Assembly (NCBI RefSeq): GCF_000407165.1
Contig: NZ_KE136480.1
Coordinates: 620,001-684,000, forward strand
Reading direction: 5' to 3'
DNA length: 64,000 nucleotides
Source of the DNA: Enterococcus haemoperoxidus ATCC BAA-382
Lineage (GTDB): Bacteria; Bacillota; Bacilli; Lactobacillales; Enterococcaceae
In this document: piece by piece, positions 1-64,000 of the stretch
Layout: each line of letters opens with the position of its first letter
How positions within the stretch are numbered: the first letter of the stretch is position 1
The notes under the pieces: model-generated
Databases searched by the model: none
Told to the model about the DNA's origin: nothing
What the model saw: the letters and a program-made list of their open reading frames with translations, nothing else
Program-made: the position numbers and the translations under genes

Positions 1-2
1 CT

Positions 3-818
3 CCAACGAATGTAAACGCAACGGAGATAACAACTACTTCTGCAAAATTAACATGGGCAAAAGTAGACAATGTACAAGAATATAACATTTATAGAAATAA
101 TAATAAAATTGCAACAACGTCAGCTAACACGCTCACTGACGAAAACTTAACAGAGAATACAACCTATAATTACCAAATCGAAGCAGTTGGTACAAATGGA
201 CAACTATCTGAAAAATCTAATACAGTGACGGTCCTAACAAAATCTGCTGAACAAAAAGACAACCAAAAGCCAACGGTTCCCGCCGGCCTACACACAATGG
301 AAATAACTGAAACTTCTGTTACCTTAATGTGGACAAAATCAGAACACTTTTTAGGAGTCAAAAATTATGAAGTGTATCGTGACGGGAAAAAAGTTACGAC
401 AACTGCAAATACAAATTTTAAAGATACAGGATTACAAGCCAACACGACTTACGCGTATACAATAAAAGCCTTCAGCTTAGGCGGAAACCCATCACAACTT
501 AGTGAAAAATTTTCTGTCACAACTAAAAAGGCAGCAGTAACTTCTGGAAAATCAACTTGGGATAAAACAAAAGTGTATAATTCTGGGGACGAAGTTTTCT
601 ATAATGGCTTAAAATATCAAGCAAAATGGTGGACTCAGAATGAGAAGCCTGACGAATCAGATGCTTGGAAATCCCTCTCTAATACTGCTGTAGAATGGAG
701 TGCAAAAAAAGCTTACAATGCAGGTGAACGTGTGATTTTCCAAGGAAAAACATACAAAGCAAAATGGTGGATCAAAGGTGCTCAGCCCTCAACCTCAAAT
801 GTTTGGGAATTAGTTTAA
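3..818 (+). CDS. C-terminal part of a secreted chitin-active protein (FnIII + CBM5/12), 5' end outside window
   Basis: The frame is open from the left edge, so only the last ~271 codons are present. Two fibronectin type III modules (about nt 3-235 and 255-530) are followed by two chitin-binding CBM5/12 modules (about nt 546-690 and 693-815), each with the spacing W-x-Y-x-x-G-x-x-V/V-Y-x-A-K-W-W and a closing W. This tail is typical of Gram-positive chitinases and of AA10 lytic polysaccharide monooxygenases, both of which enterococci secrete to attack chitin or host glycans. No catalytic residues lie in the window, so the enzyme class cannot be decided. The CBMs would hold the enzyme on insoluble substrate outside the cell. 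A strong terminator follows directly. Confidence 0.85.
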   Translation, partial: PTNVNATEITTTSAKLTWAKVDNVQEYNIYRNNNKIATTSANTLTDENLTENTTYNYQIEAVGTNGQLSEKSNTVTVLTKSAEQKDNQKPTVPAGLHTMEITETSVTLMWTKSEHFLGVKNYEVYRDGKKVTTTANTNFKDTGLQANTTYAYTIKAFSLGGNPSQLSEKFSVTTKKAAVTSGKSTWDKTKVYNSGDEVFYNGLKYQAKWWTQNEKPDESDAWKSLSNTAVEWSAKKAYNAGERVIFQGKTYKAKWWIKGAQPSTSNVWELV

Positions 819-852
819 CGACCTATCGTATCCTTTTATAAATTTAATCAAC

Positions 853-899
853 AAAAAATCCTAGCCAAAAGCAGTTTCGCTTTAGCTAGGATTTTTTTT
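853..899 (+). terminator. Rho-independent terminator of the chitin-active gene
   Basis: A 9-bp outer stem (AATCCTAGC with GCTAGGATT), extended by an inner AAAGC/GCTTT pairing, is followed by eight T on the plus strand, 35 nt after the stop codon. Confidence 0.9.
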
Positions 900-984
900 C
901 TGTATTTATAAGCAATCAAAGAATTTTTCTTCTATTTTTAATGTAAAAAAAATACAACTGGAAACATAGATTTCACGCCTTATC

Positions 985-1107
985 AACCTATATACACTCG
1001 TTTAGTAATATATCACCTGAAATGATGATCGTACGGGTAGCCATCATTTTTTCAGCTAATACATCTGGTTGTTTTTGTTCTTCTTTAACCTTTTCTTATT
1101 CACTCAT
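985..1107 (-). pseudogene. Remnant of a second clpP-like gene (ClpP family), nonsense at codon 4
   Basis: On the minus strand an AGAAGGA ribosome binding site is followed by ATG-AGT-GAA-TAA; the fourth codon is a stop where CAA would give Gln. The frame then continues with EKVKEEQKQPDVLAE and KMMATRTIIISGDI, which looks like the N-terminus of the second ClpP-type serine peptidase found in several enterococci. After GDI the similarity ends, another stop follows, and no Ser-His-Asp triad region is present. It is a 5' stub of about 35 codons, certainly not functional as ClpP. The family assignment rests on recognising this motif, not on a search. Confidence 0.6.
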
Positions 1108-1195
1108 CTCTTATCCTTCTTTGTGTATCTAGCGAAAGTCTGGCATAATTTTAATTTGTACACAAATTATGACATGAGCGATTTAGCTACCATTC

Positions 1196-1240
1196 ATCAA
1201 AAAAGTAGAGCTAAAGCGAAAACGCTTTAGCTCTACTTTT
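1196..1240 (-). terminator. Terminator downstream of veg
   Basis: A 17-bp perfect stem (AAAAGTAGAGCTAAAGC and its complement) surrounds a 6-nt loop, with a run of T on the minus strand after the stem. It lies 20 nt past the veg stop codon. Confidence 0.85.
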
Positions 1241-1259
1241 AAAAAATCAACTAAATTCT

Positions 1260-1505
1260 TTAGACTGCTTCACTGACAAATTCAATCTCTACTGTGCGTG
1301 TTAACACATCAGAATAACTATAAGAAACTCGTTCAAATGAGTTTTCATCTGGATCTAAATCTACAACGAAGACAGATGGATATGTTTCTGTCAAAATACC
1401 GTTACGTTCTGTTTGACGCTTTCTGCCGGTCTGAGCAACTAATGTGATTTTGCTGCCGATACGACATTCTAGATCTTTTTTAATGGAAGCTAAAGTTGTT
1501 GGCAT
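1260..1505 (-). CDS. veg: Veg family protein
   Basis: 81 aa beginning MPTTLASIKKDLE and containing the conserved core GSKITLVAQTGRKR. Veg is a small basic protein of Firmicutes; in Bacillus subtilis it stimulates biofilm matrix expression, but its molecular activity is not settled. The ATG at 1505 was chosen because GAGGTGA lies 6 nt upstream; a longer reading with 19 extra residues has no such site and crosses the promoter. It is a single-gene unit with its own promoter and terminator. Length matches the family (about 80-86 aa). Confidence 0.85.
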   Translation of the reverse strand: MPTTLASIKKDLECRIGSKITLVAQTGRKRQTERNGILTETYPSVFVVDLDPDENSFERVSYSYSDVLTRTVEIEFVSEAV

Positions 1506-1524
1506 TGCATTCACCTCAATTTCC

Positions 1525-1553
1525 ATCATACCACATATTAATAAAAATAACAA
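1525..1553 (-). promoter_or_regulatory. Vegetative (sigma-A type) promoter of veg
   Basis: On the minus strand TTGTTA (-35) is separated by 17 nt from TATGAT (-10), 20 nt before the chosen veg start codon. Confidence 0.6.
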
Positions 1554-1638
1554 GTTTACCATAGCAGAAAATGAAATGCAACTAATTATAATTTATAAAT
1601 GGATAATTATTTAATGTGAAAAATAATAAAATTCTCAT

Positions 1639-2199
1639 TTAATCATAAATAATGGCTTTCAATTTCTTTTTTGCTCGATCATAAGCACTTCTAACTGTGA
1701 CTTCGCGGCTATCTGTGGCTTTAGCGATCTCTTCTAATTCTTTGCCACTCATATATTCTTCGAATGTCGTTCGTTCAAATGGTGACAGCACAATCGGTAG
1801 TTGTTCTAATTTTTCCCGTATGATCATTTGCTCTAATGCATCTCCATCTTCGGTTCCTATATAATCAAAAAAAGCTTCTCCCTGATTTTCTATTTTTTGA
1901 TCTAACGAAATGGACTGTGTATCGATTGTCCGTTTGAGCGCACATTGTTTTCTGATCAAACTACGAATATGATTTTCAAAATTTGACCTAAAGAATTTCC
2001 CAATAGAAACATTATGCACTTCTTCATATTTTTCTAGTGACCGGTGAAAAATGATCCGACCTTCCTGCAACCAATCTTCTCGATCAAAATCCTTCAGGTA
2101 ATACTTTTTTTGAAACTTGTACACCACCGGATGATATTTTCGATACAGACGGTCAAATGCTAATGGATCTCCTTTTAATACAACTTCATACTTATTCAT
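1639..2199 (-). CDS. Sigma-70 family RNA polymerase sigma factor
   Basis: 186 aa. Region 2 is visible as DPLAFDRLYRKYHPVVYKF then DREDWLQEGRIIFHRSLEKY, the core-binding and -10 recognition part. A region-4-like helix-turn-helix follows at the C-terminus (FERTTFEEYMSGKELEEIAK then REVTVRSAYDRAKKKLK). It sits at the end of the cysS-mrnC-rlmB-rae1 block, where Bacilli usually carry sigH, so it is probably the SigH/Spo0H-like factor; its regulon here is unknown. The start MNKYEV is preferred because AAGGAG lies about 10 nt upstream; TTG codons 3 nt nearer are alternatives. Confidence 0.85.
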   Translation of the reverse strand: MNKYEVVLKGDPLAFDRLYRKYHPVVYKFQKKYYLKDFDREDWLQEGRIIFHRSLEKYEEVHNVSIGKFFRSNFENHIRSLIRKQCALKRTIDTQSISLDQKIENQGEAFFDYIGTEDGDALEQMIIREKLEQLPIVLSPFERTTFEEYMSGKELEEIAKATDSREVTVRSAYDRAKKKLKAIIYD

Positions 2200-2285
2200 C
2201 AACAACATTCTCCTTCCAAGCATTCTACCAAAATGCTTGGAAAAATCGTACCATTGTTTTTTTAAAAAAGGGAATAAATTCACAA

Positions 2286-2816
2286 TTAATCTTTCTTTTT
2301 GGACAATTCGTCCAATTTATCGGACAGTTTTGACAATTGTTCTAAATTCCACGGAGAATTTCGCCGAAAATCTTGAAAATGGATATCCGTTGCATGAACT
2401 GCTATCGTACGTTCCGTTTTTTGAACATTTTTATACAATTCATTCGCCGATGCTCGTAAAGCGCCTTTTGAAAAAACCAGCCATTGCTCTGCCAAGTCAC
2501 TCGTTGCAACCGTCACTTGAGTCAATCGATCATTTTTCTCTCCTGCAATCCGCTCAATATAACTATCTGCAGTCTCTTCTTCTTTCGTAAAAACTACTGT
2601 TAAATGGTATTTTTTATACGTTTGCTGAATTCCAGGAACTAACTGCGCATCAAAAACCACAATAACATCCAAATCTTCGTATTTGGCATAATTAGATAAA
2701 CGCTGCAGTAATAATTCTCTAGCATCTTCAAGTTTATTTTGATTTTTTAGCTGAACCAACTCCGGCCAAGATCCGATCATATTATAACCATCAACGATCA
2801 ATAACTGTTTTTTCAT
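2286..2816 (-). CDS. rae1: NYN/PIN-like endoribonuclease Rae1 (YacP)
   Basis: 176 aa with the NYN-domain signature: LLIVDGYNMIGSWPEL at the N-terminus, VIVVFDAQ in the middle, VATSDLAEQW and KTERT further on. The acidic residues (D9, D59 area, D106 area) form the metal-binding site of the PIN fold. In B. subtilis Rae1 (YacP) binds the ribosomal A site and cuts certain mRNAs during translation. It follows rlmB and mrnC on the same strand, as in other Bacilli, so it is probably co-transcribed with them. An 84-nt gap separates it from rlmB. Confidence 0.88.
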   Translation of the reverse strand: MKKQLLIVDGYNMIGSWPELVQLKNQNKLEDARELLLQRLSNYAKYEDLDVIVVFDAQLVPGIQQTYKKYHLTVVFTKEEETADSYIERIAGEKNDRLTQVTVATSDLAEQWLVFSKGALRASANELYKNVQKTERTIAVHATDIHFQDFRRNSPWNLEQLSKLSDKLDELSKKKD

Positions 2817-2900
2817 TCTGCTTTGTCACCTTCTTTATACAGTTGCTGAGACAGAAGATTAATACCAACATTACTTCTATCTCGCCATTAAACTAACGAT

Positions 2901-3740
2901 TTAAAGAGGATTTCGTCCACGATAAGCTTCATACATCAACAAACCAGCTGCAACACCCGCATTCAAACTTTGAACATGCCCGCTCATCGGAATCGTCAAT
3001 AGTTCATCTACTTCTTTATGCAGTCCCTGACTCATCCCACGGCCTTCATTACCAATGATTAAAGCGATCGCGCCTTGGCTATTCCATTTACGATAATCCG
3101 TGCCTTTCATATCTGTTCCGAAAATCCAAAAACTATTTTCCTTAAGCGTTGCAATACTTTGCGCTAAATTTGTTACACGAGCAACTGGGATATATTCGAC
3201 TGCACCAGTTGAAGCTTTCGTCACAACTGGCGTAATTCCAACTGCACGGTGTTTAGGAATAATGATTCCATCTACACCAGTTGCATCAGCTGTTCTCAAT
3301 ATCGAACCAAAATTATGCGGATCTTCTAAACTATCTAAAATCAAGAAAAATGGTGTCTCTGTCTTTTCTTTCGTACGATCAAGTAATTCATCCAACGTTA
3401 GGTATTCATACGCTGTAATCGCCAATACGATCCCCTGATGGACACCATGATTGGTCATTGCATCGAGTTTTTGCTTTGGTACCCATTTTACAGGTACAGC
3501 ATTTTCTTTTGCTAATAATTTTAAATGTTCGACTTTCTCACTTTTGCTATCTTCTTGAAGAAATAATTTATTCCCTCGACCTTGCTGAATCGCCTCTATC
3601 GTTGCATGATTGCCAAAAACAAAGTTGTCTTCGATCTCTTCTTGGGAGACTTCACGCTCTTTTTTTACTGGTTCTTTTTTAAACGGCTGATTTTTTTGCG
3701 GCTTGTTTCCCTTAAAAGGTCGTTTTTTATCATTTCTCAT
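2901..3740 (-). CDS. rlmB: 23S rRNA (guanosine-2'-O-)-methyltransferase RlmB
   Basis: 279 aa. A basic, Lys-rich N-terminal tail is followed by the SpoU substrate-binding domain ([21 protein letters not shown]). The SPOUT catalytic domain then shows the three motifs [30 protein letters not shown] and [17 protein letters not shown]. It methylates the 2'-O of G2251 (E. coli numbering) in the peptidyl-transferase loop. The ATG at 3740 is chosen because AGGTG lies 6 nt upstream; a GTG 9 nt earlier has none. It overlaps the end of mrnC by 11 nt, implying translational coupling. Confidence 0.93.
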
Positions 3741-4128
3741 TTTTTTCACCTACTTTTTTTATACACCAATCGATCAATTCTTCCAAACGTTCCGTTTGTT
3801 TAGTAAGGTGCAGATAGCCCATCAACGATTCAAATCCAGTTGCAATTCGATACGTTGTGATATCAGCATTTTTCGCAGACGTATGGCTTTTCGCATTGCG
3901 GCCGCGTTTGTACATTAATTCTTCACTTTCTGAAAGTAATTTTTCTTCCAACATTTCTTGAATCAAAAAAGCTTGGGCTTTTGCTGAAACATAATGTGTT
4001 GCCATACGGTGTAGCGTATTTGGTTTGGTTTGTCCTTGTTCCACTAAGTAATCGCGGATATAAATCTCATAGATTGCATCTCCTACATAAGCCAAAGCTA
4101 AACCGTTTAATTGAGTATAATCTCTCAT
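3730..4128 (-). CDS. mrnC: Mini-ribonuclease III (MrnC)
   Basis: 132 aa, an RNase III catalytic domain without the double-stranded RNA-binding domain. The signature [21 protein letters not shown] carries the catalytic acidic residues, and a second acidic helix region appears in the C-terminal half. It matures 23S rRNA 5' and 3' ends in Bacilli. The ATGA overlap with cysS and the 11-nt overlap with rlmB place it inside a coupled operon. Confidence 0.92.
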
Positions 4129-5537
4129 TCACTTCTTCTCCATCTAGTTCCTTGTGCTGTGTCTTCCAAGGTTATTCCTTTGTCTTTTAATAAATCACGA
4201 ATTTCATCACTACGGGCAAAATCTCGGTTTGCACGTGCTTGATTACGTTCTTCGATCAACTGATCAATGTCGTCATCTAGCAACTCTTCTGATAAAAAGA
4301 AAATACCAAAAATACTTAACCATTGTGTAAACTGTTCTAGCGCTTTTTCGATTACCACTGCTGATACAGCCTCTTGCTCACTGTATTGATTTAGCCATTT
4401 CGCCATTTCATACACCACAGTGATTCCGTTTGCTACGTTAAAATCATCATCCATTTCAGTTGTGAAACGTATTTCCAAATCTGCTAATTCTTGTAACTTT
4501 TGAGTATCTTCGTCACGTTCTGTTACTGCATCGGTTTTTCTAAAGGATAGATTCTCAAACGCATTTTTTAATTTTTGTAAATTAACGCCTGCTTCTTTCA
4601 TCGTTGTTTCACTATAACGAATTGGGCGGCGATATTGTGTAGTAGCCATAAAGAAACGCAAGACTTGAGGGTCGACTTGCTTCACTAGTTCATGAACTGT
4701 TACAAAGTTTCCTAGTGATTTGCTCATTTTTTCATCGTCTTCACCAATCGTGACAAAACCATTGTGCATCCAGTAATTGGCGAATTTTTGACCTGTTTTT
4801 GCTTCACTTTGCGCGATTTCATTTTCATGATGAGGAAACTCTAAATCTTGACCGCCACCATGAATATCAATTGTATCACCTAAGTGTTTCGTTGCCATAA
4901 CAGAACACTCGATGTGCCATCCAGGACGACCAGCTCCCCACGGAGAATCCCAAGAAATTTCGCCTTCTTTTGTACCTTTCCACAACGCAAAATCTAACGG
5001 ATCTTCTTTCAGATCTTTTTCTACGCCTGTCCGTTGACTAGCACCAACTTCTAATTCATCGATCGATTGATGGCTAAGTTTGCCATACCCTTCAAACTTG
5101 CGTGTCCGATAATAAACATCGCCTTGCGATTCGTAAGCATAGCCTTTGTCGATCAATGTTTGGATAAAGGTTAAAATATCCGGCATGTGATCCATCACGC
5201 GTGGGTGAAGTGTTGCTGGTTTTACATTCAAACTATTCGTATCTTCTTCAAATGCATGAATAAAACGATCTGCAACTTCTGGTGCTGTGATGCCAAGGTC
5301 TTTCGCAGCTCGAATAATTTTATCATCTACATCAGTAAAGTTTGAGACATAATTTACTTCATAGCCGCGGTATTCTAAGTAACGTCTGATCGTGTCAAAC
5401 GCCATCGAACTGCGAGCATTGCCGATATGAATATAATTGTAGACTGTTGGTCCGCAGACATACATCCGGACTTTTCCTTCTTCTATTGGTTGAAATACTT
5501 CTTTTTCTCTCGTTAATGTATTATAAATTTGAATCAT
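4125..5537 (-). CDS. cysS: Cysteinyl-tRNA synthetase
   Basis: 470 aa class I aminoacyl-tRNA synthetase. The HIGH signature appears as HIGN at residues 37-40 with the zinc ligand Cys28 just before it. Further zinc ligands are in WHIECSVMA and [14 protein letters not shown], and the KMSKS loop is [11 protein letters not shown] near residue 268. The C-terminal anticodon-binding and helical region is complete, so length matches the family. It charges tRNA-Cys. GGAGGTA lies before the start codon, which overlaps the cysE stop by 4 nt, so the pair is transcribed together behind a cysteine T-box leader. Confidence 0.95.
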
Positions 5538-6070
5538 ACGCTACCTCCAATTTTTTCTCCTTTAATCCTGACAATTTTTGCCGGGATTCCGACGGCTGTT
5601 GCATCATCTGGAATATCTGTTAAAACAACGGCAGAAGCACCTATTTTGGCTCGTTCACCTATTGTAACAGGTCCTAATATTTGAGCATGTGCATGGATCA
5701 TCGCACCTTTTTTGACAGTTGGATGTCGTTTTCCGGTATCCTTACCTGTTCCGCCTAATGTCACACCATGAAATAACACAACATCTTCTTCGATTTCTGC
5801 AGTTTGACCAATCACAACGCCCATACCATGATCGATAAAAACACCGGGTGCGATCGTTGCTCCGGGATGGATTTCAACTCCTGTTAAAAATCGCCAAAAC
5901 TGCGCGTGGATCTTCGCTATTAAAAACAGCCGATGTCTATATAAAAAATGAGAAAAACGATGCCAAAACAACGCATGCAACCCTGGATATGTAAGCAATG
6001 CTTCAAATGTTGAACGTGCAGCTGGATCATTGTTTTTGACTGCCCTAACAGCTCTTTTTAACCAACTCAT
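5534..6070 (-). CDS. cysE: Serine O-acetyltransferase
   Basis: 178 aa. An N-terminal helical domain is followed by left-handed beta-helix hexapeptide repeats: [21 protein letters not shown], the catalytic histidine region [22 protein letters not shown] and the closing [10 protein letters not shown]. It acetylates L-serine with acetyl-CoA, the first step of cysteine synthesis; this is the short Gram-positive form. AAAGGAG precedes the start. It is the first gene of cysE-cysS-mrnC-rlmB, directly behind the T-box leader, so its expression should rise when tRNA-Cys is uncharged. Confidence 0.93.
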
Positions 6071-6380
6071 ATTTTTGCTCCTTTCGTTTGATTTTAAACA
6101 TAAAAGCTTAGCAAGCTCATTCAGTTCTTTCTGAAGGCCTATTGATACTAAACAAATAAACGCCTTTTAAACGAAGTAACTTCGTTTAAAAGACGCTTAT
6201 GCGTGGTTCCACTTTTTTTCACAGGTTTCCCTGCCTCAAAACAGATAACGGTTGTTGGCCGTTTTCAGCTACATATCGCTGAAACTATTCAAAGATGCAT
6301 TTCAAAAAGTGCTGACAACTGTTTTCACCATCCACAGTCTCTCTAAAGACAAACGCTTTTTTACTTCTTCTTCTCAACAT
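6071..6380 (-). promoter_or_regulatory. T-box riboswitch leader of cysES (cysteine specifier)
   Basis: The 317-nt gap between gltX and cysE holds on the minus strand a stem I start (AGAGAGACTGTGGATGGTG), a probable specifier UGC at 6297-6299 in GAAAUGCAUC, and the T-box core AAGTGGAACCACGC at about 6201-6215. A terminator hairpin (6151-6197) with a 17-bp stem, GCGTCTTTTAAACGAAG, follows the T-box, as in T-box regulation by uncharged tRNA. UGC codes for cysteine, matching the genes downstream. The specifier position was read by eye and has not been folded. Confidence 0.88.
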
Positions 6381-6386
6381 ATTTCT

Positions 6387-6414
6387 ATTATAAAACGTTA
6401 TTTAAATGATCCAA
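6387..6414 (-). promoter_or_regulatory. Promoter of the cysES T-box transcript
   Basis: On the minus strand TTGGAT (6409-6414) and a perfect TATAAT (6387-6392) are separated by 16 nt. The promoter lies across the last codons of gltX, so gltX and cysES overlap slightly in sequence but have separate transcription starts. Confidence 0.7.
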
Positions 6415-7845
6415 CGCTTTTTCTTTCCCTAAAAGTTCAATTGTATCGCCTAATTCTGGCCCATGCATTTGTCCTGAAACAGCTACACGGATCGGCATAA
6501 ATAGATTTTTACCTTTAACGCCTGTTTCTTGTTGAACCGCTTTGATACCTGCTTTAATACTTGGGACATCAACCACGTCCATCGCTTCTAGTTGTGCTTT
6601 GAAAGCGGCTAAAACAGCAGGTACAGTTTCTCCAGCTAAAACTTCTTTCGCTGCATCGTCTAAGACTGGATGTTCATTGAAGAATAATTCAGATACATTA
6701 ACGATTTCTGCAGCATAGCTCATTTGTGGTTGGTATAAGCTAACGACTTTTTTCAACCATTCTAATTTTTCGCTACTTGGTTGCGCTTCGACTTTGCCTT
6801 CGGCTACTAAATATGGAAGACACATATCCGTTAAGACATCTAAGTCTAATTGTTTCATGTATTGGTTATTGACCCATTCAAGTTTCTTCCCATCAAAAGC
6901 TGCTGGTGATTTGCTTAAACGTTCTGGATCAAAGATTTTGATCAATTCTTCTTGTGAGAAGATTTCTTCTTCTCCAACTGGTGACCAGCCTAATAAAGCG
7001 GTAAAGTTGAACATCGCTTCTGGTAAATAGCCAAGTTCACGGTATTGTTCGATAAATTGTAAAATTGATTCATCACGTTTACTTAACTTTTTACCTGTCT
7101 CAGAGTTAATGATCAAGGTCATATGGCCAAATTCTGGTGCTTTCCAGCCAAATGCTTCATAAACCATCAATTGTTTAGGCGTATTGGCAATGTGATCGTC
7201 ACCACGTAAAACATGGGTGATTTTCATCATGTGGTCGTCCACTGCTACTGCAAAGTTATACGTTGGCATACCATCACGTTTTTGAATAACGAAGTCGCCT
7301 CCGATATTATCTGATTCAAAAACGATTTCGCCTTTGACCATATCTTCAAATGTATAAGATGTATTTCTTGGTACACGGAAACGAATAACTGGTTTCAATC
7401 CTTGTGCTTCTTTTTCGGCTTGTTCAGAAGGTGTCAACTCTGAACATTTACCTGAATAATGAGGCATTTCGCTGCGAGCACGTTGCGCTTCTCTTTCAGC
7501 TTCTAATTCTTCTTCAGTACAATAACATTTATAAGCACGATTGCTTACCAACAGTTGATCGATCAAAGGTTGATAAATTTCGCTACGTTCTGATTGACGA
7601 TAAGGACCGTACTCACCTGGTTTTTCAGGAGATTCATCCCAATCCATCCCTAGCCAAGCTAAGTTTTCTAGTTGGCTTTTTTCGCCATCTTCAATGTTTC
7701 TCTTTTGATCGGTATCTTCAATACGAATAATAAAATCACCATCATTATGACGGGCAAATAAGTAATTAAATAAAGCCGTTCTTGCATTTCCAATATGCAA
7801 GTGTCCAGTTGGACTTGGTGCGTAACGTACACGTACTTTTGTCAT
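6388..7845 (-). CDS. gltX: Glutamyl-tRNA synthetase
   Basis: 485 aa class I synthetase. The HIGH motif is HIGN at residues 17-20 within [15 protein letters not shown], and KLSKRDE around residue 253 is the KMSKS loop. A CYC-type zinc cluster lies in [13 protein letters not shown], and the C-terminal helical anticodon-binding domains are complete. In Firmicutes this enzyme charges both tRNA-Glu and tRNA-Gln for later amidation. It lies between ispF and cysE, in the order usual for Bacilli. Confidence 0.95.
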
Positions 7846-7860
7846 TGTGCATTCCTCTTT

Positions 7861-8334
7861 CTATTTATCAAGTAAAGCGACCGCGATCGCTCCCATACCT
7901 TCTTCTTGACCAATAAAGCCCATTTTCTCCATCGTCGTTGCTTTTAAATTGATTTGATTTGTTTCGATTTGACAGGCTTTGGCGATGTTTTCTTTCATCT
8001 GTTCTAAATAAGGTTTCATTTTTGGTTGTTCTGCTAAAATTGTACAATCAATATTGCCAATAGTAAAGCCACCAGTTAAAATTTTTTGATTTGCTTCGTA
8101 TAATAATTTCATTGAGTCCGCATCTTTAAATTTCGGATCTGTATCAGGGAACAAATGACCAATGTCGCCAAAGCCAGCAGCGCCTAACAGCGCATCCGTA
8201 ATTGCATGCAACAATACATCTGCATCCGAGTGTCCTAGTAATCCTTTTTCAAATGGTAGTTCCACACCACCGATGATCAATTTTCGTCCTGCTACCAATT
8301 GATGAACGTCAAATCCTTGCCCGATTCTTATCAT
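7861..8334 (-). CDS. ispF: 2-C-methyl-D-erythritol 2,4-cyclodiphosphate synthase
   Basis: 157 aa. The zinc ligands are visible as FDVHQL (Asp9, His11) and in GHSDADVLLHAITDALLGAA; GDIGHLFPDTD and the C-terminal ATTMEKMGFIGQEEG motif are also present. It makes the cyclic diphosphate in the MEP isoprenoid pathway. The gene directly follows ispD with a 10-nt gap. Presence of the MEP pathway is notable because E. faecalis uses the mevalonate pathway; only ispD and ispF are visible here. Confidence 0.93.
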   Translation of the reverse strand: MIRIGQGFDVHQLVAGRKLIIGGVELPFEKGLLGHSDADVLLHAITDALLGAAGFGDIGHLFPDTDPKFKDADSMKLLYEANQKILTGGFTIGNIDCTILAEQPKMKPYLEQMKENIAKACQIETNQINLKATTMEKMGFIGQEEGMGAIAVALLDK

Positions 8335-8344
8335 ATTTTTTCAC

Positions 8345-9070
8345 CTAGCTTCTTTTTCGTTTCACGATTGCTTCGCCAATCAGCATATCTTCTGGCGTGG
8401 TCAATTTAATATTTTCATAACTACCCAATACCATTGAGACAGGTAAATGACTATATTTTTCAATAAGTGATGCATCGTCTGTTCCTAAATATTCTTCTTG
8501 TTGGGCACGAACATGAACTGCCAATAAATCCTCCCCATAAAAAGCTTGCGGCGTTTGAATTTGCCATAATGTTTCACGTGGAACTGTCTCTTGTACGATT
8601 CCTTCAATCACTCGTTTGATCGTATCTTTGACTGGAACACCTAAAATTGCAGCTCTCGTTTCTTGCACCTTTTGGTGTAATAATTTCAATTGTTTCAAAG
8701 TGACAAATGGTCTTGCACCATCGTGAACCATCACAATATTTTTTTGATCAAGTAATGCTTTTAACCCATTATAAACACTGTATTGCCTTTCACAACCACC
8801 AGAGACGATCGTAATTTGACAGTTTTTTTTCTTTGTTTCTTTTTTGACCATTGCCGCTAATAAATCTTGTTCCTCTTCTTGCGTAACCAAGACAATGTGT
8901 TTACATGCAGGATCATTTAAAAATGTATTTAATGAATAAGAAATAACTGGCTTTCCAATTAAATGCAATAAAATCTTATTTCGGCTGGCACCCATTCTCT
9001 TACCTTGTCCAGCAGCCAATAATATGACTTCATAATCCAGTGCTTTGTTTCTATTTTCAGCTTTTTTCAT
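8345..9070 (-). CDS. ispD: 2-C-methyl-D-erythritol 4-phosphate cytidylyltransferase
   Basis: 241 aa. The nucleotidyltransferase signature LLAAGQGKRMGASRNKILL is near the N-terminus, followed by HDGARPFV and the C-terminal TTPEDMLIGEAI. It joins CTP to MEP to form CDP-methylerythritol. The ATG at 9070 overlaps the 3' end of yacL by 14 nt and gives a normal family length; an earlier in-frame start would lie well inside yacL. The ribosome binding site is weak, which suggests translational coupling to yacL. Confidence 0.9.
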   Translation of the reverse strand: MKKAENRNKALDYEVILLAAGQGKRMGASRNKILLHLIGKPVISYSLNTFLNDPACKHIVLVTQEEEQDLLAAMVKKETKKKNCQITIVSGGCERQYSVYNGLKALLDQKNIVMVHDGARPFVTLKQLKLLHQKVQETRAAILGVPVKDTIKRVIEGIVQETVPRETLWQIQTPQAFYGEDLLAVHVRAQQEEYLGTDDASLIEKYSHLPVSMVLGSYENIKLTTPEDMLIGEAIVKRKRS

Positions 9071-10199
9071 TGGCTCTATGTTCTTCTTTACTCTCGTCGA
9101 TCCCACGACCTGAGTGAGCTGGTTTAGCAAAAATCATCCGACCTGCTGCCGTCTGTAATGCGCTTGTTACAACTACTTGAATATGTTCGTTCATGTAATG
9201 CTGCCCATCTTCAACTACAACCATTGTGCCGTCATCTAAGTAAGCCACACCCTGTTGTCGTTCTGTACCAGCTTTAACAACCATCACGTTCATCGTTTCA
9301 CCTGGAATCACAACAGGTTTTACGGCATTTGCTAAGGCATTAATATTCAATACCGGAACATTTTGAAACTCAGAAACTTTGTTCAAATTATAGTCGTTTG
9401 TTACAACTACACCATCCAATAATTTGGCTAATTTGATCAGTTTACTATCGACTTCTGAAATATCTTCAAAATCGCCTTCATACATTTCAACTGAAATCCC
9501 ATCTTCTTTTTGCAGTGCATTTAAAATATCCAAACCACGACGTCCACGAACACGCTTTAGACTATCACCAGAATCAGCAATGTATTGCAGCTCATACAGC
9601 ACAAAATTCGGAATCAAAATAACCCCTTCTAAAAAACCAGTTTTAGCAATGTCGTAGATTCTACCATCAATGATCACACTTGTATCCAAAATTTTGTATT
9701 TATGAAAATGATCCTCGACTCTACGATCTAGTACTTCGCCTTCATTTTCAACCTGAATTTTCTTTTGCTTAGGAGTGAAGATTTTGCGCCACTCATCAAT
9801 ACGAGTTGTTCCCATACGAAATCCAAGGTAACCAAAAATAATCATGACCAAAATCGGTAATACACTATTTACAAACGGGATATTCAAGTTGTACATTGGA
9901 ATCGAAATAATCACACCAATGACCAGACCAAGAATCGCACCGATACTACCGAATAATAGATACGTCAAACTCATTTCATTTAATGCTGCTTCTACTTTTT
10001 TTACAGCTGAAACAATATACTTCGCTAACCCTAACGATAAAATAAAGAAAATAAGTGCACCAATCAAACTGTTAGTAAAGTTATTGTTCAGCCATGTATT
10101 ATCTGCCTGTTTCGCCATGTCCCAAGCCATCGGTAATAATGAGATACCTAAGCTTGCACCTGCGACGACCATCAGCAGTGTGATGACACGTTTCTGCAT
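9057..10199 (-). CDS. yacL: YacL family PIN-TRAM membrane protein
   Basis: 380 aa. Four hydrophobic segments fill about residues 1-130 and are followed by a basic linker. A PIN domain comes next (ILDTSVIIDGRIYDIAKTG ... ILVVTNDYNL-like VVVTNDYNLNKV) with the acidic metal ligands. A TRAM-like RNA-binding domain ends it (MVVKAGTERQQGVAYLDDG). It is presumed a membrane-bound RNase or T/A-like factor; the activity is not established. GGAGGATG before the ATG at 10199 supports this start. It is the usual neighbour of radA and ispD. Confidence 0.88.
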   Translation of the reverse strand: MQKRVITLLMVVAGASLGISLLPMAWDMAKQADNTWLNNNFTNSLIGALIFFILSLGLAKYIVSAVKKVEAALNEMSLTYLLFGSIGAILGLVIGVIISIPMYNLNIPFVNSVLPILVMIIFGYLGFRMGTTRIDEWRKIFTPKQKKIQVENEGEVLDRRVEDHFHKYKILDTSVIIDGRIYDIAKTGFLEGVILIPNFVLYELQYIADSGDSLKRVRGRRGLDILNALQKEDGISVEMYEGDFEDISEVDSKLIKLAKLLDGVVVTNDYNLNKVSEFQNVPVLNINALANAVKPVVIPGETMNVMVVKAGTERQQGVAYLDDGTMVVVEDGQHYMNEHIQVVVTSALQTAAGRMIFAKPAHSGRGIDESKEEHRANEKS

Positions 10200-10244
10200 A
10201 GATTCATCCTCCAATATAGTCATACTTATTTAAAGATTGAAAGG

Positions 10245-10277
10245 AGAGATCGATCTTTAAATCTTTTATCGATCTCT
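10245..10277 (-). other. Hairpin between radA and yacL
   Basis: A perfect 10-bp inverted repeat (AGAGATCGAT with ATCGATCTCT) has a 13-nt loop and lies in the 89-nt gap between two co-oriented genes. There is no T-run after it on either strand, so it is more likely an RNA processing or pausing site than a terminator. Confidence 0.45.
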
Positions 10278-10288
10278 TGACTCTCACT

Positions 10289-11659
10289 CTATTTGAATAC
10301 TTTTCTTAGTGTTTCTCCGATTGTCGCAACACCAACAATCTCGATGCCTTCTGGTGGAGTCCAACCACCTAAATTATTTTTTGGTAAATAAATTTTAGTG
10401 AAACCTAGCTTCTGTGCTTCTCGTACTCGTTGTTCAATACTATTCACACGACGAATCTCACCAGTCAAACCAATTTCACCAATAAAACATTCTGTTGGCT
10501 TTGTACCATTTTCTTTATAGCTGGAAGCAATGCTCACAGCCACTGCTAAATCAATGGCTGGTTCGTTGATTTTCACGCCTCCAGCAGCTTTAAGATACGC
10601 ATCTTGATTTTGTAGTAGCAATCCGGCACGCTTCTCTAAAACTGCCATAATCAAGGAAACACGATTAAAATCTAGTCCAGTCGTTGTCCGTTTGGCATTC
10701 CCAAACATCGTTGGTGTTACCAAAGCCTGAACCTCAACTAAAATCGGACGTGTTCCTTCCATCGCTACAACAATTGCTGAACCAGTGGCATCAGCCAGTC
10801 GCTCTTCTAAAAAGACTTGAGAAGGATTCGCGACTTCTTCTAGTCCATGCTCCCGCATTTCGAAAATACCGATCTCATTGGTGGAACCAAAACGATTTTT
10901 TACTGCTCTTAATATTCTGAATGTATGATGCTTATCACCTTCAAAATATAAAACAGTATCTACCATGTGCTCAAGCATACGTGGCCCTGCAATCGAGCCT
11001 TCTTTGGTCACATGACCTACAATGAAGATCGCAATCCCATTGGTTTTAGCTATTTTCAATAGTTCAGCTGTCGTCTCTCGTACTTGGCTGACGCTTCCGG
11101 CCACACTGGTCACATCAGGTTGCGTCATTGTTTGAATGGAGTCGATGATCACATAATCTGGTTCCAACTTTTCGATTGCACGACTTATTTCGTTCATATC
11201 TGTTTCAGCATACAAATAAAATTCCGTATCGATCGAGCTTAAACGCTCAGCACGCATTTTGATTTGTTCCGCACTTTCCTCACCAGATACATAGAGTACT
11301 TTGCCGCCGATTTCAGCAAGCTGTTGTGACACTTGTAATAACAGTGTTGATTTACCGATCCCAGGATCTCCGCCAATCAGAACAAGTGATCCAGGAACGA
11401 CACCGCCACCTAACACACGATTCAGTTCTACCAACTTAGTTTTAACCCTGGGTTCTTTCTTAGGAACAACTTCCGCTAAACGCTGCGGCTGAGTCTTTTT
11501 ACCAGTTAAACTAACTCTAGCACGACGATCTGTCGTATCTTGAATGATTTCTTCGGTCATTGTGTTCCACTGGCCGCAATTCGGACAGCGTCCTAAATAT
11601 TTAGGGGAGATATACCCGCACGTTTGACACTCAAATTGAACTTTTGCTTTTTTTGCCAT
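10289..11659 (-). CDS. radA: DNA repair protein RadA
   Basis: 456 aa. A four-Cys zinc finger ([21 protein letters not shown]) is at the N-terminus, followed by the RecA-like ATPase with Walker [13 protein letters not shown], Walker [10 protein letters not shown] and the RadA-specific KNRFGS motif. A LonC-like domain completes it ([21 protein letters not shown]). RadA processes branched recombination intermediates and unwinds DNA at D-loops. The start has AGGGGAT upstream. It lies between dut and yacL, the normal Bacillales/Lactobacillales order. Confidence 0.95.
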
Positions 11660-11762
11660 ATGCTATCCCCTCGTTTTGATGTATTCTTTATTTTACCATA
11701 GTATCGGTCTCTTAGACTAAGACTTCCCACTATAAAATACGCAGTTTTCCAGTGAATTTGTC

Positions 11763-12242
11763 TTAATTTTTACCAGAAGAGCCAAATCCGCCTGTGCGTT
11801 CTGTTTCTACGTCATCAACATCGGCTAAAAGAAATGGTTTAAAGATTCCTTGTCCAATTCGTTCGCCTTTTTCAATGACCATCTCTTCATAACCGAAATT
11901 CAAAAACTGAAACATGATATGCCCTTCATTGCCTTCGTTATTATAATAATCGCGATCGATCACACCTACACCATTGGCTAACATTAAAAAGCGTTTCAAA
12001 GGATTTGATGAACGACTCACTAATTCTAAATACTCATTTTCAGCCATGTACGCTTTGATTCCTGTTTTTACCAAAACTGGTTTTGGTGCTATACCTTGTG
12101 CTTGTAGTTTCCAAATGCTTGGGACAACGACTGTTTCAGCCGCTTCAAAGTCGTAGCCTGCAGCCCCTTTTGTCGCACGCTCAGGAAGTGCAATGCCTTG
12201 GTCTTTATAATCTGTAATAATCTCAAATCCTCGTTGTTTCAT
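11763..12242 (-). CDS. dut: dUTP diphosphatase
   Basis: 159 aa trimeric dUTPase. The motifs are visible: motif 1 PERATKGAAGYDFEA, motif 2 SRSSNPLKR, motif 3 NGVGVIDRDYYNNEG, motif 4 ERIGQGIF and the C-terminal RTGGFGSSGKN. It hydrolyses dUTP to dUMP and keeps uracil out of DNA. The ATG at 12242 is used because GGAGA lies 6 nt upstream. It is followed by radA after 103 nt. Confidence 0.93.
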   Translation of the reverse strand: MKQRGFEIITDYKDQGIALPERATKGAAGYDFEAAETVVVPSIWKLQAQGIAPKPVLVKTGIKAYMAENEYLELVSRSSNPLKRFLMLANGVGVIDRDYYNNEGNEGHIMFQFLNFGYEEMVIEKGERIGQGIFKPFLLADVDDVETERTGGFGSSGKN

Positions 12243-12353
12243 CAAAAATCTCCTCTACTTGTAAACTATTTCTATTTTAACATATTCCAATGATTCCAAG
12301 CTTACTTTTACAGTATCTTTACTATTCTCTCGTATTTTTTTAATGTTTACACA

Positions 12354-13721
12354 TTATTTGGACTCATTTTGTTCATATTTTACTACTTCATAAAGTATAA
12401 AAGAAAAAAATAACATCAATCCGACGATGCTAATCACATGGACATGCTCTACTAACTGAAGAGCGGCTGGATTATGCGTTCGATGTGCCGTGATCTGCAA
12501 AACTGTTTTAACGGGTAACTGTGCTTGTTTCGCTAACAACCATAAAACACTCATCAATAACAACTGGTGAGTCACACTGCCTTTGGTTTGAGTGCTGTAT
12601 TTCGTAATAATGCGTTGGTCTTGAGGTAAACTCTCTTCTTGATAATACTGCTGATTCAAGAAATTACCTGTCGCACTTATAAAACAGCTGAGCAAAAAGA
12701 CGCCTACTGGAAAAAGCGGTCGAAACAATAACAACAATAATGACAGGATAAAACTGCCCAGATGAATAATTTTAGCATCCACTTTAGGAAATATGCGGTA
12801 TAAAAATTTAATAACAACGGCTGACCCGATTATTCCCATAATATAAGGAACATATAAATTAGTAGTCAGGCGATCTATTCCTAAACGTAACGAAACATAA
12901 AACGTCCCAAAGAGCAGTAGAAAATTCATACACATACCATTAGCAAATGTTAACAAATTCAACCATAAAGGGAGTTTCCAACTTTTTATTTGACTGTTTA
13001 AATACCAGCCGGCCACTAAAAATAAGATAGAAAAACCGATAATGCCAACATCTAGAAGTTGCGGATCAAATAGCAATCGGGCGGATCGAATAAATAATAA
13101 AAGAATAAAGAAAAACAAAAATAAAAAGAACTCTTTGACTGAGATTACTTGTTGATTAACTTCATTGAAATCAATTTCATAATCTGGGTAATGAGTAACC
13201 GTATGATAAGCTGCTATATACAGTAAAGTATACTCGGCTAAAACTAAAGGAAGCCTCAATTCTTTCGACAACATCAGCGTTGCAATCACGCCCCCGAATA
13301 TCAGTAAAATAAAAAGATATTTTCTACCCGTCAAAGTAGAATATCCTTGGTGCTTCTCATGATAATTGACAGTAGTATTAGCGGCGGGCAACCATGACGC
13401 ACTGATCCCAAGTAAAACAGCTGAAAAAAGATAGGCAGGAAAATAAAATTGGCCTAACACGCCAACCAAACAACCGGCACCTCCAAGCAGAATCGAAATG
13501 ATCAGCACATTAAAACTCGTCAACGCTAGTTTGAAACTTTTTAACAGAAATATCCCCGTCATCCGAAACGTATAAAAAAGGACAAAAGGTAAAATTCTCT
13601 CCATCGTGGTTCCATCACTTAAACTCAAAAATAAAAAATATGGAATAAAAATAATTGTATTGGATAAAATAAACGGCGCAACTTGTAGAAAATTGCGGGC
13701 TAGTTCTTTTAGTTTGGACAT
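12354..13721 (-). CDS. Polytopic membrane protein, MFS-like, function unknown
   Basis: 455 aa, almost entirely hydrophobic, with about 12 predicted membrane segments and short polar loops. The general layout (two six-helix halves with a longer central loop around residues 195-215) resembles major facilitator transporters, but I recognise no MFS signature motif and no substrate. The ATG at 13721 has AAGGAG 8 nt upstream. It is a single gene between dut and the M60 region. A permease or a folate/lipid-like transporter is possible; no function is claimed. Confidence 0.6.
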   Translation of the reverse strand: MSKLKELARNFLQVAPFILSNTIIFIPYFLFLSLSDGTTMERILPFVLFYTFRMTGIFLLKSFKLALTSFNVLIISILLGGAGCLVGVLGQFYFPAYLFSAVLLGISASWLPAANTTVNYHEKHQGYSTLTGRKYLFILLIFGGVIATLMLSKELRLPLVLAEYTLLYIAAYHTVTHYPDYEIDFNEVNQQVISVKEFFLFLFFFILLLFIRSARLLFDPQLLDVGIIGFSILFLVAGWYLNSQIKSWKLPLWLNLLTFANGMCMNFLLLFGTFYVSLRLGIDRLTTNLYVPYIMGIIGSAVVIKFLYRIFPKVDAKIIHLGSFILSLLLLLFRPLFPVGVFLLSCFISATGNFLNQQYYQEESLPQDQRIITKYSTQTKGSVTHQLLLMSVLWLLAKQAQLPVKTVLQITAHRTHNPAALQLVEHVHVISIVGLMLFFSFILYEVVKYEQNESK

Positions 13722-14223
13722 CAATCATGCTCCTTCAACCTAGTCTATTTCAAAATATACCTCTGTATTAGACTTATTCAAAATTATTAAGCCCATTTTA
13801 TCGTCGCTCTTATTATAACCCATTGTAACTTTGATGACTCTTTTTTTAAAGATCTGACCATTCATTATCTAGCCTATAACACTTAAGCACTAAGATTCAG
13901 TATTGGTATCTAAGCAAACACATAACAACTATGGGGTCAATCAAATCTTTACCTAATCAAAAAAGTGACTAGGACATAACTCTGTGAGTCATATCCCAGT
14001 CACATGGAATCCGGATAAACGGTGGGAGCAGAAGCAATCCCTTCTTATTTCTCGGAATTAAACACTTGTCCCAACCTCTTTCTGCTGCTCAAATTCATTC
14101 TTTTACTTTTATCTGTCAGTATATTTGACCTTGAGAAAAAAACGATTTAAAAGCTAGCAACCGCTTATCTTTATTTATTATCCATAAAAAAAACACTTTC
14201 CAATAGTCTCATTAGAATTTTAA
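13722..14223. other. 502-nt intergenic region with a dispersed repeat copy
   Basis: No gene is supported. It contains the first copy of a dispersed hairpin-bearing repeat (13964-14080); the rest is AT-rich and featureless. No convincing terminator was seen for the M60 gene that ends at 14224. Confidence 0.7.
13964..14080. repeat. Dispersed intergenic repeat, copy 1
   Basis: About 117 nt, closely matching 19133-19244. It opens with an imperfect hairpin whose arms are GTGACTAGGACATAACTC and GAGTCATATCCCAGTCAC, followed by a conserved tail ATGGAATCCGGATAAACG, then GGAGCAGAAGCAATCCC and a final CCAACCTC. It encodes nothing and resembles the small palindromic repeats seen between genes of lactic acid bacteria. 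Confidence 0.75.
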
Positions 14224-17200
14224 TTATTTGAATAACGAAGAAAACTTATCCATAAATTCAGTTTTATAAGGTTCTTCTAGTAATTGAACCGCAGCAAGCA
14301 GTTGTTTTCGAGTCACCGATTCTGCTAAGGGGACACTATTACTTGCTTCATCTTTTAACAGCCGTACTCCCTCCGCCTCAATTTTATTTATAAGATTTTG
14401 TTGAGGATCGTTTTTTAAAGACTCATTTTGCAATCCCCATCTTGTCATTATCCAGCGATTTGTTTTTTGTGTTTTATCGATAACATTTTCTACTGAACGA
14501 AGTCTATTTTTAGTCTCCGCATGATAGATTTCAATGCGATCACCTTGACTTAAAGGTATTTTATCTGTGGCAAGGGTTGCATTAGTTCCTTCTATAGATT
14601 TTTCATACTTTATAACATTATTACTGTCTAGCACAGTCAGATTAGAATATAGTTTTCCAGCAAAATAACTATGGGTATCTTTCTTTGTTACAGAAAAAAC
14701 AGCTTCTTCACCACTTAAATTCGTTTCAAATAGGCCGAATTGTTTATCACCAAGACCAAAAAATTGGATAGTTTGCTCTACTAAATCACTGCTCTTAAGT
14801 TCCTTCAACGTAATCGTTGCTTCGTTTTCCTTTTCTTTTACATAGACATAAAAATCATCTGTAATATAGCGTACCATTTGTTTTCCAGAAAATTTTAATC
14901 GGTAGACACCATTCGGTATGTTGTCAAAAACAAGCTTGTCTCCATCAATCGTTTGCGCACCTATTTCTTTATTTCCGTCATTTAAGGATAGTTTTATTCC
15001 TTTGAGATCTTGAATATTTTCTGTTTTTAATTGAATTGTTAGCTGCCCGTGTAAATTCAAACTTGAAATATCTTTATTTTGTACCATTTCAAAATTTGAA
15101 TTGATTAAAATCGACTGATCCAATAGATCATGTGCACGCGTCAATTCACTTACAGGGACCACGTTAACCAGTGAAGCAATCGCCGGGTATCCTAAAGAAC
15201 GATTTTTTTCAGCTTGTGTGTGATTAATATCTAGTCCCCATCTTTCTAATACAGGAGTAAAATCTTGTTGGCTCGTTTCACTGTAGTATTTATTTAATAA
15301 ATCTGGTAATGGATAATTTTTTTTATTAAAATTAGGTTGATTCGCTAACTTGCGATATTCTTGATACAACGTTGTAAAGGCCTCATTGCCTGCTTTTTGT
15401 TTTAACATTGTTAGTAAAATAAGCTTTTCTCGTAAATCACCAGAATCATACGTGCCATTATTACTAACCAATTTCGTGTAAAGTCCACTTTCTACACTCG
15501 CTTTATTCCCATAATTAAATAACCAACTACTATCATCCGCTTTTTTCCCATATTTATCATACTGATACTGTACACCAAATAAATTATTGGAAACTTCTCC
15601 CGTATACATTCCTACACCATCAAAACCAGCTTGATAGCCGTGGGCAATTTCGTGTAGCGTCCCCCAACTATTTTTAGTTAGCCACATATCTATACTCGGT
15701 GTACTATTGGCCGTCCACTTCGCATTATAATATGCACCACCTGCTCCGTTGCTGTCTGCTTTTAAGAAATAACGATTTTTACCATTTTCGTTTTCTAATG
15801 ATGAATGATCAAAGCCGGCCATTTGATTAAAATAGGCAAATAACTCATTATAGTGTTCAATAAGTTCGTCCAAAGAGGAATAGTCTTTTAGTTTTTTTAC
15901 TAAGGCTTTGTCTCTTTTAGGAATTAACAATTGGAAATCTATTCCTTTTACTAAAGCGTAGTTTCCATCGCTTTGGTCCCAGATATTAAAAAATTCTTGC
16001 GGATTCATTTGATAATGATAGATGGGAAGCTGTTTTTGAGTTCTAGTATCTTGTATTTCATACTCTAATTGTGCGGACGTAGCTCCATAAGGCGTATCCA
16101 CGAAGGGAACCAACGCTTCTGTTGCACTAATCTGGGTCCATTCAGCTCCAACTTTTATTTCTTTTTCAGCTTTAGAATCATTCCCCAACAATCGAAGCGT
16201 CAACTTATCTTTAAAGGTTGGATTGACTTGTCTCACTCTTAATTCAGTATCTTCCCTTAAGATAAAACCTAAATCTTGACGGTCATGATACTTCCCCTTG
16301 CTCATGCCAGCTTTAAAAATCATAGTCGGTTCTGGGATGCTAAAGATCTCTTTTACCTGACGTCCGCCATACTCACTTACTTCAAAATGAATAGTCATGT
16401 TTCCTTTGTAGGCATCCGTATTTTTAAACTTATTTTCTGGTGCTGATAGCTTAAAATCTGTGGCCCTATTTGCGACTGTCAACTCAGTAAGCAACTCTCC
16501 TGATCTTATTGGTTTAGTTGCCCCCTCCTTATAGATACTCAAATCTACAGGATTCTTACCGACACTGTTTTTAAGCTCTACAATCGGATCTGTATAGACT
16601 TGGATTTTAGCATCCGACTTTCCTGTAAATGATACTGCACCACTTCCTTGTACCACCTGTCCTTTTTTATTTAGTTCTATACTTTTAGTCGTTGTAATGT
16701 ACGTCAACGGGTTCTCGACAACCGTAACCTCGACTTCAATATCTGCTAGTACATTCGTTGCTTGACTCTTTATAGTGACCTCAATCTTTGTTTTCCCTAG
16801 TGTATCGAAGGTTTTCTCACCTTTGAACCCAACGACTTCTATCGTATCAAAAGGAAGGATACTTTTTAAATCTTTAACAAAGTCAGATGCATTTAACTCT
16901 TTAAATGTGCTGCCTATTTCAACAGCCTGTGACACACCTTGTGCTGTTGGTTTTAACATTTGAACGGAAGACACACTTTCCTTGCTCCCTAACTCATTGG
17001 AGACTTTCACAGGTAGTTTAAACATCGAACTATCGCTATCATAGTACTCCATTATCGATGCATCTGCTGAAGATGACATCGGTACTTCAATACTGATGTT
17101 GGCTCTAATATTCCCAGCTTGATTCCCTAATTGTTCTAACATCTCTTTACTAATCCTAAGGTGAACAAACTGTTCCCCTTTTTCGTTCACAGAATATGTT

Positions 17201-19002
17201 TCTTTAACATTTTTTGACCAATCTGTCGTTGTTTTATCATCCGTTATTTTTATTTTTGTATTGTTTTCGTCTAGTGCAGCAGCGTACTTACTTAGATTTA
17301 TATCCAATGACAACGGTTTATAATATTTTGAACTCCCTTGTTCCGGTAAAAATTGATGCACTTCCGCTTTGATTTTCTCATCCGTTTTATCTACCTTTCC
17401 CTCTATATCTGCACTTTGATAGGAAATTGGAATATTAATTTTAGCGGAAGAATCCAAGATACCAACGGCTCTCCTTCTTGGAACGTCAAAGACTCCAAAC
17501 TGTAATGCTTTTAAATATTCATTAGGAACACCCTTATAAAGCAGAGTAAACACATAGGGTTTACGATTTGCTGGCTTTTTCGGCCAATATAACTTATAAT
17601 ACGGTTTTGTTCCATTCGTAAACGTTTTAGTATCTAAATTTGACTTATATATGTCATCATCCGCTATCGCAATATTTTGAAGATAATCTAAAGAAAAGTC
17701 TAAAGATGACTCATCATCAGGATAACCTTTTGTAATCGGGAGGATGAAATTAATATCTTTTTCTAATTGGTTTAAAGCCGTTCCCACCCGCCCCTCCAAA
17801 AGAAGTGGTTTTCCGGGAGGTGCTATACTGCCACTAGGCGGCTCCGGTGATGTAGCAAACTCCACATAAGGCATATTTTTAAACTTTGACAGATAAAACG
17901 GATCTTTAGTGATTCTCGTTAGATAGAGATTTAGATACTGACCGTCCTTATAAGCAACTTTGTGAATTTCTATTTGATCATAAATATCAATCTTTACTTC
18001 CGCTCCTCCAAAATCTCTCCATCTCTTGTATCCTTGACCAGCTTTTATTATGACTACATCGTCCAATAAACTATTGCCTAAGTATTGAAGAACGACTGCA
18101 TCTTTCAGTATCTCCTCGTCTATCGGCTTACCACTTTTATAGTCACCTACTTCATCCATAACGGTTGTCAGTTCAGAAGTGTAAAAATTGCTCGTTGCTT
18201 TTTCCACTTTGATTGGGACACTAATTCGACTCTTTCTCTGCGTTTCTTCGCTCTGGATCATAACAGCTATTTTGGTATTCCCAGCTTGGTCGAATTTTTT
18301 AAACTCTTCAATGCCTAAAACCTTAGCCTCTTCAAATTTTAAATCGCTTTTCACATCAGTCACTAATTTTTCTGCGGATAGTTCAGCTGTAGAGCTACCT
18401 GCCCTAACTGTTGTCGGTACCGCCTTGGCGGTTGGAGGGTCTATATTAAATGCACATGCCGTCTCAACTGTTTCTTGTGTCTTGTTATTTTTTGCAACAA
18501 AAGAAAAGCGAAATTCACTTTCCTGATAGCTTTTCATTAATTGTTCATCATTTTTGTTTATCTTTAGCGTACTTTTTACACTGACCGACTGATTGCCCTC
18601 GGAATGGAAACGTTCTGCCATTTCCTGTGGAATGCCTACGATCAGTTTGTTTTCCTTCAAACGTTTTGTTACCCCTGGAGTACCCGTATAATCTTGGCCT
18701 TTTTCACCGATAATCTTAGTCTGATCTAAAAGTGCCTGTCCATCATAAGCGACCAGCTCTTTTACCTCAAGTGATAGCTCAAATTCTTTAGTGTCTAAAC
18801 TGTTCTTATTCAGACACTGTTTTATTTCAAGTTCAATCATTTCTTTTTTTTGTACGGCAGTAAGGGTCAAAGACTTATTTTCTTCCATAGCCTCAGCGGT
18901 TAAATCATCGATTACAATTAGACTTAACATGAGAATTAGAATGGTGCTTACTACTAAAAGAAGTGAGGTTTTTTTGGCGGAATAGCTAGTATTATTCTTC
19001 AT
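14224..19002 (-). CDS. Secreted M60-family (enhancin/mucinase-like) zinc metallopeptidase
   Basis: 1592 aa. A signal peptide (about residues 1-38: hydrophobic run after KK, ending near AEA) starts the protein. A long N-terminal region of about 1000 residues carries repeated beta-rich modules that include KPTAQGVSQAVEIGS. The M60 domain follows, with HEIAH at residues 1117-1121 and the distal ligand Glu1136 in YTGEVSNN, fitting HExxH-x14-E. C-terminal carbohydrate-binding-like modules end it. M60 peptidases cut mucin-type glycoproteins. There is no LPxTG and no C-terminal membrane anchor, so the product is probably secreted or held by its modules. The first 290 residues are nearly identical to the truncated copy at 19463-22102. 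Confidence 0.85.
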   Translation of the reverse strand: MKNNTSYSAKKTSLLLVVSTILILMLSLIVIDDLTAEAMEENKSLTLTAVQKKEMIELEIKQCLNKNSLDTKEFELSLEVKELVAYDGQALLDQTKIIGEKGQDYTGTPGVTKRLKENKLIVGIPQEMAERFHSEGNQSVSVKSTLKINKNDEQLMKSYQESEFRFSFVAKNNKTQETVETACAFNIDPPTAKAVPTTVRAGSSTAELSAEKLVTDVKSDLKFEEAKVLGIEEFKKFDQAGNTKIAVMIQSEETQRKSRISVPIKVEKATSNFYTSELTTVMDEVGDYKSGKPIDEEILKDAVVLQYLGNSLLDDVVIIKAGQGYKRWRDFGGAEVKIDIYDQIEIHKVAYKDGQYLNLYLTRITKDPFYLSKFKNMPYVEFATSPEPPSGSIAPPGKPLLLEGRVGTALNQLEKDINFILPITKGYPDDESSLDFSLDYLQNIAIADDDIYKSNLDTKTFTNGTKPYYKLYWPKKPANRKPYVFTLLYKGVPNEYLKALQFGVFDVPRRRAVGILDSSAKINIPISYQSADIEGKVDKTDEKIKAEVHQFLPEQGSSKYYKPLSLDINLSKYAAALDENNTKIKITDDKTTTDWSKNVKETYSVNEKGEQFVHLRISKEMLEQLGNQAGNIRANISIEVPMSSSADASIMEYYDSDSSMFKLPVKVSNELGSKESVSSVQMLKPTAQGVSQAVEIGSTFKELNASDFVKDLKSILPFDTIEVVGFKGEKTFDTLGKTKIEVTIKSQATNVLADIEVEVTVVENPLTYITTTKSIELNKKGQVVQGSGAVSFTGKSDAKIQVYTDPIVELKNSVGKNPVDLSIYKEGATKPIRSGELLTELTVANRATDFKLSAPENKFKNTDAYKGNMTIHFEVSEYGGRQVKEIFSIPEPTMIFKAGMSKGKYHDRQDLGFILREDTELRVRQVNPTFKDKLTLRLLGNDSKAEKEIKVGAEWTQISATEALVPFVDTPYGATSAQLEYEIQDTRTQKQLPIYHYQMNPQEFFNIWDQSDGNYALVKGIDFQLLIPKRDKALVKKLKDYSSLDELIEHYNELFAYFNQMAGFDHSSLENENGKNRYFLKADSNGAGGAYYNAKWTANSTPSIDMWLTKNSWGTLHEIAHGYQAGFDGVGMYTGEVSNNLFGVQYQYDKYGKKADDSSWLFNYGNKASVESGLYTKLVSNNGTYDSGDLREKLILLTMLKQKAGNEAFTTLYQEYRKLANQPNFNKKNYPLPDLLNKYYSETSQQDFTPVLERWGLDINHTQAEKNRSLGYPAIASLVNVVPVSELTRAHDLLDQSILINSNFEMVQNKDISSLNLHGQLTIQLKTENIQDLKGIKLSLNDGNKEIGAQTIDGDKLVFDNIPNGVYRLKFSGKQMVRYITDDFYVYVKEKENEATITLKELKSSDLVEQTIQFFGLGDKQFGLFETNLSGEEAVFSVTKKDTHSYFAGKLYSNLTVLDSNNVIKYEKSIEGTNATLATDKIPLSQGDRIEIYHAETKNRLRSVENVIDKTQKTNRWIMTRWGLQNESLKNDPQQNLINKIEAEGVRLLKDEASNSVPLAESVTRKQLLAAVQLLEEPYKTEFMDKFSSLFK

Positions 19003-19132
19003 TTCATAATTCCTTTCTTAATTGTTCTACATAAAATCTGTTACACTTGCCAATACTATTTGTATTAGTTGGTGCTTATTATTCGCTCCTCCAACTAAGT
19101 TTAATAAACATTCACTAACTCTTAAAATAAAA

Positions 19133-19244
19133 CGTGACTGAGACATAACTCTGCGAGTCATACCCCAGTCACATGGAATCCGGATAAACGATAGGAGCAG
19201 AAGTAATCCCTTCAGAAATAAACACTTCTGTTCCAACCTCGCTT
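19133..19244. repeat. Dispersed intergenic repeat, copy 2
   Basis: About 112 nt matching 13964-14080: hairpin arms GTGACTGAGACATAACTC and GAGTCATACCCCAGTCAC, tail ATGGAATCCGGATAAACG, then AGGAGCAGAAGTAATCCC. It replaces the terminator hairpin present at the same position of the duplicated spacer (22230-22272). Confidence 0.75.
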
Positions 19245-19334
19245 CACAAACTTTTCTTTTCAAAAGTGATCGTTCGAGTCATTTTATCATAACAAATCGA
19301 ACGGCTACATTTTTTTATCGCTCATTTAACCTTA

Positions 19335-19450
19335 TCTTGAGTATACCCAAACATTTCCAGTTTCACTGCGTGCTCGCCAACTGGCAACTCTTTCGGCATG
19401 GGAACCTCCGTTACAGCCTGACCTGGTTTTACTAATCCCGTCGTCAATAA
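19335..19450 (-). pseudogene. Fragment of the 168-aa membrane-anchored protein gene
   Basis: About 115 nt match 22538-22652 inside the intact gene at 22465-22971 with few changes, covering roughly LTTGLVKPGQAVTEVP to GYTQDE. Both ends are cut: on one side it joins the M60-gene upstream spacer, on the other it abuts the truncated M60 copy. It marks a duplication of gene B plus M60 followed by deletions. Confidence 0.85.
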
Positions 19451-19462
19451 AAATGACGACCC

Positions 19463-22102
19463 CTATTCACTTACTTCAAAATGAATAGTCATGTTTCCTT
19501 TGTAGGCATCCGTATTTTTAAACTTATTTTCTGGTGCTGATAACTTAAAATCTGTGGCTCTATTTGCTACTGTCAACTCAGTAAGCAACTCCCCTGATCT
19601 TATTGGGTTAGTTGCCCTCTCCTTATAGATACTCAAATCTACAGGATTCTTACCGACACTATTTTTAAGCTCTACAATCGGATCTGTATAGACTTGAATT
19701 TTAGCATTCGACTTTCCTGTAAACGAGACTGTACCACTTCCCTGTACCACCTGTCCTTTCCTATTTAGTTCTATACTTTTAGTAGTTGTAATGTACGTTA
19801 GCGGATCCTCGACAACCGTAACCTCGACTTCAATATCTGCTAGTACATTCGTTGCTTGACTCTTTATAGTGACCTCAATCTTTGTTTTTCCTAGTATGTC
19901 GAAGGTTTTCTCACCCTTGAATCCGACAACCTCTATCGTATCAAAAAGAAGGATGCTTTTTAAATCTTTAACAAAGTCAGACGCATTTAACTCTTTAAAT
20001 GTACTGCCTATTTCAACCGCCTGTGATACACCTTGTGCTGTTGGTTTTAACATTTGAACGGAAGACACACTTTTGTTGCTCCCTAGCTCATTGGAGACTT
20101 TCGCAGGTAGTTTAAACATCGAACTATCGCTATCATAGTACTCCATTATAGATGCATCTGCTGATGACGACATCGGTACTTCAATATTGATGTTGGCTTT
20201 AACATTTCCAGCTTGATTCCCTAATTGTTCTAACATCTCTTTACTGATCCTAAGGTGAACCATCTGTTCTCCTGCTTCGTTCACAGAATACGTTTCTTTA
20301 ACATTTTTTGACCAATCAGTCGTTGTTTTATCATCTGTTATTTTTATTTTTGTATTGTTTTCATCTAGTTTCGCAGCGTACTTACTTAGATTTATATCCA
20401 ATGATAAGGGTTTATAATATTTTGAACTCCCTTGTTTCGGTAAAAACTGATGCACTTCCGCTTTGATTTTCCCATCCGTTTTATCTACTTTTCCTTCTAT
20501 ATCTGCACTTTGATAGGAAATTGGAATATTAATTTTAGCCGAAGAATCCAAAATACCAACTGCTCTTCTTCTCGGAACGTCAAGTACTCCAAACTCTAAA
20601 CTTTTTTTATATTCACCAGGAACATTTTTATAAAGTAAAGTAAACACATAGGGTTTACGATGTGTTAACTTCTTCGGCCAATATAACTTATAATACGGTT
20701 TTGTCCCATTTATCCCACTCGTAAACGTTTTAACATCTAAATTTGACTTATATATGTCATCATCCGCTATCGCAATATTTTCAAGATGATCTAAAGAAAA
20801 GTCTAACGATGACTCATCATCAGGGTAATCTTTTGTAATCGGTAAGATGAAATTAGCCCTTTTTTCTAAATAGTTTTCAGCCCACCCCACCGTAGCTTCC
20901 AAAAGAAATGGTTTTCCTACTGAGCCCATATTGCCGGGAGCCGGTTCCGGCGATGTAGAAAACTCTACAAAAGGCTTATTTTTAAACTCTGACAGATAAA
21001 ACGGATCTTTAGTGAGTCTCCTTAGATAGAGATTTAGATACTTACCATCCTTATAAGCAACGTTGCGAATTTCTACTTGATCATTAGGACCAATCTTTAA
21101 TTCTTCTCCGTTAAAGTCTCTCCATCTATAGTATCGACCGTATTTTATTATGACTACATCGTCCAAAAAATTCTTGCCTAAATACTGAAGAACGATTGCA
21201 TCTTTCAGTAGAGCCTCATCTATTGGCTTACCACTTTTATAGTCACCTACTTCATCCATAACGGTTGTCAACTCAGAGGTGTAAAAATTGCTCGTTGCTT
21301 TTTCCACTTTGATGGGGACACTAATTCGACTCTTTCTCTGCGTTTCTTCACTCTGGATAATAACAGCTATTTTGGTATTCCCAGCTTGGTCGAATTTTTT
21401 AAACTCTTCAATGCCTAAAACCTTAGCCTCTTCAAATTTTAAATCGCTTTTCACATCAGTCACTAATTTTTCTGCGGATAGTTCAGCTGTAGAGCTACCT
21501 GCCCTAACTGTTGTCGGTACCGCCTTGGCGGTTGGAGGGTCTATATTAAATGCACATGCCGTCTCAACTGTTTCTTGTGTCTTGTTATTTTTTGCAACAA
21601 AAGAAAAGCGAAATTCACTTTCCTGATAGCTTTTCATTAATTGTTCATCATTTTTGTTTATCTTTAGCGTACTTTTTACACTGACCGACTGATTGCCCTC
21701 GGAATGGAAACGTTCTGCCATTTCCTGTGGAATGCCTACGATCAGTTTGTTTTCCTTCAAACGTTTTGTTACCCCTGGAGTACCCGTATAATCTTGGCCT
21801 TTTTCACCGATAATCTTAGTCTGATCTAAAAGTGCCTGTCCATCATAAGCGACCAGCTCTTTTACCTCAAGTGATAGCTCAAATTCTTTAGTGTCTAAAC
21901 TGTTCTTATTCAGACACTGTTTTATTTCAAGTTCAATCATTTCTTTTTTTTGTACGGCAGTAAGGGTCAAAGACTTATTTTCTTCCATAGCCTCAGCGGT
22001 TAAATCATCGATTACAATTAGACTTAACATGAGAATTAGAATGGTGCTTACTGCTAAAAGAAGTGAGGTTTTTTTGGCGGAATAGCTAGTATTATTCTTC
22101 AT
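19463..22102 (-). CDS. Truncated duplicate of the M60 protein, no catalytic domain
   Basis: 879 aa with the same signal peptide as the 1592-aa protein. Residues 1 to about 290 and about 510-879 are nearly identical to it, while about 290-510 differ at many positions, including the SPEP-rich linker. The frame ends after TIHFEVSE at TAG, exactly where the partner continues with YGGRQVK, so the HExxH domain is absent. It has an intact start, ribosome binding site and its own upstream terminator and spacer, and might still be made as a secreted binding protein. By origin it is a 3'-deleted gene. Confidence 0.8.
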   Translation of the reverse strand: MKNNTSYSAKKTSLLLAVSTILILMLSLIVIDDLTAEAMEENKSLTLTAVQKKEMIELEIKQCLNKNSLDTKEFELSLEVKELVAYDGQALLDQTKIIGEKGQDYTGTPGVTKRLKENKLIVGIPQEMAERFHSEGNQSVSVKSTLKINKNDEQLMKSYQESEFRFSFVAKNNKTQETVETACAFNIDPPTAKAVPTTVRAGSSTAELSAEKLVTDVKSDLKFEEAKVLGIEEFKKFDQAGNTKIAVIIQSEETQRKSRISVPIKVEKATSNFYTSELTTVMDEVGDYKSGKPIDEALLKDAIVLQYLGKNFLDDVVIIKYGRYYRWRDFNGEELKIGPNDQVEIRNVAYKDGKYLNLYLRRLTKDPFYLSEFKNKPFVEFSTSPEPAPGNMGSVGKPFLLEATVGWAENYLEKRANFILPITKDYPDDESSLDFSLDHLENIAIADDDIYKSNLDVKTFTSGINGTKPYYKLYWPKKLTHRKPYVFTLLYKNVPGEYKKSLEFGVLDVPRRRAVGILDSSAKINIPISYQSADIEGKVDKTDGKIKAEVHQFLPKQGSSKYYKPLSLDINLSKYAAKLDENNTKIKITDDKTTTDWSKNVKETYSVNEAGEQMVHLRISKEMLEQLGNQAGNVKANINIEVPMSSSADASIMEYYDSDSSMFKLPAKVSNELGSNKSVSSVQMLKPTAQGVSQAVEIGSTFKELNASDFVKDLKSILLFDTIEVVGFKGEKTFDILGKTKIEVTIKSQATNVLADIEVEVTVVEDPLTYITTTKSIELNRKGQVVQGSGTVSFTGKSNAKIQVYTDPIVELKNSVGKNPVDLSIYKERATNPIRSGELLTELTVANRATDFKLSAPENKFKNTDAYKGNMTIHFEVSE

Positions 22103-22464
22103 TTCATAATTCCTTTCTTAATTGCTCTACATAGAATCTGTTACACTTGCCAATACTATTTGTATTAGTTGGTGCTTATTATTCGCCCCTCCAACTAAGT
22201 CTAATAAACATTCACTAACTCTTAAAATAAAGCGAGCGAACAATTGTTTTTATAACAATCGTTTGCTCGCTTCACAGGTCTTACTTTTTCAAAAGTGATC
22301 ATTTGAGTCATTTTATCGTAACAAATTGAATGACTACACTTTTTATCACTCATTCAACCTTATTGCTTTCCGTTAATAACTACTGGCCTTGAGCTTATTG
22401 ATTGTTACAAAAAAAGATGATTATAAAAAATGGAGAGAATCATTTTTTATACTCTCACTCCTTT
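22103..22464. other. Intergenic region upstream of the truncated M60 copy
   Basis: Holds a terminator (22230-22272) for the 168-aa gene and presumably the promoter of the truncated M60 gene. The first 130 nt are nearly identical to 19003-19132. Confidence 0.7.
22230..22272 (-). terminator. Terminator after the 168-aa protein gene
   Basis: A near-perfect stem of AAGCGAGCGAACAATTGTT with its complement is followed on the minus strand by a TTTATTTT tract. Confidence 0.75.
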
Positions 22465-22971
22465 TCAAGGTTTATTCTTTAACACTTGAAGCTTGAACGT
22501 TGTTTGTGAACCCGTTAGCCTTTGCTGTACTTCATCTTGAGTATACCCAAACATTTCCAGTTTCACTGTGTGCTCGCCAACTGGCAACTCTTTAGGCAAG
22601 GGAACCTCCGTTACAGCCTGACCCGGTTTTACTAATCCCGTCGTCAATATAGGTGTCGTTCGATCATTTAGGGTTACTTTAAATTGGATATCAGCCTTAT
22701 TGAAACTAGGATTTACTAAGGCTATATATAACACTTTATCTCCTTCTTGAATTGCTATATCTCGAAATCCAGGAAAAGTAATGCTATTTATTGGTAAATT
22801 TTCTGGTTTCTTAATTTTCGCTTCGTATTTAACGGCTTGCGCATCATAATGAATGGCGCTCGTCTTCAACCCTCTAAAAAAAAGGAAGGCGAGTAGAATC
22901 GTTACAGCAACAACCGTACTGATTAAAATAATTAGTCTTTTTCTTTTTGAATGATTTTTCTTTTTTTTCAT
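22465..22971 (-). CDS. Small membrane-anchored extracellular protein, unknown
   Basis: 168 aa. A very basic N-terminus (KKKKNHSKRKR) is followed by one membrane helix (about residues 13-33), and the rest is predicted outside. The external part contains two short beta-rich stretches (GFRDIAIQEGDKVLYIALVNPSF and LPVGEHTVKLEMFGY) that resemble a small Ig-like fold. I do not recognise a family. It lies 20 nt after the 179-aa protein gene and before the M60 genes, and a fragment of it was duplicated with M60, so it probably acts with them. The name gene B is used in this annotation. Confidence 0.65.
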   Translation of the reverse strand: MKKKKNHSKRKRLIILISTVVAVTILLAFLFFRGLKTSAIHYDAQAVKYEAKIKKPENLPINSITFPGFRDIAIQEGDKVLYIALVNPSFNKADIQFKVTLNDRTTPILTTGLVKPGQAVTEVPLPKELPVGEHTVKLEMFGYTQDEVQQRLTGSQTTFKLQVLKNKP

Positions 22972-22991
22972 ATATTCCTAACCTTCATTTA

Positions 22992-23531
22992 TTATTCTGC
23001 GACACTGTAGCTGTAGGTCAATATATCTTCATAATTTCCTACTATGCTTGGTTTAACCGAGCTGCTTCCTAAGATTGCTTCAGATTTAATTCTCGGATTC
23101 GTCTTACTGAGTTCTCCAAGACTTGGTGCATTGTTGGTGATGATGGTACTCGTAGTCCCAGAAGTCTCATGAGCATACTTAATCAGCTGGTAGCGAATAT
23201 CTTGAAATTCATCTTTATTTACTAAATTAAACTTATTTTTTGAAGTAACCGTAAGACTCACCTTATTCTCTCCTTGATAAAATCTCCCTTGTGTATCAAA
23301 TAATGAAACGGTTGTATCTATCCGTTCGTTTAACTTTGAAAAGCTTAAATTAGAAGGAATAGCAATGATATACGTTGGATCTGATACAACTTTTTTTGAA
23401 TGATAGTAGATGATGGGAACATCCACATCCTTGCTATTCTCAGATGCATCCACACTATCACCCCTCCCAAAGATATCAATAGAAAAAAACGTCAATACTA
23501 TAATCAGCACCGATAATTTTATTTTCACCAT
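22992..23531 (-). CDS. Small exported protein, unknown
   Basis: 179 aa with an N-terminal signal peptide (hydrophobic about residues 5-20, then charged). The mature part is beta-rich (TYIIAIPSNLSFSKLNER ... VSLTVTSKNKF ... ILTYSYSV). The pattern of beta strands ending in a final YSYSV strand resembles WxL-like or pilin-like domains, but the W-x-L motif is missing, so no family is assigned. It precedes gene B by 20 nt, probably in one transcript. A role at the cell surface with the WxL locus 1 or M60 products is inferred only from position. Confidence 0.55.
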   Translation of the reverse strand: MVKIKLSVLIIVLTFFSIDIFGRGDSVDASENSKDVDVPIIYYHSKKVVSDPTYIIAIPSNLSFSKLNERIDTTVSLFDTQGRFYQGENKVSLTVTSKNKFNLVNKDEFQDIRYQLIKYAHETSGTTSTIITNNAPSLGELSKTNPRIKSEAILGSSSVKPSIVGNYEDILTYSYSVAE

Positions 23532-23611
23532 GTGTCCTCCTTCTCACTGTAATTCATCCAACTTAACTACCTTCAATAATTAAATCTGTTTAACTAAGTA
23601 TTATTTACGAC

Positions 23612-23865
23612 TCATAAGATTGACAATAACGTCGTGATAGGATGTTTTAGCGTCTTATCGATTTCTTGCGGCGTCTCACTATAGGATACTTCGACCTTTG
23701 CACCAATTCCTACCTAGCCAAAGTTAAAATCTGAAACTGATTTAATGAAAATGTCTCTGCTATTAGTTTTTTTGACGATATATTTTCTTCTGTCACTGAC
23801 TGACCCGCTGCCACTTTCATCAAGCTTTTTTCTGCAAATGTTCGTAATCCTTGAAAAAACACCAT
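23612..23865 (-). pseudogene. Possible decayed small gene, unknown
   Basis: On the minus strand a frame starting MVFFQGLRTFAEKSLMKVAAG runs to TLAR then stops. The +1-shifted frame continues VGIGAKVEVSYSETPQEIDK and ends at TGA. Both pieces look like coding sequence, so a frameshift in a former gene of about 84 codons is likely. The family is not recognised and there is no clear ribosome binding site. Confidence 0.3.
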
Positions 23866-23932
23866 GCTAATATTTCTTTTTATTCATTGTAGGTAATATC
23901 TAATCCTTTTTTTAGGTCAACTTTGTTTCTTC

Positions 23933-23973
23933 ATGAACAACTCATAACAATAACTGTCAGCAATCTATAACTA
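23933..23973. repeat. Inverted repeat arm left of wxl gene (locus 1)
   Basis: 41 nt beginning ATGAACAACTCATAACAATA; it is the reverse complement of 24756-24796 with 36 of 41 identities. The pair encloses the wxl gene at 24018-24731. Confidence 0.85.
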
Positions 23974-24017
23974 CACTTTATTTTTTATTTTTTTAATTTC
24001 TTTGTATTACTTAGCTA

Positions 24018-24731
24018 TTAAGGCTGTAAATCATCTAAAGTCCAATTAACTGTACCAGTAAATGCTTTACCTGCTGCATCATCTGCTTTAGGATCTGTTA
24101 CAACTAATTTAATATCTTTGATTTGAGTTGCTACTCCACCTTTAATTGCGTTTGCTTCAGTTTTTTGGATAGCTGCTTGTGCAGTTGTTTGTCCAGCTTC
24201 CAAAGTCATTGATTTTTTTCCACCAGCAAGTACAATTTTGGAATCAGGGTCTAAAGTACCTAACACAGTGCTGTCTGATGCTGGATTTTTTGGTGTAAAA
24301 TCATTTGTATTTGGATCAACTTCACCGATATCATATGATTGAGCATCTTCTAATGTATAAATTAATTTAGATGTTAGTTTTGTACCATCAGTTGCTGTAA
24401 GATCGCTTAATTGGGCTTTTAAATCCCAAGCAGGCACGCTATCTAATTGTCTGTCATCATTTACTACCAAATATTGTTTATCTGTACTAATATTATTGAA
24501 AGTTGCTGATGCTCCAACAGCTTTTTGCTCCCCAAATTCAAAGTTCCCTGGTTTCCAAATTAATGATATGTTGTTTGCAAATGGTTGGTTTTCCCCAGGA
24601 ATTGTTGCCTCATCTGATTTGAAACTAACACCAACATCTGTTGTGTCTCCAAAAGTTTTAGCGTCTGCTGAAGTTGCGAATAACATCATTGCTGATGCTG
24701 ATAATAAAGTAACTAAAATTGTTTTTTTCAT
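24018..24731 (-). CDS. WxL-domain surface protein (locus 1)
   Basis: 237 aa. A signal peptide (about residues 1-24, ending in SADA) is followed by a WxL domain that fills the rest: the first motif is AWDLKAQL near residue 100 and the second is NWTLDDL at the C-terminus. WxL domains attach non-covalently to peptidoglycan. It is the last gene of locus 1, 69 nt after the 74-aa membrane protein. It is about 60% similar by eye to the wxl of locus 2. Uniquely, the gene is enclosed by 41-nt inverted repeats in its 5' and 3' flanks. Confidence 0.92.
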   Translation of the reverse strand: MKKTILVTLLSASAMMLFATSADAKTFGDTTDVGVSFKSDEATIPGENQPFANNISLIWKPGNFEFGEQKAVGASATFNNISTDKQYLVVNDDRQLDSVPAWDLKAQLSDLTATDGTKLTSKLIYTLEDAQSYDIGEVDPNTNDFTPKNPASDSTVLGTLDPDSKIVLAGGKKSMTLEAGQTTAQAAIQKTEANAIKGGVATQIKDIKLVVTDPKADDAAGKAFTGTVNWTLDDLQP

Positions 24732-24755
24732 TTTTATACCATCCTATGATAAATA

Positions 24756-24796
24756 TAGCTATGAATTGCTGACAGGTATTGTTATAAGTTGTTCAT
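24756..24796. repeat. Inverted repeat arm right of wxl gene (locus 1)
   Basis: 41 nt, the complement of 23933-23973. It lies in the 5' leader of wxl, between the stop of the 74-aa gene and the wxl ribosome binding site. Confidence 0.85.
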
Positions 24797-24800
24797 TTTT

Positions 24801-25025
24801 TTATTGTAAAAGTTCAATTTGTTCTTTTAATAATGTGAATAAGTAGGTAATCAAGCCTAAACAGCTCAATGAGATGAACAGTAAACTAAAATTCAATACA
24901 AAGTTTACTTTTCTTTTTCTCAATTTTTTCAATAAAAATGCTTCCCTCGAGAGAGTGACTAAGAAAATTAATAGCGAGCCTATAGAAATTGCTCCTAAAA
25001 TAAAGATCCATAAGTAATCAATCAT
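24801..25025 (-). CDS. Small two-helix membrane protein of WxL locus 1
   Basis: 74 aa with two membrane helices (about residues 4-24 and 43-66) joined by a basic loop (KKLRKRK). It is strongly similar to the 74-aa protein at 45040-45264, sharing MIDYLWIFILG and the C-terminal EQIELLQ-type end. No known domain is recognised. Its constant place just before wxl in both loci suggests a role in export or assembly of the WxL product. Confidence 0.75.
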   Translation of the reverse strand: MIDYLWIFILGAISIGSLLIFLVTLSREAFLLKKLRKRKVNFVLNFSLLFISLSCLGLITYLFTLLKEQIELLQ

Positions 25026-25040
25026 ATCTTTCCCGCCTTT

Positions 25041-25361
25041 CTAAATTTTTCCCAATATAATATTTCTTAAGCTAAACACTCCTATAAAAATGATCAAAAG
25101 TGAGAATCCTATTAAAGTCAAAATAAGAGAAGTAATTAATCCCCCTGTTGAAGGCAATCGACCTATCGGTTTTGGATTCGGTATTGATGGAAATGGTTCT
25201 TCCGGAATTAGCAGTGGCTGCTCAGGTTCTGCTAGATCACTCACTGTGAAACTAATACCAACATCAGTTCCATCAAAATTTGTTTTTGCTTCTGCTATTT
25301 TTCCAGAGAACAGTCCACTTGTTATCATAAAAAAAAGCAAACCCATTACAAATTTTTTCAT
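25041..25361 (-). CDS. Small LPxTG-anchored protein of WxL locus 1
   Basis: 106 aa. A signal peptide ends near AEA (residue 25); a short Pro-rich segment follows; the sortase signal LPSTG lies near residue 71, then a membrane helix and a short basic tail (RNIILGKI). It should be covalently linked to peptidoglycan by sortase A. The N-terminal TDVGISF resembles the starts of the WxL proteins. It lies 1 nt after the WxIP stop and 15 nt before the 74-aa gene, within one operon. Confidence 0.85.
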   Translation of the reverse strand: MKKFVMGLLFFMITSGLFSGKIAEAKTNFDGTDVGISFTVSDLAEPEQPLLIPEEPFPSIPNPKPIGRLPSTGGLITSLILTLIGFSLLIIFIGVFSLRNIILGKI

Positions 25362-25362
25362 T

Positions 25363-26427
25363 TTATTGGCCTTCTTTCTTTTTCTTTCTCTTCTTCCTTT
25401 TTTTATATTTCTTCCATTGGATTTCCATTTTTTTTCTTCTATTTAAAAGGACTCCCGTTATTACGAATGTTGTTATTAACAGAAGAACTGCAACTAATTT
25501 CATCCAATTAGGCGTGATAATTTTAAATCCACTATCTTCATTCATTTTTTTTGCTTGTTCCCCAGAAATAATGAACTCTTTTTCAAAATTCCAATCATTG
25601 TAACTATTATTTGCATTCATCTTTACTATATAGGTTCCTGCTCTAACTGCTGCCGTTCCCCAGTCCATTTCAAAATCAAAATGACTGTTCGGGGCTAACA
25701 TATAGTTTTCAACCTTTATTTTCTTTAAAACATTTTGTTTTCCTTTCTCTGTCACTTCCGCTGTAACCGATAGATTTGAAAGAACTTTCGGTTCTGGATT
25801 TTGAAGTGAGGCCAACACCATTTTTTTCCCACGCTTTAAGGTAGACTTAACATCTAATAAGTTTAGCGTCTTAGAATCTTTATAATCATCTCCAGATTCT
25901 GACGTAAATAGCCCAACACGATAAGAAAATTTAGTTTTCACTCTTTCTTTTTCCTCAGGATTATCTAGTTCAAAAACCAATGCGCCCATCTTAATTCCAG
26001 GATAGCTGTCCTTGGGTGGGGTTAATTTAAATGTAGCTTCTTTTTCTTCAAAATTTTCAATTTTCATACTTGGTGTTTCTACTTGTACCATAGAACTTAT
26101 TGGAGCTTTTAATGTTGAATCAAATAACTTTTCATCCTCCGTATACTCGATTGTCCCACTGTCTCCCGTATAAGCATCGGTTACATAGATCTTTAAATTA
26201 ACCGCTTCTTTTTGGGTACTTTTCACTCTTACCTTTAATTGTTCTTCTTCACCAGGTTTCGTTTGAAGATAAAAATATGTTTTCTCAGGATCAATTTGTT
26301 TTGCACTACGAACGGCCGAAACGGTGTATCCTAAATTTGATTGTTCGTCCGCATGTGACTGATTAGGAAATGTGAATAACACTAGACCTAGAAAAAAGAG
26401 TAGGTATACATATCTGTTTTTTTTCAT
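25363..26427 (-). CDS. DUF916/DUF3324 WxL-interacting protein (locus 1)
   Basis: 354 aa. Signal peptide (residues 1-26), then a DUF916 peptidoglycan-binding domain (about residues 30-160, YTVSAVRSAKQIDPEKTYF at its start), a DUF3324 domain (about 165-300, HFDFEMDWG typical), and a C-terminal membrane helix (about 316-336) with a Lys-rich tail (KKYKKRKKRKKKK). Such proteins bind peptidoglycan and the WxL product outside the membrane. It is about 60% similar by eye to the protein at 45316-46380. It follows the 214-aa membrane protein gene after 39 nt. Confidence 0.92.
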   Translation of the reverse strand: MKKNRYVYLLFFLGLVLFTFPNQSHADEQSNLGYTVSAVRSAKQIDPEKTYFYLQTKPGEEEQLKVRVKSTQKEAVNLKIYVTDAYTGDSGTIEYTEDEKLFDSTLKAPISSMVQVETPSMKIENFEEKEATFKLTPPKDSYPGIKMGALVFELDNPEEKERVKTKFSYRVGLFTSESGDDYKDSKTLNLLDVKSTLKRGKKMVLASLQNPEPKVLSNLSVTAEVTEKGKQNVLKKIKVENYMLAPNSHFDFEMDWGTAAVRAGTYIVKMNANNSYNDWNFEKEFIISGEQAKKMNEDSGFKIITPNWMKLVAVLLLITTFVITGVLLNRRKKMEIQWKKYKKRKKRKKKKEGQ

Positions 26428-26466
26428 ATAATTATTGATTGCTCCTTACTTGTCCAGTTTAAACGA

Positions 26467-27111
26467 CTAGCTATTTTTTTTAACGTAAATTTCTACATAA
26501 TACTGATCGTCCTCTTCTAGATAAAGCTCTGCACCTAGAATCGCTGACGAATCTTTTCTTTGTTTAGATAAATAGTTATTTACCACTGCCTGTGCTTTTT
26601 CGATCGTTTCAAACGGTCCTTCTATTTCTATATTATCTTCTTCCCAACCGCTTTCTTCCTCTTTTAATTCTGTCATTACAATAGTGTAGGTGATAAAAAC
26701 GACACTACCGGCTAGGATTAGTAATATCAAATAGATAGGCCATAGAATATTGATTCCTGAAACTAAACATCCTAACCCGCTTAAGCTTAAAAGAATCCAA
26801 TGTATTGACCCTTTTCCAGCACTGACTTGCTTCACTGAATAGATAGCTGTTGCCAGAAAAAAAGTCATCACTATCAAAAGGAAACTGGTTATTAGATAAA
26901 TATATAAAGTGCTCCAATTATCATTCATAAAAGATAGTAGTTTATAAAGTAACGATAAGCGTTTGTCTACATAGAAATAAGCTTCTTGGTAAAAAAAGGT
27001 GAATTTTATTACATACACAATCCAAGCAATTACAAGAGCACTTTCCATAAAATAGAATGTCCACAGTGGACTCTTTTTTGTAATGGTTTCTTTCGCCACT
27101 AAAAATTCCAC
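26467..27111 (-). CDS. Membrane protein of WxL locus 1, unknown
   Basis: 214 aa with four predicted membrane helices (about residues 17-40, 55-80, 95-115, 120-145) and a soluble C-terminal domain with the pattern GPFETIEKAQAVVNNYLS ... ELYLEEDDQYYVEIYV. The paralogue at 46377-47057 has the same layout and GPFETEDKA. The soluble tail looks like a small alpha-beta (SPOR-like) unit, but I cannot assign it. It comes first among the structural genes of the locus. Confidence 0.75.
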   Translation of the reverse strand: MEFLVAKETITKKSPLWTFYFMESALVIAWIVYVIKFTFFYQEAYFYVDKRLSLLYKLLSFMNDNWSTLYIYLITSFLLIVMTFFLATAIYSVKQVSAGKGSIHWILLSLSGLGCLVSGINILWPIYLILLILAGSVVFITYTIVMTELKEEESGWEEDNIEIEGPFETIEKAQAVVNNYLSKQRKDSSAILGAELYLEEDDQYYVEIYVKKNS

Positions 27112-27425
27112 CTCCTTATTTTTTATTTTTTCATCTGACGATACTTTCTATTTGAAAATCATGTAACGATCCATTCTCTTTCACAATAAATCGAAACCAA
27201 CTATGTAATTTTAATTTAAATTACTAATTAGCTTGCAGAAATGAGGTGTTCTTTTAATTTGATTCCCTCATTAGTACTTTTTAAACTGCTTTCAGTTGTA
27301 GAAAGTTTCTATAAATTTTAATAGATCTATTCATGTTTCAAGAAAAAAGTATAATTTTTCAAACTATTACTTGATCCTATGTACCTCTGTTAATTCACTT
27401 CATTCTTCTATGTGAAAAATAACCA
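27112..27425. other. 314-nt gap between locus 1 regulator and structural genes
   Basis: AT-rich, with no gene and no convincing promoter hexamers read by eye. It probably carries the promoter of the structural operon, regulated by the preceding winged-helix protein. Confidence 0.5.
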
Positions 27426-28133
27426 TCATTGCTTGACCATGTATCCTTTTGCTTGTATCGTTTTAATAATACTTGAATCAGCCGATGCATTTTTTATTTT
27501 TTCTCTAACATGGAAAATAATATTTGCTACTTGATATGTAGGCTGATATGAAGTGCCCCAAATGTTCTCATTGATTTCCTCATAATTAAATACTTTTCCT
27601 GGTTGACTGCAAAGTAACTCCATTAACTTGTATTCATTTTTAGTCAAGCCTACTTCTTTTTTATCGCTGTCTTTTGTATAAAGAATCAGTGACCTATTTA
27701 TTGGATTTATTTTCAACAGTGGCATCCGTCCATTCGATACATGTGGCTCACTATTTTGCTGGTCCAGCATCTTATTTGCCTCTTGCCGCTGCAGATTATT
27801 ACGAATGAAGAGGATAACTTCTGATGGAAAATGACTCTTATCAAACGTAGCATCCGCTCCTATCTTCAGATATATTTGTCTGATTGTAGAGGTAGCAACT
27901 TCAGAAATAACCCAAGTAAACGTCCCGCTATTCTCTTTAATCTTCATAATCCATTCACAAGTGGTGCTTATTTCTTGGTTTGCATCCTCTTTAATTAAAA
28001 TTCCATCAAAATCAGAAGTTTTCTGTATAATATCAGTTTCATCTAAACTTACTAAATTAAGATCATATTTTTGAAATGCTTCAACTAGCTGTTGGTCCAT
28101 TTCTTCATTTGAAATGACACCTAAATGATACAT
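27426..28133 (-). CDS. Winged-helix transcriptional regulator of WxL locus 1
   Basis: 235 aa. The C-terminal half (about residues 140-233) is an OmpR/PhoB-type winged helix (LTKNEYKLMELLCSQPGKVF, YQVANIIFHVREKIKNA, then IQAKGYMVK). The N-terminal half resembles a receiver fold but lacks a clear phosphoacceptor Asp: the expected position reads GILIKEDAN. GGAGGGATTAT precedes the ATG. The paralogue at 47118-47804 heads locus 2. It likely controls the WxL operon without a dedicated kinase. Confidence 0.8.
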   Translation of the reverse strand: MYHLGVISNEEMDQQLVEAFQKYDLNLVSLDETDIIQKTSDFDGILIKEDANQEISTTCEWIMKIKENSGTFTWVISEVATSTIRQIYLKIGADATFDKSHFPSEVILFIRNNLQRQEANKMLDQQNSEPHVSNGRMPLLKINPINRSLILYTKDSDKKEVGLTKNEYKLMELLCSQPGKVFNYEEINENIWGTSYQPTYQVANIIFHVREKIKNASADSSIIKTIQAKGYMVKQ

Positions 28134-28506
28134 ATAATCCCTCCATTGTCTTAGTCTTCTTAATATAATTAATAGCCTTACTGTGATAAAAAAGTATAGT
28201 TTAAATTGCTGTCATAAATCTTAGAATAAATAGGTGCAACTGCTAACCCAATCTTCCATTGAATGCTATAATAAACATATTAGTAGATTAAAAATATCTA
28301 TTTAAATTAAATTATTTAAATGAATGTTTAAAATAAAAAAACGATAGATTGTTTTAACAACATTATAATAACAGCTCTTTAGAGTTAAAAAACCTCCTTG
28401 TAAGCGCTTTTCGTTATACTTTCACAAAAATAATTTAGTTTATATTTTTTATTATATTGAATATCATTTTCTTGAACTGTATAGTAATTATAAAAAGGAG
28501 ACGCTA
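28134..28506. other. Divergent intergenic region, regulator / LytTR system
   Basis: 373 nt with the LytTR-system promoter at 28457-28485 and a sequence AACAACATTATAATAACA at 28356-28373 that partly resembles the core of the wxl-flanking repeats. No gene was seen. Confidence 0.6.
28457..28485 (+). promoter_or_regulatory. Promoter of the LytTR two-component genes
   Basis: TTGAAT and TATAGT separated by 17 nt, followed after 9 nt by the AAAGGAG ribosome binding site of the response regulator. Confidence 0.6.
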
Positions 28507-29277
28507 ATGATAAAAATAAATATATACATTTTAGAAGATAACAATGCTTATAGAAATAGAATTCAGCAGATACTACAAACTTACAAATCAACTCTTATTT
28601 CTCTTGAGTTCCCAACACCTCATAACCATTTAAACTTTATGAGTGAGCTTTCAAGCAAAAAAATATCTGATACTGATATTTTCATCTTAGACATTGACCT
28701 TAAAACAAATTTTACGGGGATTGATGTTGCTAAAATGATCAGAGAAAGAAATAAAATTTCACCCATTATTTTTTTAACCAGCATGACAAATCAAGCTATC
28801 ATGGTCATTAACGAATCTATTCAAGCAAAAGGCTACTTAGTAAAAGAAATCCATGATGATCTAATTCTAGAAGCAAATCTATTTAGTTTGCTCAGCAAAT
28901 TAGAACAGGAAATCCTGCCCAAACGAGATGACAAGGAGATTTTAACTTTATCTACTCGCAATGAAACAATGTTTTTTCCCTACTCGGATATTCTTTACAT
29001 CGAATCTGTGAAAGGCACTACAGGTAAAGTCATGGTAAAAACTGTTAACCAAAATCAACTGATTAATTGGAAAATCGGTAACGTAAAACAGCATATAAAT
29101 CAGGAGTATATGTATACAGGTTTACAATCTTTTATAATAAATTTAGAAAATATACACGGCTTCAATCGGAGCTGTAATGCCATTATCTTTAAGAACTCTG
29201 AACAATTACTTGTGGGGCTAAAGGTTTTTAACAAAGTTGTCCGTGCAGTAAAGGAGTATCGAGATGATTTCACCTAA
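28507..29277 (+). CDS. LytTR-family response regulator (AgrA/FsrA-like)
   Basis: 256 aa. The receiver domain occupies about residues 1-125 with acidic pocket E10-D11 and phosphoacceptor Asp62 in IFILDIDL. A LytTR DNA-binding domain fills about 145-245 (YIESVKGTTGKVMVKT). The fold matches AgrA, FsrA and ComE, which bind pairs of short direct repeats upstream of peptide-signalled operons. AAGGAGA precedes the start; its stop overlaps the kinase start by 14 nt. No AgrB/AgrD-like genes adjoin it. Confidence 0.88.
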   Translation: MIKINIYILEDNNAYRNRIQQILQTYKSTLISLEFPTPHNHLNFMSELSSKKISDTDIFILDIDLKTNFTGIDVAKMIRERNKISPIIFLTSMTNQAIMVINESIQAKGYLVKEIHDDLILEANLFSLLSKLEQEILPKRDDKEILTLSTRNETMFFPYSDILYIESVKGTTGKVMVKTVNQNQLINWKIGNVKQHINQEYMYTGLQSFIINLENIHGFNRSCNAIIFKNSEQLLVGLKVFNKVVRAVKEYRDDFT

Positions 29278-30565
29278 ATTATTTCTTTCACTAGTTTCAA
29301 TTAATTATTTTTTATTTGTGTGGTTCTCTTCTTATAAAAAACTAACATCGCTCAAAGAAAAAGTTCTATTAACCAGTGCCTTATTGCTACAATTTTTAGA
29401 TGGGATTTTACCAGCTATACGTCCTTTTGTCCCAAGTTTTCCACTATTTTTTTTACTTCAAATTTATTTACTCATCCGTAAAGGGTATAATTGGCTGACT
29501 CCGGCAGTGATTAGTGCACTGGAAGCCACGCTCATTATTATTTCATGGCTACTTACTTGTGATTTGTGGACCATGTTATTTCTAAATCATGTATTCTCTG
29601 CTCAGATTTATTCTAAATTTTTAATAGTTATGGTTGTCTTACAACAAATTTTGCTGTTCATCTTGATCAAAGTGATTAGCTACTTTGATCAAAAATATCG
29701 TCTCATTCAAATGATTTCTTTAATGAGGAAAAAGCATTTTATTTGGGCATCGATTATTTTTTTACTTATCGCTGTTCTGATAACCGCTGAGCAAATTTTC
29801 GTCACAGAAAACTATCCTGTTTTTTATTATCTAAGCTTGGTCATGATCTTTAGCTTTACTTTTTTTCTAATCGGAAGCTCATACTTTATCAGTAAATACT
29901 ACAGAGAAAAAGAGCACACTCAAGCTTTATCTAATGCTTTTAAAAAGGAAGAAGCACGAATTTCATTGTCTGATGAATTTCAGCATGATTATAAAAATAT
30001 ATTGATCAGTCTGACAAATTACTTAGAACACGGTGAATCTGAAAAAGCCATTGCTTTATTGAAAGAGATTACGGATTACTCCACGGAGGTTCTTAATCCC
30101 AACGTATTTCAAGCCATTCTATTAATTGAAATGCCTACAATTCAAGGGTTATTAAATAATTTTATTAATAACTGTCTTGAAAAAAATATTTCGGTTGATC
30201 TTAAAGTATTCAATAACATTACTGATATCAATATGGAGACTGTCGATTTCGTTCGCAGTTTATCGATTTTACTAGACAACGCCCTAGAAGCAGCTGAAAA
30301 AACAGATTTTCCATATATTTTAGTTAGTTTTTCAAAAGATTCTAATGCCACTACTGTGATTATATCTAACTCCTTCTTACCGTTAGATGATAAGACTTAT
30401 CAATCGATATTTAAAAAGAAATTTTCTACTAAAGATGACCACAAAGGATTAGGTTTGCACATTTTTTCAAAAATTCTTAAACAGTATAAAAACGTTGATT
30501 ATACAATAACGAAGGATAATAGTATGTTTACAGCTACTTTAAAAATTTTCTCATCTACAATATGA
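29264..30565 (+). CDS. Sensor histidine kinase, AgrC/FsrC-like (GHKL)
   Basis: 433 aa. About six membrane helices fill residues 1-215, as in peptide-sensing AgrC. The phosphoacceptor box is FQHDYKNIL near residue 243, followed by a GHKL ATPase with LDNALEAAE and KGLGLHIFSKIL. It likely senses an extracellular peptide and phosphorylates the regulator encoded just upstream; AAGGAG lies before the ATG. The signal is unknown, since no precursor peptide or processing gene is adjacent. Confidence 0.88.
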   Translation: MISPKLFLSLVSINYFLFVWFSSYKKLTSLKEKVLLTSALLLQFLDGILPAIRPFVPSFPLFFLLQIYLLIRKGYNWLTPAVISALEATLIIISWLLTCDLWTMLFLNHVFSAQIYSKFLIVMVVLQQILLFILIKVISYFDQKYRLIQMISLMRKKHFIWASIIFLLIAVLITAEQIFVTENYPVFYYLSLVMIFSFTFFLIGSSYFISKYYREKEHTQALSNAFKKEEARISLSDEFQHDYKNILISLTNYLEHGESEKAIALLKEITDYSTEVLNPNVFQAILLIEMPTIQGLLNNFINNCLEKNISVDLKVFNNITDINMETVDFVRSLSILLDNALEAAEKTDFPYILVSFSKDSNATTVIISNSFLPLDDKTYQSIFKKKFSTKDDHKGLGLHIFSKILKQYKNVDYTITKDNSMFTATLKIFSSTI

Positions 30566-30694
30566 TTTCATTTAGTTGGGTAACCTTCTAAGATAATCAG
30601 CAGGTCTATATCCTATTATTTTGAAAGATATACAAAAATAGGATATAGACATTCTTGGAATGATTTTAATTTTGTACAAAGAATAATAATCGAA

Positions 30695-30736
30695 AATAAA
30701 CTAAGCAACTTCTCCTGATATTGCTTAGTTTATTTC
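30695..30736 (+). terminator. Terminator candidate downstream of the kinase gene
   Basis: Stem AATAAACTAAGCAA with TTGCTTAGTTTATT, a 12-nt loop and TTTATTTC on the plus strand. Confidence 0.6.
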
Positions 30737-30779
30737 TAGCAAAACATGGTAAAACACTTTTCCTGAATTATACGAAATA

Positions 30780-30833
30780 AAAAAACGACAGAACATCATC
30801 GTTGTCTGCTCATCCATGATGTTTTGTCGTTCA
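30780..30833 (-). terminator. Terminator-like hairpin in the convergent region
   Basis: A 16-bp stem starting AACGACAGAACATCAT with one G-T pair; on the minus strand it is followed by TTTTTTTATTT, so it best serves leftward transcripts such as the HxlR gene. Confidence 0.6.
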
Positions 30834-30903
30834 TGTATATGGAAGCTTGTTCCACAGTATACTAAATGAGAAGAAATTGACGCGGAAAAAGAGACTTCTG
30901 ATA

Positions 30904-30959
30904 AAGAAACAAGGCTAGATTTGACAACAATTGTCAAATCTAGCCTTGTTTCTTTTTTT
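30904..30959 (+). terminator. Strong hairpin terminator before hxlR-type gene
   Basis: A perfect stem of more than 20 bp (AAGAAACAAGGCTAGATTTG plus ACAA) with a 3-nt loop is followed by a T-rich TTTCTTTTTTT on the plus strand. It is probably bidirectional. Confidence 0.85.
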
Positions 30960-31069
30960 GAGACGAAAATCTGTATCAGGAATCACAAATAATTACCGAT
31001 TCGATCATAAATAATTAAGAATTAAAGACATCCATTATTTTTCACGTCCTATTTATTAAAACTAGCACT

Positions 31070-31399
31070 TTAAAATTCTATACTCTTTTTTTCTTCTTCA
31101 AATTTTTTTCCCCACTCGCACAGAGAAATAAGAGAGCTATAAAGTTCTATCCCTTTTTTACTCAATGTATATTCAACACGAGGCGGAACTTCATGGTACG
31201 ATTTGCGATTTATTATACCATCATCTTCTAATTCCTTTAAATTATTGACTAAAACACGTTGGGTTATTCCTTCTAAAGACCTCATTAATTCTCCATTTCG
31301 TTTAGTCTCTTTAAATAATTCTTCAATAATTGGAAGTTTCCATTTTCCATTTATTGCAGATAATGCCACCATAATACTTGTTTTTTTACTAGCGTGCAT
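31070..31399 (-). CDS. HxlR-family transcriptional regulator
   Basis: 109 aa winged helix-turn-helix of the HxlR/YodB family: NGKWKLPIIEELFKETKRNGEL, then GITQRVLVNNLKELEDDGII and PPRVEYTLSKKG. The N-terminal Cys used for redox sensing in YodB is absent; the only Cys is in LCEWG. AAGGAG precedes the ATG. It is transcribed away from the flavin-oxidoreductase operon and probably represses it. A dyad AAAAGT-N4-ACTTTT at 31452-31467 in the divergent gap is a candidate site. Confidence 0.85.
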   Translation of the reverse strand: MHASKKTSIMVALSAINGKWKLPIIEELFKETKRNGELMRSLEGITQRVLVNNLKELEDDGIINRKSYHEVPPRVEYTLSKKGIELYSSLISLCEWGKKFEEEKKSIEF

Positions 31400-31451
31400 A
31401 AAAAGGCTCCTTTATTTTAATAAATATTACTATTTTGTCACTATATGAATA

Positions 31452-31467
31452 AAAAGTGCCTACTTTT
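31452..31467. promoter_or_regulatory. Candidate operator dyad
   Basis: The palindrome AAAAGT-GCCT-ACTTTT lies between the divergent HxlR-type regulator and the monooxygenase gene. Position supports an operator; binding is not shown. Confidence 0.35.
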
Positions 31468-31537
31468 AATTCTTATCATAATAGTTAATAATAACAATAT
31501 CAAGTGTTTCAAAAAAATAATGAAAGGAGTTTTTAGG

Positions 31538-32524
31538 ATGAGACTAAGTATTTTAGATCAATTGAATGTGTCAACAAACAGCAGTTCAATTGAAACGCTA
31601 CACCAAGCAGAAGAAATAGCATTATTAGCTGATAACTTAGGATATACACGTATTTGGTATTCAGAACATCACGGTTCTGATGCGATGGCAAGTGCTACTC
31701 CAGAAATATTAGTAGCCCACATCGCAAGTATTACTGAACGTATCCGTGTAGGAGCAGGAGGCATAATGATGATGCATTATTCACCTTTAAAAATTGCAGA
31801 AACATTCAAGACGTTATCAGCATTGCATCCTAACCGAATTGATTTAGGGATAGGCAGGGCTCCTGGAGGGAATCAATTAACTACATTAGCTTTAAATCCA
31901 TCTATGAATAATAATTTAAATTTAGATGATAAATTATCCGAAATTTTAATGTTTATGGATGATAATTTCCCAGAAGATCATTTTTACTCTAGGGTTTCAG
32001 CTGTTCCTAGAGAAGTCATTTTTCCAAAAATATGGCTGTTAGGTTCTGGAGGTGCTAGTGCTAAGCAAGCAGGGCTCTTAGGAATTAATTATAGCTTTGC
32101 TCAATTTATAAGTGGTCCAGTAAATAAAGATACTTTAGCAAATTATTATGATAACTTTATACCTTCCATATATCAAGAACGACCTGAAACTAATGCTGCT
32201 TATTTTACAGTTGTGGCCGATTCTAAAGAAGAAGCGGAATATAGATCAGCAAGTTACCAGCATTTTGTATTTGCCACAGAAAGAGGCCTTCCAAATAAAT
32301 TTGTGTCTCCAGAAGAGGCCTTAAGTTATCCATATACAGAAATGGAAAAAGCGGATTTGGAAAAAAACCGTAGTCGTTTTGTCATTGGTGATAGCAAATC
32401 TGTTGCAGACTATTTTAGAAAAGAGGAAGAGTTAGGGGTCAGTGAAGCTATGATAATAGCAGCAGGATATACCATAGAAGATCGTAAGACGACCCTTAGA
32501 TTATTAGCAAAAGAAATGTTATAA
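31538..32524 (+). CDS. LLM-class flavin-dependent oxidoreductase
   Basis: 328 aa, a bacterial luciferase-like TIM barrel: LSILDQLN at the N-terminus, WYSEHHGSDAMASATPEIL, then RIRVGAGGIMMMHYSPLKIAE and RIDLGIGRAPGG, all typical of the MsnO8/YhbW-type subgroup. It uses reduced flavin to oxidise an unknown substrate. The ATG at 31538 is chosen because AAAGGAG lies 8 nt upstream; an upstream in-frame start at 31445 lies in the divergent promoter. It heads a three-gene operon with DUF896 and a nitroreductase. Confidence 0.88.
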   Translation: MRLSILDQLNVSTNSSSIETLHQAEEIALLADNLGYTRIWYSEHHGSDAMASATPEILVAHIASITERIRVGAGGIMMMHYSPLKIAETFKTLSALHPNRIDLGIGRAPGGNQLTTLALNPSMNNNLNLDDKLSEILMFMDDNFPEDHFYSRVSAVPREVIFPKIWLLGSGGASAKQAGLLGINYSFAQFISGPVNKDTLANYYDNFIPSIYQERPETNAAYFTVVADSKEEAEYRSASYQHFVFATERGLPNKFVSPEEALSYPYTEMEKADLEKNRSRFVIGDSKSVADYFRKEEELGVSEAMIIAAGYTIEDRKTTLRLLAKEML

Positions 32525-32538
32525 GGAGGGCGAAGAAA

Positions 32539-32778
32539 ATGTTACCTGTTCTACATAAAATAAACAAATTAGCTAAAAAAGCAAGAGAAGAAGGATTAAC
32601 CTTAAACGAGGAACGATTAAGAGGAGAATTACGGGAAGAATACTTACAAACTATCCGTGATCAATTTAACAACACTTTAATGGGTGTGACCATATATGAT
32701 CCCATAGGTGATGATGTAACTCCAGAAAAATTAAAAAAAGAGCAAAAAAAATATTTTGGAAAGAAAGTAGGAAGTTAA
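32539..32778 (+). CDS. DUF896 family protein (YnzC-like)
   Basis: 79 aa with the family signature: INKLAKKAREEGLTLNEERL, LREEYLQTIRDQFNNTL and DPIGDDVTPEKLKKEQ. DUF896 proteins are short helical bundles in Firmicutes with no established activity; the B. subtilis paralogue YnzC is in the SOS regulon. AAGGAGG lies 11 nt before the start. It is embedded between two flavin-dependent oxidoreductase genes. Confidence 0.88.
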   Translation: MLPVLHKINKLAKKAREEGLTLNEERLRGELREEYLQTIRDQFNNTLMGVTIYDPIGDDVTPEKLKKEQKKYFGKKVGS

Positions 32779-33390
32779 ATGATAGAAGAAATTATGAACG
32801 CAAGAAAATCAGTTCGAGAATTTGAACAAGATTATATTATCTCAGATGAGATCCTTGAAGAATTATTAGAAAAAAGTGCTAGCGCTCCATCCGGACATAA
32901 TTTACAAAGTTGGAGAGTTGCCGTTATCAGAGACCCGAAAAAACGGGAAGCTATAAAAAAAGTGGGACATGGGCAACCACAAATAACATCCTCTTCTGCC
33001 TTATTGGTTATCTTTGCTGATACAAATTCTAAGGCTAACATGGAGAAAATATATTCCCAGGATGTCGCTAGCGGTTTCCTACCAAAAGAAATGTTAGCGG
33101 ATAAATTAACTTCTTCAATTGAGTATTATGCGAGTCAAAGTCAAGAATACTTGACTCAAACGGCAATTATCGATAGTAGTTTATTTGCTATGCAACTGAT
33201 GCTTTTAGCAAAAGATCGGGGTTATGATTCAGTTCCTATGAGAGGATTTTCTCAAGCTGAGATTGGTCAAATTATTAACCAACCAACTAATTATCTCCCA
33301 ATCATGTTAATCAGTATAGGAAAAGCTAGCCAACCGGCATTTGATACTTCAAGATTACCAGTTGAAGCTTTCACCGAGTTTCATTATTGA
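32779..33390 (+). CDS. Nitroreductase-family flavoprotein
   Basis: 203 aa FMN-dependent fold: ARKSVREFEQDYIISDEILEE, ASAPSGHNLQSWRV near residues 33-45 and the C-terminal YLPIMLISIGKA. It reduces nitro-aromatics or quinones with NAD(P)H in related proteins; the substrate here is unknown. It starts at the nucleotide after the DUF896 stop, so it is translated from the same message. Probably it supplies or uses reduced flavin together with the LLM enzyme. Confidence 0.88.
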   Translation: MIEEIMNARKSVREFEQDYIISDEILEELLEKSASAPSGHNLQSWRVAVIRDPKKREAIKKVGHGQPQITSSSALLVIFADTNSKANMEKIYSQDVASGFLPKEMLADKLTSSIEYYASQSQEYLTQTAIIDSSLFAMQLMLLAKDRGYDSVPMRGFSQAEIGQIINQPTNYLPIMLISIGKASQPAFDTSRLPVEAFTEFHY

Positions 33391-33472
33391 TCTATTTTGA
33401 CTGACACATTACTTTTTCTACCCGATCACTAAAAAAGAAACGTATTTTAGGTAGAATTCAAATCGCCAAAGA

Positions 33473-33520
33473 AAACCCCAAAAAAATTGTACTTTTTATT
33501 TACAATTTTTTTGGGGTTTT
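33473..33520 (+). terminator. Terminator of the LLM/nitroreductase operon
   Basis: A 16-bp stem ACCCCAAAAAAATTGTA with its complement, a short loop and a trailing T-run. Confidence 0.85.
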
Positions 33521-33906
33521 TGGGGTAAAATACTTATTTACACTTGTGACTAATTATAGCTAAAAATCGATAACTTGTTGCTGTATGACTATTTGCAAAT
33601 ATTATGCTAGTTATTAGCGTTTTCTATATCTTTATATATTTGTTACTAAGGGTAATAAAACGAAGCAGATAAACGATTTGTCCCAGAAGAATTCTGTCTA
33701 TAATAAACATGATACTCAAGAGAATTTTTTCAATAGATTATTTATAAATAAATCTGTTAGAGATGGAAATAACGTGATATTTAACAAGAATAATTGCATG
33801 TTTAAACGGTAATTCATTGAATTTTATCCACAAGTTATTTTTGAAAGGCTCCATGAAAAATTTTACGAAACTTACTTTTAATCTTTTTTTAATCTAGCCT
33901 TTCTGT

Positions 33907-33912
33907 TATAAT
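33907..33912 (+). promoter_or_regulatory. -10 box of the serC promoter
   Basis: A perfect TATAAT sits 62 nt before the serC ATG. The region 17 nt upstream is only T-rich (TTTTTT), so the -35 is weak. Confidence 0.45.
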
Positions 33913-33973
33913 GGTTTTCACATTTACTATACAAACAGTAGATGAATGATCATATCAAAGGAGAGATAAATGT

Positions 33974-35065
33974 ATGAAAACTGTTTACAATTTTTCAGCT
34001 GGTCCCGCCGTTTTACCTAAAAGTGTATTGGAAAAAGCACAATCCGAATTGGTGAATTACGAGAACAGCGGCATGTCCGTGATGGAGTTGAGTCACCGGT
34101 CCTCCCTTTTTGAAGCGATCATTGAAAATGCTGAAACCTTACTCAGAGAATTGATGACTATTCCTGATAACTATAAAGTGCTCTTTTTACAAGGTGGTGC
34201 CAGTATGCAATTTACGATGGTTCCTTTGAATTTAGCGCAAAATAAAAAAGCCCTGTACGTCAACACTGGTTCATGGGCAAAAAAAGCAATTAGCGAAGCA
34301 AAAAAACTCGATAATGTTGATGTTCAAGTGATTGCTTCAAGCGAAGACAAGAATTTCACTTATATTCCCGAAATCCGTAAAGAAGATATTCCTCAAGATG
34401 CAGCGTATGTTCACATTACAACAAACAATACGATAGAAGGTACAACGATTTATGATTTACCTGACACAGGTGACGTACCGATCGTTGCTGATATGTCGTC
34501 AAATATTCTATCGATCGACTATAACGTTTCTGATTTTGGGCTGATCTATGCAGGTGCACAAAAAAATATCGGGCCAGCAGGACTTACGGTTGTTATCGTT
34601 CGTGAGGATTTGATTGGGCAAGCGGATGTTCTTAGCGCGATGCTAGATTACGATATCCATGCAAAAAATGGCTCAATGTACAACACACCACCGACTTACA
34701 GCATTTATATGGCTAAACTTGTCTTTGAATGGATCAAAGAACAAGGTGGCGTCAGTCAAATGGAAAAACAAAACAAAGAAAAAGCAGCGATTTTATATGA
34801 TGAGATAGACTCATCTAGCCTATTTTCTTCACCAGTAAATCCAAAAGACCGTTCAATCAACAATATTCCTTTCATTACTGGAAATGATGAACTAGATAAA
34901 AAGTTCAATCAAGAAGCCTTAGCAGCAGGATTTGAGAACTTAAAAGGCCACCGTTCTGTAGGAGGAATGCGTGCAAGTTTGTACAACGCATTCCCAAAAG
35001 CTGGCGTTGTCGCTTTAGTTGATTTAATGAAAAAATTTGAAGCAGAAAATGGAGGAACAAAATAG
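33974..35065 (+). CDS. serC: Phosphoserine aminotransferase
   Basis: 363 aa class V PLP enzyme. The N-terminus is [18 protein letters not shown], the sequence continues [19 protein letters not shown] and [12 protein letters not shown], with the PLP lysine in [11 protein letters not shown] near residue 198. It converts 3-phosphohydroxypyruvate and glutamate to phosphoserine. AAAGGAGA precedes the ATG. serA follows without a gap, the ribosome binding site of serA lying inside the last codons of serC. Confidence 0.95.
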
Positions 35066-36253
35066 ATGTATGATATTAAAACATTCAATGCGATTGCCCC
35101 AGTTGGTTTAGCACGTTTTAACGAAGAAAATTTTACGATCAATAAAACTGAGACACCTGCCGGCATCATATTACGTAGTGAAAAACTCCATGATTACGAC
35201 TTTCCTGCTTCTGTTTTAGCTGTCGCTCGTGCTGGAGCTGGAACGAATAATGTTCCAGTCAAACAATGTACAGAAGATGGTATCGTTGTTTTTAACACCC
35301 CAGGTGCCAATGCTAATGCTGTAAAAGAGCTCGTTATTGCTTGTCTACTTTTATCTGTTCGTCCGATTTTAAAAGGTTCAAACTGGGTTCAAACACTGAC
35401 TGGAACAGATACTGAAGAACAAGCGGAAGCGCAGAAAAAACAATTTGCTGGTACTGAATTAGAAGGTAAAAAATTGGGCGTGATCGGTCTTGGTGCAATC
35501 GGTGCTATGGTAGCAAACGACGCCTACCGTTTAGGCATGGAAGTAACAGGATTTGATCCTTTTGTTTCGGTTGATACCGCTTGGAGTATTTCACGTCGGG
35601 TCAAACGAGCGCAAAGTATGGAAGAAGTCTTGAAAACCTGTGACTTTATTACCGTTCACGTTCCTTTATCTGAAAATACCCATCACTTGATTGGTAAAGA
35701 ACAACTGGCACAGATGAAAAAGAACGCTGTTTTGCTTAACTTTGCCCGTGGTGAATTGGTCGAAACAGACGCCGTGATTGAAGCCTTAGCGCAAGAAGAA
35801 ATCAGTAATTTTGTAACAGACTTTGCCGATGAACGTCTATTACACAATGAAAAAATCTTAGTCTTGCCTCATCTAGGTGCCTCAACAGAGGAAGCAGAAA
35901 TCAACTGTGCTAAAATGGCAGCTCGTACACTGAAAAAATTCCTAGAAACAGGGAATATCAAACGCTCTGTCAATTTTCCAACAGTTGAAATGGCCTTCAA
36001 CTCGCCATTCCGTTTCGCGATTATACACAGAAATGTTCCCAATATGTTAGGTCAAATCTCAACTGGCATCGCAAATTTAGAGATCAATATCGATACGATG
36101 ATCAACCGCAGCCGTGACGATTTCGCCTATACGATTGTCGATATTTCTGAAACAGATGAAGCAAAAATCAATGCCGCAGCTGAGAAAATCCAAGCGGCCG
36201 AAAACATCATCCGAGTCCGGACAATCAAAAATACTGAGGCGGTGAGTTACTAA
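35066..36253 (+). CDS. serA: D-3-phosphoglycerate dehydrogenase
   Basis: 395 aa, the short type. A D-2-hydroxyacid dehydrogenase Rossmann fold includes GLGAIGAMVANDAYRLGM (NAD site), the catalytic Arg region FARGELVETDAV and a His-type LPHLGASTEEAE. A C-terminal ACT domain (about 320-395, RFAIIHRNVPNMLGQISTG) probably senses serine. It makes 3-phosphohydroxypyruvate, the first step of serine synthesis. Confidence 0.94.
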   Translation: MYDIKTFNAIAPVGLARFNEENFTINKTETPAGIILRSEKLHDYDFPASVLAVARAGAGTNNVPVKQCTEDGIVVFNTPGANANAVKELVIACLLLSVRPILKGSNWVQTLTGTDTEEQAEAQKKQFAGTELEGKKLGVIGLGAIGAMVANDAYRLGMEVTGFDPFVSVDTAWSISRRVKRAQSMEEVLKTCDFITVHVPLSENTHHLIGKEQLAQMKKNAVLLNFARGELVETDAVIEALAQEEISNFVTDFADERLLHNEKILVLPHLGASTEEAEINCAKMAARTLKKFLETGNIKRSVNFPTVEMAFNSPFRFAIIHRNVPNMLGQISTGIANLEINIDTMINRSRDDFAYTIVDISETDEAKINAAAEKIQAAENIIRVRTIKNTEAVSY

Positions 36254-37497
36254 TGGTTATGATCCACCCTTTTAAAAGCATTCGTCCAGCTACTGAGTTC
36301 AGCGAAAAAATTGCTACATTACCTTATGATGTTTTAAATTCTGCAGAGGCGCGCCAACTAGGTGAAAATAACCCTTATTCTTACCTGCATATCGACAAAG
36401 CTGAAATCGATTTACCTGAAACACTTTCGCCTTATGACGATCAGGTTTACGAAAAAGCAGCAAGCAATTTACAAGCATTTTTACAAAAACAATGGCTGAT
36501 CCAAGATGACCAACCGCGTTTATACCTTTACGAATTAACAATGAACGGCCGCGCTCAAACCGGTCTTGTAACGTGTACTTCAATCACTGATTACACAGAA
36601 GGTAAGATCAAAAAACATGAATTTACTCGACCAGAAAAGGAAGTCGATCGTATCCGTCATATTGAAGCATGCGATGCGAATACTAGCCCAATTTTTCTAA
36701 CTTACCGTAAAAATGAACAGATCCAAACGTTAATGAACGACTGGAAAAAATCACATGGTCCTGTCTATGATTTTACTAGTTTTCATGAAGTTACTCACCG
36801 TGTTTGGCTTATAGATAAACCAGAAGTGATCGAACAACTCGTTACGACTTTTGCACAAGAGGTTGCGGCTTTATATATTGCAGATGGCCATCATCGGACG
36901 GAATCAGCGGTCAAAGTTGGTCAAAAGAAAAAGGATGCTCATCCTGAAGCCACCGATTCAGCAGAATTCAACTACTTTTTATCTGTGATTTTTCCTAAAG
37001 AAGAATTGGAAATTTTAGATTATAATCGTGTGGTGAATGTTCCCATCGAAGCTGATTTCTTCGAACAGTTGGAAAAGAGTTTCACTGTGGCAAAAACTGA
37101 GGCAGGAAAACCGGCTCAACCAAAAACATTTGGTATGTATTTGGCAGGTCAGTGGTACGCACTAACTGCTAAAGAAGCAATTCTATCTGATGATCCTGTT
37201 GACGGTTTAGATGTTTCTTTATTGCAAAATCATGTATTCGCAGCTATTTTCGATATTCAAGATGTGCGTACAGATAAACGGATCGATTTTGTCGGCGGTA
37301 TTCGTGGAATGACAGAACTAGAACAACTGGTGGATAGTGGACAATGGTCAGCGGCATTTGCGATTTATCCAACGACGATGGATGATTTATTGAACGTTGC
37401 GGATGCAGGTAAAATCATGCCGCCAAAATCAACTTGGTTTGAACCTAAATTATTAAGTGGATTATTTGTGCACGATCTAGAGACAAATAACGCATAA
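36253..37497 (+). CDS. DUF1015 family protein
   Basis: 414 aa with the family start HPFKSIRPATEFSEKIATLPYD, the central LYIADGHHRTESAVK and the ending MPPKSTWFEPKLLSGLFV. DUF1015 proteins are kinase-like in predicted fold and are widely coupled to serA/serC. A serine kinase activity has been shown for an archaeal SerK of this group, so a serine-related role is a reasonable inference. The ATG overlaps the serA stop by 1 nt, with GGTGAG 6 nt upstream. Confidence 0.88.
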   Translation: MVMIHPFKSIRPATEFSEKIATLPYDVLNSAEARQLGENNPYSYLHIDKAEIDLPETLSPYDDQVYEKAASNLQAFLQKQWLIQDDQPRLYLYELTMNGRAQTGLVTCTSITDYTEGKIKKHEFTRPEKEVDRIRHIEACDANTSPIFLTYRKNEQIQTLMNDWKKSHGPVYDFTSFHEVTHRVWLIDKPEVIEQLVTTFAQEVAALYIADGHHRTESAVKVGQKKKDAHPEATDSAEFNYFLSVIFPKEELEILDYNRVVNVPIEADFFEQLEKSFTVAKTEAGKPAQPKTFGMYLAGQWYALTAKEAILSDDPVDGLDVSLLQNHVFAAIFDIQDVRTDKRIDFVGGIRGMTELEQLVDSGQWSAAFAIYPTTMDDLLNVADAGKIMPPKSTWFEPKLLSGLFVHDLETNNA

Positions 37498-37523
37498 AAC
37501 TGTAAAATAGAAGAATAAAATCT

Positions 37524-37563
37524 AAGCTTGGACAAAAGCAAAATTTTTGTCCAAGCTTTCTTG
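37524..37563 (+). terminator. Terminator of the serCA operon
   Basis: Stem AAGCTTGGACAAAA with TTTTGTCCAAGCTT followed by TCTTG; a good hairpin with a modest T-tail. Confidence 0.75.
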
Positions 37564-37639
37564 CAAATAAACCGAAAAGACTAGATAATAGTCTTTTCTA
37601 AAATACTCTGGAAAAGTTAGGAAATAAGTGAGGTCAACC

Positions 37640-38434
37640 ATGCGAAAACAATTAAAAGAAGCCAAACGAATCGTCATCAAAGTTGGGACAAGTACCTTGA
37701 TTTACCCCAACGGAAATATCAATTTAAGTGCCATCGATCAATTAGCCTTTACCTTATCCGATTTACGTAACCAAGACAAAGAGATCATCTTAGTCTCGTC
37801 TGGTGCAATCGGTGTTGGCTTAAATAAGTTAAACATGGACAAACGACCCCCGACCATTCCAGAACAACAAGCAGTTGCTGCGGTTGGGCAAGCGGAGTTG
37901 ATGAACATTTACAACCAGCGCTTTTTGACTTATAACCAGCAAATCGCCCAATTATTATTAACAAGAGATGTGATCGAATATCCTGAGAGCCGCAAAAATG
38001 TAACGAACACAATAGAACAACTCCTGAAAATGGGGATCATTCCAGTCATCAACGAAAATGATACTGTCGCAATCGATGAATTAGATCATCTAACAAAATT
38101 TGGCGACAATGATCAACTATCGGCAATCGTAACTCAACTGATACAAGCAGATGCGTTGATCATGTTATCTGATATCGATGGGTTCTTTTCTGATAATCCG
38201 AATACTAATAAAGACGCCACACTCTTTTCTGAAATCAATGAGATCAACGACGAGCTTTTACAATTAGCAGGTGGCAAAGGCAGCCGCTTTGGAACTGGCG
38301 GTATGTACAGTAAATTGAAAGCTGCAGAACGTGTACTAGCACATAATGGCGCCATGATTTTAGCAAATGGGCAGCAGCCTAAGATTATTTTTGATATTTT
38401 AAATGGTGAAATGATTGGTACGTTATTTATTTAG
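37640..38434 (+). CDS. proB: Glutamate 5-kinase
   Basis: 264 aa amino-acid kinase fold: [43 protein letters not shown] and [18 protein letters not shown]. It phosphorylates glutamate in proline synthesis and is feedback-inhibited by proline. It lacks the C-terminal PUA domain of the E. coli form, normal for lactic acid bacteria. The ATG at 37640 has GTGAGGT 6 nt upstream. proA follows after 22 nt. Confidence 0.94.
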
Positions 38435-38456
38435 TTCAAAAAAGGAGGAACGTTTC

Positions 38457-39704
38457 ATGACTGATTTAATACAATTAGGCAAACAAGCGAAAGAAACAGC
38501 TTATCAACTAGGTTTGATGGACGCAAAAACAAAAAATGATCTGTTACTGCATATGGCGGATGAGCTAGAAAAAAATACTGCTACAATCTTACTCGAAAAT
38601 CAGAAAGATTTAGCCACAGCCACAGAAAACGGGATTACTGAAACAATGCTTGATCGTTTACGTTTAACTGATGAACGAATTAAAGAAATGGCTGATGGCA
38701 TCCGTCAAGTTGCAACCTTGCCTGATCCAATCGGTGAAGTCGATAAAATGTGGAAAAATGAAGATGGCTTGATGATCGGTAAACAACGTGTGCCATTAGG
38801 TGTCATCGGCATCATCTATGAATCTCGTCCAAATGTGACAACAGATGCAGCCAGCCTTTGTTTTAAAACCGGAAATGCCGTAATTTTACGTGGCGGAAAA
38901 GAAGCATTTCACTCAAATCAAGTCTTAGTAACTGTTTTACAACAAGCGTTAAAACAAAAAGGCGCTTCCCCTTTTGCGATTCAATTTGTTGCTGATACTT
39001 CTCGGGAAACGGCTCAAAAATTGATGAAATTAAATGACTATCTAGATGTGTTGATTCCTCGTGGTGGTGCTAACCTGATCAAAACGGTTTTAACAACCGC
39101 AACTGTTCCAGTGATTGAAACAGGAACCGGTAATTGTCATGTTTATATCGATAAAGATGCCCAATTAGAAATGGCTACTAATATCATCGTCAATGCAAAA
39201 TGCCAACGTCCTTCTGTTTGTAACTCAGCAGAAACATTGTTGATCCATCAAGATGTAGCAGCAGATTTCCTTCCTGTTATCGAAAAAGCTCTGAATGAAT
39301 ATAATGTAGAATTACGTGCCGATGAACGAGCGATAGCAATTTTCAAGCAATCGATCCCAGCTACTGAAGAAGATTGGGAAACTGAGTTCAATGACTTCAT
39401 TTTAGCCGTTAAAGTCGTAGATTCTTTAGACGAAGCCATTCAGCATATCAATCGCTACAATACGAAACATTCTGAAAGTATTATCAGTGATAATTATTTT
39501 GCTACACAACAATTTTTACAGCAAGTTGATGCGGCGGCTGTTTATGCTAATGCTTCTACACGTTTTACAGATGGATTTGTTTTTGGTTTCGGTGCAGAAA
39601 TCGGTATTAGTACACAGAAACTGCATGCTAGAGGTCCGATGGGATTAGCGGAATTGACCTCTACAAAATATATTGTTTATGGCGATGGACAGTATCGGAA
39701 ATAA
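38457..39704 (+). CDS. proA: Gamma-glutamyl phosphate reductase
   Basis: 415 aa aldehyde-dehydrogenase fold. Visible motifs are [33 protein letters not shown] and the catalytic Cys in [17 protein letters not shown]. It makes glutamate 5-semialdehyde, the proline precursor. The ATG at 38457 has AAGGAGG 7 nt upstream, better than in-frame starts inside proB. A terminator follows. Confidence 0.95.
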
Positions 39705-39715
39705 TTTTTAATTCA

Positions 39716-39759
39716 AAAATACTCGATCAATGAAGCTCTATTGATCGAGTATTTTTTCT
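39716..39759 (+). terminator. Terminator of proBA
   Basis: A 13-bp stem ATACTCGATCAAT with its complement, a 7-nt loop and TTTTTTCTT. Confidence 0.9.
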
Positions 39760-39809
39760 TATTTAATTTAGGATAACTACCTAATTTCATTTAACTGAAA
39801 TTGATCTTA

Positions 39810-42485
39810 TCAGGGAGTTTCACTCACTTGCCATAATATAGCCGCTTTGTATTGTCCTTTTTGAATAACCTCATTAGAAAAAACATTTAACTGCAATCCT
39901 TGTTTATTAGAATCCCAATTTTCACTAACATTGTAAATGCCAGTGCCTGACATTGTACCAACTTCAATTGGCTGAGATTCTCCTTCTTTTAATGCCACCT
40001 TAGTCGTATCATTTTGCTTATAATATAATGCTCTTGGAAGAACTTCACTTGGACTATCTTGACTAGTCAACGGTTTCGCTAAGGTGGCTGTTAATGTCCA
40101 ACTTGTTTTCTTCTTCCGTGTATCACCAATGATAAGCGGAACATCATATTTTGGTTGTTCGCCTTTAATAAATGATTTTGTTAAGTACTTATCCCCAAAA
40201 TTTAACGTTTTTGGAAACGAGTCTACAAATAACGTCCCTTTAAATTGATACTGTACTGTTTTTTCTTCTTTATCTATGGAAATAGCAGATTCATTATTTG
40301 GTGCTTTGACTAACTCAAAATGTTTTCCAACGAGTGAACTAATCACTACCTGAATCGTTGCTTCTTTTGTTAAATCAATCGTTGTCCCTGCATCTCCTCT
40401 TAAAACAACAGGATCACTTAAGGGGGTTCCCTCTTCGTCTACAAATTGTACCTGAACATTTTGTTTTTTCTCACCTACTATTAATTCAGTTACACTACTT
40501 TCTTTATCTGGACGATGTGCTTGACTCCCTATTATTTGAGCTCTAATCACATCTCCACCTTTTAAAGGAAAACCTACAGCAATGTTATGACGTCCATTTA
40601 CTTTTGCTGGAATTATGTTTGATACAACTACACCATTAACAGAAACTTTAAGCTGGTACTCACGATCAAATTCTATATTTTGATTTCCTATATCTACGGT
40701 GATATTCCCATCCCCAGCATAAGCTTCATTAATTAGTGGAGCATTAACGCTCCATCCTTCCCAATTAGAAGAATCTGAAACTACTTTTGTTACAGTTGTA
40801 CTTGTTTTATCTGCTTGACCTGCTTCATGACCAACAATTTTTGCCGTAATCACATCTTGTTCAACTAAAACGTTAGTTAAAGGTATAATAAATTCTCCGC
40901 CATTAAACGTAAACCGTTCTGTCCCAACTTTCACACCGTTTACGGATACAACTACATCATAGTTCCGATCATTAAATTTATTTTGTGGTGGGACACTACC
41001 AGTGATTACATCATCACCATGATCAGCATCATCAAGTATCGGTGGATCAACTATCCAGTTTGCCCAATTCTCTTGACCTTCCTTATTTTCTAATACGATG
41101 GTTTTTACTGTTTTACTTTGTTTTGCGGCTTCTCCAGGCTCATACCCAATTATATAGGCTTCGATAACATCACCGGTAGCTAAGTTTTTACCAAATACTG
41201 GTGCTCCATATACTCCTGGCTCAGGATCCAGTCCTCTATAAATGATTTCACCGTTTAAAACAATAACCAGTTGATATGTTCGTGAATATTGTCGATTTTG
41301 ATCCGGAACACTCCCTGTTATATTTGTTTCTTCATCGTATGCAGTTGAAATCGTTGGTGGTTTTACTTGCCATTGTTCCCATAGAGTCCCGTCTTGTCCG
41401 ATTGTATAGTAGCTGGGGGTAGATAGATTGGTATCTAAATAGCCATTTTCATGTACTGCTTTTTCTTTAGCAACAACTTGTGCTTTAATAACTGTACCGG
41501 ATATAAATTTTTGAATAGAGTTATATCTCCAATCACCTGATGCATCAATCGGAATATTTTGTGCGATAATCTTATTATTTGCACTTAATCTAATTGTGCA
41601 ATCAGCTGGGTGACGATTTTCCATATTCTGTTTGGTGATCCCTCCAAAAACACGATCATTTTCTGAAGTGATCGTTGTTGGATCTACTGGGTTTTCAATC
41701 CAACTGTTTAATTCTGTCACGTCATCATATAAATAACTACGAGATGGAGATGGGGAAAAGCTTAATGCCGTACCTCCTTGACTTGTTGCAAGGTCAACAT
41801 TGTAATACGACTTGCGCTCAATCAAAATCCCTGTATCTTTACTCCACCGTCCCAAATCAATGGTCATATCTATATTTTGCCATAAATCGGACATTGCGAT
41901 CGGATAGACTGGGGACAGAACATTAAAGGTTTCCGTACTTTCATTGTAATAAGCTCTATCTCTACCGGCTATAACACCAACATTTTTAGTTAGCAACTTT
42001 TGCATAGTAATATTGATACTGACCCCAATACTACCATTCCTATCGACTTGTCCCCCAATATACTCTTTATAATTAGGTGTACTAAAAAATGGTATAGCTA
42101 TCTCAGGATCGATCTTAATTCTACTCACGGTCTGCGCTCCAAGTCCAAAAACAGCCACAGCTTTTGATACTGATTTAAAATGCAAAATCCCCTTTTTGTT
42201 GTCTAGTATCTGAATAGTATCCACATATCCACTTCCGATACTTAAACGAGGTTGCGGACCCATCATTGGCTCCGTGCTCGATGTAGCAGTGGATGACTCC
42301 GATGACTCTACCTCAGTTTCAGTAGAACTTGTAGATTGATTGACTGATTGACTAGTCTCTTGTGCCGTAGACTGTTCGTCTGAATGATCACTCTCTTGCG
42401 CTATAGCATTAGTTGGTATCAGCAGTACCAGAATTGAACCTAAGAAAATAATCCTTTTGAGTATTGATTGTCTTTTAGTTCTCAT
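39810..42485 (-). CDS. Large WxL protein with Ig-like repeats (locus 2)
   Basis: 891 aa. Signal peptide (residues 1-29), a Ser/Thr-rich spacer (about 30-75), then a beta-rich globular region. Four Ig-like repeats of about 95 residues each open with a W-x-x-x-P or W-x-V-x-P motif (SWIENPVD, WQVKPPTISTAYDEETNITG, WIVDPPILDDADHGDDVITG, WSVNAPLINEAYAGDGNITV). A MucBP-like unit (VQFVDEEGTPLSDPVVL) follows, and a WxL domain ends it (SWTLTATL and ILWQVSETP). It is the last gene of locus 2 and should be displayed far from the wall. Adhesion is a reasonable inference. Confidence 0.88.
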   Translation of the reverse strand: MRTKRQSILKRIIFLGSILVLLIPTNAIAQESDHSDEQSTAQETSQSVNQSTSSTETEVESSESSTATSSTEPMMGPQPRLSIGSGYVDTIQILDNKKGILHFKSVSKAVAVFGLGAQTVSRIKIDPEIAIPFFSTPNYKEYIGGQVDRNGSIGVSINITMQKLLTKNVGVIAGRDRAYYNESTETFNVLSPVYPIAMSDLWQNIDMTIDLGRWSKDTGILIERKSYYNVDLATSQGGTALSFSPSPSRSYLYDDVTELNSWIENPVDPTTITSENDRVFGGITKQNMENRHPADCTIRLSANNKIIAQNIPIDASGDWRYNSIQKFISGTVIKAQVVAKEKAVHENGYLDTNLSTPSYYTIGQDGTLWEQWQVKPPTISTAYDEETNITGSVPDQNRQYSRTYQLVIVLNGEIIYRGLDPEPGVYGAPVFGKNLATGDVIEAYIIGYEPGEAAKQSKTVKTIVLENKEGQENWANWIVDPPILDDADHGDDVITGSVPPQNKFNDRNYDVVVSVNGVKVGTERFTFNGGEFIIPLTNVLVEQDVITAKIVGHEAGQADKTSTTVTKVVSDSSNWEGWSVNAPLINEAYAGDGNITVDIGNQNIEFDREYQLKVSVNGVVVSNIIPAKVNGRHNIAVGFPLKGGDVIRAQIIGSQAHRPDKESSVTELIVGEKKQNVQVQFVDEEGTPLSDPVVLRGDAGTTIDLTKEATIQVVISSLVGKHFELVKAPNNESAISIDKEEKTVQYQFKGTLFVDSFPKTLNFGDKYLTKSFIKGEQPKYDVPLIIGDTRKKKTSWTLTATLAKPLTSQDSPSEVLPRALYYKQNDTTKVALKEGESQPIEVGTMSGTGIYNVSENWDSNKQGLQLNVFSNEVIQKGQYKAAILWQVSETP

Positions 42486-42567
42486 GATTTTCTCTCCATT
42501 TTTATTACATATTTTATCTTTGACCCTACTTCTTTAAGATTACACATCTGCTATTTTTAAGCTTGAT

Positions 42568-42894
42568 TTACTTCCATGTCATCTTAGCCATTATACTTTT
42601 CAAACAATAAACGCCGACCAATACAATCAGTAATGAAAACCCCAGAAGCACCCAAATAACAGATGTTATTAAATCTCCTGTTGAAGGGAGCTTTCCATGT
42701 GAATTTGTAGTCACCTCTCCTTGCCTCAAAGGAGGCTGAAGTATTGAGGGAAGCAATAGGTTATCCTCATCTTTTAGAAAAGTGATCGATACATCAGTCG
42801 TACTGTCTAACTTATCTATAGCTTCAACTTTTTCACTGTATAAAAAACAGCTCACCATTACAAAAATCAATAGTATGACCCCATTTCTTTTCAT
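42568..42894 (-). CDS. Small LPxTG-anchored protein of WxL locus 2
   Basis: 108 aa with a signal peptide (to about SEKVEA), the short TDVSITFLK segment also seen in the WxL proteins, a Pro-rich linker, the sortase motif LPSTG, a membrane helix and a short basic tail. The ATG at 42894 has GAGGAGA 6 nt upstream. It matches the 106-aa LPxTG protein of locus 1 but sits after the second WxIP rather than the first. Confidence 0.85.
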   Translation of the reverse strand: MKRNGVILLIFVMVSCFLYSEKVEAIDKLDSTTDVSITFLKDEDNLLLPSILQPPLRQGEVTTNSHGKLPSTGDLITSVIWVLLGFSLLIVLVGVYCLKSIMAKMTWK

Positions 42895-43016
42895 TTTGAT
42901 CTCCTCTTTCTTTGTTATAGCATTAATACGCACCACGATTACTTAAATCATTATTAATAACTAAAGTTATTTATTGGAAATTTTTGTAACTTCTATTTAT
43001 CTTTTAGAGAAATAGA

Positions 43017-44054
43017 TTAGGATCGTTTAATTTTAGGATTTTTTTTATTATTGATTAAAGCTAGGATCACTACTATTAAAAGAATCACGGGCAATAGCAA
43101 CCACCAATAATTAAAACTTGAATCCTCCTTTTCAGTCGCTTGCTTATTGATTTGTTCTGCTTCAATTTTTGTAAAGTTAAAATTTTTTACCCACGTCCAA
43201 TTGGTTCCCTGTTCTGTTGTCACCTTGATATCTGCTGTATATTCTCCAGCAGTCATTTTTTGATCATAAAAAGACACAGGCAAATCAATCATTGAATGCG
43301 GAGCCATTCTCATCTCTTTTTTATTAAAATCAATCAATACTTTTGTACTATTTTTCTCTCTAATCTTAATATTAGCCGACATTTTTTCAACAAAAACTCC
43401 TTTAGTATTTGAAATATTTACAAATAAGGAGTAAACGCCGTCTTTTAATTTTAGATAAACATCGTTGAGCTTCATTACTGGTTTTATTTTTTTTGTATCT
43501 GCTTCACTGAGTAAGACACCGATTAAAAAAGCAAACTTATTCTGGATAAAGTTACTTCCATCCTGAGAATCACTCTCTCTGACAATTGGTTTCAATTGAA
43601 TCCCACCCGTTATGTAACCTTCAAATTCTACTTTTGGAGCCATGATCGTAAAGTCGATCGTTTCACTACTATTCGGCGCTAAAGTGACTTCCTCTGGGCC
43701 TGTCATGATTTCAGCGAGATCGTAATTCAACGAAACATCTTTTTCTAGTTTGTTAGGTCCATACTCAATGACACCATTTCCATTTGTTTTTGCGCTATTC
43801 ACATTGATTTCAACTTTTAGCTGTCTTGTGGATGTATTATTTAATTTTAGCTGAATCACTTGTTTCTGTCCAGTTTGTATTAAAAGATCGTAGTACCCAA
43901 TATTTTTATCTTGCTGATTCTCAGGGAACAATACCTCATAAGAAAAATCCTTGATTAAATCAGATGCATTTTCATTAGAAAAAACTGTAATAGGCTTACC
44001 AAATAGGAAAATGATTCCTAAAATTAGATAATATAGTCGTCTTTTTTTTATCAT
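43017..44054 (-). CDS. DUF916/DUF3324 WxL-interacting protein, second of locus 2
   Basis: 345 aa. Signal peptide, DUF916 (starting FSYEVLFPENQQDKNIGYYD), DUF3324 (about 175-300) and a C-terminal membrane helix (about 318-336) with a basic tail NNKKNPKIKRS. Its closest relative in the window is the locus 3 protein at 60775-61854 (same FPENQ-x-K-x-IGYY start), not the first WxIP of locus 2. This suggests it is specialised for a different WxL partner, perhaps the 891-aa protein next to it. Confidence 0.9.
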   Translation of the reverse strand: MIKKRRLYYLILGIIFLFGKPITVFSNENASDLIKDFSYEVLFPENQQDKNIGYYDLLIQTGQKQVIQLKLNNTSTRQLKVEINVNSAKTNGNGVIEYGPNKLEKDVSLNYDLAEIMTGPEEVTLAPNSSETIDFTIMAPKVEFEGYITGGIQLKPIVRESDSQDGSNFIQNKFAFLIGVLLSEADTKKIKPVMKLNDVYLKLKDGVYSLFVNISNTKGVFVEKMSANIKIREKNSTKVLIDFNKKEMRMAPHSMIDLPVSFYDQKMTAGEYTADIKVTTEQGTNWTWVKNFNFTKIEAEQINKQATEKEDSSFNYWWLLLPVILLIVVILALINNKKNPKIKRS

Positions 44055-44163
44055 TCACTATTTCCTATCGTCTAAGCTATGTAATGCACGACTTAAACTA
44101 TCCTTCCTTATATTTTATGCTAACACTAATTGTTTAGATCTCTACTTATAATAAATTTTCTAA

Positions 44164-44204
44164 ATGAACAACTTATAACAATAACTATCTACTCAATCTA
44201 TACT
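44164..44204. repeat. Inverted repeat arm left of wxl gene (locus 2)
   Basis: 41 nt beginning ATGAACAACTTATAACAATA, complementary to 44990-45028: 26 identical positions, a 2-nt indel, then 12 more identities (TCAATCTATACT). Encloses the wxl gene at 44250-44963. Confidence 0.88.
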
Positions 44205-44249
44205 CTATTTTTATTTTTTAGCATTCAATTATTTCCATTGGTTAAAAAT

Positions 44250-44963
44250 TTATTGTTGTAAATCGTCTAGTGTCCATGATACTTGACCTGTAAATGACTC
44301 ACCGGAAGCTTTATCTGCTTGTGCATCCGTTACAACTAATTTCACATCTTTAATCAATGTTGAAACTCCGCCTTTAATGTCGTTTGCTTTTGCTTTTACC
44401 AATACTGGTTGTTGTGTTGTCGCTCCAGCTTCTACAGATAACGATTTAACTTTTCCATCACCAAGTGTGATCCCTGCATTAGGATCTAATGCTTTAAGAA
44501 CACCTTCATCACCTGGTTTGTTTGCAATAAAATCATTGTCTTCTCCGATTGTTGTACCAATATCATATGCTTGTGCATCATTTAAATTAAACGTTAGTTT
44601 AGATGCTAATTTCTTAGAAGCATCAGCTGTCGTCAATTCTGATAATTTAACTTTTAATTCCCATGGTGTAGAAACAGTTTGTCTGTCATCATTGACAACC
44701 AAATATTGGTCACCTACCACAGTGTTATTAAACGTTGCTGAAGCTCCAACAGCTTTTTGCTCACCAAATTGGAAAGAAGACGGTTTCCAAACAAGTGATA
44801 AGTTGTTTTTATAAGGTTTGTTTTCCCCAGGGATCGTTGGTTCGTCTGACTTAAAGTTCACACCAACATCTGTTTTATCTTCATATGTTTTTGCATCAGC
44901 TGAGGTAGCAAATGCCATTAATGCTGCTGTTGATAATAAGGTAACTAATACTGCTTTTTTCAT
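44250..44963 (-). CDS. WxL-domain surface protein (locus 2)
   Basis: 237 aa, the same length as the locus 1 WxL protein. Signal peptide ends at SADA; then a WxL domain with PWELKVKL near residue 100 and SWTLDDLQ at the C-terminus. It shares long runs with locus 1, including GEQKAVGASATFNN and YLVVNDDRQ. It follows the 74-aa protein by 76 nt and precedes the second WxIP gene by about 195 nt. Like its paralogue it is enclosed by inverted repeats. Confidence 0.93.
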   Translation of the reverse strand: MKKAVLVTLLSTAALMAFATSADAKTYEDKTDVGVNFKSDEPTIPGENKPYKNNLSLVWKPSSFQFGEQKAVGASATFNNTVVGDQYLVVNDDRQTVSTPWELKVKLSELTTADASKKLASKLTFNLNDAQAYDIGTTIGEDNDFIANKPGDEGVLKALDPNAGITLGDGKVKSLSVEAGATTQQPVLVKAKANDIKGGVSTLIKDVKLVVTDAQADKASGESFTGQVSWTLDDLQQ

Positions 44964-44989
44964 TTTTTTACCGTCCTTTTATATTGAAA

Positions 44990-45028
44990 AGTATAGATTG
45001 ACGATAGTTATTGTTATAAGTTGTTCAT
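44990..45028. repeat. Inverted repeat arm right of wxl gene (locus 2)
   Basis: 39 nt, the complement of 44164-44204. It lies in the 5' leader of wxl before its ribosome binding site. Confidence 0.88.
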
Positions 45029-45039
45029 TCTTTGTTTTA

Positions 45040-45264
45040 TTATTGTAGAAGTTCTATTTGGTCTCTCAATAGAGTGAATAAGTAGGCAATCAAGCCTAGG
45101 CTAGTTAACGAAATAAATAGTAAACTAAAGTTTAAGGTTAGTAGAGATTTTTTCTTTCTTAATTTTTTGATCAAGAAAACATCTCGCGATAACAGAATCA
45201 AGAAAACTACTAAAGACACAATAGCGATACCACCTAATATAAATATCCATAGATAATCGATCAT
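45040..45264 (-). CDS. Small two-helix membrane protein of WxL locus 2
   Basis: 74 aa paralogue of the locus 1 protein at 24801-25025: MIDYLWIFILGG at the start, two membrane helices with a basic loop (KKLRKKKS) and the same C-terminal RDQIELLQ. No domain is recognised. It lies 51 nt after the WxIP gene. Confidence 0.75.
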   Translation of the reverse strand: MIDYLWIFILGGIAIVSLVVFLILLSRDVFLIKKLRKKKSLLTLNFSLLFISLTSLGLIAYLFTLLRDQIELLQ

Positions 45265-45315
45265 TTATCTCACCCGCTTTCAGATTTTTTTCAAACTAAA
45301 GGATTCATCCTTTAG

Positions 45316-46380
45316 CTAGTCAATCAATTTTTTCTTTCTTTTTCCTTTTTTCCTTTTTTTCTTCCATTCAATTTCCATTCTTTTTCTTCTGACAAAAAGC
45401 ATTGAAACAATAATTAGCATTAAACTTAGACAAAAAATCGTTGCAGCCTTGATCCATGTTGGCGTAATGATCTTAAACCCACTCTCATCATTCATTGTTT
45501 TTGCTTGTTCACCTGTGATTGTAAATTCTTTTTCAAACTTCCAATCACTGTATCCATCGTTTGCATTCATCGTTAAAATATAGTTGCCCGCTCGAACGGT
45601 TCCTGTGCCCCAATCCATTTCAAAATCAAAATGACTGTTTGGCGCCAACATATAATCTTCAACTTTCTTTTTCTTCAAGACTTTTTGACTATCTTTTTCT
45701 TTGACCTCAGCGATGATCTCTAAATTAGAAAGTATCTTGGGTTCAGGATTTTGTAAGGTGGTTAAAATCATTTTCTTACCACGTTTCAATGTTGACTTAG
45801 CATCTATTAAGTTCAATGTTTTAGAATCTTTATAATCATCTCCAGTTTCAGAGATAGTCAGACCGATTCGATAAGAAAATTTACTAGAAACCTGTTCTTC
45901 ATTTTCAGAATCGTCCACTTCAAAAACCAGTGCCCCCATTTTCACCCCTTTGTAATGTTCTGTAGGAGGTATAAGCTTAAAAATAGCTTCCTTCTCTTCA
46001 AAGTTTCCAACCGTTAAACTAGGTGTTTCGACTTTTAGAATTGAGCTAATTGGATCATGAAGAGTTGTATCCAACATTTTTTTGTCATTTGTATATTCAA
46101 TCGTTCCGTTGTCACCTGTAAATGCATCTGTTGCATATATTTTTAATTTAATTGGCTCTTTTTGTGTACTTTTTACTTTTACCTTTAAAAGTTGCTCTTC
46201 TCCTGGGACTGTTTGGATATAAAAATAACTTTTTTCTGGATCGATTTGTTTTCCGTTCAGAACGGCTGACACGGTATACCCTAAATTGGATGACTCGTCG
46301 GCAGCTAAAGATCTATTAGGAAATAAAAACAAGAACAAACTTGCAAGTACTAGTGTGTATACTAACGTGTGTTTTTTCAT
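45316..46380 (-). CDS. DUF916/DUF3324 WxL-interacting protein, first of locus 2
   Basis: 354 aa, the direct counterpart of the locus 1 WxIP: YTVSAVLNGKQIDPEKSYFY, then NFEEKEAIFKLIPP, KRGKKMILTTLQNPEPKILS, HFDFEMDWGTGTV, a membrane helix at about 318-336 and a Lys-rich tail. The start overlaps the 226-aa gene by 4 nt (ATGA), so the two are translationally coupled. Confidence 0.92.
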   Translation of the reverse strand: MKKHTLVYTLVLASLFLFLFPNRSLAADESSNLGYTVSAVLNGKQIDPEKSYFYIQTVPGEEQLLKVKVKSTQKEPIKLKIYATDAFTGDNGTIEYTNDKKMLDTTLHDPISSILKVETPSLTVGNFEEKEAIFKLIPPTEHYKGVKMGALVFEVDDSENEEQVSSKFSYRIGLTISETGDDYKDSKTLNLIDAKSTLKRGKKMILTTLQNPEPKILSNLEIIAEVKEKDSQKVLKKKKVEDYMLAPNSHFDFEMDWGTGTVRAGNYILTMNANDGYSDWKFEKEFTITGEQAKTMNDESGFKIITPTWIKAATIFCLSLMLIIVSMLFVRRKRMEIEWKKKRKKGKRKKKLID

Positions 46381-47057
46381 TTGACGTTTACTTTCTCCTT
46401 ATTAAAATAGATTGAACAATCCTTTTTTATCGTTTCAATATAAATGTCTGTGTAGTATTTATTATTTGTATCTAGATAAATTTCTCCACTTAATCGTACA
46501 CTCTCTTTTCCTTGCCATTGAGCGATAAACGAAGTTGCTTCTTTCTTTGCTTTGTCTTCTGTCTCAAATGGCCCTAGCGTGTCAATGGTTTCTCCTTCTT
46601 CATAGTAAAAATCTATTTTTCGGAAATCGTTCATTGCAAGAACGAATATGATATAAACTAAACTCAAAGCTAAGATCATCAAGACAAAGTAAATCAATCC
46701 AACTATATTGAATAATAAAGATAGAAAAAATAATATATTCAAGCTTAAAAATAATAAAACAGATACTATATGCTGTTGCTCTTTTTTATTAACCAAGTAA
46801 AACAAATAGGTAGAAAACATAGTCCATACCATTAATAGAAAACCAAAAACAAGATAAATAATCGATTCGGTCCAATTGTCATTTAATAACGATAGCAATT
46901 GAAGGAAAAATGACAGTCTTTTATCTATATAGAAATAAGCTTCTTTATAAAATAAATAGAAGTTTATTAAATATATGATCCATCCTGCCACAAGGATTCC
47001 TTCTATAAGAAAGAAACGCCGTAAAAAAATATTTTTTATCGTATTTGTGTTACTCAT
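46377..47057 (-). CDS. Membrane protein of WxL locus 2, unknown
   Basis: 226 aa with four predicted membrane helices (about residues 13-32, 56-82, 97-118, 120-145) and a soluble C-terminal domain (GPFETEDKAKKEATSFIA ... GEIYLDTNNKYYTDIYIE). It is the paralogue of the 214-aa protein in locus 1. No known family is recognised. Confidence 0.75.
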   Translation of the reverse strand: MSNTNTIKNIFLRRFFLIEGILVAGWIIYLINFYLFYKEAYFYIDKRLSFFLQLLSLLNDNWTESIIYLVFGFLLMVWTMFSTYLFYLVNKKEQQHIVSVLLFLSLNILFFLSLLFNIVGLIYFVLMILALSLVYIIFVLAMNDFRKIDFYYEEGETIDTLGPFETEDKAKKEATSFIAQWQGKESVRLSGEIYLDTNNKYYTDIYIETIKKDCSIYFNKEKVNVK

Positions 47058-47117
47058 TAGTTATTTCATTCCTTTTTAGGTTTTGTACTTTAAATTTTTG
47101 AGCTAGTTATGCGTCAT

Positions 47118-47804
47118 TTATAGACAAAGAACATACCCAATTGTTCGAATCGTTTTTAAATATTGGGGTTCTGATACATTTTTTTCTATTTTTTTCCGAA
47201 TATGAAAAACTATGTTTGCTACACGATACTGCTTATTCGCCACATGTCCGTTCCATAATACTTTGTAGAGTTCTTCATATGTTGCTCTTTGCCCGCATTT
47301 TCCTTTTAAATAACTAACTAACTTGTATTCTAGCGGTGTCAGAGAAATTTCTTGCTCATTTTCTATACAAATCGAAAGGTTGTCACTATTTAACTTCAAA
47401 CGCTCTTCAATCATTTTTGGCACACTTGCTTCTTTTGTCTTCGTTTGGAGCATATTAGATAGAATTAGTTGAAATTCATTAGGTGGTGTGTGTTGGTCAA
47501 AAACAATTGTTGCTCCTAATTCTAGATATATGAAACGTTCAATTGGCGTACTATCTGTCACTAATAAAAAAATCAGCGGATAAGTATTACTTTTTTCTTT
47601 TAAAAGTAATTCACAAATCTGACCTACTCTCTCACCATTGGGCTTCACTGCACAATCAATAATGATTGCCTCCAATACTGGATAATTACTTCTGTCACTT
47701 TCCTGTTCCAGTGAAAAAAGATTGTAGCCTTTTTCTTTCAGGACATCTATATAAGAAGAAGATGGGTTTTCTAGTGGATATAATCCGATGTTAACCATAT
47801 ACAT
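47118..47804 (-). CDS. Winged-helix transcriptional regulator of WxL locus 2
   Basis: 228 aa. The C-terminal OmpR-type domain shows LTPLEYKLVSYLKGKCGQR, YRVANIVFHIRKKIEKN and IRTIGYVLCL. The N-terminal half is receiver-like with an Asp in AIIIDCAVK, but no partner kinase is near. AAGGAGG precedes the ATGs at 47804 and 47798; the former is taken. It heads locus 2 and lies just outside the left inverted repeat of the recombinase element, whose inner edge carries a TATAAT facing this gene. Confidence 0.8.
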   Translation of the reverse strand: MYMVNIGLYPLENPSSSYIDVLKEKGYNLFSLEQESDRSNYPVLEAIIIDCAVKPNGERVGQICELLLKEKSNTYPLIFLLVTDSTPIERFIYLELGATIVFDQHTPPNEFQLILSNMLQTKTKEASVPKMIEERLKLNSDNLSICIENEQEISLTPLEYKLVSYLKGKCGQRATYEELYKVLWNGHVANKQYRVANIVFHIRKKIEKNVSEPQYLKTIRTIGYVLCL

Positions 47805-47880
47805 TCTTCCTCCTTTCATCTTTGATATTTTTTTGCTATACTACGAGGTAGAAAAATGATTGAATTTCCCTGATTTATTT

Positions 47881-47901
47881 TTTCTCAGAATTAGTGATTA
47901 T
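47881..47901. repeat. Perfect inverted repeat, left end of the recombinase element
   Basis: A 21-nt sequence, TTTCTCAGAATTAGTGATTA plus T, that is the exact reverse complement of 49300-49320. With the other copy it encloses the tyrosine recombinase gene, 1440 bp end to end. Confidence 0.92.
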
Positions 47902-47967
47902 AAGAAGAAATGTTCTAGTCGTTATAACACGCTGTTTTTTTAGCTGTGATGACGCTTTTTTTGACGG

Positions 47968-49083
47968 TTATTCTTCTAAATTCAGTTCGGCATCCAGAAT
48001 AGAAATGGCCTTTTCTCTAGTTTCCCATAAAGAACTGGCATACGTATCTAAGGTCAGCTTGATCGATTGATGGCCTAGTAAACGGCTTAAGGTGGCAATA
48101 TCGCTCCCATTTTCAATGCATCGTGTCGCAAAGGTATGCCGTAAGGCGTGGAAATGGATCGGCTCTATGTCAGCTTTGGCAAGGGTCTTTTTAAACCAAT
48201 AATTGATCAGTCTAGGTTCTGCGTATGAGTGTTTATAGTTGATCACATAGGTACTGACCGCCTCCGCTTTTTTCTTTGTTAAGTAAGTAAGTAAATTTTG
48301 GGCAATCGGTATTTTCCGCACCGAGCTTTTTGATTTGGGCAGATCAAATACAATCTCTGTCTTGGTTGTTTTCCCTGGCACAGACACTCTCTGGATTGTG
48401 CGGACCACTTGGATCGTTTTGCTTTCTAAATTGATATCGGACCACGTTAAAGCCCCGATTTCACCAATTCGCATGCCGGTGTACAACGCGATAATGATCG
48501 GTGAGCACCCTGGCTCTTTCAGGGCAGCTTTTTCTAATATTCGTTGTTGTTCCCGAGTTAAAATGGCGATATCTTTTTTCCGGATCGCTGGCAGGACAAT
48601 GCCGTCACACGGGTTTTCTGGAATGGCTTTTTCAAAGTAGGCTTTATTCATGGCACTTTTAAAGATCGTCAAGACATTATGGATCGTGGTCAGACTTAAT
48701 TCTTTATCCGATAAAAGAAGCATTAATGCCGTGATGTCTTTTTTCTCAATATGAAGTAATTTTTTCTTTCCTATATAAGGCAAGATATGTTTGCGCATTT
48801 TTGTTTGATACGACGCATAGGTCGACTGTTTGATTTGACGAACGATTAAGTGATCCAACCAGTACACGAGCCATTCCTCTACTGTCCCTTGAAATTGGGT
48901 CGTAAGCTGCTTTGAAAATGTCTGGCGTGCTTTTTGACGTTCTAAGGTTTGTTTGACCTCCCTATATTTTTGACCGTAAATGTAGCCGTAGAGCAGTTTT
49001 CCTTGTTCATTTCGCCCTTTTCGGTAGCGCCCTTCCCAGCGGCCATCTTTTCGCTTATAAATATTTTCGCCTTTTTTAGTTAT
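47968..49083 (-). CDS. Tyrosine recombinase / phage-type integrase
   Basis: 371 aa if started at the ATA codon 49083-49081. Domains: N-terminal AP2-like region (KGENIYKRKDGRWEGRYRKG), a SAM-like core-binding domain (about 60-150) and a catalytic domain with Arg in LYTGMRIGEIGALTW, HALRHTFATRC, LLGHQSIKLTL and the nucleophile Tyr in TLDTYASS. It resembles Tn916/phage integrases. AAGGAGG lies 8 nt before ATA-ACT-AAA; no ATG, GTG or TTG is at a proper distance. A GTG at 49131 gives a 387-aa form but has no ribosome binding site. No excisionase or other mobile genes adjoin it. Confidence 0.9.
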   Translation of the reverse strand: MTKKGENIYKRKDGRWEGRYRKGRNEQGKLLYGYIYGQKYREVKQTLERQKARQTFSKQLTTQFQGTVEEWLVYWLDHLIVRQIKQSTYASYQTKMRKHILPYIGKKKLLHIEKKDITALMLLLSDKELSLTTIHNVLTIFKSAMNKAYFEKAIPENPCDGIVLPAIRKKDIAILTREQQRILEKAALKEPGCSPIIIALYTGMRIGEIGALTWSDINLESKTIQVVRTIQRVSVPGKTTKTEIVFDLPKSKSSVRKIPIAQNLLTYLTKKKAEAVSTYVINYKHSYAEPRLINYWFKKTLAKADIEPIHFHALRHTFATRCIENGSDIATLSRLLGHQSIKLTLDTYASSLWETREKAISILDAELNLEE

Positions 49084-49219
49084 CGTAAGTTCCTCCTTCG
49101 TTTGACGAGAGAATTGACGGCTAGAAATCACAAAAAACCGTTTTTTTCATATTTTTTTCATTTTTACCCAATAATAAAACGATAAAAATTAAAGAACTTT
49201 TGTTTTTTTGTTATAGACT

Positions 49220-49250
49220 TTTCGTTTTCTTTGTATTAGAATAGAATTTA
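49220..49250 (-). promoter_or_regulatory. Probable promoter of the recombinase gene
   Basis: On the minus strand TTGTTC is followed by a 17-nt spacer (GTTAAATTCTATTCTAA) and TACAAA, inside the inverted-repeat-bounded segment and about 140 nt before the ribosome binding site. Confidence 0.4.
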
Positions 49251-49275
49251 ACGAACAAAATCGTTTATTTATAAC

Positions 49276-49338
49276 AAAAAGAACTAAATTTTCTTTCTCA
49301 TAATCACTAATTCTGAGAAAGAAAATTTAGTTCTTTTT
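49276..49338. terminator. Long bidirectional hairpin overlapping the right inverted repeat
   Basis: A 25-bp perfect stem (49276-49300 with 49314-49338) encloses a 13-nt loop, with T-rich tracts beyond both arms. The 21-nt recombinase repeat (49300-49320) spans the loop and the base of the right arm. Confidence 0.85.
49300..49320. repeat. Perfect inverted repeat, right end of the recombinase element
   Basis: Exact 21-nt complement of 47881-47901; the next base on each side differs, so the identity ends sharply. Confidence 0.92.
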
Positions 49339-49552
49339 TGTCATCTTTTTATTTATAAATAGATTATACTAAAAGAAAAACGATAGAGCGTCTCGTTGAA
49401 GCGCTTACATTTCTCGTTGATGTTTTTTATTAAAGAACTAGATAAAAACATAGTAATAACCAGACTCTTCAAAAAAACAATAAATACCATAGAACCTAAT
49501 GCTATGTAAAATACATCCCTTTACACTCTATTCACAATAAAAAATGATTGTC

Positions 49553-49607
49553 ATTAAAAAATACTCAGTTGATAAAGTTAGCTAAAGCAGCTTTATCAAC
49601 TGAGTAT
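49553..49607 (-). terminator. Terminator of the adhesin gene
   Basis: A 17-bp stem ATACTCAGTTGATAAAG with its complement and a T-run (TATTTTTTAA) on the minus strand, 20 nt past the adhesin stop codon. Confidence 0.88.
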
Positions 49608-49626
49608 CAATTTTTCTTTAAATATT

Positions 49627-52600
49627 CTATTGCTCTTTTTTACGTTTACGAATGATAACCATTGCTACTTCAGCTAACAGAATAGCGCCAATCATTATCA
49701 AGCTAGTGCTAACTTTTTCACCTAGGCTAGCTAAATAGCCTTTTTGAGGTGGGGTAATAGCTGGTGAAACATCTGATGGAATATTGACTTGTGTCGCTTT
49801 ATTCGTCACGTTTAAAGACAATAGTTTAGGTTCGTTTTTTGCAGATGACTCAATAGTAAAAGTAACTTTTTCTTGTGATAATTGATAGCCATTTGGGGCT
49901 TTTTGCTCTACAAAGTAATAAGAACCCGGCGCCAATTTATTCACATGAATTTGGCCTTTTTCATCTGTCACTAAATTTTCCTCAACCATCATTCCAGACT
50001 GCTGATAAAGATTAAATGCTGCACCACTTAACGCTTTTCTAGTCATCTCATCTGTCTTATTCAATTGAACAGAGCCTTGATAATTGACATAATCTCCTAA
50101 ATCAAGGATAAGCGATTCTGGTTTTCCCATTGTTTCCTTGATAGTAAATGTCTTAGGTGCTGAATTCAGGAGGTAGCCCGATGGGGCCTTCACTTCCACT
50201 AATGTGTATGTCCCACCTTTTAAACCTTTAGCAAAAATCTCACCATCAACTCCAGAAATAAGCCTTGTAATAGCATTATCCTCTTTGTCATAAGCATTGA
50301 CAACTTTGCCATTTTCATCGTGAATTTCAAATTCTGCTCCAGCTAAAGGCTCCGAGACTAGTTCTCCTTTAGCAACCTTTCGTGCTTTGATTCCTACTTC
50401 ATAATTTACAATTGATACTTCTTCCACAGGAGGTGTTGTCTCTTCACCTGCTTTTACCGTAAAGTAGATTGGCTGTTTATTGATTACATAGCCGTGTGGT
50501 GCTTCGATTTCAATGATTTTATAGTAGCCAGGACCTAATTTATCAATGTCCAGATGACCATCTTCCCCTGCCTCGATATACTCTTTTCCATCGATTTGTA
50601 CAAGTTCTTCCGATGAGCCTTTCGCTCTATAAACAGCAAATTTTGCTCCAGCTATCGGTCGACTTCCTTCACCAACTTTCGTTAAACCTACTTTTCCTTT
50701 AAAATTCTGGAATGCGCCCAAATCAATTTGTGTAGGTTTCCCTTCATGTGATTGTGCTACGTTAAACAGAATCGGATACTCATTTTTAACATAGTCTTGT
50801 CCATTCTCATCAACAGGCGCTTTTGTTTCAACCAAATAGTAACTTCCTGGTGCTAAACCATCGTATTGAATGAGTCCATCACGATCAGATGTCAAGTTTG
50901 CCACTACTAACTGTCCGTCTGTTTTATACACAGAAAATTCTGCCCCAGCCAAGGGATTCCAATGACTATCCACCTTTTTAATTTTGAACGATCCTTGGTA
51001 GTTTGTCATTTCAGCTTGAACTGCCTTTGGTTTTCCAACGGTATTGGGTTCAATTACTACTTTGACTTTTTCAGTGTTCAATAGATATTCTACATTCGGG
51101 CCAACGCTCACTTCTTTAAAGTAATACGTTCCTGGAGCGATATCTTCGAGTAATAATTTCCCATCAACGTTCGTTGTGCCTGTTTGAACAACTTTTCCTG
51201 TTGTATCTTCTAAAGCAAATTCGACCCCCGCTAATAACTTATTGCCACTGGCTGTTTTGCCATACTTAGTTATTTCTGCAGAACCCTTATAATTGATGAA
51301 ATCAGCAGATAATTCAATTGTTTCTAATGGCTTATCTGATTTTTCAGGTACTACGATATTCTCGATGGCTTCTTTATTTAATAAAAAACCATTTGGAGAT
51401 GATAATTCTTTTATTACGTACTCTCCAGGTCCGACATCTGTAAATATCACTTTTCCATCTGCCGCGGAGTTTACTTTTTTAATAGGGGTTGTCACATTAT
51501 TTTTATTAAACAATCCGAATTCAGCTCCAGCTACAGGAACTCCATGCTGATCTTTTTTAATAAAACTAATCGCAGACTGGTAATTAATAAATGCATCATG
51601 CATTCCAACTTGAACAAGTTGGTGATCACTATTTTCCACTATTTCAAAAGGAATCGCATTCGTGTTGAGAATATACCCTGTCGGTGCTTTCGTTTCAGTC
51701 AAACGATATTTGCCAACAACTAATCCTAGAATAATTAAACGACCAGTCTTATCCGTTACTAACGCTTGGTTCACAGGTTTAGTAACCCATGTATCAGTAA
51801 GGCTGTTATAGACTTCTAATTTAAATTGTGCACCTACTAACAGTTGTCCTTTTTCGCCTTGTTTTTTTAATTCAACTTTTCCAAGAGGATTTTGGATAAC
51901 TAGTGGTGTTCCATTTGTTGTAGATTCATTGATTTCGACATCTTTGCCATCAACCAAGCTTTGATCGATTGTGTAACCTAATTCAGTTAATGCTCCTGTC
52001 TCTTTCAAAATGTAGTGTCCATAAGGTAGATTACCGAAAGTTATCAAACCGTTGATACCAACGGTGCCGGAACGTAAAATTTGTGTTTGGTTTTTATCCC
52101 AAAGTTCAAAAGTTGCTCCTTCCGGAAGTACTTGACCTAATGCACCAACTTTTTTAATAATCAATTGACCACGTTCACCAGAGCTAGAGCCGCCACCTTC
52201 AATAATTGTGACGTTCGTGTGTCCTTCTCCTTCTTCATCGATTTCAGTTTTCCCATCACTTGTAATATGAATATCATTTGAAACTGTTCCTGTCGTTCCC
52301 TCTAAGAAAATCATTGTCTTATATTCCATGATCAATGGGCTCTCTATTTGTTGGTATTCACCGATAAATTTAAGGATCATCTTTTGTTGCCCAGTTGTAT
52401 TATCTGTTGTTGACTCTACTGTGTAGTCAGTATCTTTCACTAATTCTTTGGTTCTATCAATAGCAATATTTCCCTCACTATCTACTTTCGTTCCAAAAAT
52501 ATGCAATGTATCAATATTAATAGATTGATTAGGTGATGGTGTATCTTCTACTGTTACATCATAAAGTGTTGATTGACTGCCGTTTAGTGTAACAGACCAG

Positions 52601-55416
52601 TCAACGTAGCCATCTTTATCCTGTTTACCACTTTTACTTGTAAATTCACCACCGTGATTCACAGATACTTCACCATGTAATGAGTGATCTTCATATTTGT
52701 CATTACTAAACACAGCATCATTATCATATTGTTGATTGATTAAAAACGGACCGCCAACTTCTGTTCTAAATTCAACAAGATACGTTCCCGAATCATTATC
52801 GGGGAAATCAACGATCAACATTTCCCGGTTAAGAACGTCTGGCTGCTGAATACCAAATTCTTCATATTCTTGTGGGGTTAATTCATTTCCTTTTATGATA
52901 GAACCATCATTATCTACTGTATAATGATAAATCTTGATAGAATTCCAAATATATTTTTCAAGAGGTGAAATTAAATCTGACAGTTTGGCATTCTCTAAGT
53001 CTTTATCACTATAGTTCACAGCGAGTGACCACGTAATTTCCTTTTTCACAGCATTGTAAGAACCAGATTTCGACCCGTTGTATTTCGTTGGTTCATTTGG
53101 TTTGAATTCTGCAAAATCGTCATTGGTGATTAAATCACCTGCGTCCGTCTCCCATTCTACTGTAGCATCATTTCTAAATTTTTTGTTTGGATCATCTTCT
53201 GGAATTGCTTCTGGATCGTAATTTGTTGTATACGTAATTTTAAATGAATGATCCGTTTTCACATAGCTTCCAATAAACACAATGTCAAATTGACTTGTTG
53301 TTTGATTATAATCTAATGTATAGTCCGTTCCTAAAATTAATGCTTTATTTGTTTCATTATCATGTATATTGACCGTTTCTGGTTTAAGTGTCAGTCCCTC
53401 ACTCAACACATCTTTCAGTTTCCAATTGTTCATGCTGTAATTATTTTTATTGATATCAATCGACCAAGCCACTGTATGGTTGGTGTAATCCATTGCACCA
53501 CGTTTTTTTATGATATTTTGAGGCGTCAAATTCCCTGATTCCCCGTCATTTTCACCATTTTCTGTAACCACATCATTTTTGATGACTGTATTTTCATCAA
53601 GAATCCCATCATATCCCGTTGTATAATCGATATCTACTGCTGTTTTAAGCTCACCGATAAATTTAATTTCAAAGCCATTACCAGCTGAACTATCTAAAGT
53701 ATAATCTACCCCTTCAACCAATTGACGTCCTCTAACAAGATTACCGCTTTGGTCAGAGACCATTTCATACAAATCAACAGAACCATCCACTAAAAACATA
53801 TGACTATCTTGAAACGTATCTTTAATTGAACCGTTGGAAATGACTTTTTCGCCATAATTATATCGGATAACCCAATTAAATTCTTGCTTAATCGGGTCAT
53901 AATTCCCCTTAAACTTACCAATTTTTTTCCCATATTGAGCTGAAACAGTAGCTTCAGTTGTGGCTTCTTCTAACCCTTTTGCCGTAAGAGCTGCATGGTT
54001 TTTGAATGAAATAAAGCCACCATCATTCGGCTTAAAGTCTTCGTTGATAGACGTTGTATATTCTAGACGATAGGCGTTGCTTGTCAACCCTTTAAAAGAA
54101 ACTGTTCCATTTGAATCAACTGTATATGTCGATGGATCAGCAACTCTTTGCGATCCTTCAACCACTTGGCCATCAAAATCAACATCTACTTGGTAAACCT
54201 TAACACTTTCATAAGTCGTTCCTGTCGGAAAAGTTTCAATAACTGTTGCATTTTCCAATGGATCTAACGCTTTGTTTACATCAACATCCCAAATAATTTT
54301 ACTTGGATTCAGTTCTTTATCAAAATGACCCTTTTTATCAATATTATCTCCTGTATAATTAGGCTTGATCACGATAGATCCACCTAAATCTTCATGTCCA
54401 GGAGGAACAATCACGATTTCTCCAGGCCCATCAATATTATCTTTATCAAAATCACCACTAAAGTGAAATTTTCCTACAATATCAGAAGCATTCTTAACTT
54501 CTTCAGTAAAAATAATTTTGATACTGCCATCCGTGTTGATTAATACATTTGCATACTGATTACCCTCTTTATCCGATAATGGGAAAACTTGGTTTTGGGT
54601 AACTTTTATAGAATTAGGCATTTGAAACTCATAATAATCTCCTGCTACCATCTGAGCACGTATCTCTTCATTCAGCTCAAATTCAAAAGCAAATTTAACA
54701 TGATCATTAATTGTCGGTTCACTTACTGGGTTACCATCCTTATCTGCGAATGTTAACGACATTTTTGTCAGAAAATCATCCGTTAATCCTGCTTGTTTGT
54801 ATAACTCTTTAATATCAATAGCTGCTCTGCGTTTTGCAATTTGTCCTGAATTGCTTGATGATGTTTCATTTGTTTCCTGACTTTCAGCTGTTGTTGATTC
54901 TGAAGTAGTTTGGATTGGCAGTTGTTGTGTTTCTGTAGATGTTGATGATTCTTCTACTGATTCCAGCATTTGCCAATTTTCTGGAAAAGGAACCGTTTGT
55001 TCTTGATTTCCTAAGCGAACAGTAACATGATTTTCGAGGGCTTGCTCTGTTACTTTTCCTGCTATATCTATGAGTAGCTCACTATCCGTATTTTCATTGA
55101 TACTTAAATGAACTTGATTACCTGTAACTTGATACGTTCCATGACTTACTTGTTGCGTATCTTTCAATTCTTTTATGCCAGTATCGGTTGCTGTATAAGC
55201 AGGCGATAGCTGAATAACTGCTTGTTTTTGATTTGTTGTTTTTACAGTTAATTTTAATTGAATCGTTGCTTGCTGCTTTTGACTGTTTTGATCAAACATC
55301 GCTTCTGCTATAGTAATTTCATCATCACTAAGTAAAGTTTCTGCAATTGCAATCTGCGGTACTATAACTTGCGCTAAAAGTAAAAACGTTAAAAATACAT
55401 GAATGATTTTTTTCAT
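49627..55416 (-). CDS. Giant Cna/SpaA-type surface adhesin with degenerate sorting signal
   Basis: 1929 aa. A signal peptide (residues 1-27) precedes a Ser/Thr-rich spacer, a collagen-adhesin-like domain (FEFELNEEIRAQMVAGDYYEF) and five Cna-type thioester/isopeptide binding modules (for example FNWVIRYNYGEKV, WSIDINKNNYSMNNW, VDWSVTLNGSQSTLYDV). Eight SpaA/CnaB repeats follow, each with LAGAEF and a later L-x-E-x-x-A-P motif. The C-terminus has a hydrophobic helix and KRKKEQ, but the expected LPxTG reads LASLG (residues 1895-1899). The start at 55416 has AAGGAGA upstream. The Mga-type gene 156 nt upstream probably controls it. Confidence 0.9.
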   Translation of the reverse strand: MKKIIHVFLTFLLLAQVIVPQIAIAETLLSDDEITIAEAMFDQNSQKQQATIQLKLTVKTTNQKQAVIQLSPAYTATDTGIKELKDTQQVSHGTYQVTGNQVHLSINENTDSELLIDIAGKVTEQALENHVTVRLGNQEQTVPFPENWQMLESVEESSTSTETQQLPIQTTSESTTAESQETNETSSSNSGQIAKRRAAIDIKELYKQAGLTDDFLTKMSLTFADKDGNPVSEPTINDHVKFAFEFELNEEIRAQMVAGDYYEFQMPNSIKVTQNQVFPLSDKEGNQYANVLINTDGSIKIIFTEEVKNASDIVGKFHFSGDFDKDNIDGPGEIVIVPPGHEDLGGSIVIKPNYTGDNIDKKGHFDKELNPSKIIWDVDVNKALDPLENATVIETFPTGTTYESVKVYQVDVDFDGQVVEGSQRVADPSTYTVDSNGTVSFKGLTSNAYRLEYTTSINEDFKPNDGGFISFKNHAALTAKGLEEATTEATVSAQYGKKIGKFKGNYDPIKQEFNWVIRYNYGEKVISNGSIKDTFQDSHMFLVDGSVDLYEMVSDQSGNLVRGRQLVEGVDYTLDSSAGNGFEIKFIGELKTAVDIDYTTGYDGILDENTVIKNDVVTENGENDGESGNLTPQNIIKKRGAMDYTNHTVAWSIDINKNNYSMNNWKLKDVLSEGLTLKPETVNIHDNETNKALILGTDYTLDYNQTTSQFDIVFIGSYVKTDHSFKITYTTNYDPEAIPEDDPNKKFRNDATVEWETDAGDLITNDDFAEFKPNEPTKYNGSKSGSYNAVKKEITWSLAVNYSDKDLENAKLSDLISPLEKYIWNSIKIYHYTVDNDGSIIKGNELTPQEYEEFGIQQPDVLNREMLIVDFPDNDSGTYLVEFRTEVGGPFLINQQYDNDAVFSNDKYEDHSLHGEVSVNHGGEFTSKSGKQDKDGYVDWSVTLNGSQSTLYDVTVEDTPSPNQSINIDTLHIFGTKVDSEGNIAIDRTKELVKDTDYTVESTTDNTTGQQKMILKFIGEYQQIESPLIMEYKTMIFLEGTTGTVSNDIHITSDGKTEIDEEGEGHTNVTIIEGGGSSSGERGQLIIKKVGALGQVLPEGATFELWDKNQTQILRSGTVGINGLITFGNLPYGHYILKETGALTELGYTIDQSLVDGKDVEINESTTNGTPLVIQNPLGKVELKKQGEKGQLLVGAQFKLEVYNSLTDTWVTKPVNQALVTDKTGRLIILGLVVGKYRLTETKAPTGYILNTNAIPFEIVENSDHQLVQVGMHDAFINYQSAISFIKKDQHGVPVAGAEFGLFNKNNVTTPIKKVNSAADGKVIFTDVGPGEYVIKELSSPNGFLLNKEAIENIVVPEKSDKPLETIELSADFINYKGSAEITKYGKTASGNKLLAGVEFALEDTTGKVVQTGTTNVDGKLLLEDIAPGTYYFKEVSVGPNVEYLLNTEKVKVVIEPNTVGKPKAVQAEMTNYQGSFKIKKVDSHWNPLAGAEFSVYKTDGQLVVANLTSDRDGLIQYDGLAPGSYYLVETKAPVDENGQDYVKNEYPILFNVAQSHEGKPTQIDLGAFQNFKGKVGLTKVGEGSRPIAGAKFAVYRAKGSSEELVQIDGKEYIEAGEDGHLDIDKLGPGYYKIIEIEAPHGYVINKQPIYFTVKAGEETTPPVEEVSIVNYEVGIKARKVAKGELVSEPLAGAEFEIHDENGKVVNAYDKEDNAITRLISGVDGEIFAKGLKGGTYTLVEVKAPSGYLLNSAPKTFTIKETMGKPESLILDLGDYVNYQGSVQLNKTDEMTRKALSGAAFNLYQQSGMMVEENLVTDEKGQIHVNKLAPGSYYFVEQKAPNGYQLSQEKVTFTIESSAKNEPKLLSLNVTNKATQVNIPSDVSPAITPPQKGYLASLGEKVSTSLIMIGAILLAEVAMVIIRKRKKEQ

Positions 55417-55490
55417 ATTAATCTCCTTCACCGTTCCTAATAAATTACTTGAATTCTTTATTTTTGACATAATTCTATTGTGAAAAAAGA

Positions 55491-55521
55491 ATAACACGGG
55501 GAAGCGATTACAAAACGTCAA
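55491..55521 (-). promoter_or_regulatory. Candidate promoter of the adhesin gene
   Basis: On the minus strand TTGACG and TGTTAT are 19 nt apart, longer than the usual 17, with A/T tracts upstream. A promoter that needs an activator such as the adjacent Mga-type protein would fit. Confidence 0.4.
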
Positions 55522-55572
55522 TTTTTTGATTTTTTTTTACTGTTTTTTGATTTTTTGATATAAATATCATTT

Positions 55573-57075
55573 TTATCTATTTTTTATCAAACCCCATAAT
55601 AGGCTATCCAATTCTGCATAATCCATCTTTGTTAATTCTGTATCAAAGATGACATTTGGAACAGTCTTTTCTGATGTCTGAGGAACTTTGCTAGTAGAAA
55701 CGATCAGCTGATAGTTGTTATTATCTACTGTATCAGGTGTAACGATTTCCATATTATAATCATTTTGATAATTCTTTTTCAATAAGAGCATTAAACGCTT
55801 CTCCTCAAATATGGGTAAATCTGTTACCAATAGAATCGTCATCTTTTCTTCTAATTGAGGTAACTCTGTGATAGACGCATACATGACTAAATAGCGAATG
55901 ATCAAAAAGCGTCTTTGTAAAAATAGATGATTCTTCGTTTTTATATATAGGTCGTTGATTATTTCCTCCAATTGTCTAACCAAATTAGGGTATTTCAATT
56001 GTTCCCGATCCCAATAATTATATCCATTCATACTAAACCTAAAACCGTGAAACAATTGGCAAAATGCGTGAGAACTAAATATATAATCACGGAGTAAGTG
56101 AGTATTATTTTGGGGAAATTTCAATTGGTTTGCTTTTGCCTTCAATTCATGTTCAAAAAAGAGAATCGATTGATAAAGATCCGTTTGATTTCGTTCATGA
56201 AAATCATAAATTTGCTCTCTAACTTTTTCATTGCTGTAACATTCATCCCTTGTCAATAAAACTGAAAACAAGAATGCCGATTCGGCCTTTGACCATGTCT
56301 CTTCAAAAAAGTAGTTCTTTATCCTCTCTTCATACAGGTCAAACAAAGGATTATTGTTCGTATTTTCAAAAACAACAGCTTTCTGCTGGATCGTATGGCC
56401 TTTTTGATTTCTTACAATACAAATAGCAATATAATAAGCTAGATTTTGCCGTCTGAATGAAGAAAGTTTAAGTCCAAATACTGATTCGATTTCCTCAATG
56501 ATAGAAGCCACTCTTGCTTGAGATACTTGAGGAAACGGCCAGGTCTTTCCTTTAAACAGCAGCCACATAATAGAATACAATAATTGACGGACTTGCCCTT
56601 CTTCCCCAACTAGCTGAAAACTTCCTTTTTTTATATCTAACTGATAATGTTGGATTTTTTTTCTGAATTCCTTGGTTAGACGCCAAACCGTTGACTCGCT
56701 TGTATAATTATCATGAGCGAATTGGATAGCAGACGAAATAGTCTCAAAAAATATACCGTACATCAAACGATAACTTAATGTATTCTGTAATTGATAAAGT
56801 AAAAAATCCTCCACATAGACCAACGAATTTGTTTGCAAAAAATAACCCAATTTCTTATCATATAGAAGTTCAATTTTTTCTTCCTGATGAAAATTCTCAA
56901 TATCCTCTTGAACGAGGTGCAAGTATTTCTCAACAGTTCGCTTTGTTAAATCAATTTCTTGAACAAACTCAGCTACTGTGACCCACCTTTTAGTATAGGC
57001 CAAGTATTCTATTAAAAGGACTTTGGCACTGACGCCTTGGTCAAAAAGATCTAAGTCTTCTGTATGTATAATCAT
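55573..57075 (-). CDS. Mga-family transcriptional regulator
   Basis: 500 aa. The N-terminal winged helix-turn-helix (RWVTVAEFVQEIDLTKRTVEKYLHLV) is followed by a second Mga-type HTH (ESTVWRLTKEFRKKIQHY). PRD-like domains then run to the end (for example VFGLKLSSFRRQNLAYYIAI) with an EIIB-like tail. The nearest functional model is EbpR of E. faecalis, which activates the pilus operon next to it. Its product is expected to activate the adhesin gene just downstream on the same strand. Confidence 0.88.
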   Translation of the reverse strand: MIIHTEDLDLFDQGVSAKVLLIEYLAYTKRWVTVAEFVQEIDLTKRTVEKYLHLVQEDIENFHQEEKIELLYDKKLGYFLQTNSLVYVEDFLLYQLQNTLSYRLMYGIFFETISSAIQFAHDNYTSESTVWRLTKEFRKKIQHYQLDIKKGSFQLVGEEGQVRQLLYSIMWLLFKGKTWPFPQVSQARVASIIEEIESVFGLKLSSFRRQNLAYYIAICIVRNQKGHTIQQKAVVFENTNNNPLFDLYEERIKNYFFEETWSKAESAFLFSVLLTRDECYSNEKVREQIYDFHERNQTDLYQSILFFEHELKAKANQLKFPQNNTHLLRDYIFSSHAFCQLFHGFRFSMNGYNYWDREQLKYPNLVRQLEEIINDLYIKTKNHLFLQRRFLIIRYLVMYASITELPQLEEKMTILLVTDLPIFEEKRLMLLLKKNYQNDYNMEIVTPDTVDNNNYQLIVSTSKVPQTSEKTVPNVIFDTELTKMDYAELDSLLWGLIKNR

Positions 57076-57161
57076 TGATAAACACCCCTAGTTTCGTGCA
57101 AATAGTCTTATTGCATATGATTTGTAAAGAATCATTTCTCTATTAAAATTGTAAATGAATC

Positions 57162-57198
57162 TATTCAATTATGCGAAGAAAATGACTACTCAATACCG
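57162..57198. repeat. 37-nt direct repeat, copy 1
   Basis: Shares 32 of 37 positions with 59350-59386, including ATGCGAAGAAAAT and ACTACTC. Together the copies bracket the RNA-like repeats and the toxin-antitoxin pair. Confidence 0.8.
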
Positions 57199-57404
57199 TT
57201 TTATTCAGATTCCTAGACTCAGGACTACCACTTGTTTCGTTTATTCAAGTATTCGCTGAATAAATGAAACAAAAAGTAAAACAAGTGCTATGCGACCTCA
57301 GTCAAACTTGTCCTTTTTTCCAGACAGTTTTGACTATTTGAATTCTTTCACGATATTCTATTGACTATCCCCACCTCTTTAAGTCAGGATAACTTTACAA
57401 CATG

Positions 57405-57510
57405 GAACAAAAAAAGGCGCCCTGTCAGAAGACGGTCATCTTCTAAACAGAGCCCTGTATTATCAGCACAAACTAATAATACAAGTTGCCTCGCCAATAA
57501 TTGCTTATTG
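57405..57510 (-). ncRNA. Candidate small RNA, unit 1 (resembles Fst-type antitoxin RNA)
   Basis: Read on the minus strand: candidate promoter TGGAAA-17 nt-TACAAT, a first hairpin GTATTAT...ATAATAC around GTTTGTGCTG, and a second hairpin GGCTCTGT...ACAGGGCGCC ending in seven T. Two stem-loops and a terminator of this size recall the antisense RNA of par/Fst-type addiction modules in enterococci. I did not find a convincing Fst toxin peptide opposite it. Confidence 0.4.
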
Positions 57511-57945
57511 ACTACCTTTATTGTACTAAAAGTAAAAACGGATTTCCATTCTTTTTTACTTACTCAATAATGATAGTGAATGGTTATTTAACGAACGCTT
57601 CATGGTATTAGTAGCTGACTAATATCATTTTTTTGTGTGTTGAATTTAGGTAATTAGAGCGAAAAACTAAAATAAAAAGGCACTCTGCAAAAGGACGGAC
57701 ATCCTCGTACAGAGCCTCATATTATCAGCACAAACTAATAATATAAGTTGCCCAAGTCAATATTTTCATATCGACTCTTTCATTTTACTCAATTTTTGTA
57801 AGAAATACTAGTTTATTTTTCAAATCTTGTTAGTTTGAAGCAGTTGGTTGGTATTTGTTGCACTTTTGCACGGTATTAGTTGGTCGCTAATGCCGTATTT
57901 TTTCGCTCTTTTTATAAATAGCAAGCGCCTCTCTTCTCCTTTTTT
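57411..57945. repeat. Two tandem units of about 268 bp
   Basis: Unit starts at about 57411 and 57678 share the block GAGCC...ATTATCAGCACAAACTAATAATA...AAGTTGCC (at 57451-57490 and 57715-57755). Each unit ends with a plus-strand hairpin near GGTATTAG...CTAATACC-like with T-runs (57603-57630 and 57870-57900). Spacing between both marker pairs is 267-268 bp, showing a tandem duplication. Confidence 0.75.
57673..57780 (-). ncRNA. Candidate small RNA, unit 2
   Basis: Same minus-strand structure as unit 1: hairpin TATTAT...ATAATA around GTTTGTGCTG, then GGCTCTGTA...GCAGAGTGCC and TTTTT. Base changes in one stem arm are balanced in the other (for example GGCGCC/GGCACT side), which suggests RNA structure is kept. 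Confidence 0.4.
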
Positions 57946-58235
57946 AAATACGATATTCTCGTATTTCCATTCTACCAATTGGTGCTTGCGAGCGGATGTT
58001 ACTAGAACCTATCACTGCCATACATTCACCATTCGATCAAAAAAGGCAGTCTGGTCAATGTGCGTAAAAATGGTCAATAGTTAAAAACAGATAAAGAACG
58101 ATTTCTTTCGTTTACACGATTGAATGGTGTAATGTAACGATTTATTTTCAGTACATCCGTATTCTTAATAATCCATCTGGCGGAAGATGGGTTGTTATGC
58201 AAAAAATTCGCTGGCCTGCAGAACCTGCGAATTTC

Positions 58236-58310
58236 AAACAGCTGCTCATCATTTCAGAAACAATCCAACTATTTTTTACTATCACTTGATGAGCAGCTGT
58301 TTGTTTTTTA
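58236..58310 (+). terminator. Long hairpin with T-run
   Basis: A 16-bp perfect stem (AAACAGCTGCTCATCA and complement) with a 35-nt loop, followed by GTTTTTTA. Which transcript it ends is unclear. Confidence 0.6.
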
Positions 58311-58378
58311 CTTGTTTACACAACTTGATTTAGCATGCTTGTGTCAGATTCTGATCATTGACACGTATAATTTACCCC

Positions 58379-58418
58379 AAAAAAGTAATCTTGCTAAAGC
58401 TATGCAAGATCACTTTTG
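58379..58418. terminator. Bidirectional hairpin downstream of relE-type gene
   Basis: Stem AAAAAGTAATCTTGC with GCAAGATCACTTTT, one mismatch, short loop, A/T tracts on both sides. Confidence 0.6.
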
Positions 58419-58506
58419 ACTATATCTTATTTTACATAGTCTAATGAAAAAAGCTCCTACAGAAACATCCTCTATATTTCTTCCTTAGCTCATTTAAACT
58501 ATTTAG

Positions 58507-58776
58507 TTACCTTTTATATATAGTACTTCTGTGACCTATAGAAAATATCTCTATCCTAATTTCAGAGTCGTTTATATCAGCTAATATACGATAATTTCCT
58601 ATTCGATACCGCCACTCGCCACTTTTAGTTCCAGTTAACCCTTTTCCATGTTGTCGTGGGTCAGTTGTGGCTTCTAAATTTTTTCTGATCCAAGCAATAA
58701 TAATTCTTGCTTGGTTTCTATCCATTTTTTTTAATTGCTTTTGTGCTTGTGGCATATAGATTACGTTATACTTCAT
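58507..58776 (-). CDS. RelE/ParE-superfamily toxin
   Basis: 89 aa. The RelE motif GEWRYRIGNYRILADIND is in the C-terminal half, ending IFSIGHRSTIYKR, with a helical N-terminal region QAQKQLKKMDRNQ. Related toxins cut mRNA at the ribosomal A site. It overlaps the antitoxin by 11 nt, the usual order of antitoxin before toxin. Confidence 0.92.
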   Translation of the reverse strand: MKYNVIYMPQAQKQLKKMDRNQARIIIAWIRKNLEATTDPRQHGKGLTGTKSGEWRYRIGNYRILADINDSEIRIEIFSIGHRSTIYKR

Positions 58777-58999
58777 CTAATAATTTCTCCATCTCATCTT
58801 GAGAAATCCCCACTTCTTTTTTGATTTTGGAATCTTTCATTGCTTTTCTTAACGTGTTTAAATCTATTTCATCTTCAATTTTATCTAGTACAGCATTTCT
58901 GTATAGTTCGGTTAATGATGAATTGTGCGCTTTCGCATATTCTGCTACTAGTTCTTTTTCTTCATCCGGAATTCTAAATGTTATTGTGGATTGAGACAT
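58766..58999 (-). CDS. Antitoxin partner of the RelE-type toxin
   Basis: 77 aa. The N-terminal ribbon-helix-helix (TITFRIPDEEKELVAEYAKA) binds DNA, and the acidic helical C-terminus (ISQDEMEKLLDEV) would neutralise the toxin. The ATG at 58999 has GGAGGG 7 nt upstream, better than an earlier ATG at 59014. It likely autorepresses the pair together with the toxin. Confidence 0.9.
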   Translation of the reverse strand: MSQSTITFRIPDEEKELVAEYAKAHNSSLTELYRNAVLDKIEDEIDLNTLRKAMKDSKIKKEVGISQDEMEKLLDEV

Positions 59000-59020
59000 G
59001 TTAAATCCCTCCATTCTTAT

Positions 59021-59058
59021 TGTACTAACAGTGTACTAAAACATATAAACAATGTCAA
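59021..59058 (-). promoter_or_regulatory. Promoter and operator of the toxin-antitoxin pair
   Basis: TTGACA and TACACT are separated by 17 nt on the minus strand. TTAGTAC occurs twice (at the -10 and just downstream), making GTAC-N7-GTAC, a likely antitoxin binding site. Confidence 0.65.
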
Positions 59059-59349
59059 TACATCGTTAGTAAAATTTAAATGATAACCAACTTTTTAGTT
59101 GTAACGCTTATTGAACCTTCTATGTCACAATCAACTGCTAAAGTCATACCTCTACAATATACTGAAGGATTGATTACGATTGCATTCATTCTATTATTTG
59201 AGATTTGCAATAAGAGCAAACAAAATCTTTCGCTCTTTTAGGTATTCCTCATTCACCTTTTATAAAGAACCCTTCCAAAATATAGGAATTAGGGTATTAA
59301 AAACAAGGAACATTTAACCCCAAAGCTGATTTCACTTCATTATTAAATT

Positions 59350-59386
59350 TATTCAACGATGCGAAGAAAATAACTACTCTGTACCG
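59350..59386. repeat. 37-nt direct repeat, copy 2
   Basis: 32 of 37 positions match 57162-57198. Confidence 0.8.
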
Positions 59387-59402
59387 ACTATTTTAGCATA
59401 AG

Positions 59403-59430
59403 AAAACAGGATAGAAATTTTCCTATCCTA
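59403..59430 (-). terminator. Terminator of WxL locus 3
   Basis: Stem GGATAG with CTATCC around GAAAATTT, followed by TGTTTTCTT on the minus strand, about 75 nt past the signal peptidase stop. Confidence 0.65.
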
Positions 59431-59501
59431 TTGATTAATTAAATTCCAGTCTTCCCTACACCATAACTAATTCTCAAAAACCTCACGTTTTCTTTCGACT
59501 G

Positions 59502-60083
59502 CTACCTGCTATTATAAACAAATCCAATCACCTTTTCTTTTGAAACCAATCCATAATGACGGCTGTCTGTCGCGTAGGGACGGTTATCTCCCAACACAAA
59601 ATAATACCCCGCTGGGATCGTTCCTTTTTCTATCAAAAATGAGCCTAGTGTAAAGTCCTCTGTATAGTTCTTGCCATTTCTTTGGCTTTCATTCACTTCA
59701 TCCACGATAAACTTCTCATCCATCGGCTGACCATTCACGAATAACTCATCCTCTTTAAAGGAAATACTCTCTCCTGGAAGTCCAATGATCCGACGGATTT
59801 GTCTTTTTCCTGATCCGTTATTAAAGGCCACCAAATCAAATCGTCTGACCTCTTTGGTTTTCTTCACCAGTACATATTCGCCATTTCGGACTGTCGGACT
59901 CATCCCATATCCTGTTACTTTCATGAGGCTAAAGAAAAAAGAACACACTATCAAGGTGCTCCCAAGCCCAAAAAAGACAGCGACACACAAGTCTTTACCC
60001 ATTTGTTTCAATGACGTCTTATATCGTCTTTGATCCCTGTCTCTATGTCTCTTTCTTTTTTGGATATTCTTTTTTTTCGCCAT
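59502..60083 (-). CDS. Signal peptidase I-like protein, catalytic Lys replaced by Arg
   Basis: 193 aa. A very basic N-terminus and one membrane helix (about residues 32-54) precede the catalytic domain. Box B is GYGMSPTV with Ser62; box D reads IRRIIGLPGE with Arg97 where the catalytic Lys (as in VKRIIGLPGD) is expected; box E is GDNRPYATDSRHYGL. It belongs to type I signal peptidases, which use a Ser-Lys dyad. It follows the 222-aa gene by 5 nt at the end of WxL locus 3, so it probably processes or accompanies the exported proteins of this locus. Confidence 0.85.
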   Translation of the reverse strand: MAKKKNIQKRKRHRDRDQRRYKTSLKQMGKDLCVAVFFGLGSTLIVCSFFFSLMKVTGYGMSPTVRNGEYVLVKKTKEVRRFDLVAFNNGSGKRQIRRIIGLPGESISFKEDELFVNGQPMDEKFIVDEVNESQRNGKNYTEDFTLGSFLIEKGTIPAGYYFVLGDNRPYATDSRHYGLVSKEKVIGFVYNSR

Positions 60084-60088
60084 ACGGA

Positions 60089-60757
60089 CTACTTGCTTTC
60101 TTTGAGAAGGGACTCATCTACTTTATAATAGGTAAATGCTGCTTTTTCATAGGTTTCTACCTTGGCACTATCTGTTAAAAATTCTTCGACTAAAGAGGGA
60201 TTTTCATAAAAATTATTCGTTTGCGTACTGACGTTCATGCCTAATTCTTTTAATGCTTTATAATAACGGTTCAACACTAATTGCCCTTCTTCCGTATTCA
60301 CTGAACTCGCTTTTTTAGTCCCGTAACTCGCCATTGACGTGCCTAAATACCGAATGTTTTTCTGCAGCTTTTCTTTGTCTTCTTGTTTAGACTCAACTTC
60401 TGCCAATTCCTTCTTAAAATCACGAAGCAAGTAGTACCCTTTCACTAAGGAATTGGAATCGTCTGTTCCTAACGTCATTGACTGGTAATAGGATAGACCC
60501 ATTGCCCCTGCTGAGAAACTGAGAAAAAGAACCAAGGACAGGACAAAAGCACGAATGCTTTGGCGTTTTTGAGCCAACAGTTCTTGACGGATACGCCGGA
60601 TACGCCGCTGCTTCTTCTTATTCCTGAGTTTCTTTATGGGAAGCTTCTTTAGTTGTCGGTGTTTAAGAAAGAATCTGTAAAGAAACAGACTTGCCCCTAT
60701 CAAGGACAAGATCGCTAAAATGATGCCTCCAGTATATACATAATCCAATGTTGTCAT
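60089..60757 (-). CDS. Membrane protein of WxL locus 3, unknown
   Basis: 222 aa with two membrane helices (about residues 10-32 and 70-93) separated by a highly basic segment (RNKKKQRRIRRIRQELL) and a predicted extracellular coiled domain (KKELAEVESKQEDKEKLQKN). No known family is recognised. It lies 17 nt after the WxIP gene and 5 nt before the signal peptidase-like gene. Confidence 0.7.
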   Translation of the reverse strand: MTTLDYVYTGGIILAILSLIGASLFLYRFFLKHRQLKKLPIKKLRNKKKQRRIRRIRQELLAQKRQSIRAFVLSLVLFLSFSAGAMGLSYYQSMTLGTDDSNSLVKGYYLLRDFKKELAEVESKQEDKEKLQKNIRYLGTSMASYGTKKASSVNTEEGQLVLNRYYKALKELGMNVSTQTNNFYENPSLVEEFLTDSAKVETYEKAAFTYYKVDESLLKESK

Positions 60758-60774
60758 CTTTTTTCAGCTCCTGT

Positions 60775-61854
60775 TCATTTACGGCTCTTTTTTCGTTTCT
60801 TTGTCTCTGCTTCTTTTTTCTTTCTAAAGAAAACCATCACACCAAATAGAAGCGCGGTAAAGAACACAATGCTTCCCACGATCCAGCCAATCATCGTCCA
60901 GTCCAGTCCTTTTTTCTGAACTAAGCCTACATCTCGCTCGTTAAATTGATTCGCTTCTTTATCTGTAATCGTAAAGTCTTTATCCCACGTCCATTTTTGA
61001 TCTCCTGATGTGACTAAGATGGCCGCTTTGTATTTTCCTGGGACCATTTTTTCGCCATTCATACTGACAGGAAAATTAATAAACGAGTTGGGCGCCATTC
61101 GCATTGCCGTTTGTTTTCGTTCATAAAGGACCTCTTTGCTTTTTTCTGACGTGATCTGCACCTCTGCAGTCAGATCATTCACATACGTTGCTGTAATGTT
61201 TGAAAAATGAACATACACCGTATTTCGGTAATTGCTTTGCCCGGCCATAACAGTGTTTAATGCCAGTTCCGGCGTGACAGGTTTGTCTGATTCCTGTAGT
61301 AAAACCCCAATCACATACGCATACTGATTAATGATTTTTGACCCTTTATCTGTTTCATCCGCTTGATCTTGGCCCGTTTTCATCAGCTGGATTCCGCCAG
61401 AAAGTACCCCTTCATACGCGGTTTCCGGCATTTGAATCGTCAGTTCGACCTCTTTTGTTTCCCCTGCTGCTAATGCGACTTTATCTGGTCCTGAAACGAT
61501 TTTTTTGAAATCATAGGCCAAAGACGGATCATTTTTTAAGGACGAGTCTCCGTACTCAATTACTCCATTGGGGTTGGTTTTGGCACTATTTAAACTCACT
61601 GCCACCTCCACGTTTTCCTCGCTGGGATTATTTAACGTAATCGACAGAGTTTGTTTTTGATTTGGGGTCATTTTTAAATGGTAATACCCTATGTCTTTTT
61701 CCATCTGATTCTCTGGAAAATGGATACTGTAGCTAAAACCTGCCGCTCCTGCAGCGTTTGGTTTATTCTCTGCTTGTGCTGTTTGCGGGGATAAGAACCC
61801 AAAAATAGCTAAAATAAAGATCAAAAAGGTGATTCGTTTGTTTAAATAAGTCAT
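60775..61854 (-). CDS. DUF916/DUF3324 WxL-interacting protein (locus 3)
   Basis: 359 aa. Signal peptide (to about AQAE), DUF916 with FSYSIHFPENQMEKDIGYYH, DUF3324 in the middle (FPVSMNGEKMVPGKYKAAI), a C-terminal membrane helix at about 322-344 and a basic tail (KKKEAETKKRKKSRK). It follows the two WxL-type genes of locus 3. It is closest in the window to the second WxIP of locus 2. Confidence 0.92.
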   Translation of the reverse strand: MTYLNKRITFLIFILAIFGFLSPQTAQAENKPNAAGAAGFSYSIHFPENQMEKDIGYYHLKMTPNQKQTLSITLNNPSEENVEVAVSLNSAKTNPNGVIEYGDSSLKNDPSLAYDFKKIVSGPDKVALAAGETKEVELTIQMPETAYEGVLSGGIQLMKTGQDQADETDKGSKIINQYAYVIGVLLQESDKPVTPELALNTVMAGQSNYRNTVYVHFSNITATYVNDLTAEVQITSEKSKEVLYERKQTAMRMAPNSFINFPVSMNGEKMVPGKYKAAILVTSGDQKWTWDKDFTITDKEANQFNERDVGLVQKKGLDWTMIGWIVGSIVFFTALLFGVMVFFRKKKEAETKKRKKSRK

Positions 61855-61941
61855 ACTGACTCTCCTTCAATTGTGTTTTTGTTGTTATGTACTAAAGCGA
61901 ACGTTTCGCTTCCATCTATTTCTATATCTGAGTATTCTTCA

Positions 61942-62030
61942 TAAAAAATTCAGGCTTCTAAGTATTTTTCTGACCCTGCACACGAGTGATAACGAATGAA
62001 CAGGGTCAGTCCAATTACTTAAACCTGAAT
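61942..62030 (-). terminator. Complex nested hairpin after the locus 3 WxL gene
   Basis: An outer stem ATTCAGG/CCTGAAT and AAGTA/TACTT, with an inner stem CTGACCCTG/CAGGGTCAG, is followed on the minus strand by TTTTTTATG. It lies between the WxL gene (stop at 62056) and the WxIP gene, so it may lower expression of the downstream genes. Confidence 0.7.
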
Positions 62031-62055
62031 GTCTTTATTGTACAGCTGATGTTGG

Positions 62056-62856
62056 TTAAACTGCTGCAACGATCTTCCATGTCACAACGGCATTATACGT
62101 ATCTAACACCATATTTGAGGCTACGGTAGCAGGAACAGTCAACGTCACAGCTGTTTTATCCGTGCCTTTTGTGCCATCCGTTCCTGTATATTTATCACTT
62201 TGACCAAATTCCATCACGTAAGAGCCTTTTCCTTCAAGCTTTGCTTTATCAGCTGTCACGACTGTTTTAGCCCCACTATCTTTATCTAGTTCGAACGCTG
62301 TCGCTACATTTGAGGGCACTACATTTTCATTTGATGCCGCTGGGACAGCCATTCCATTTGTATAATTAAGTGTCGCTCCTGTTAAGGCGTTTGATGTATC
62401 AGGGGTCACACCGGTAAATTGTTTTGTTAATTCCGCCGTGATCGTATAGCCGTAAGTCCCGCCTGAACGAACGTCTGACCAGCCAACGATCGCACCACGT
62501 GTTTCTCCTTCTGATAATGTAATCGGTGCCGCATTGGCCTTTATTTCTGAACCAGAGGTTTTGATCGTCCCAAAGTTCATCACTGACACACGTTGCAACA
62601 CTAATGAACCAGAATCTGGGTTAACTGAAATATCTGGATTTTCTGGAAGGTTTTCATCTGGTTTTTCTGGATCTGGGGTTGGATCTTCTGGACCAATCAC
62701 CCCTTCTTCTACAATTGTTTTCCCTTTTGAATCAAGTTTTGTCTCTGGTGTTGGCTTAGGCGTTTCTTCTTCTGCTGCAGAAACACTCATTCCCCCTAAT
62801 AGTACTGATGCTAAAAGAGTCACTGTTGCTAAAGTTCCTTTTGTCATTGCGTTCAT
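62056..62856 (-). CDS. WxL-domain surface protein (locus 3)
   Basis: 266 aa. Signal peptide ends near VSAAEE; a Pro/Asp/Glu-rich linker (PTPDPEKPDENLPENPD) follows; then a WxL domain with a variant first motif (TYGYTITAEL) and VTWKIVAAV at the end. The second motif has W-K-I instead of W-x-L. AGGAGG precedes the ATG. It is the second of two adjacent WxL-type genes in this locus. Confidence 0.88.
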   Translation of the reverse strand: MNAMTKGTLATVTLLASVLLGGMSVSAAEEETPKPTPETKLDSKGKTIVEEGVIGPEDPTPDPEKPDENLPENPDISVNPDSGSLVLQRVSVMNFGTIKTSGSEIKANAAPITLSEGETRGAIVGWSDVRSGGTYGYTITAELTKQFTGVTPDTSNALTGATLNYTNGMAVPAASNENVVPSNVATAFELDKDSGAKTVVTADKAKLEGKGSYVMEFGQSDKYTGTDGTKGTDKTAVTLTVPATVASNMVLDTYNAVVTWKIVAAV

Positions 62857-62888
62857 TTTTGTTTCCTCCTATTTTCTGTTTTCATTTA

Positions 62889-63689
62889 TTAAGGCAACTC
62901 GGCTAAGAGCCAAGTTATCTTCGTTTCATAATGGACCGGATGAATCACGGTCGTTTCTGGAATCGTCAGCGTAATCGCTGAATTTTGGTAGACGGGTTTA
63001 TTGGACTCTTTCTCTAGAATCGGTTGCCCCGCTTCGTCTTTGACTGGGGTCAAGGTTGGCTTTTGATGCCCCGTGTTGGTATCAGAAGCCCCAAACGAAA
63101 TGGTCCAAACCCCTTGGCCTGTCCCCGCAGCGGCTGTCGCCACTTCATAGGTGCTGCCTATAGTGTTCAGGGCAATGGTTTCTCTTGTCACCACAGGAGC
63201 CTCACTGGAACTGCTGGAATTGGCCCAGCCCTTGTCTAAGGACAGCACGGCGCCCTTTAGTTCTTGTTCTCCTGCTTCTTGAATGATGGGGTTGCGAAAT
63301 TGTGTTTCTTGTTTCACCTGTAAGGACCAACCCGTACTAAGAGCCCGCTGGTCCGTTAGTTGAATATAGCTGCCTCTAGGTCCGATGTCTGTATAAAACT
63401 GTTGGGCTAACGCGGGATACACCCGATCTGTTTCACGAATTTTTCTTTCGCCAAACTGGAGTGGCGACACATAATCGATCCGCAATGGTCCTGATTCAGC
63501 CGTCCCAGGTCCCGGATCTGTCGGGACTTCCGGATTCTCCGGATCTTGGAGAGAGGCACCTCCGTCAACCACCGAAACCGTCCCGGACTGTTCAAGAGAA
63601 GTGTCCGCATGGACAATGGTTCCCATCAAGCCTACCGCCATAGCCCCCATTAGGAACAGCAGTCGGCTGAGGTTCAAATACCGTCTCAT
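62889..63689 (-). CDS. WxL-like surface protein (locus 3)
   Basis: 266 aa. Signal peptide to about VHA, a Pro/Gly-rich spacer (PENPEVPTDPGPGTAES), then a WxL-type domain with GWSLQVKQ and a terminal ITWLLAELP. The ATG at 63689 has AAGGAGG upstream and overlaps the preceding LPxTG-type gene by 4 nt (ATGA). The DNA here is clearly more GC-rich (by eye) than in loci 1 and 2, suggesting a separate origin. Confidence 0.88.
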   Translation of the reverse strand: MRRYLNLSRLLFLMGAMAVGLMGTIVHADTSLEQSGTVSVVDGGASLQDPENPEVPTDPGPGTAESGPLRIDYVSPLQFGERKIRETDRVYPALAQQFYTDIGPRGSYIQLTDQRALSTGWSLQVKQETQFRNPIIQEAGEQELKGAVLSLDKGWANSSSSSEAPVVTRETIALNTIGSTYEVATAAAGTGQGVWTISFGASDTNTGHQKPTLTPVKDEAGQPILEKESNKPVYQNSAITLTIPETTVIHPVHYETKITWLLAELP

Positions 63690-64000
63690 GGTTTCGCCTC
63701 CTTTCGATGCCGTCTCCATAGAAGCCATAACACAAGAAGCAGAAGGAATACAAGCCATCCTCCATAGTGTTGAAGGAGTTCTCCTGTCTGAGGGAAGAGA
63801 CCTTTTCGTCCTTCTGGTTTTTTAACCAGTAAGTCAGATTCTGTCTCACTGATTCGAGTTGGACGTTCCTCTTCTTCATAGAATGAGATTTTCCCATCGA
63901 CCGTGATCTGCCCCTCTGCCGCCGATACATCTCCCGCTATAAATAAAAAGCAGGCAACCAACAGGCTCGTGAATAAAATAACGTTTTTTTGTTCCTTCAT
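63686..64000 (-). CDS. Small FPxTG-anchored protein of WxL locus 3
   Basis: 104 aa from an ATG exactly at the window edge, so an earlier start cannot be excluded. A signal peptide (to about VSAAE) precedes a short acidic segment; the sorting signal reads LFPQTGE, giving FPQTG in place of LPxTG; then a membrane helix rich in Leu/Trp and a basic tail RRHRKEAKP. It is the likely first gene of WxL locus 3, corresponding to the LPxTG proteins of loci 1 and 2. Confidence 0.8.
   Translation of the reverse strand: MKEQKNVILFTSLLVACFLFIAGDVSAAEGQITVDGKISFYEEEERPTRISETESDLLVKKPEGRKGLFPQTGELLQHYGGWLVFLLLLVLWLLWRRHRKEAKP

What the first reader, a model, noticed from the sequence alone, without database searches (positions are those of the whole stretch)
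47881..49320. Lone tyrosine recombinase enclosed by perfect 21-bp inverted repeats
47881-47901 and 49300-49320 are exact reverse complements and contain between them only one gene, a tyrosine recombinase. This is the plan of a self-acting invertible switch. The left repeat carries TATAAT reading out toward the WxL locus 2 regulator, so inversion could change what lies upstream of this -10 box and toggle the whole locus. An alternative is a minimal mobile element with terminal repeats.
Basis: partly seen in the sequence, partly recalled or inferred. Interest (0 to 1): 0.85.

Follow-up and report, generated by a model that had tools for sequence, protein, structure and literature searches.

The report
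Self-flipping switch for enterococcal surface proteins
The lone recombinase gene sits inside a DNA segment of a kind that related bacteria flip at its two mirror-image ends, and the segment carries a likely promoter that would switch on cell-surface genes in one of its two directions.

Summary
In detail: exact 21-nt inverted repeats enclose one gene, a tyrosine recombinase (int). It belongs to a large family. Of 163 int loci examined here and in relatives, 132 are bounded by inverted repeats; 111 of those have an OmpR-type regulator just beyond int's 3' end, and WxL surface-protein genes follow in 101. Inversion was seen in two related loci: one is flipped exactly at its repeats relative to two sister species; another appears in both orientations in the overlapping ends of one contig, with half-sites swapped within 14 nt. 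Sites are 9-nt arm / 7-nt overlap / 9-nt arm; overlaps match within pairs but differ between loci. A promoter-like TAGACT-N17-TAGAAT inside the segment points away from the regulator, into a terminator hairpin straddling the right repeat. Flipping would aim it at the regulator and split the hairpin, so the window shows the predicted OFF state. This copy was not seen inverted; polarity and expression are inferred. No printed account turned up in eight open-access searches. New variant of a known kind, laid out like hin.

The parts
47882..47906 (+). left crossover site: TTCTCAGAA-TTAGTGA-TTATAAGAA (9-7-9)
49295..49319 (-). right crossover site: TTCTCAGAA-TTAGTGA-TTATGAGAA; same 7-nt overlap
47968..49131 (-). 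int, tyrosine recombinase (387-aa ORF from GTG; more likely 371 aa from an ATA codon at 49081-49083 behind GGAGG)
   Evidence: start choice inferred
49214..49242 (+). promoter-like element P_inv, TAGACT-17-TAGAAT, reading rightward, away from int and the regulator
49274..49340 (.). long hairpin followed by a T-run, straddling the right repeat (half inside, half outside the segment); predicted intrinsic terminator
49102..49120 (-). tandem repeats TCGTCAA / CCGTCAA, 12 nt apart, near the int start; candidate arm-type sites
47950..47967 (-). tandem repeats GCGTCA / CCGTCAA just behind the int stop; candidate arm-type sites
49363..49368 (-). external TATAAT reading into the segment toward int; candidate promoter, weak evidence for this copy
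   Evidence: sequence; a conserved TATATTGTTATAAT lies at the like place in ten aligned relatives
47118..47819 (-). presumed target: regulator with Trans_reg_C (OmpR-type) DNA-binding domain; the start at 47804 fits its ribosome site better
39810..47057 (-). downstream co-oriented surface-protein genes: 46377-47057 (no Pfam hit), WxLIP 45316-46380, WxL 44250-44963, and three further ORFs not named by a Pfam search here
   Evidence: control by the regulator is inferred

Best explanation
The segment 47881-49320 is a phase-variation switch that carries its own tyrosine recombinase. Int binds the 25-nt sites (9-nt arms, 7-nt overlap) and probably the tandem GTCAA-type repeats, and inverts the segment. 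Shown: two related loci have inverted exactly at such sites. Inferred for this copy: in the window's orientation the internal promoter P_inv reads rightward into a terminator hairpin whose stem is completed by sequence outside the segment, so the regulator gets no transcript from it (OFF). After inversion P_inv faces the regulator, the hairpin is split, and the regulator turns on the WxL surface locus (ON). The 7-nt overlap acts as a private address that confines recombination to the two sites of one locus, so the several switches of one genome can act independently (inferred).
For: Natural inversion: L131 is flipped exactly between its repeats against orthologues L127 and L128; flipping it in silico merges the split alignment into one collinear match. 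Both orientations in one assembly: the ends of a G005 contig repeat the same ~40.1 kb, and the locus in it appears in both orientations, with half-site swaps (read from the sequences) bracketing the crossover in 14 nt. Repeats: 63 of 75 ints score 18 or more against 0 of 366 control genes; 132 of 163 score 17 or more. Overlap: 1 mismatch in 917 positions in 131 pairs, against 155 in 2358 arm positions; 64 distinct overlaps in 108 loci. P_inv: 40 of 102 outward score 11 or more, 2 of 102 inward, 4 of 510 shuffles. Terminator in P_inv's present path in 73 of 110 loci, in the regulator-ward path in 23 of 110; terminator behind int, before the repeat, in 92 of 132. Window hairpin -30.8 kcal/mol, z -11; none found in the in-silico flipped leader. 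Target: regulator next door in 113 of 132, WxL or WxL-interacting genes downstream in 101 of 132. R221, K266, H328, R331, H354, Y364 invariant in 16 aligned members (catalytic roles recalled).
Against: This copy was not seen inverted; near-twins B and C and paralogue D have the same orientation to their regulators. Of 113 loci with the regulator only 2 are in the flipped state, so that state is rare or short-lived in sequenced cultures; why is unknown. The P_inv consensus TAGACT was chosen after looking at alignments; with the textbook TTGACA the outward excess is smaller (11 of 102 against 11 of 510 shuffles). 44 of 102 loci score below 10, and the loci actually seen inverted have weak matches: L131 TTGACT-17-TAACAT and L211/L129 TTGACT-17-TAAAGT (read). 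For this my confidence is 0.80, down from 0.82. 37 of 110 loci lack a predicted terminator in the present path; the window and copies B-D have none between int and the left repeat. Int of copies A-C seems to start at ATA, a poor start codon. There are no transcript data; the regulator may also have a promoter of its own outside the segment. 31 of 163 ints have no such repeats.
Confidence: 0.8

Rival explanations
1. A locked relic: the family inverts, but this copy no longer does (weak ATA start, orientation fixed), and the regulator runs from its own external promoter.
For: ATA in place of ATG in copies A, B and C; A-D all in one orientation; 111 to 2 orientation bias.
Against: Int is open and keeps the invariant residues; overlaps are perfect pairs in copies A-D; the recombinase-less segment E also keeps paired overlaps, which suggests sites still in use.
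Confidence: 0.13
2. Minimal mobile element whose terminal inverted repeats mark its ends; the near-identical copies A, B and C spread by transposition or cassette exchange.
For: A is 96-100% identical to B and C over most of the segment; identity falls to 65-84% in the 100-nt steps at and just beyond the repeats and to 14-75% further out.
Against: Sites are inverted core-overlap-core; overlaps differ between A and B/C; the regulator is next door in 113 of 132 loci, unlike scattered insertions; the rearrangements seen are inversions. Gene conversion would explain the identity pattern too; B and C also share about 400 nt of regulator at 85-100%.
Confidence: 0.04
3. The flip acts by re-wiring the TATAAT in the left repeat, not by the internal P_inv.
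For: TATAAT lies across the inner edge of the left repeat and faces the regulator; inversion would turn it into CATAAT (read from the sequence).
Against: No -35 partner in the scan; it is not the element enriched across the family.
Confidence: 0.05

Closest known systems
Salmonella hin / H segment
   Same: recombinase gene lies inside the segment it inverts (named so in passages of PMC5903667 and PMC2784873); promoter near one end switching a neighbouring operon (recalled)
   Different: Hin is a serine recombinase with one locus (recalled); here it is a phage/transposon-type tyrosine recombinase with several paralogous switches per genome and differing overlaps
C. difficile cwpV switch with RecV
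   Same: 21-bp repeats, site-specific recombinase, cell-wall protein, intrinsic terminator proposed in the OFF transcript (passages of PMC2784873)
   Different: there the promoter lies outside the 195-bp segment and recV lies elsewhere; here the promoter-like element and the recombinase are both inside, and the terminator is split by the crossover site
E. coli fim switch
   Same: invertible segment controlling a surface structure with FimB/FimE (passages of PMC2784873, rest recalled)
   Different: the recombinase genes lie beside, not inside, the segment; no regulator gene as intermediate target (recalled)
Pneumococcal PsrA/CreX hsdS inversion
   Same: tyrosine recombinase encoded in the inverting locus (passages of PMC7096588)
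   Different: it shuffles hsdS coding sequences, not a promoter
Int of conjugative transposons (PDB 6EMY, 6EN0, 6EMZ, 'Int protein'; Tn1549 by recall)
   Same: closest solved structures by sequence, best E 9.6e-14
   Different: integration and excision of an element (recalled) against inversion of its own gene here

Membership tests
tyrosine recombinase / phage integrase family | catalytic domain with R, K, H-x-x-R, H/W, Y | tested here: met
   Pfam PF00589 E 5.8e-25; R221, K266, H328, R331, H354, Y364 invariant in 16 members (roles recalled)
site-specific DNA inversion switch | two inverted sites with a shared overlap | tested here: met
   window pair and 131 pairs measured in all
site-specific DNA inversion switch | both orientations occur in the family | tested here: met
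   two related loci
site-specific DNA inversion switch | both orientations occur for the window's own copy | tested here: inconclusive
   one assembly only, one orientation
site-specific DNA inversion switch | orientation changes expression of a neighbour | not testable with these tools
   only promoter and terminator predictions
hin-type (recombinase inside its segment) | recombinase gene enclosed by its sites | tested here: met
hin-type (recombinase inside its segment) | serine recombinase | tested here: not met
   tyrosine family, so it is laid out like hin but is not a Hin
cwpV/RecV-type switch | promoter outside the segment | tested here: not met
   the enriched promoter-like element is inside; an additional outside promoter is not excluded
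integrative mobile element | direct attachment sites at the ends | tested here: not met
   core sites are inverted
integrative mobile element | excision or empty sites | not tested
   empty sites were not searched for

The most novel reading that the evidence does not exclude
A genus-wide array of orthogonal, address-coded inversion cassettes: each of the 22 genomes of the genus holds at least 6-13 members of the int family, most of the examined ones inside their own invertible-type segment with a private 7-nt overlap and gating an OmpR-type regulator of one surface locus (mostly WxL), so that a clone could display a combinatorial set of surface coats. Cassettes A, B and C have been homogenised as units, perhaps by the recombinase itself.
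Probability: 0.5. Interest if true: 0.88.

Novelty: new variant of a known kind. Interest (0 to 1): 0.8.

Why it matters
WxL loci are common in enterococci and relatives, and little is known of what turns them on (recalled). If many are gated by heritable coin-flips, bulk expression work done on OFF cultures would miss them. The differing overlaps would also offer a natural set of mutually orthogonal tyrosine-recombinase inversion sites.

Tried and rejected
Mobile element: disfavoured because the core sites are inverted, the context is kept and inversions are seen. TATAAT of the left repeat as the promoter: no -35 found. Exact repeat pattern in genome contigs: 12 single hits in unrelated taxa, read as chance. 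Int relatives in phages and plasmids were all below 60% identity. A first dyad test used an impossible threshold ('clear dyad' 0) and was repeated. A tally of start codons over all ints failed and was not repeated; only six ints were looked at. Literature: no paper with WxL, phase variation, inversion and Enterococcus together (0); some searches were seen as listings (of, 15 of 314), with passages read only of PMC2784873, PMC5903667 and PMC7096588.

Rows dropped and limits: two broken int ORFs under 300 aa and one duplicate; one pair too near a contig end; one search used 110 of the 111 loci with the regulator at int's 3' end. The two G005 copies are one chromosomal place (inferred) and count twice among the 163. 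The 163 include loci of six E. raffinosus or E. gilvus plasmids, one E. faecalis plasmid and two faecal virome contigs. Not every int of each genome was fetched. The repeat finder starts from 8-nt exact words, which favours pairs with a matching centre and so biases the overlap count upward.

Full report
Observation. The repeats are real and exact over 21 nt, 29 nt with mismatches. Only one other perfect pair of 15 nt or more was found in the window at that spacing, and shuffled windows reach 13-16 nt. Between the arms is a single sizeable gene, a tyrosine recombinase.

The gene is one of a family. The own genome holds 13 members, this one included, at 40% identity or more over nearly the whole length. 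Copies B and C are 99-100% identical in protein, D is 81%, and 12 of the 13 are bounded by inverted repeats. In 22 of 22 genomes of the genus 6 to 13 members each reach E 1e-70, as do one or more in 37 of 105 genomes of the family, in 4 of 17 genera (lower bounds, since at most 18 candidates per genome were scored). In a first set 63 of 75 ints had repeats scoring 18 or more, against 0 of 366 other ORFs of 250-600 aa from the same loci; of 1500 shuffled flank pairs 2 reached 16. In the full set of 163 ints 132 had them; 111 of these have the regulator beyond int's 3' end, 2 beyond its 5' end, and 19 have none next door; 31 ints have no such repeats, 4 of them with the regulator downstream. WxL or WxL-interacting genes are among the first seven co-oriented genes in 101 of 132, though some loci end early. 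One E. raffinosus copy faces an accessory-Sec locus.

Site anatomy. Each site is a 9-nt arm, a 7-nt overlap and a 9-nt arm. In 131 pairs the overlap has 1 mismatch in 917 positions, the arms 155 in 2358. In the 108 pairs with a clear dyad all overlaps match within the pair, there are 64 different overlaps, and 79 of 5778 between-locus comparisons agree; arm positions -10 and +10 are C and G in 108 of 108. In the own genome the overlaps are TTAGTGA (A), TTAGTCA (B and C), TTAACCC (D) and eight others, one per locus, and TTAGTTA in a recombinase-less segment E. Tandem GTCAA-type repeats lie inside the ends in the int direction (77 and 37 of 132 loci; none on the reverse strand or in shuffles). 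They look like arm-type integrase sites (inference).

Inversion is seen in relatives. In L131 (G018) the regulator lies at int's 5' end. Against L127 (G001) and L128 (G009) the flanks are collinear and only the repeat-bounded segment is reversed; flipping it in a script joins the alignments into one. In G005 the contig starts and ends with the same stretch of about 40.1 kb. The compared outer parts (1-14000 and 25001-40127) have no mismatches, only indels, as an untrimmed circular contig would show. Inside it one locus appears in opposite orientations, 99.9% alike, and the swapped half-sites put the crossover within TATAACTTCTACTT. That this is one place assembled twice is an inference; a true duplication would still show inversion at near-zero divergence.

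What a flip would do. A promoter-like pair of TAGACT, 17 nt and a TATAAT-like box reads outward across the repeat at int's 5' end: 40 of 102 loci score 11 or more, against 2 of 102 inward and 4 of 510 shuffles. The TAGACT consensus was taken from alignments of the same loci; with TTGACA the figures are 11 of 102, 2 of 102 and 11 of 510. In the window the element is at 49214-49242 (+). Its transcript would run into a hairpin of -30.8 kcal/mol (z -11) whose stem is half inside and half outside the segment. In the in-silico flipped state the leader runs through the left site to the regulator's ribosome site with no terminator found. Over 110 loci a terminator lies in the present path in 73 and in the regulator-ward path in 23. 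In L211, seen flipped, the leader runs to the regulator's start, though its promoter match, like L131's, is weak. Hence the window orientation is called OFF; this polarity is a prediction.

Open points. The flipped state is rare in assemblies (2 of 113). Copies A, B and C seem to start at ATA, which may keep recombinase low. Their segments are 96-100% alike over most of their length while flanks fall off at the repeats, apart from about 400 nt of regulator shared by B and C at 85-100%, so the cassette has been homogenised, by gene conversion or by the recombinase. In L030 an int without repeats lies about 6 kb from a recombinase-less repeat pair that keeps the tandem repeats but has no good P_inv match, so some recombinases may act on separate segments.

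Comparison. It is laid out like hin and uses a terminator as proposed for cwpV (passages of PMC2784873 and PMC5903667), but it is neither: the enzyme is a tyrosine recombinase and the promoter-like element is inside. No printed account was found in the searches made (open-access papers only, mostly listings).

Noticed in passing
window 44163-44189 / 45003-45029 and 23932-23958 / 24771-24797: A second, unrelated class of 27-nt inverted repeats (TGTGAACAACTTATAACAATAACTGTC-like) encloses a ~240-aa gene (WxL in the window) in 12 of 12 pairs found, the gene co-oriented with its operon neighbours; the sequence is conserved across loci and species. Perhaps pairing of mRNA ends or a protein site.
   Followed up: partly
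L023 5761-6211 (own genome C2:702761-703211): Recombinase-less segment with paired overlap TTAGTTA and a P_inv-like element (TGGACT-17-TAAAAT), upstream of a large surface-protein gene; probably a deletion derivative served in trans.
   Followed up: partly
L030 2533-3257 and 9636-10739 (own genome C2): Repeat pair without int, between what look by eye like rsmG-parA-parB and a regulator gene, keeping tandem GTCA-type repeats; an int without flanking repeats lies about 6 kb downstream.
   Followed up: partly
window 49081-49083: Int copies A, B and C have ATA where paralogue D has its ATG start, behind a good ribosome site.
   Followed up: partly
G005:C1 ends: The assembly carries what looks like an untrimmed circular overlap of about 40.1 kb.
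   Followed up: yes
L116, L117: Two faecal virome contigs carry distant relatives of this int between 24-25-nt inverted repeats, so the design may reach beyond enterococci.
   Followed up: no
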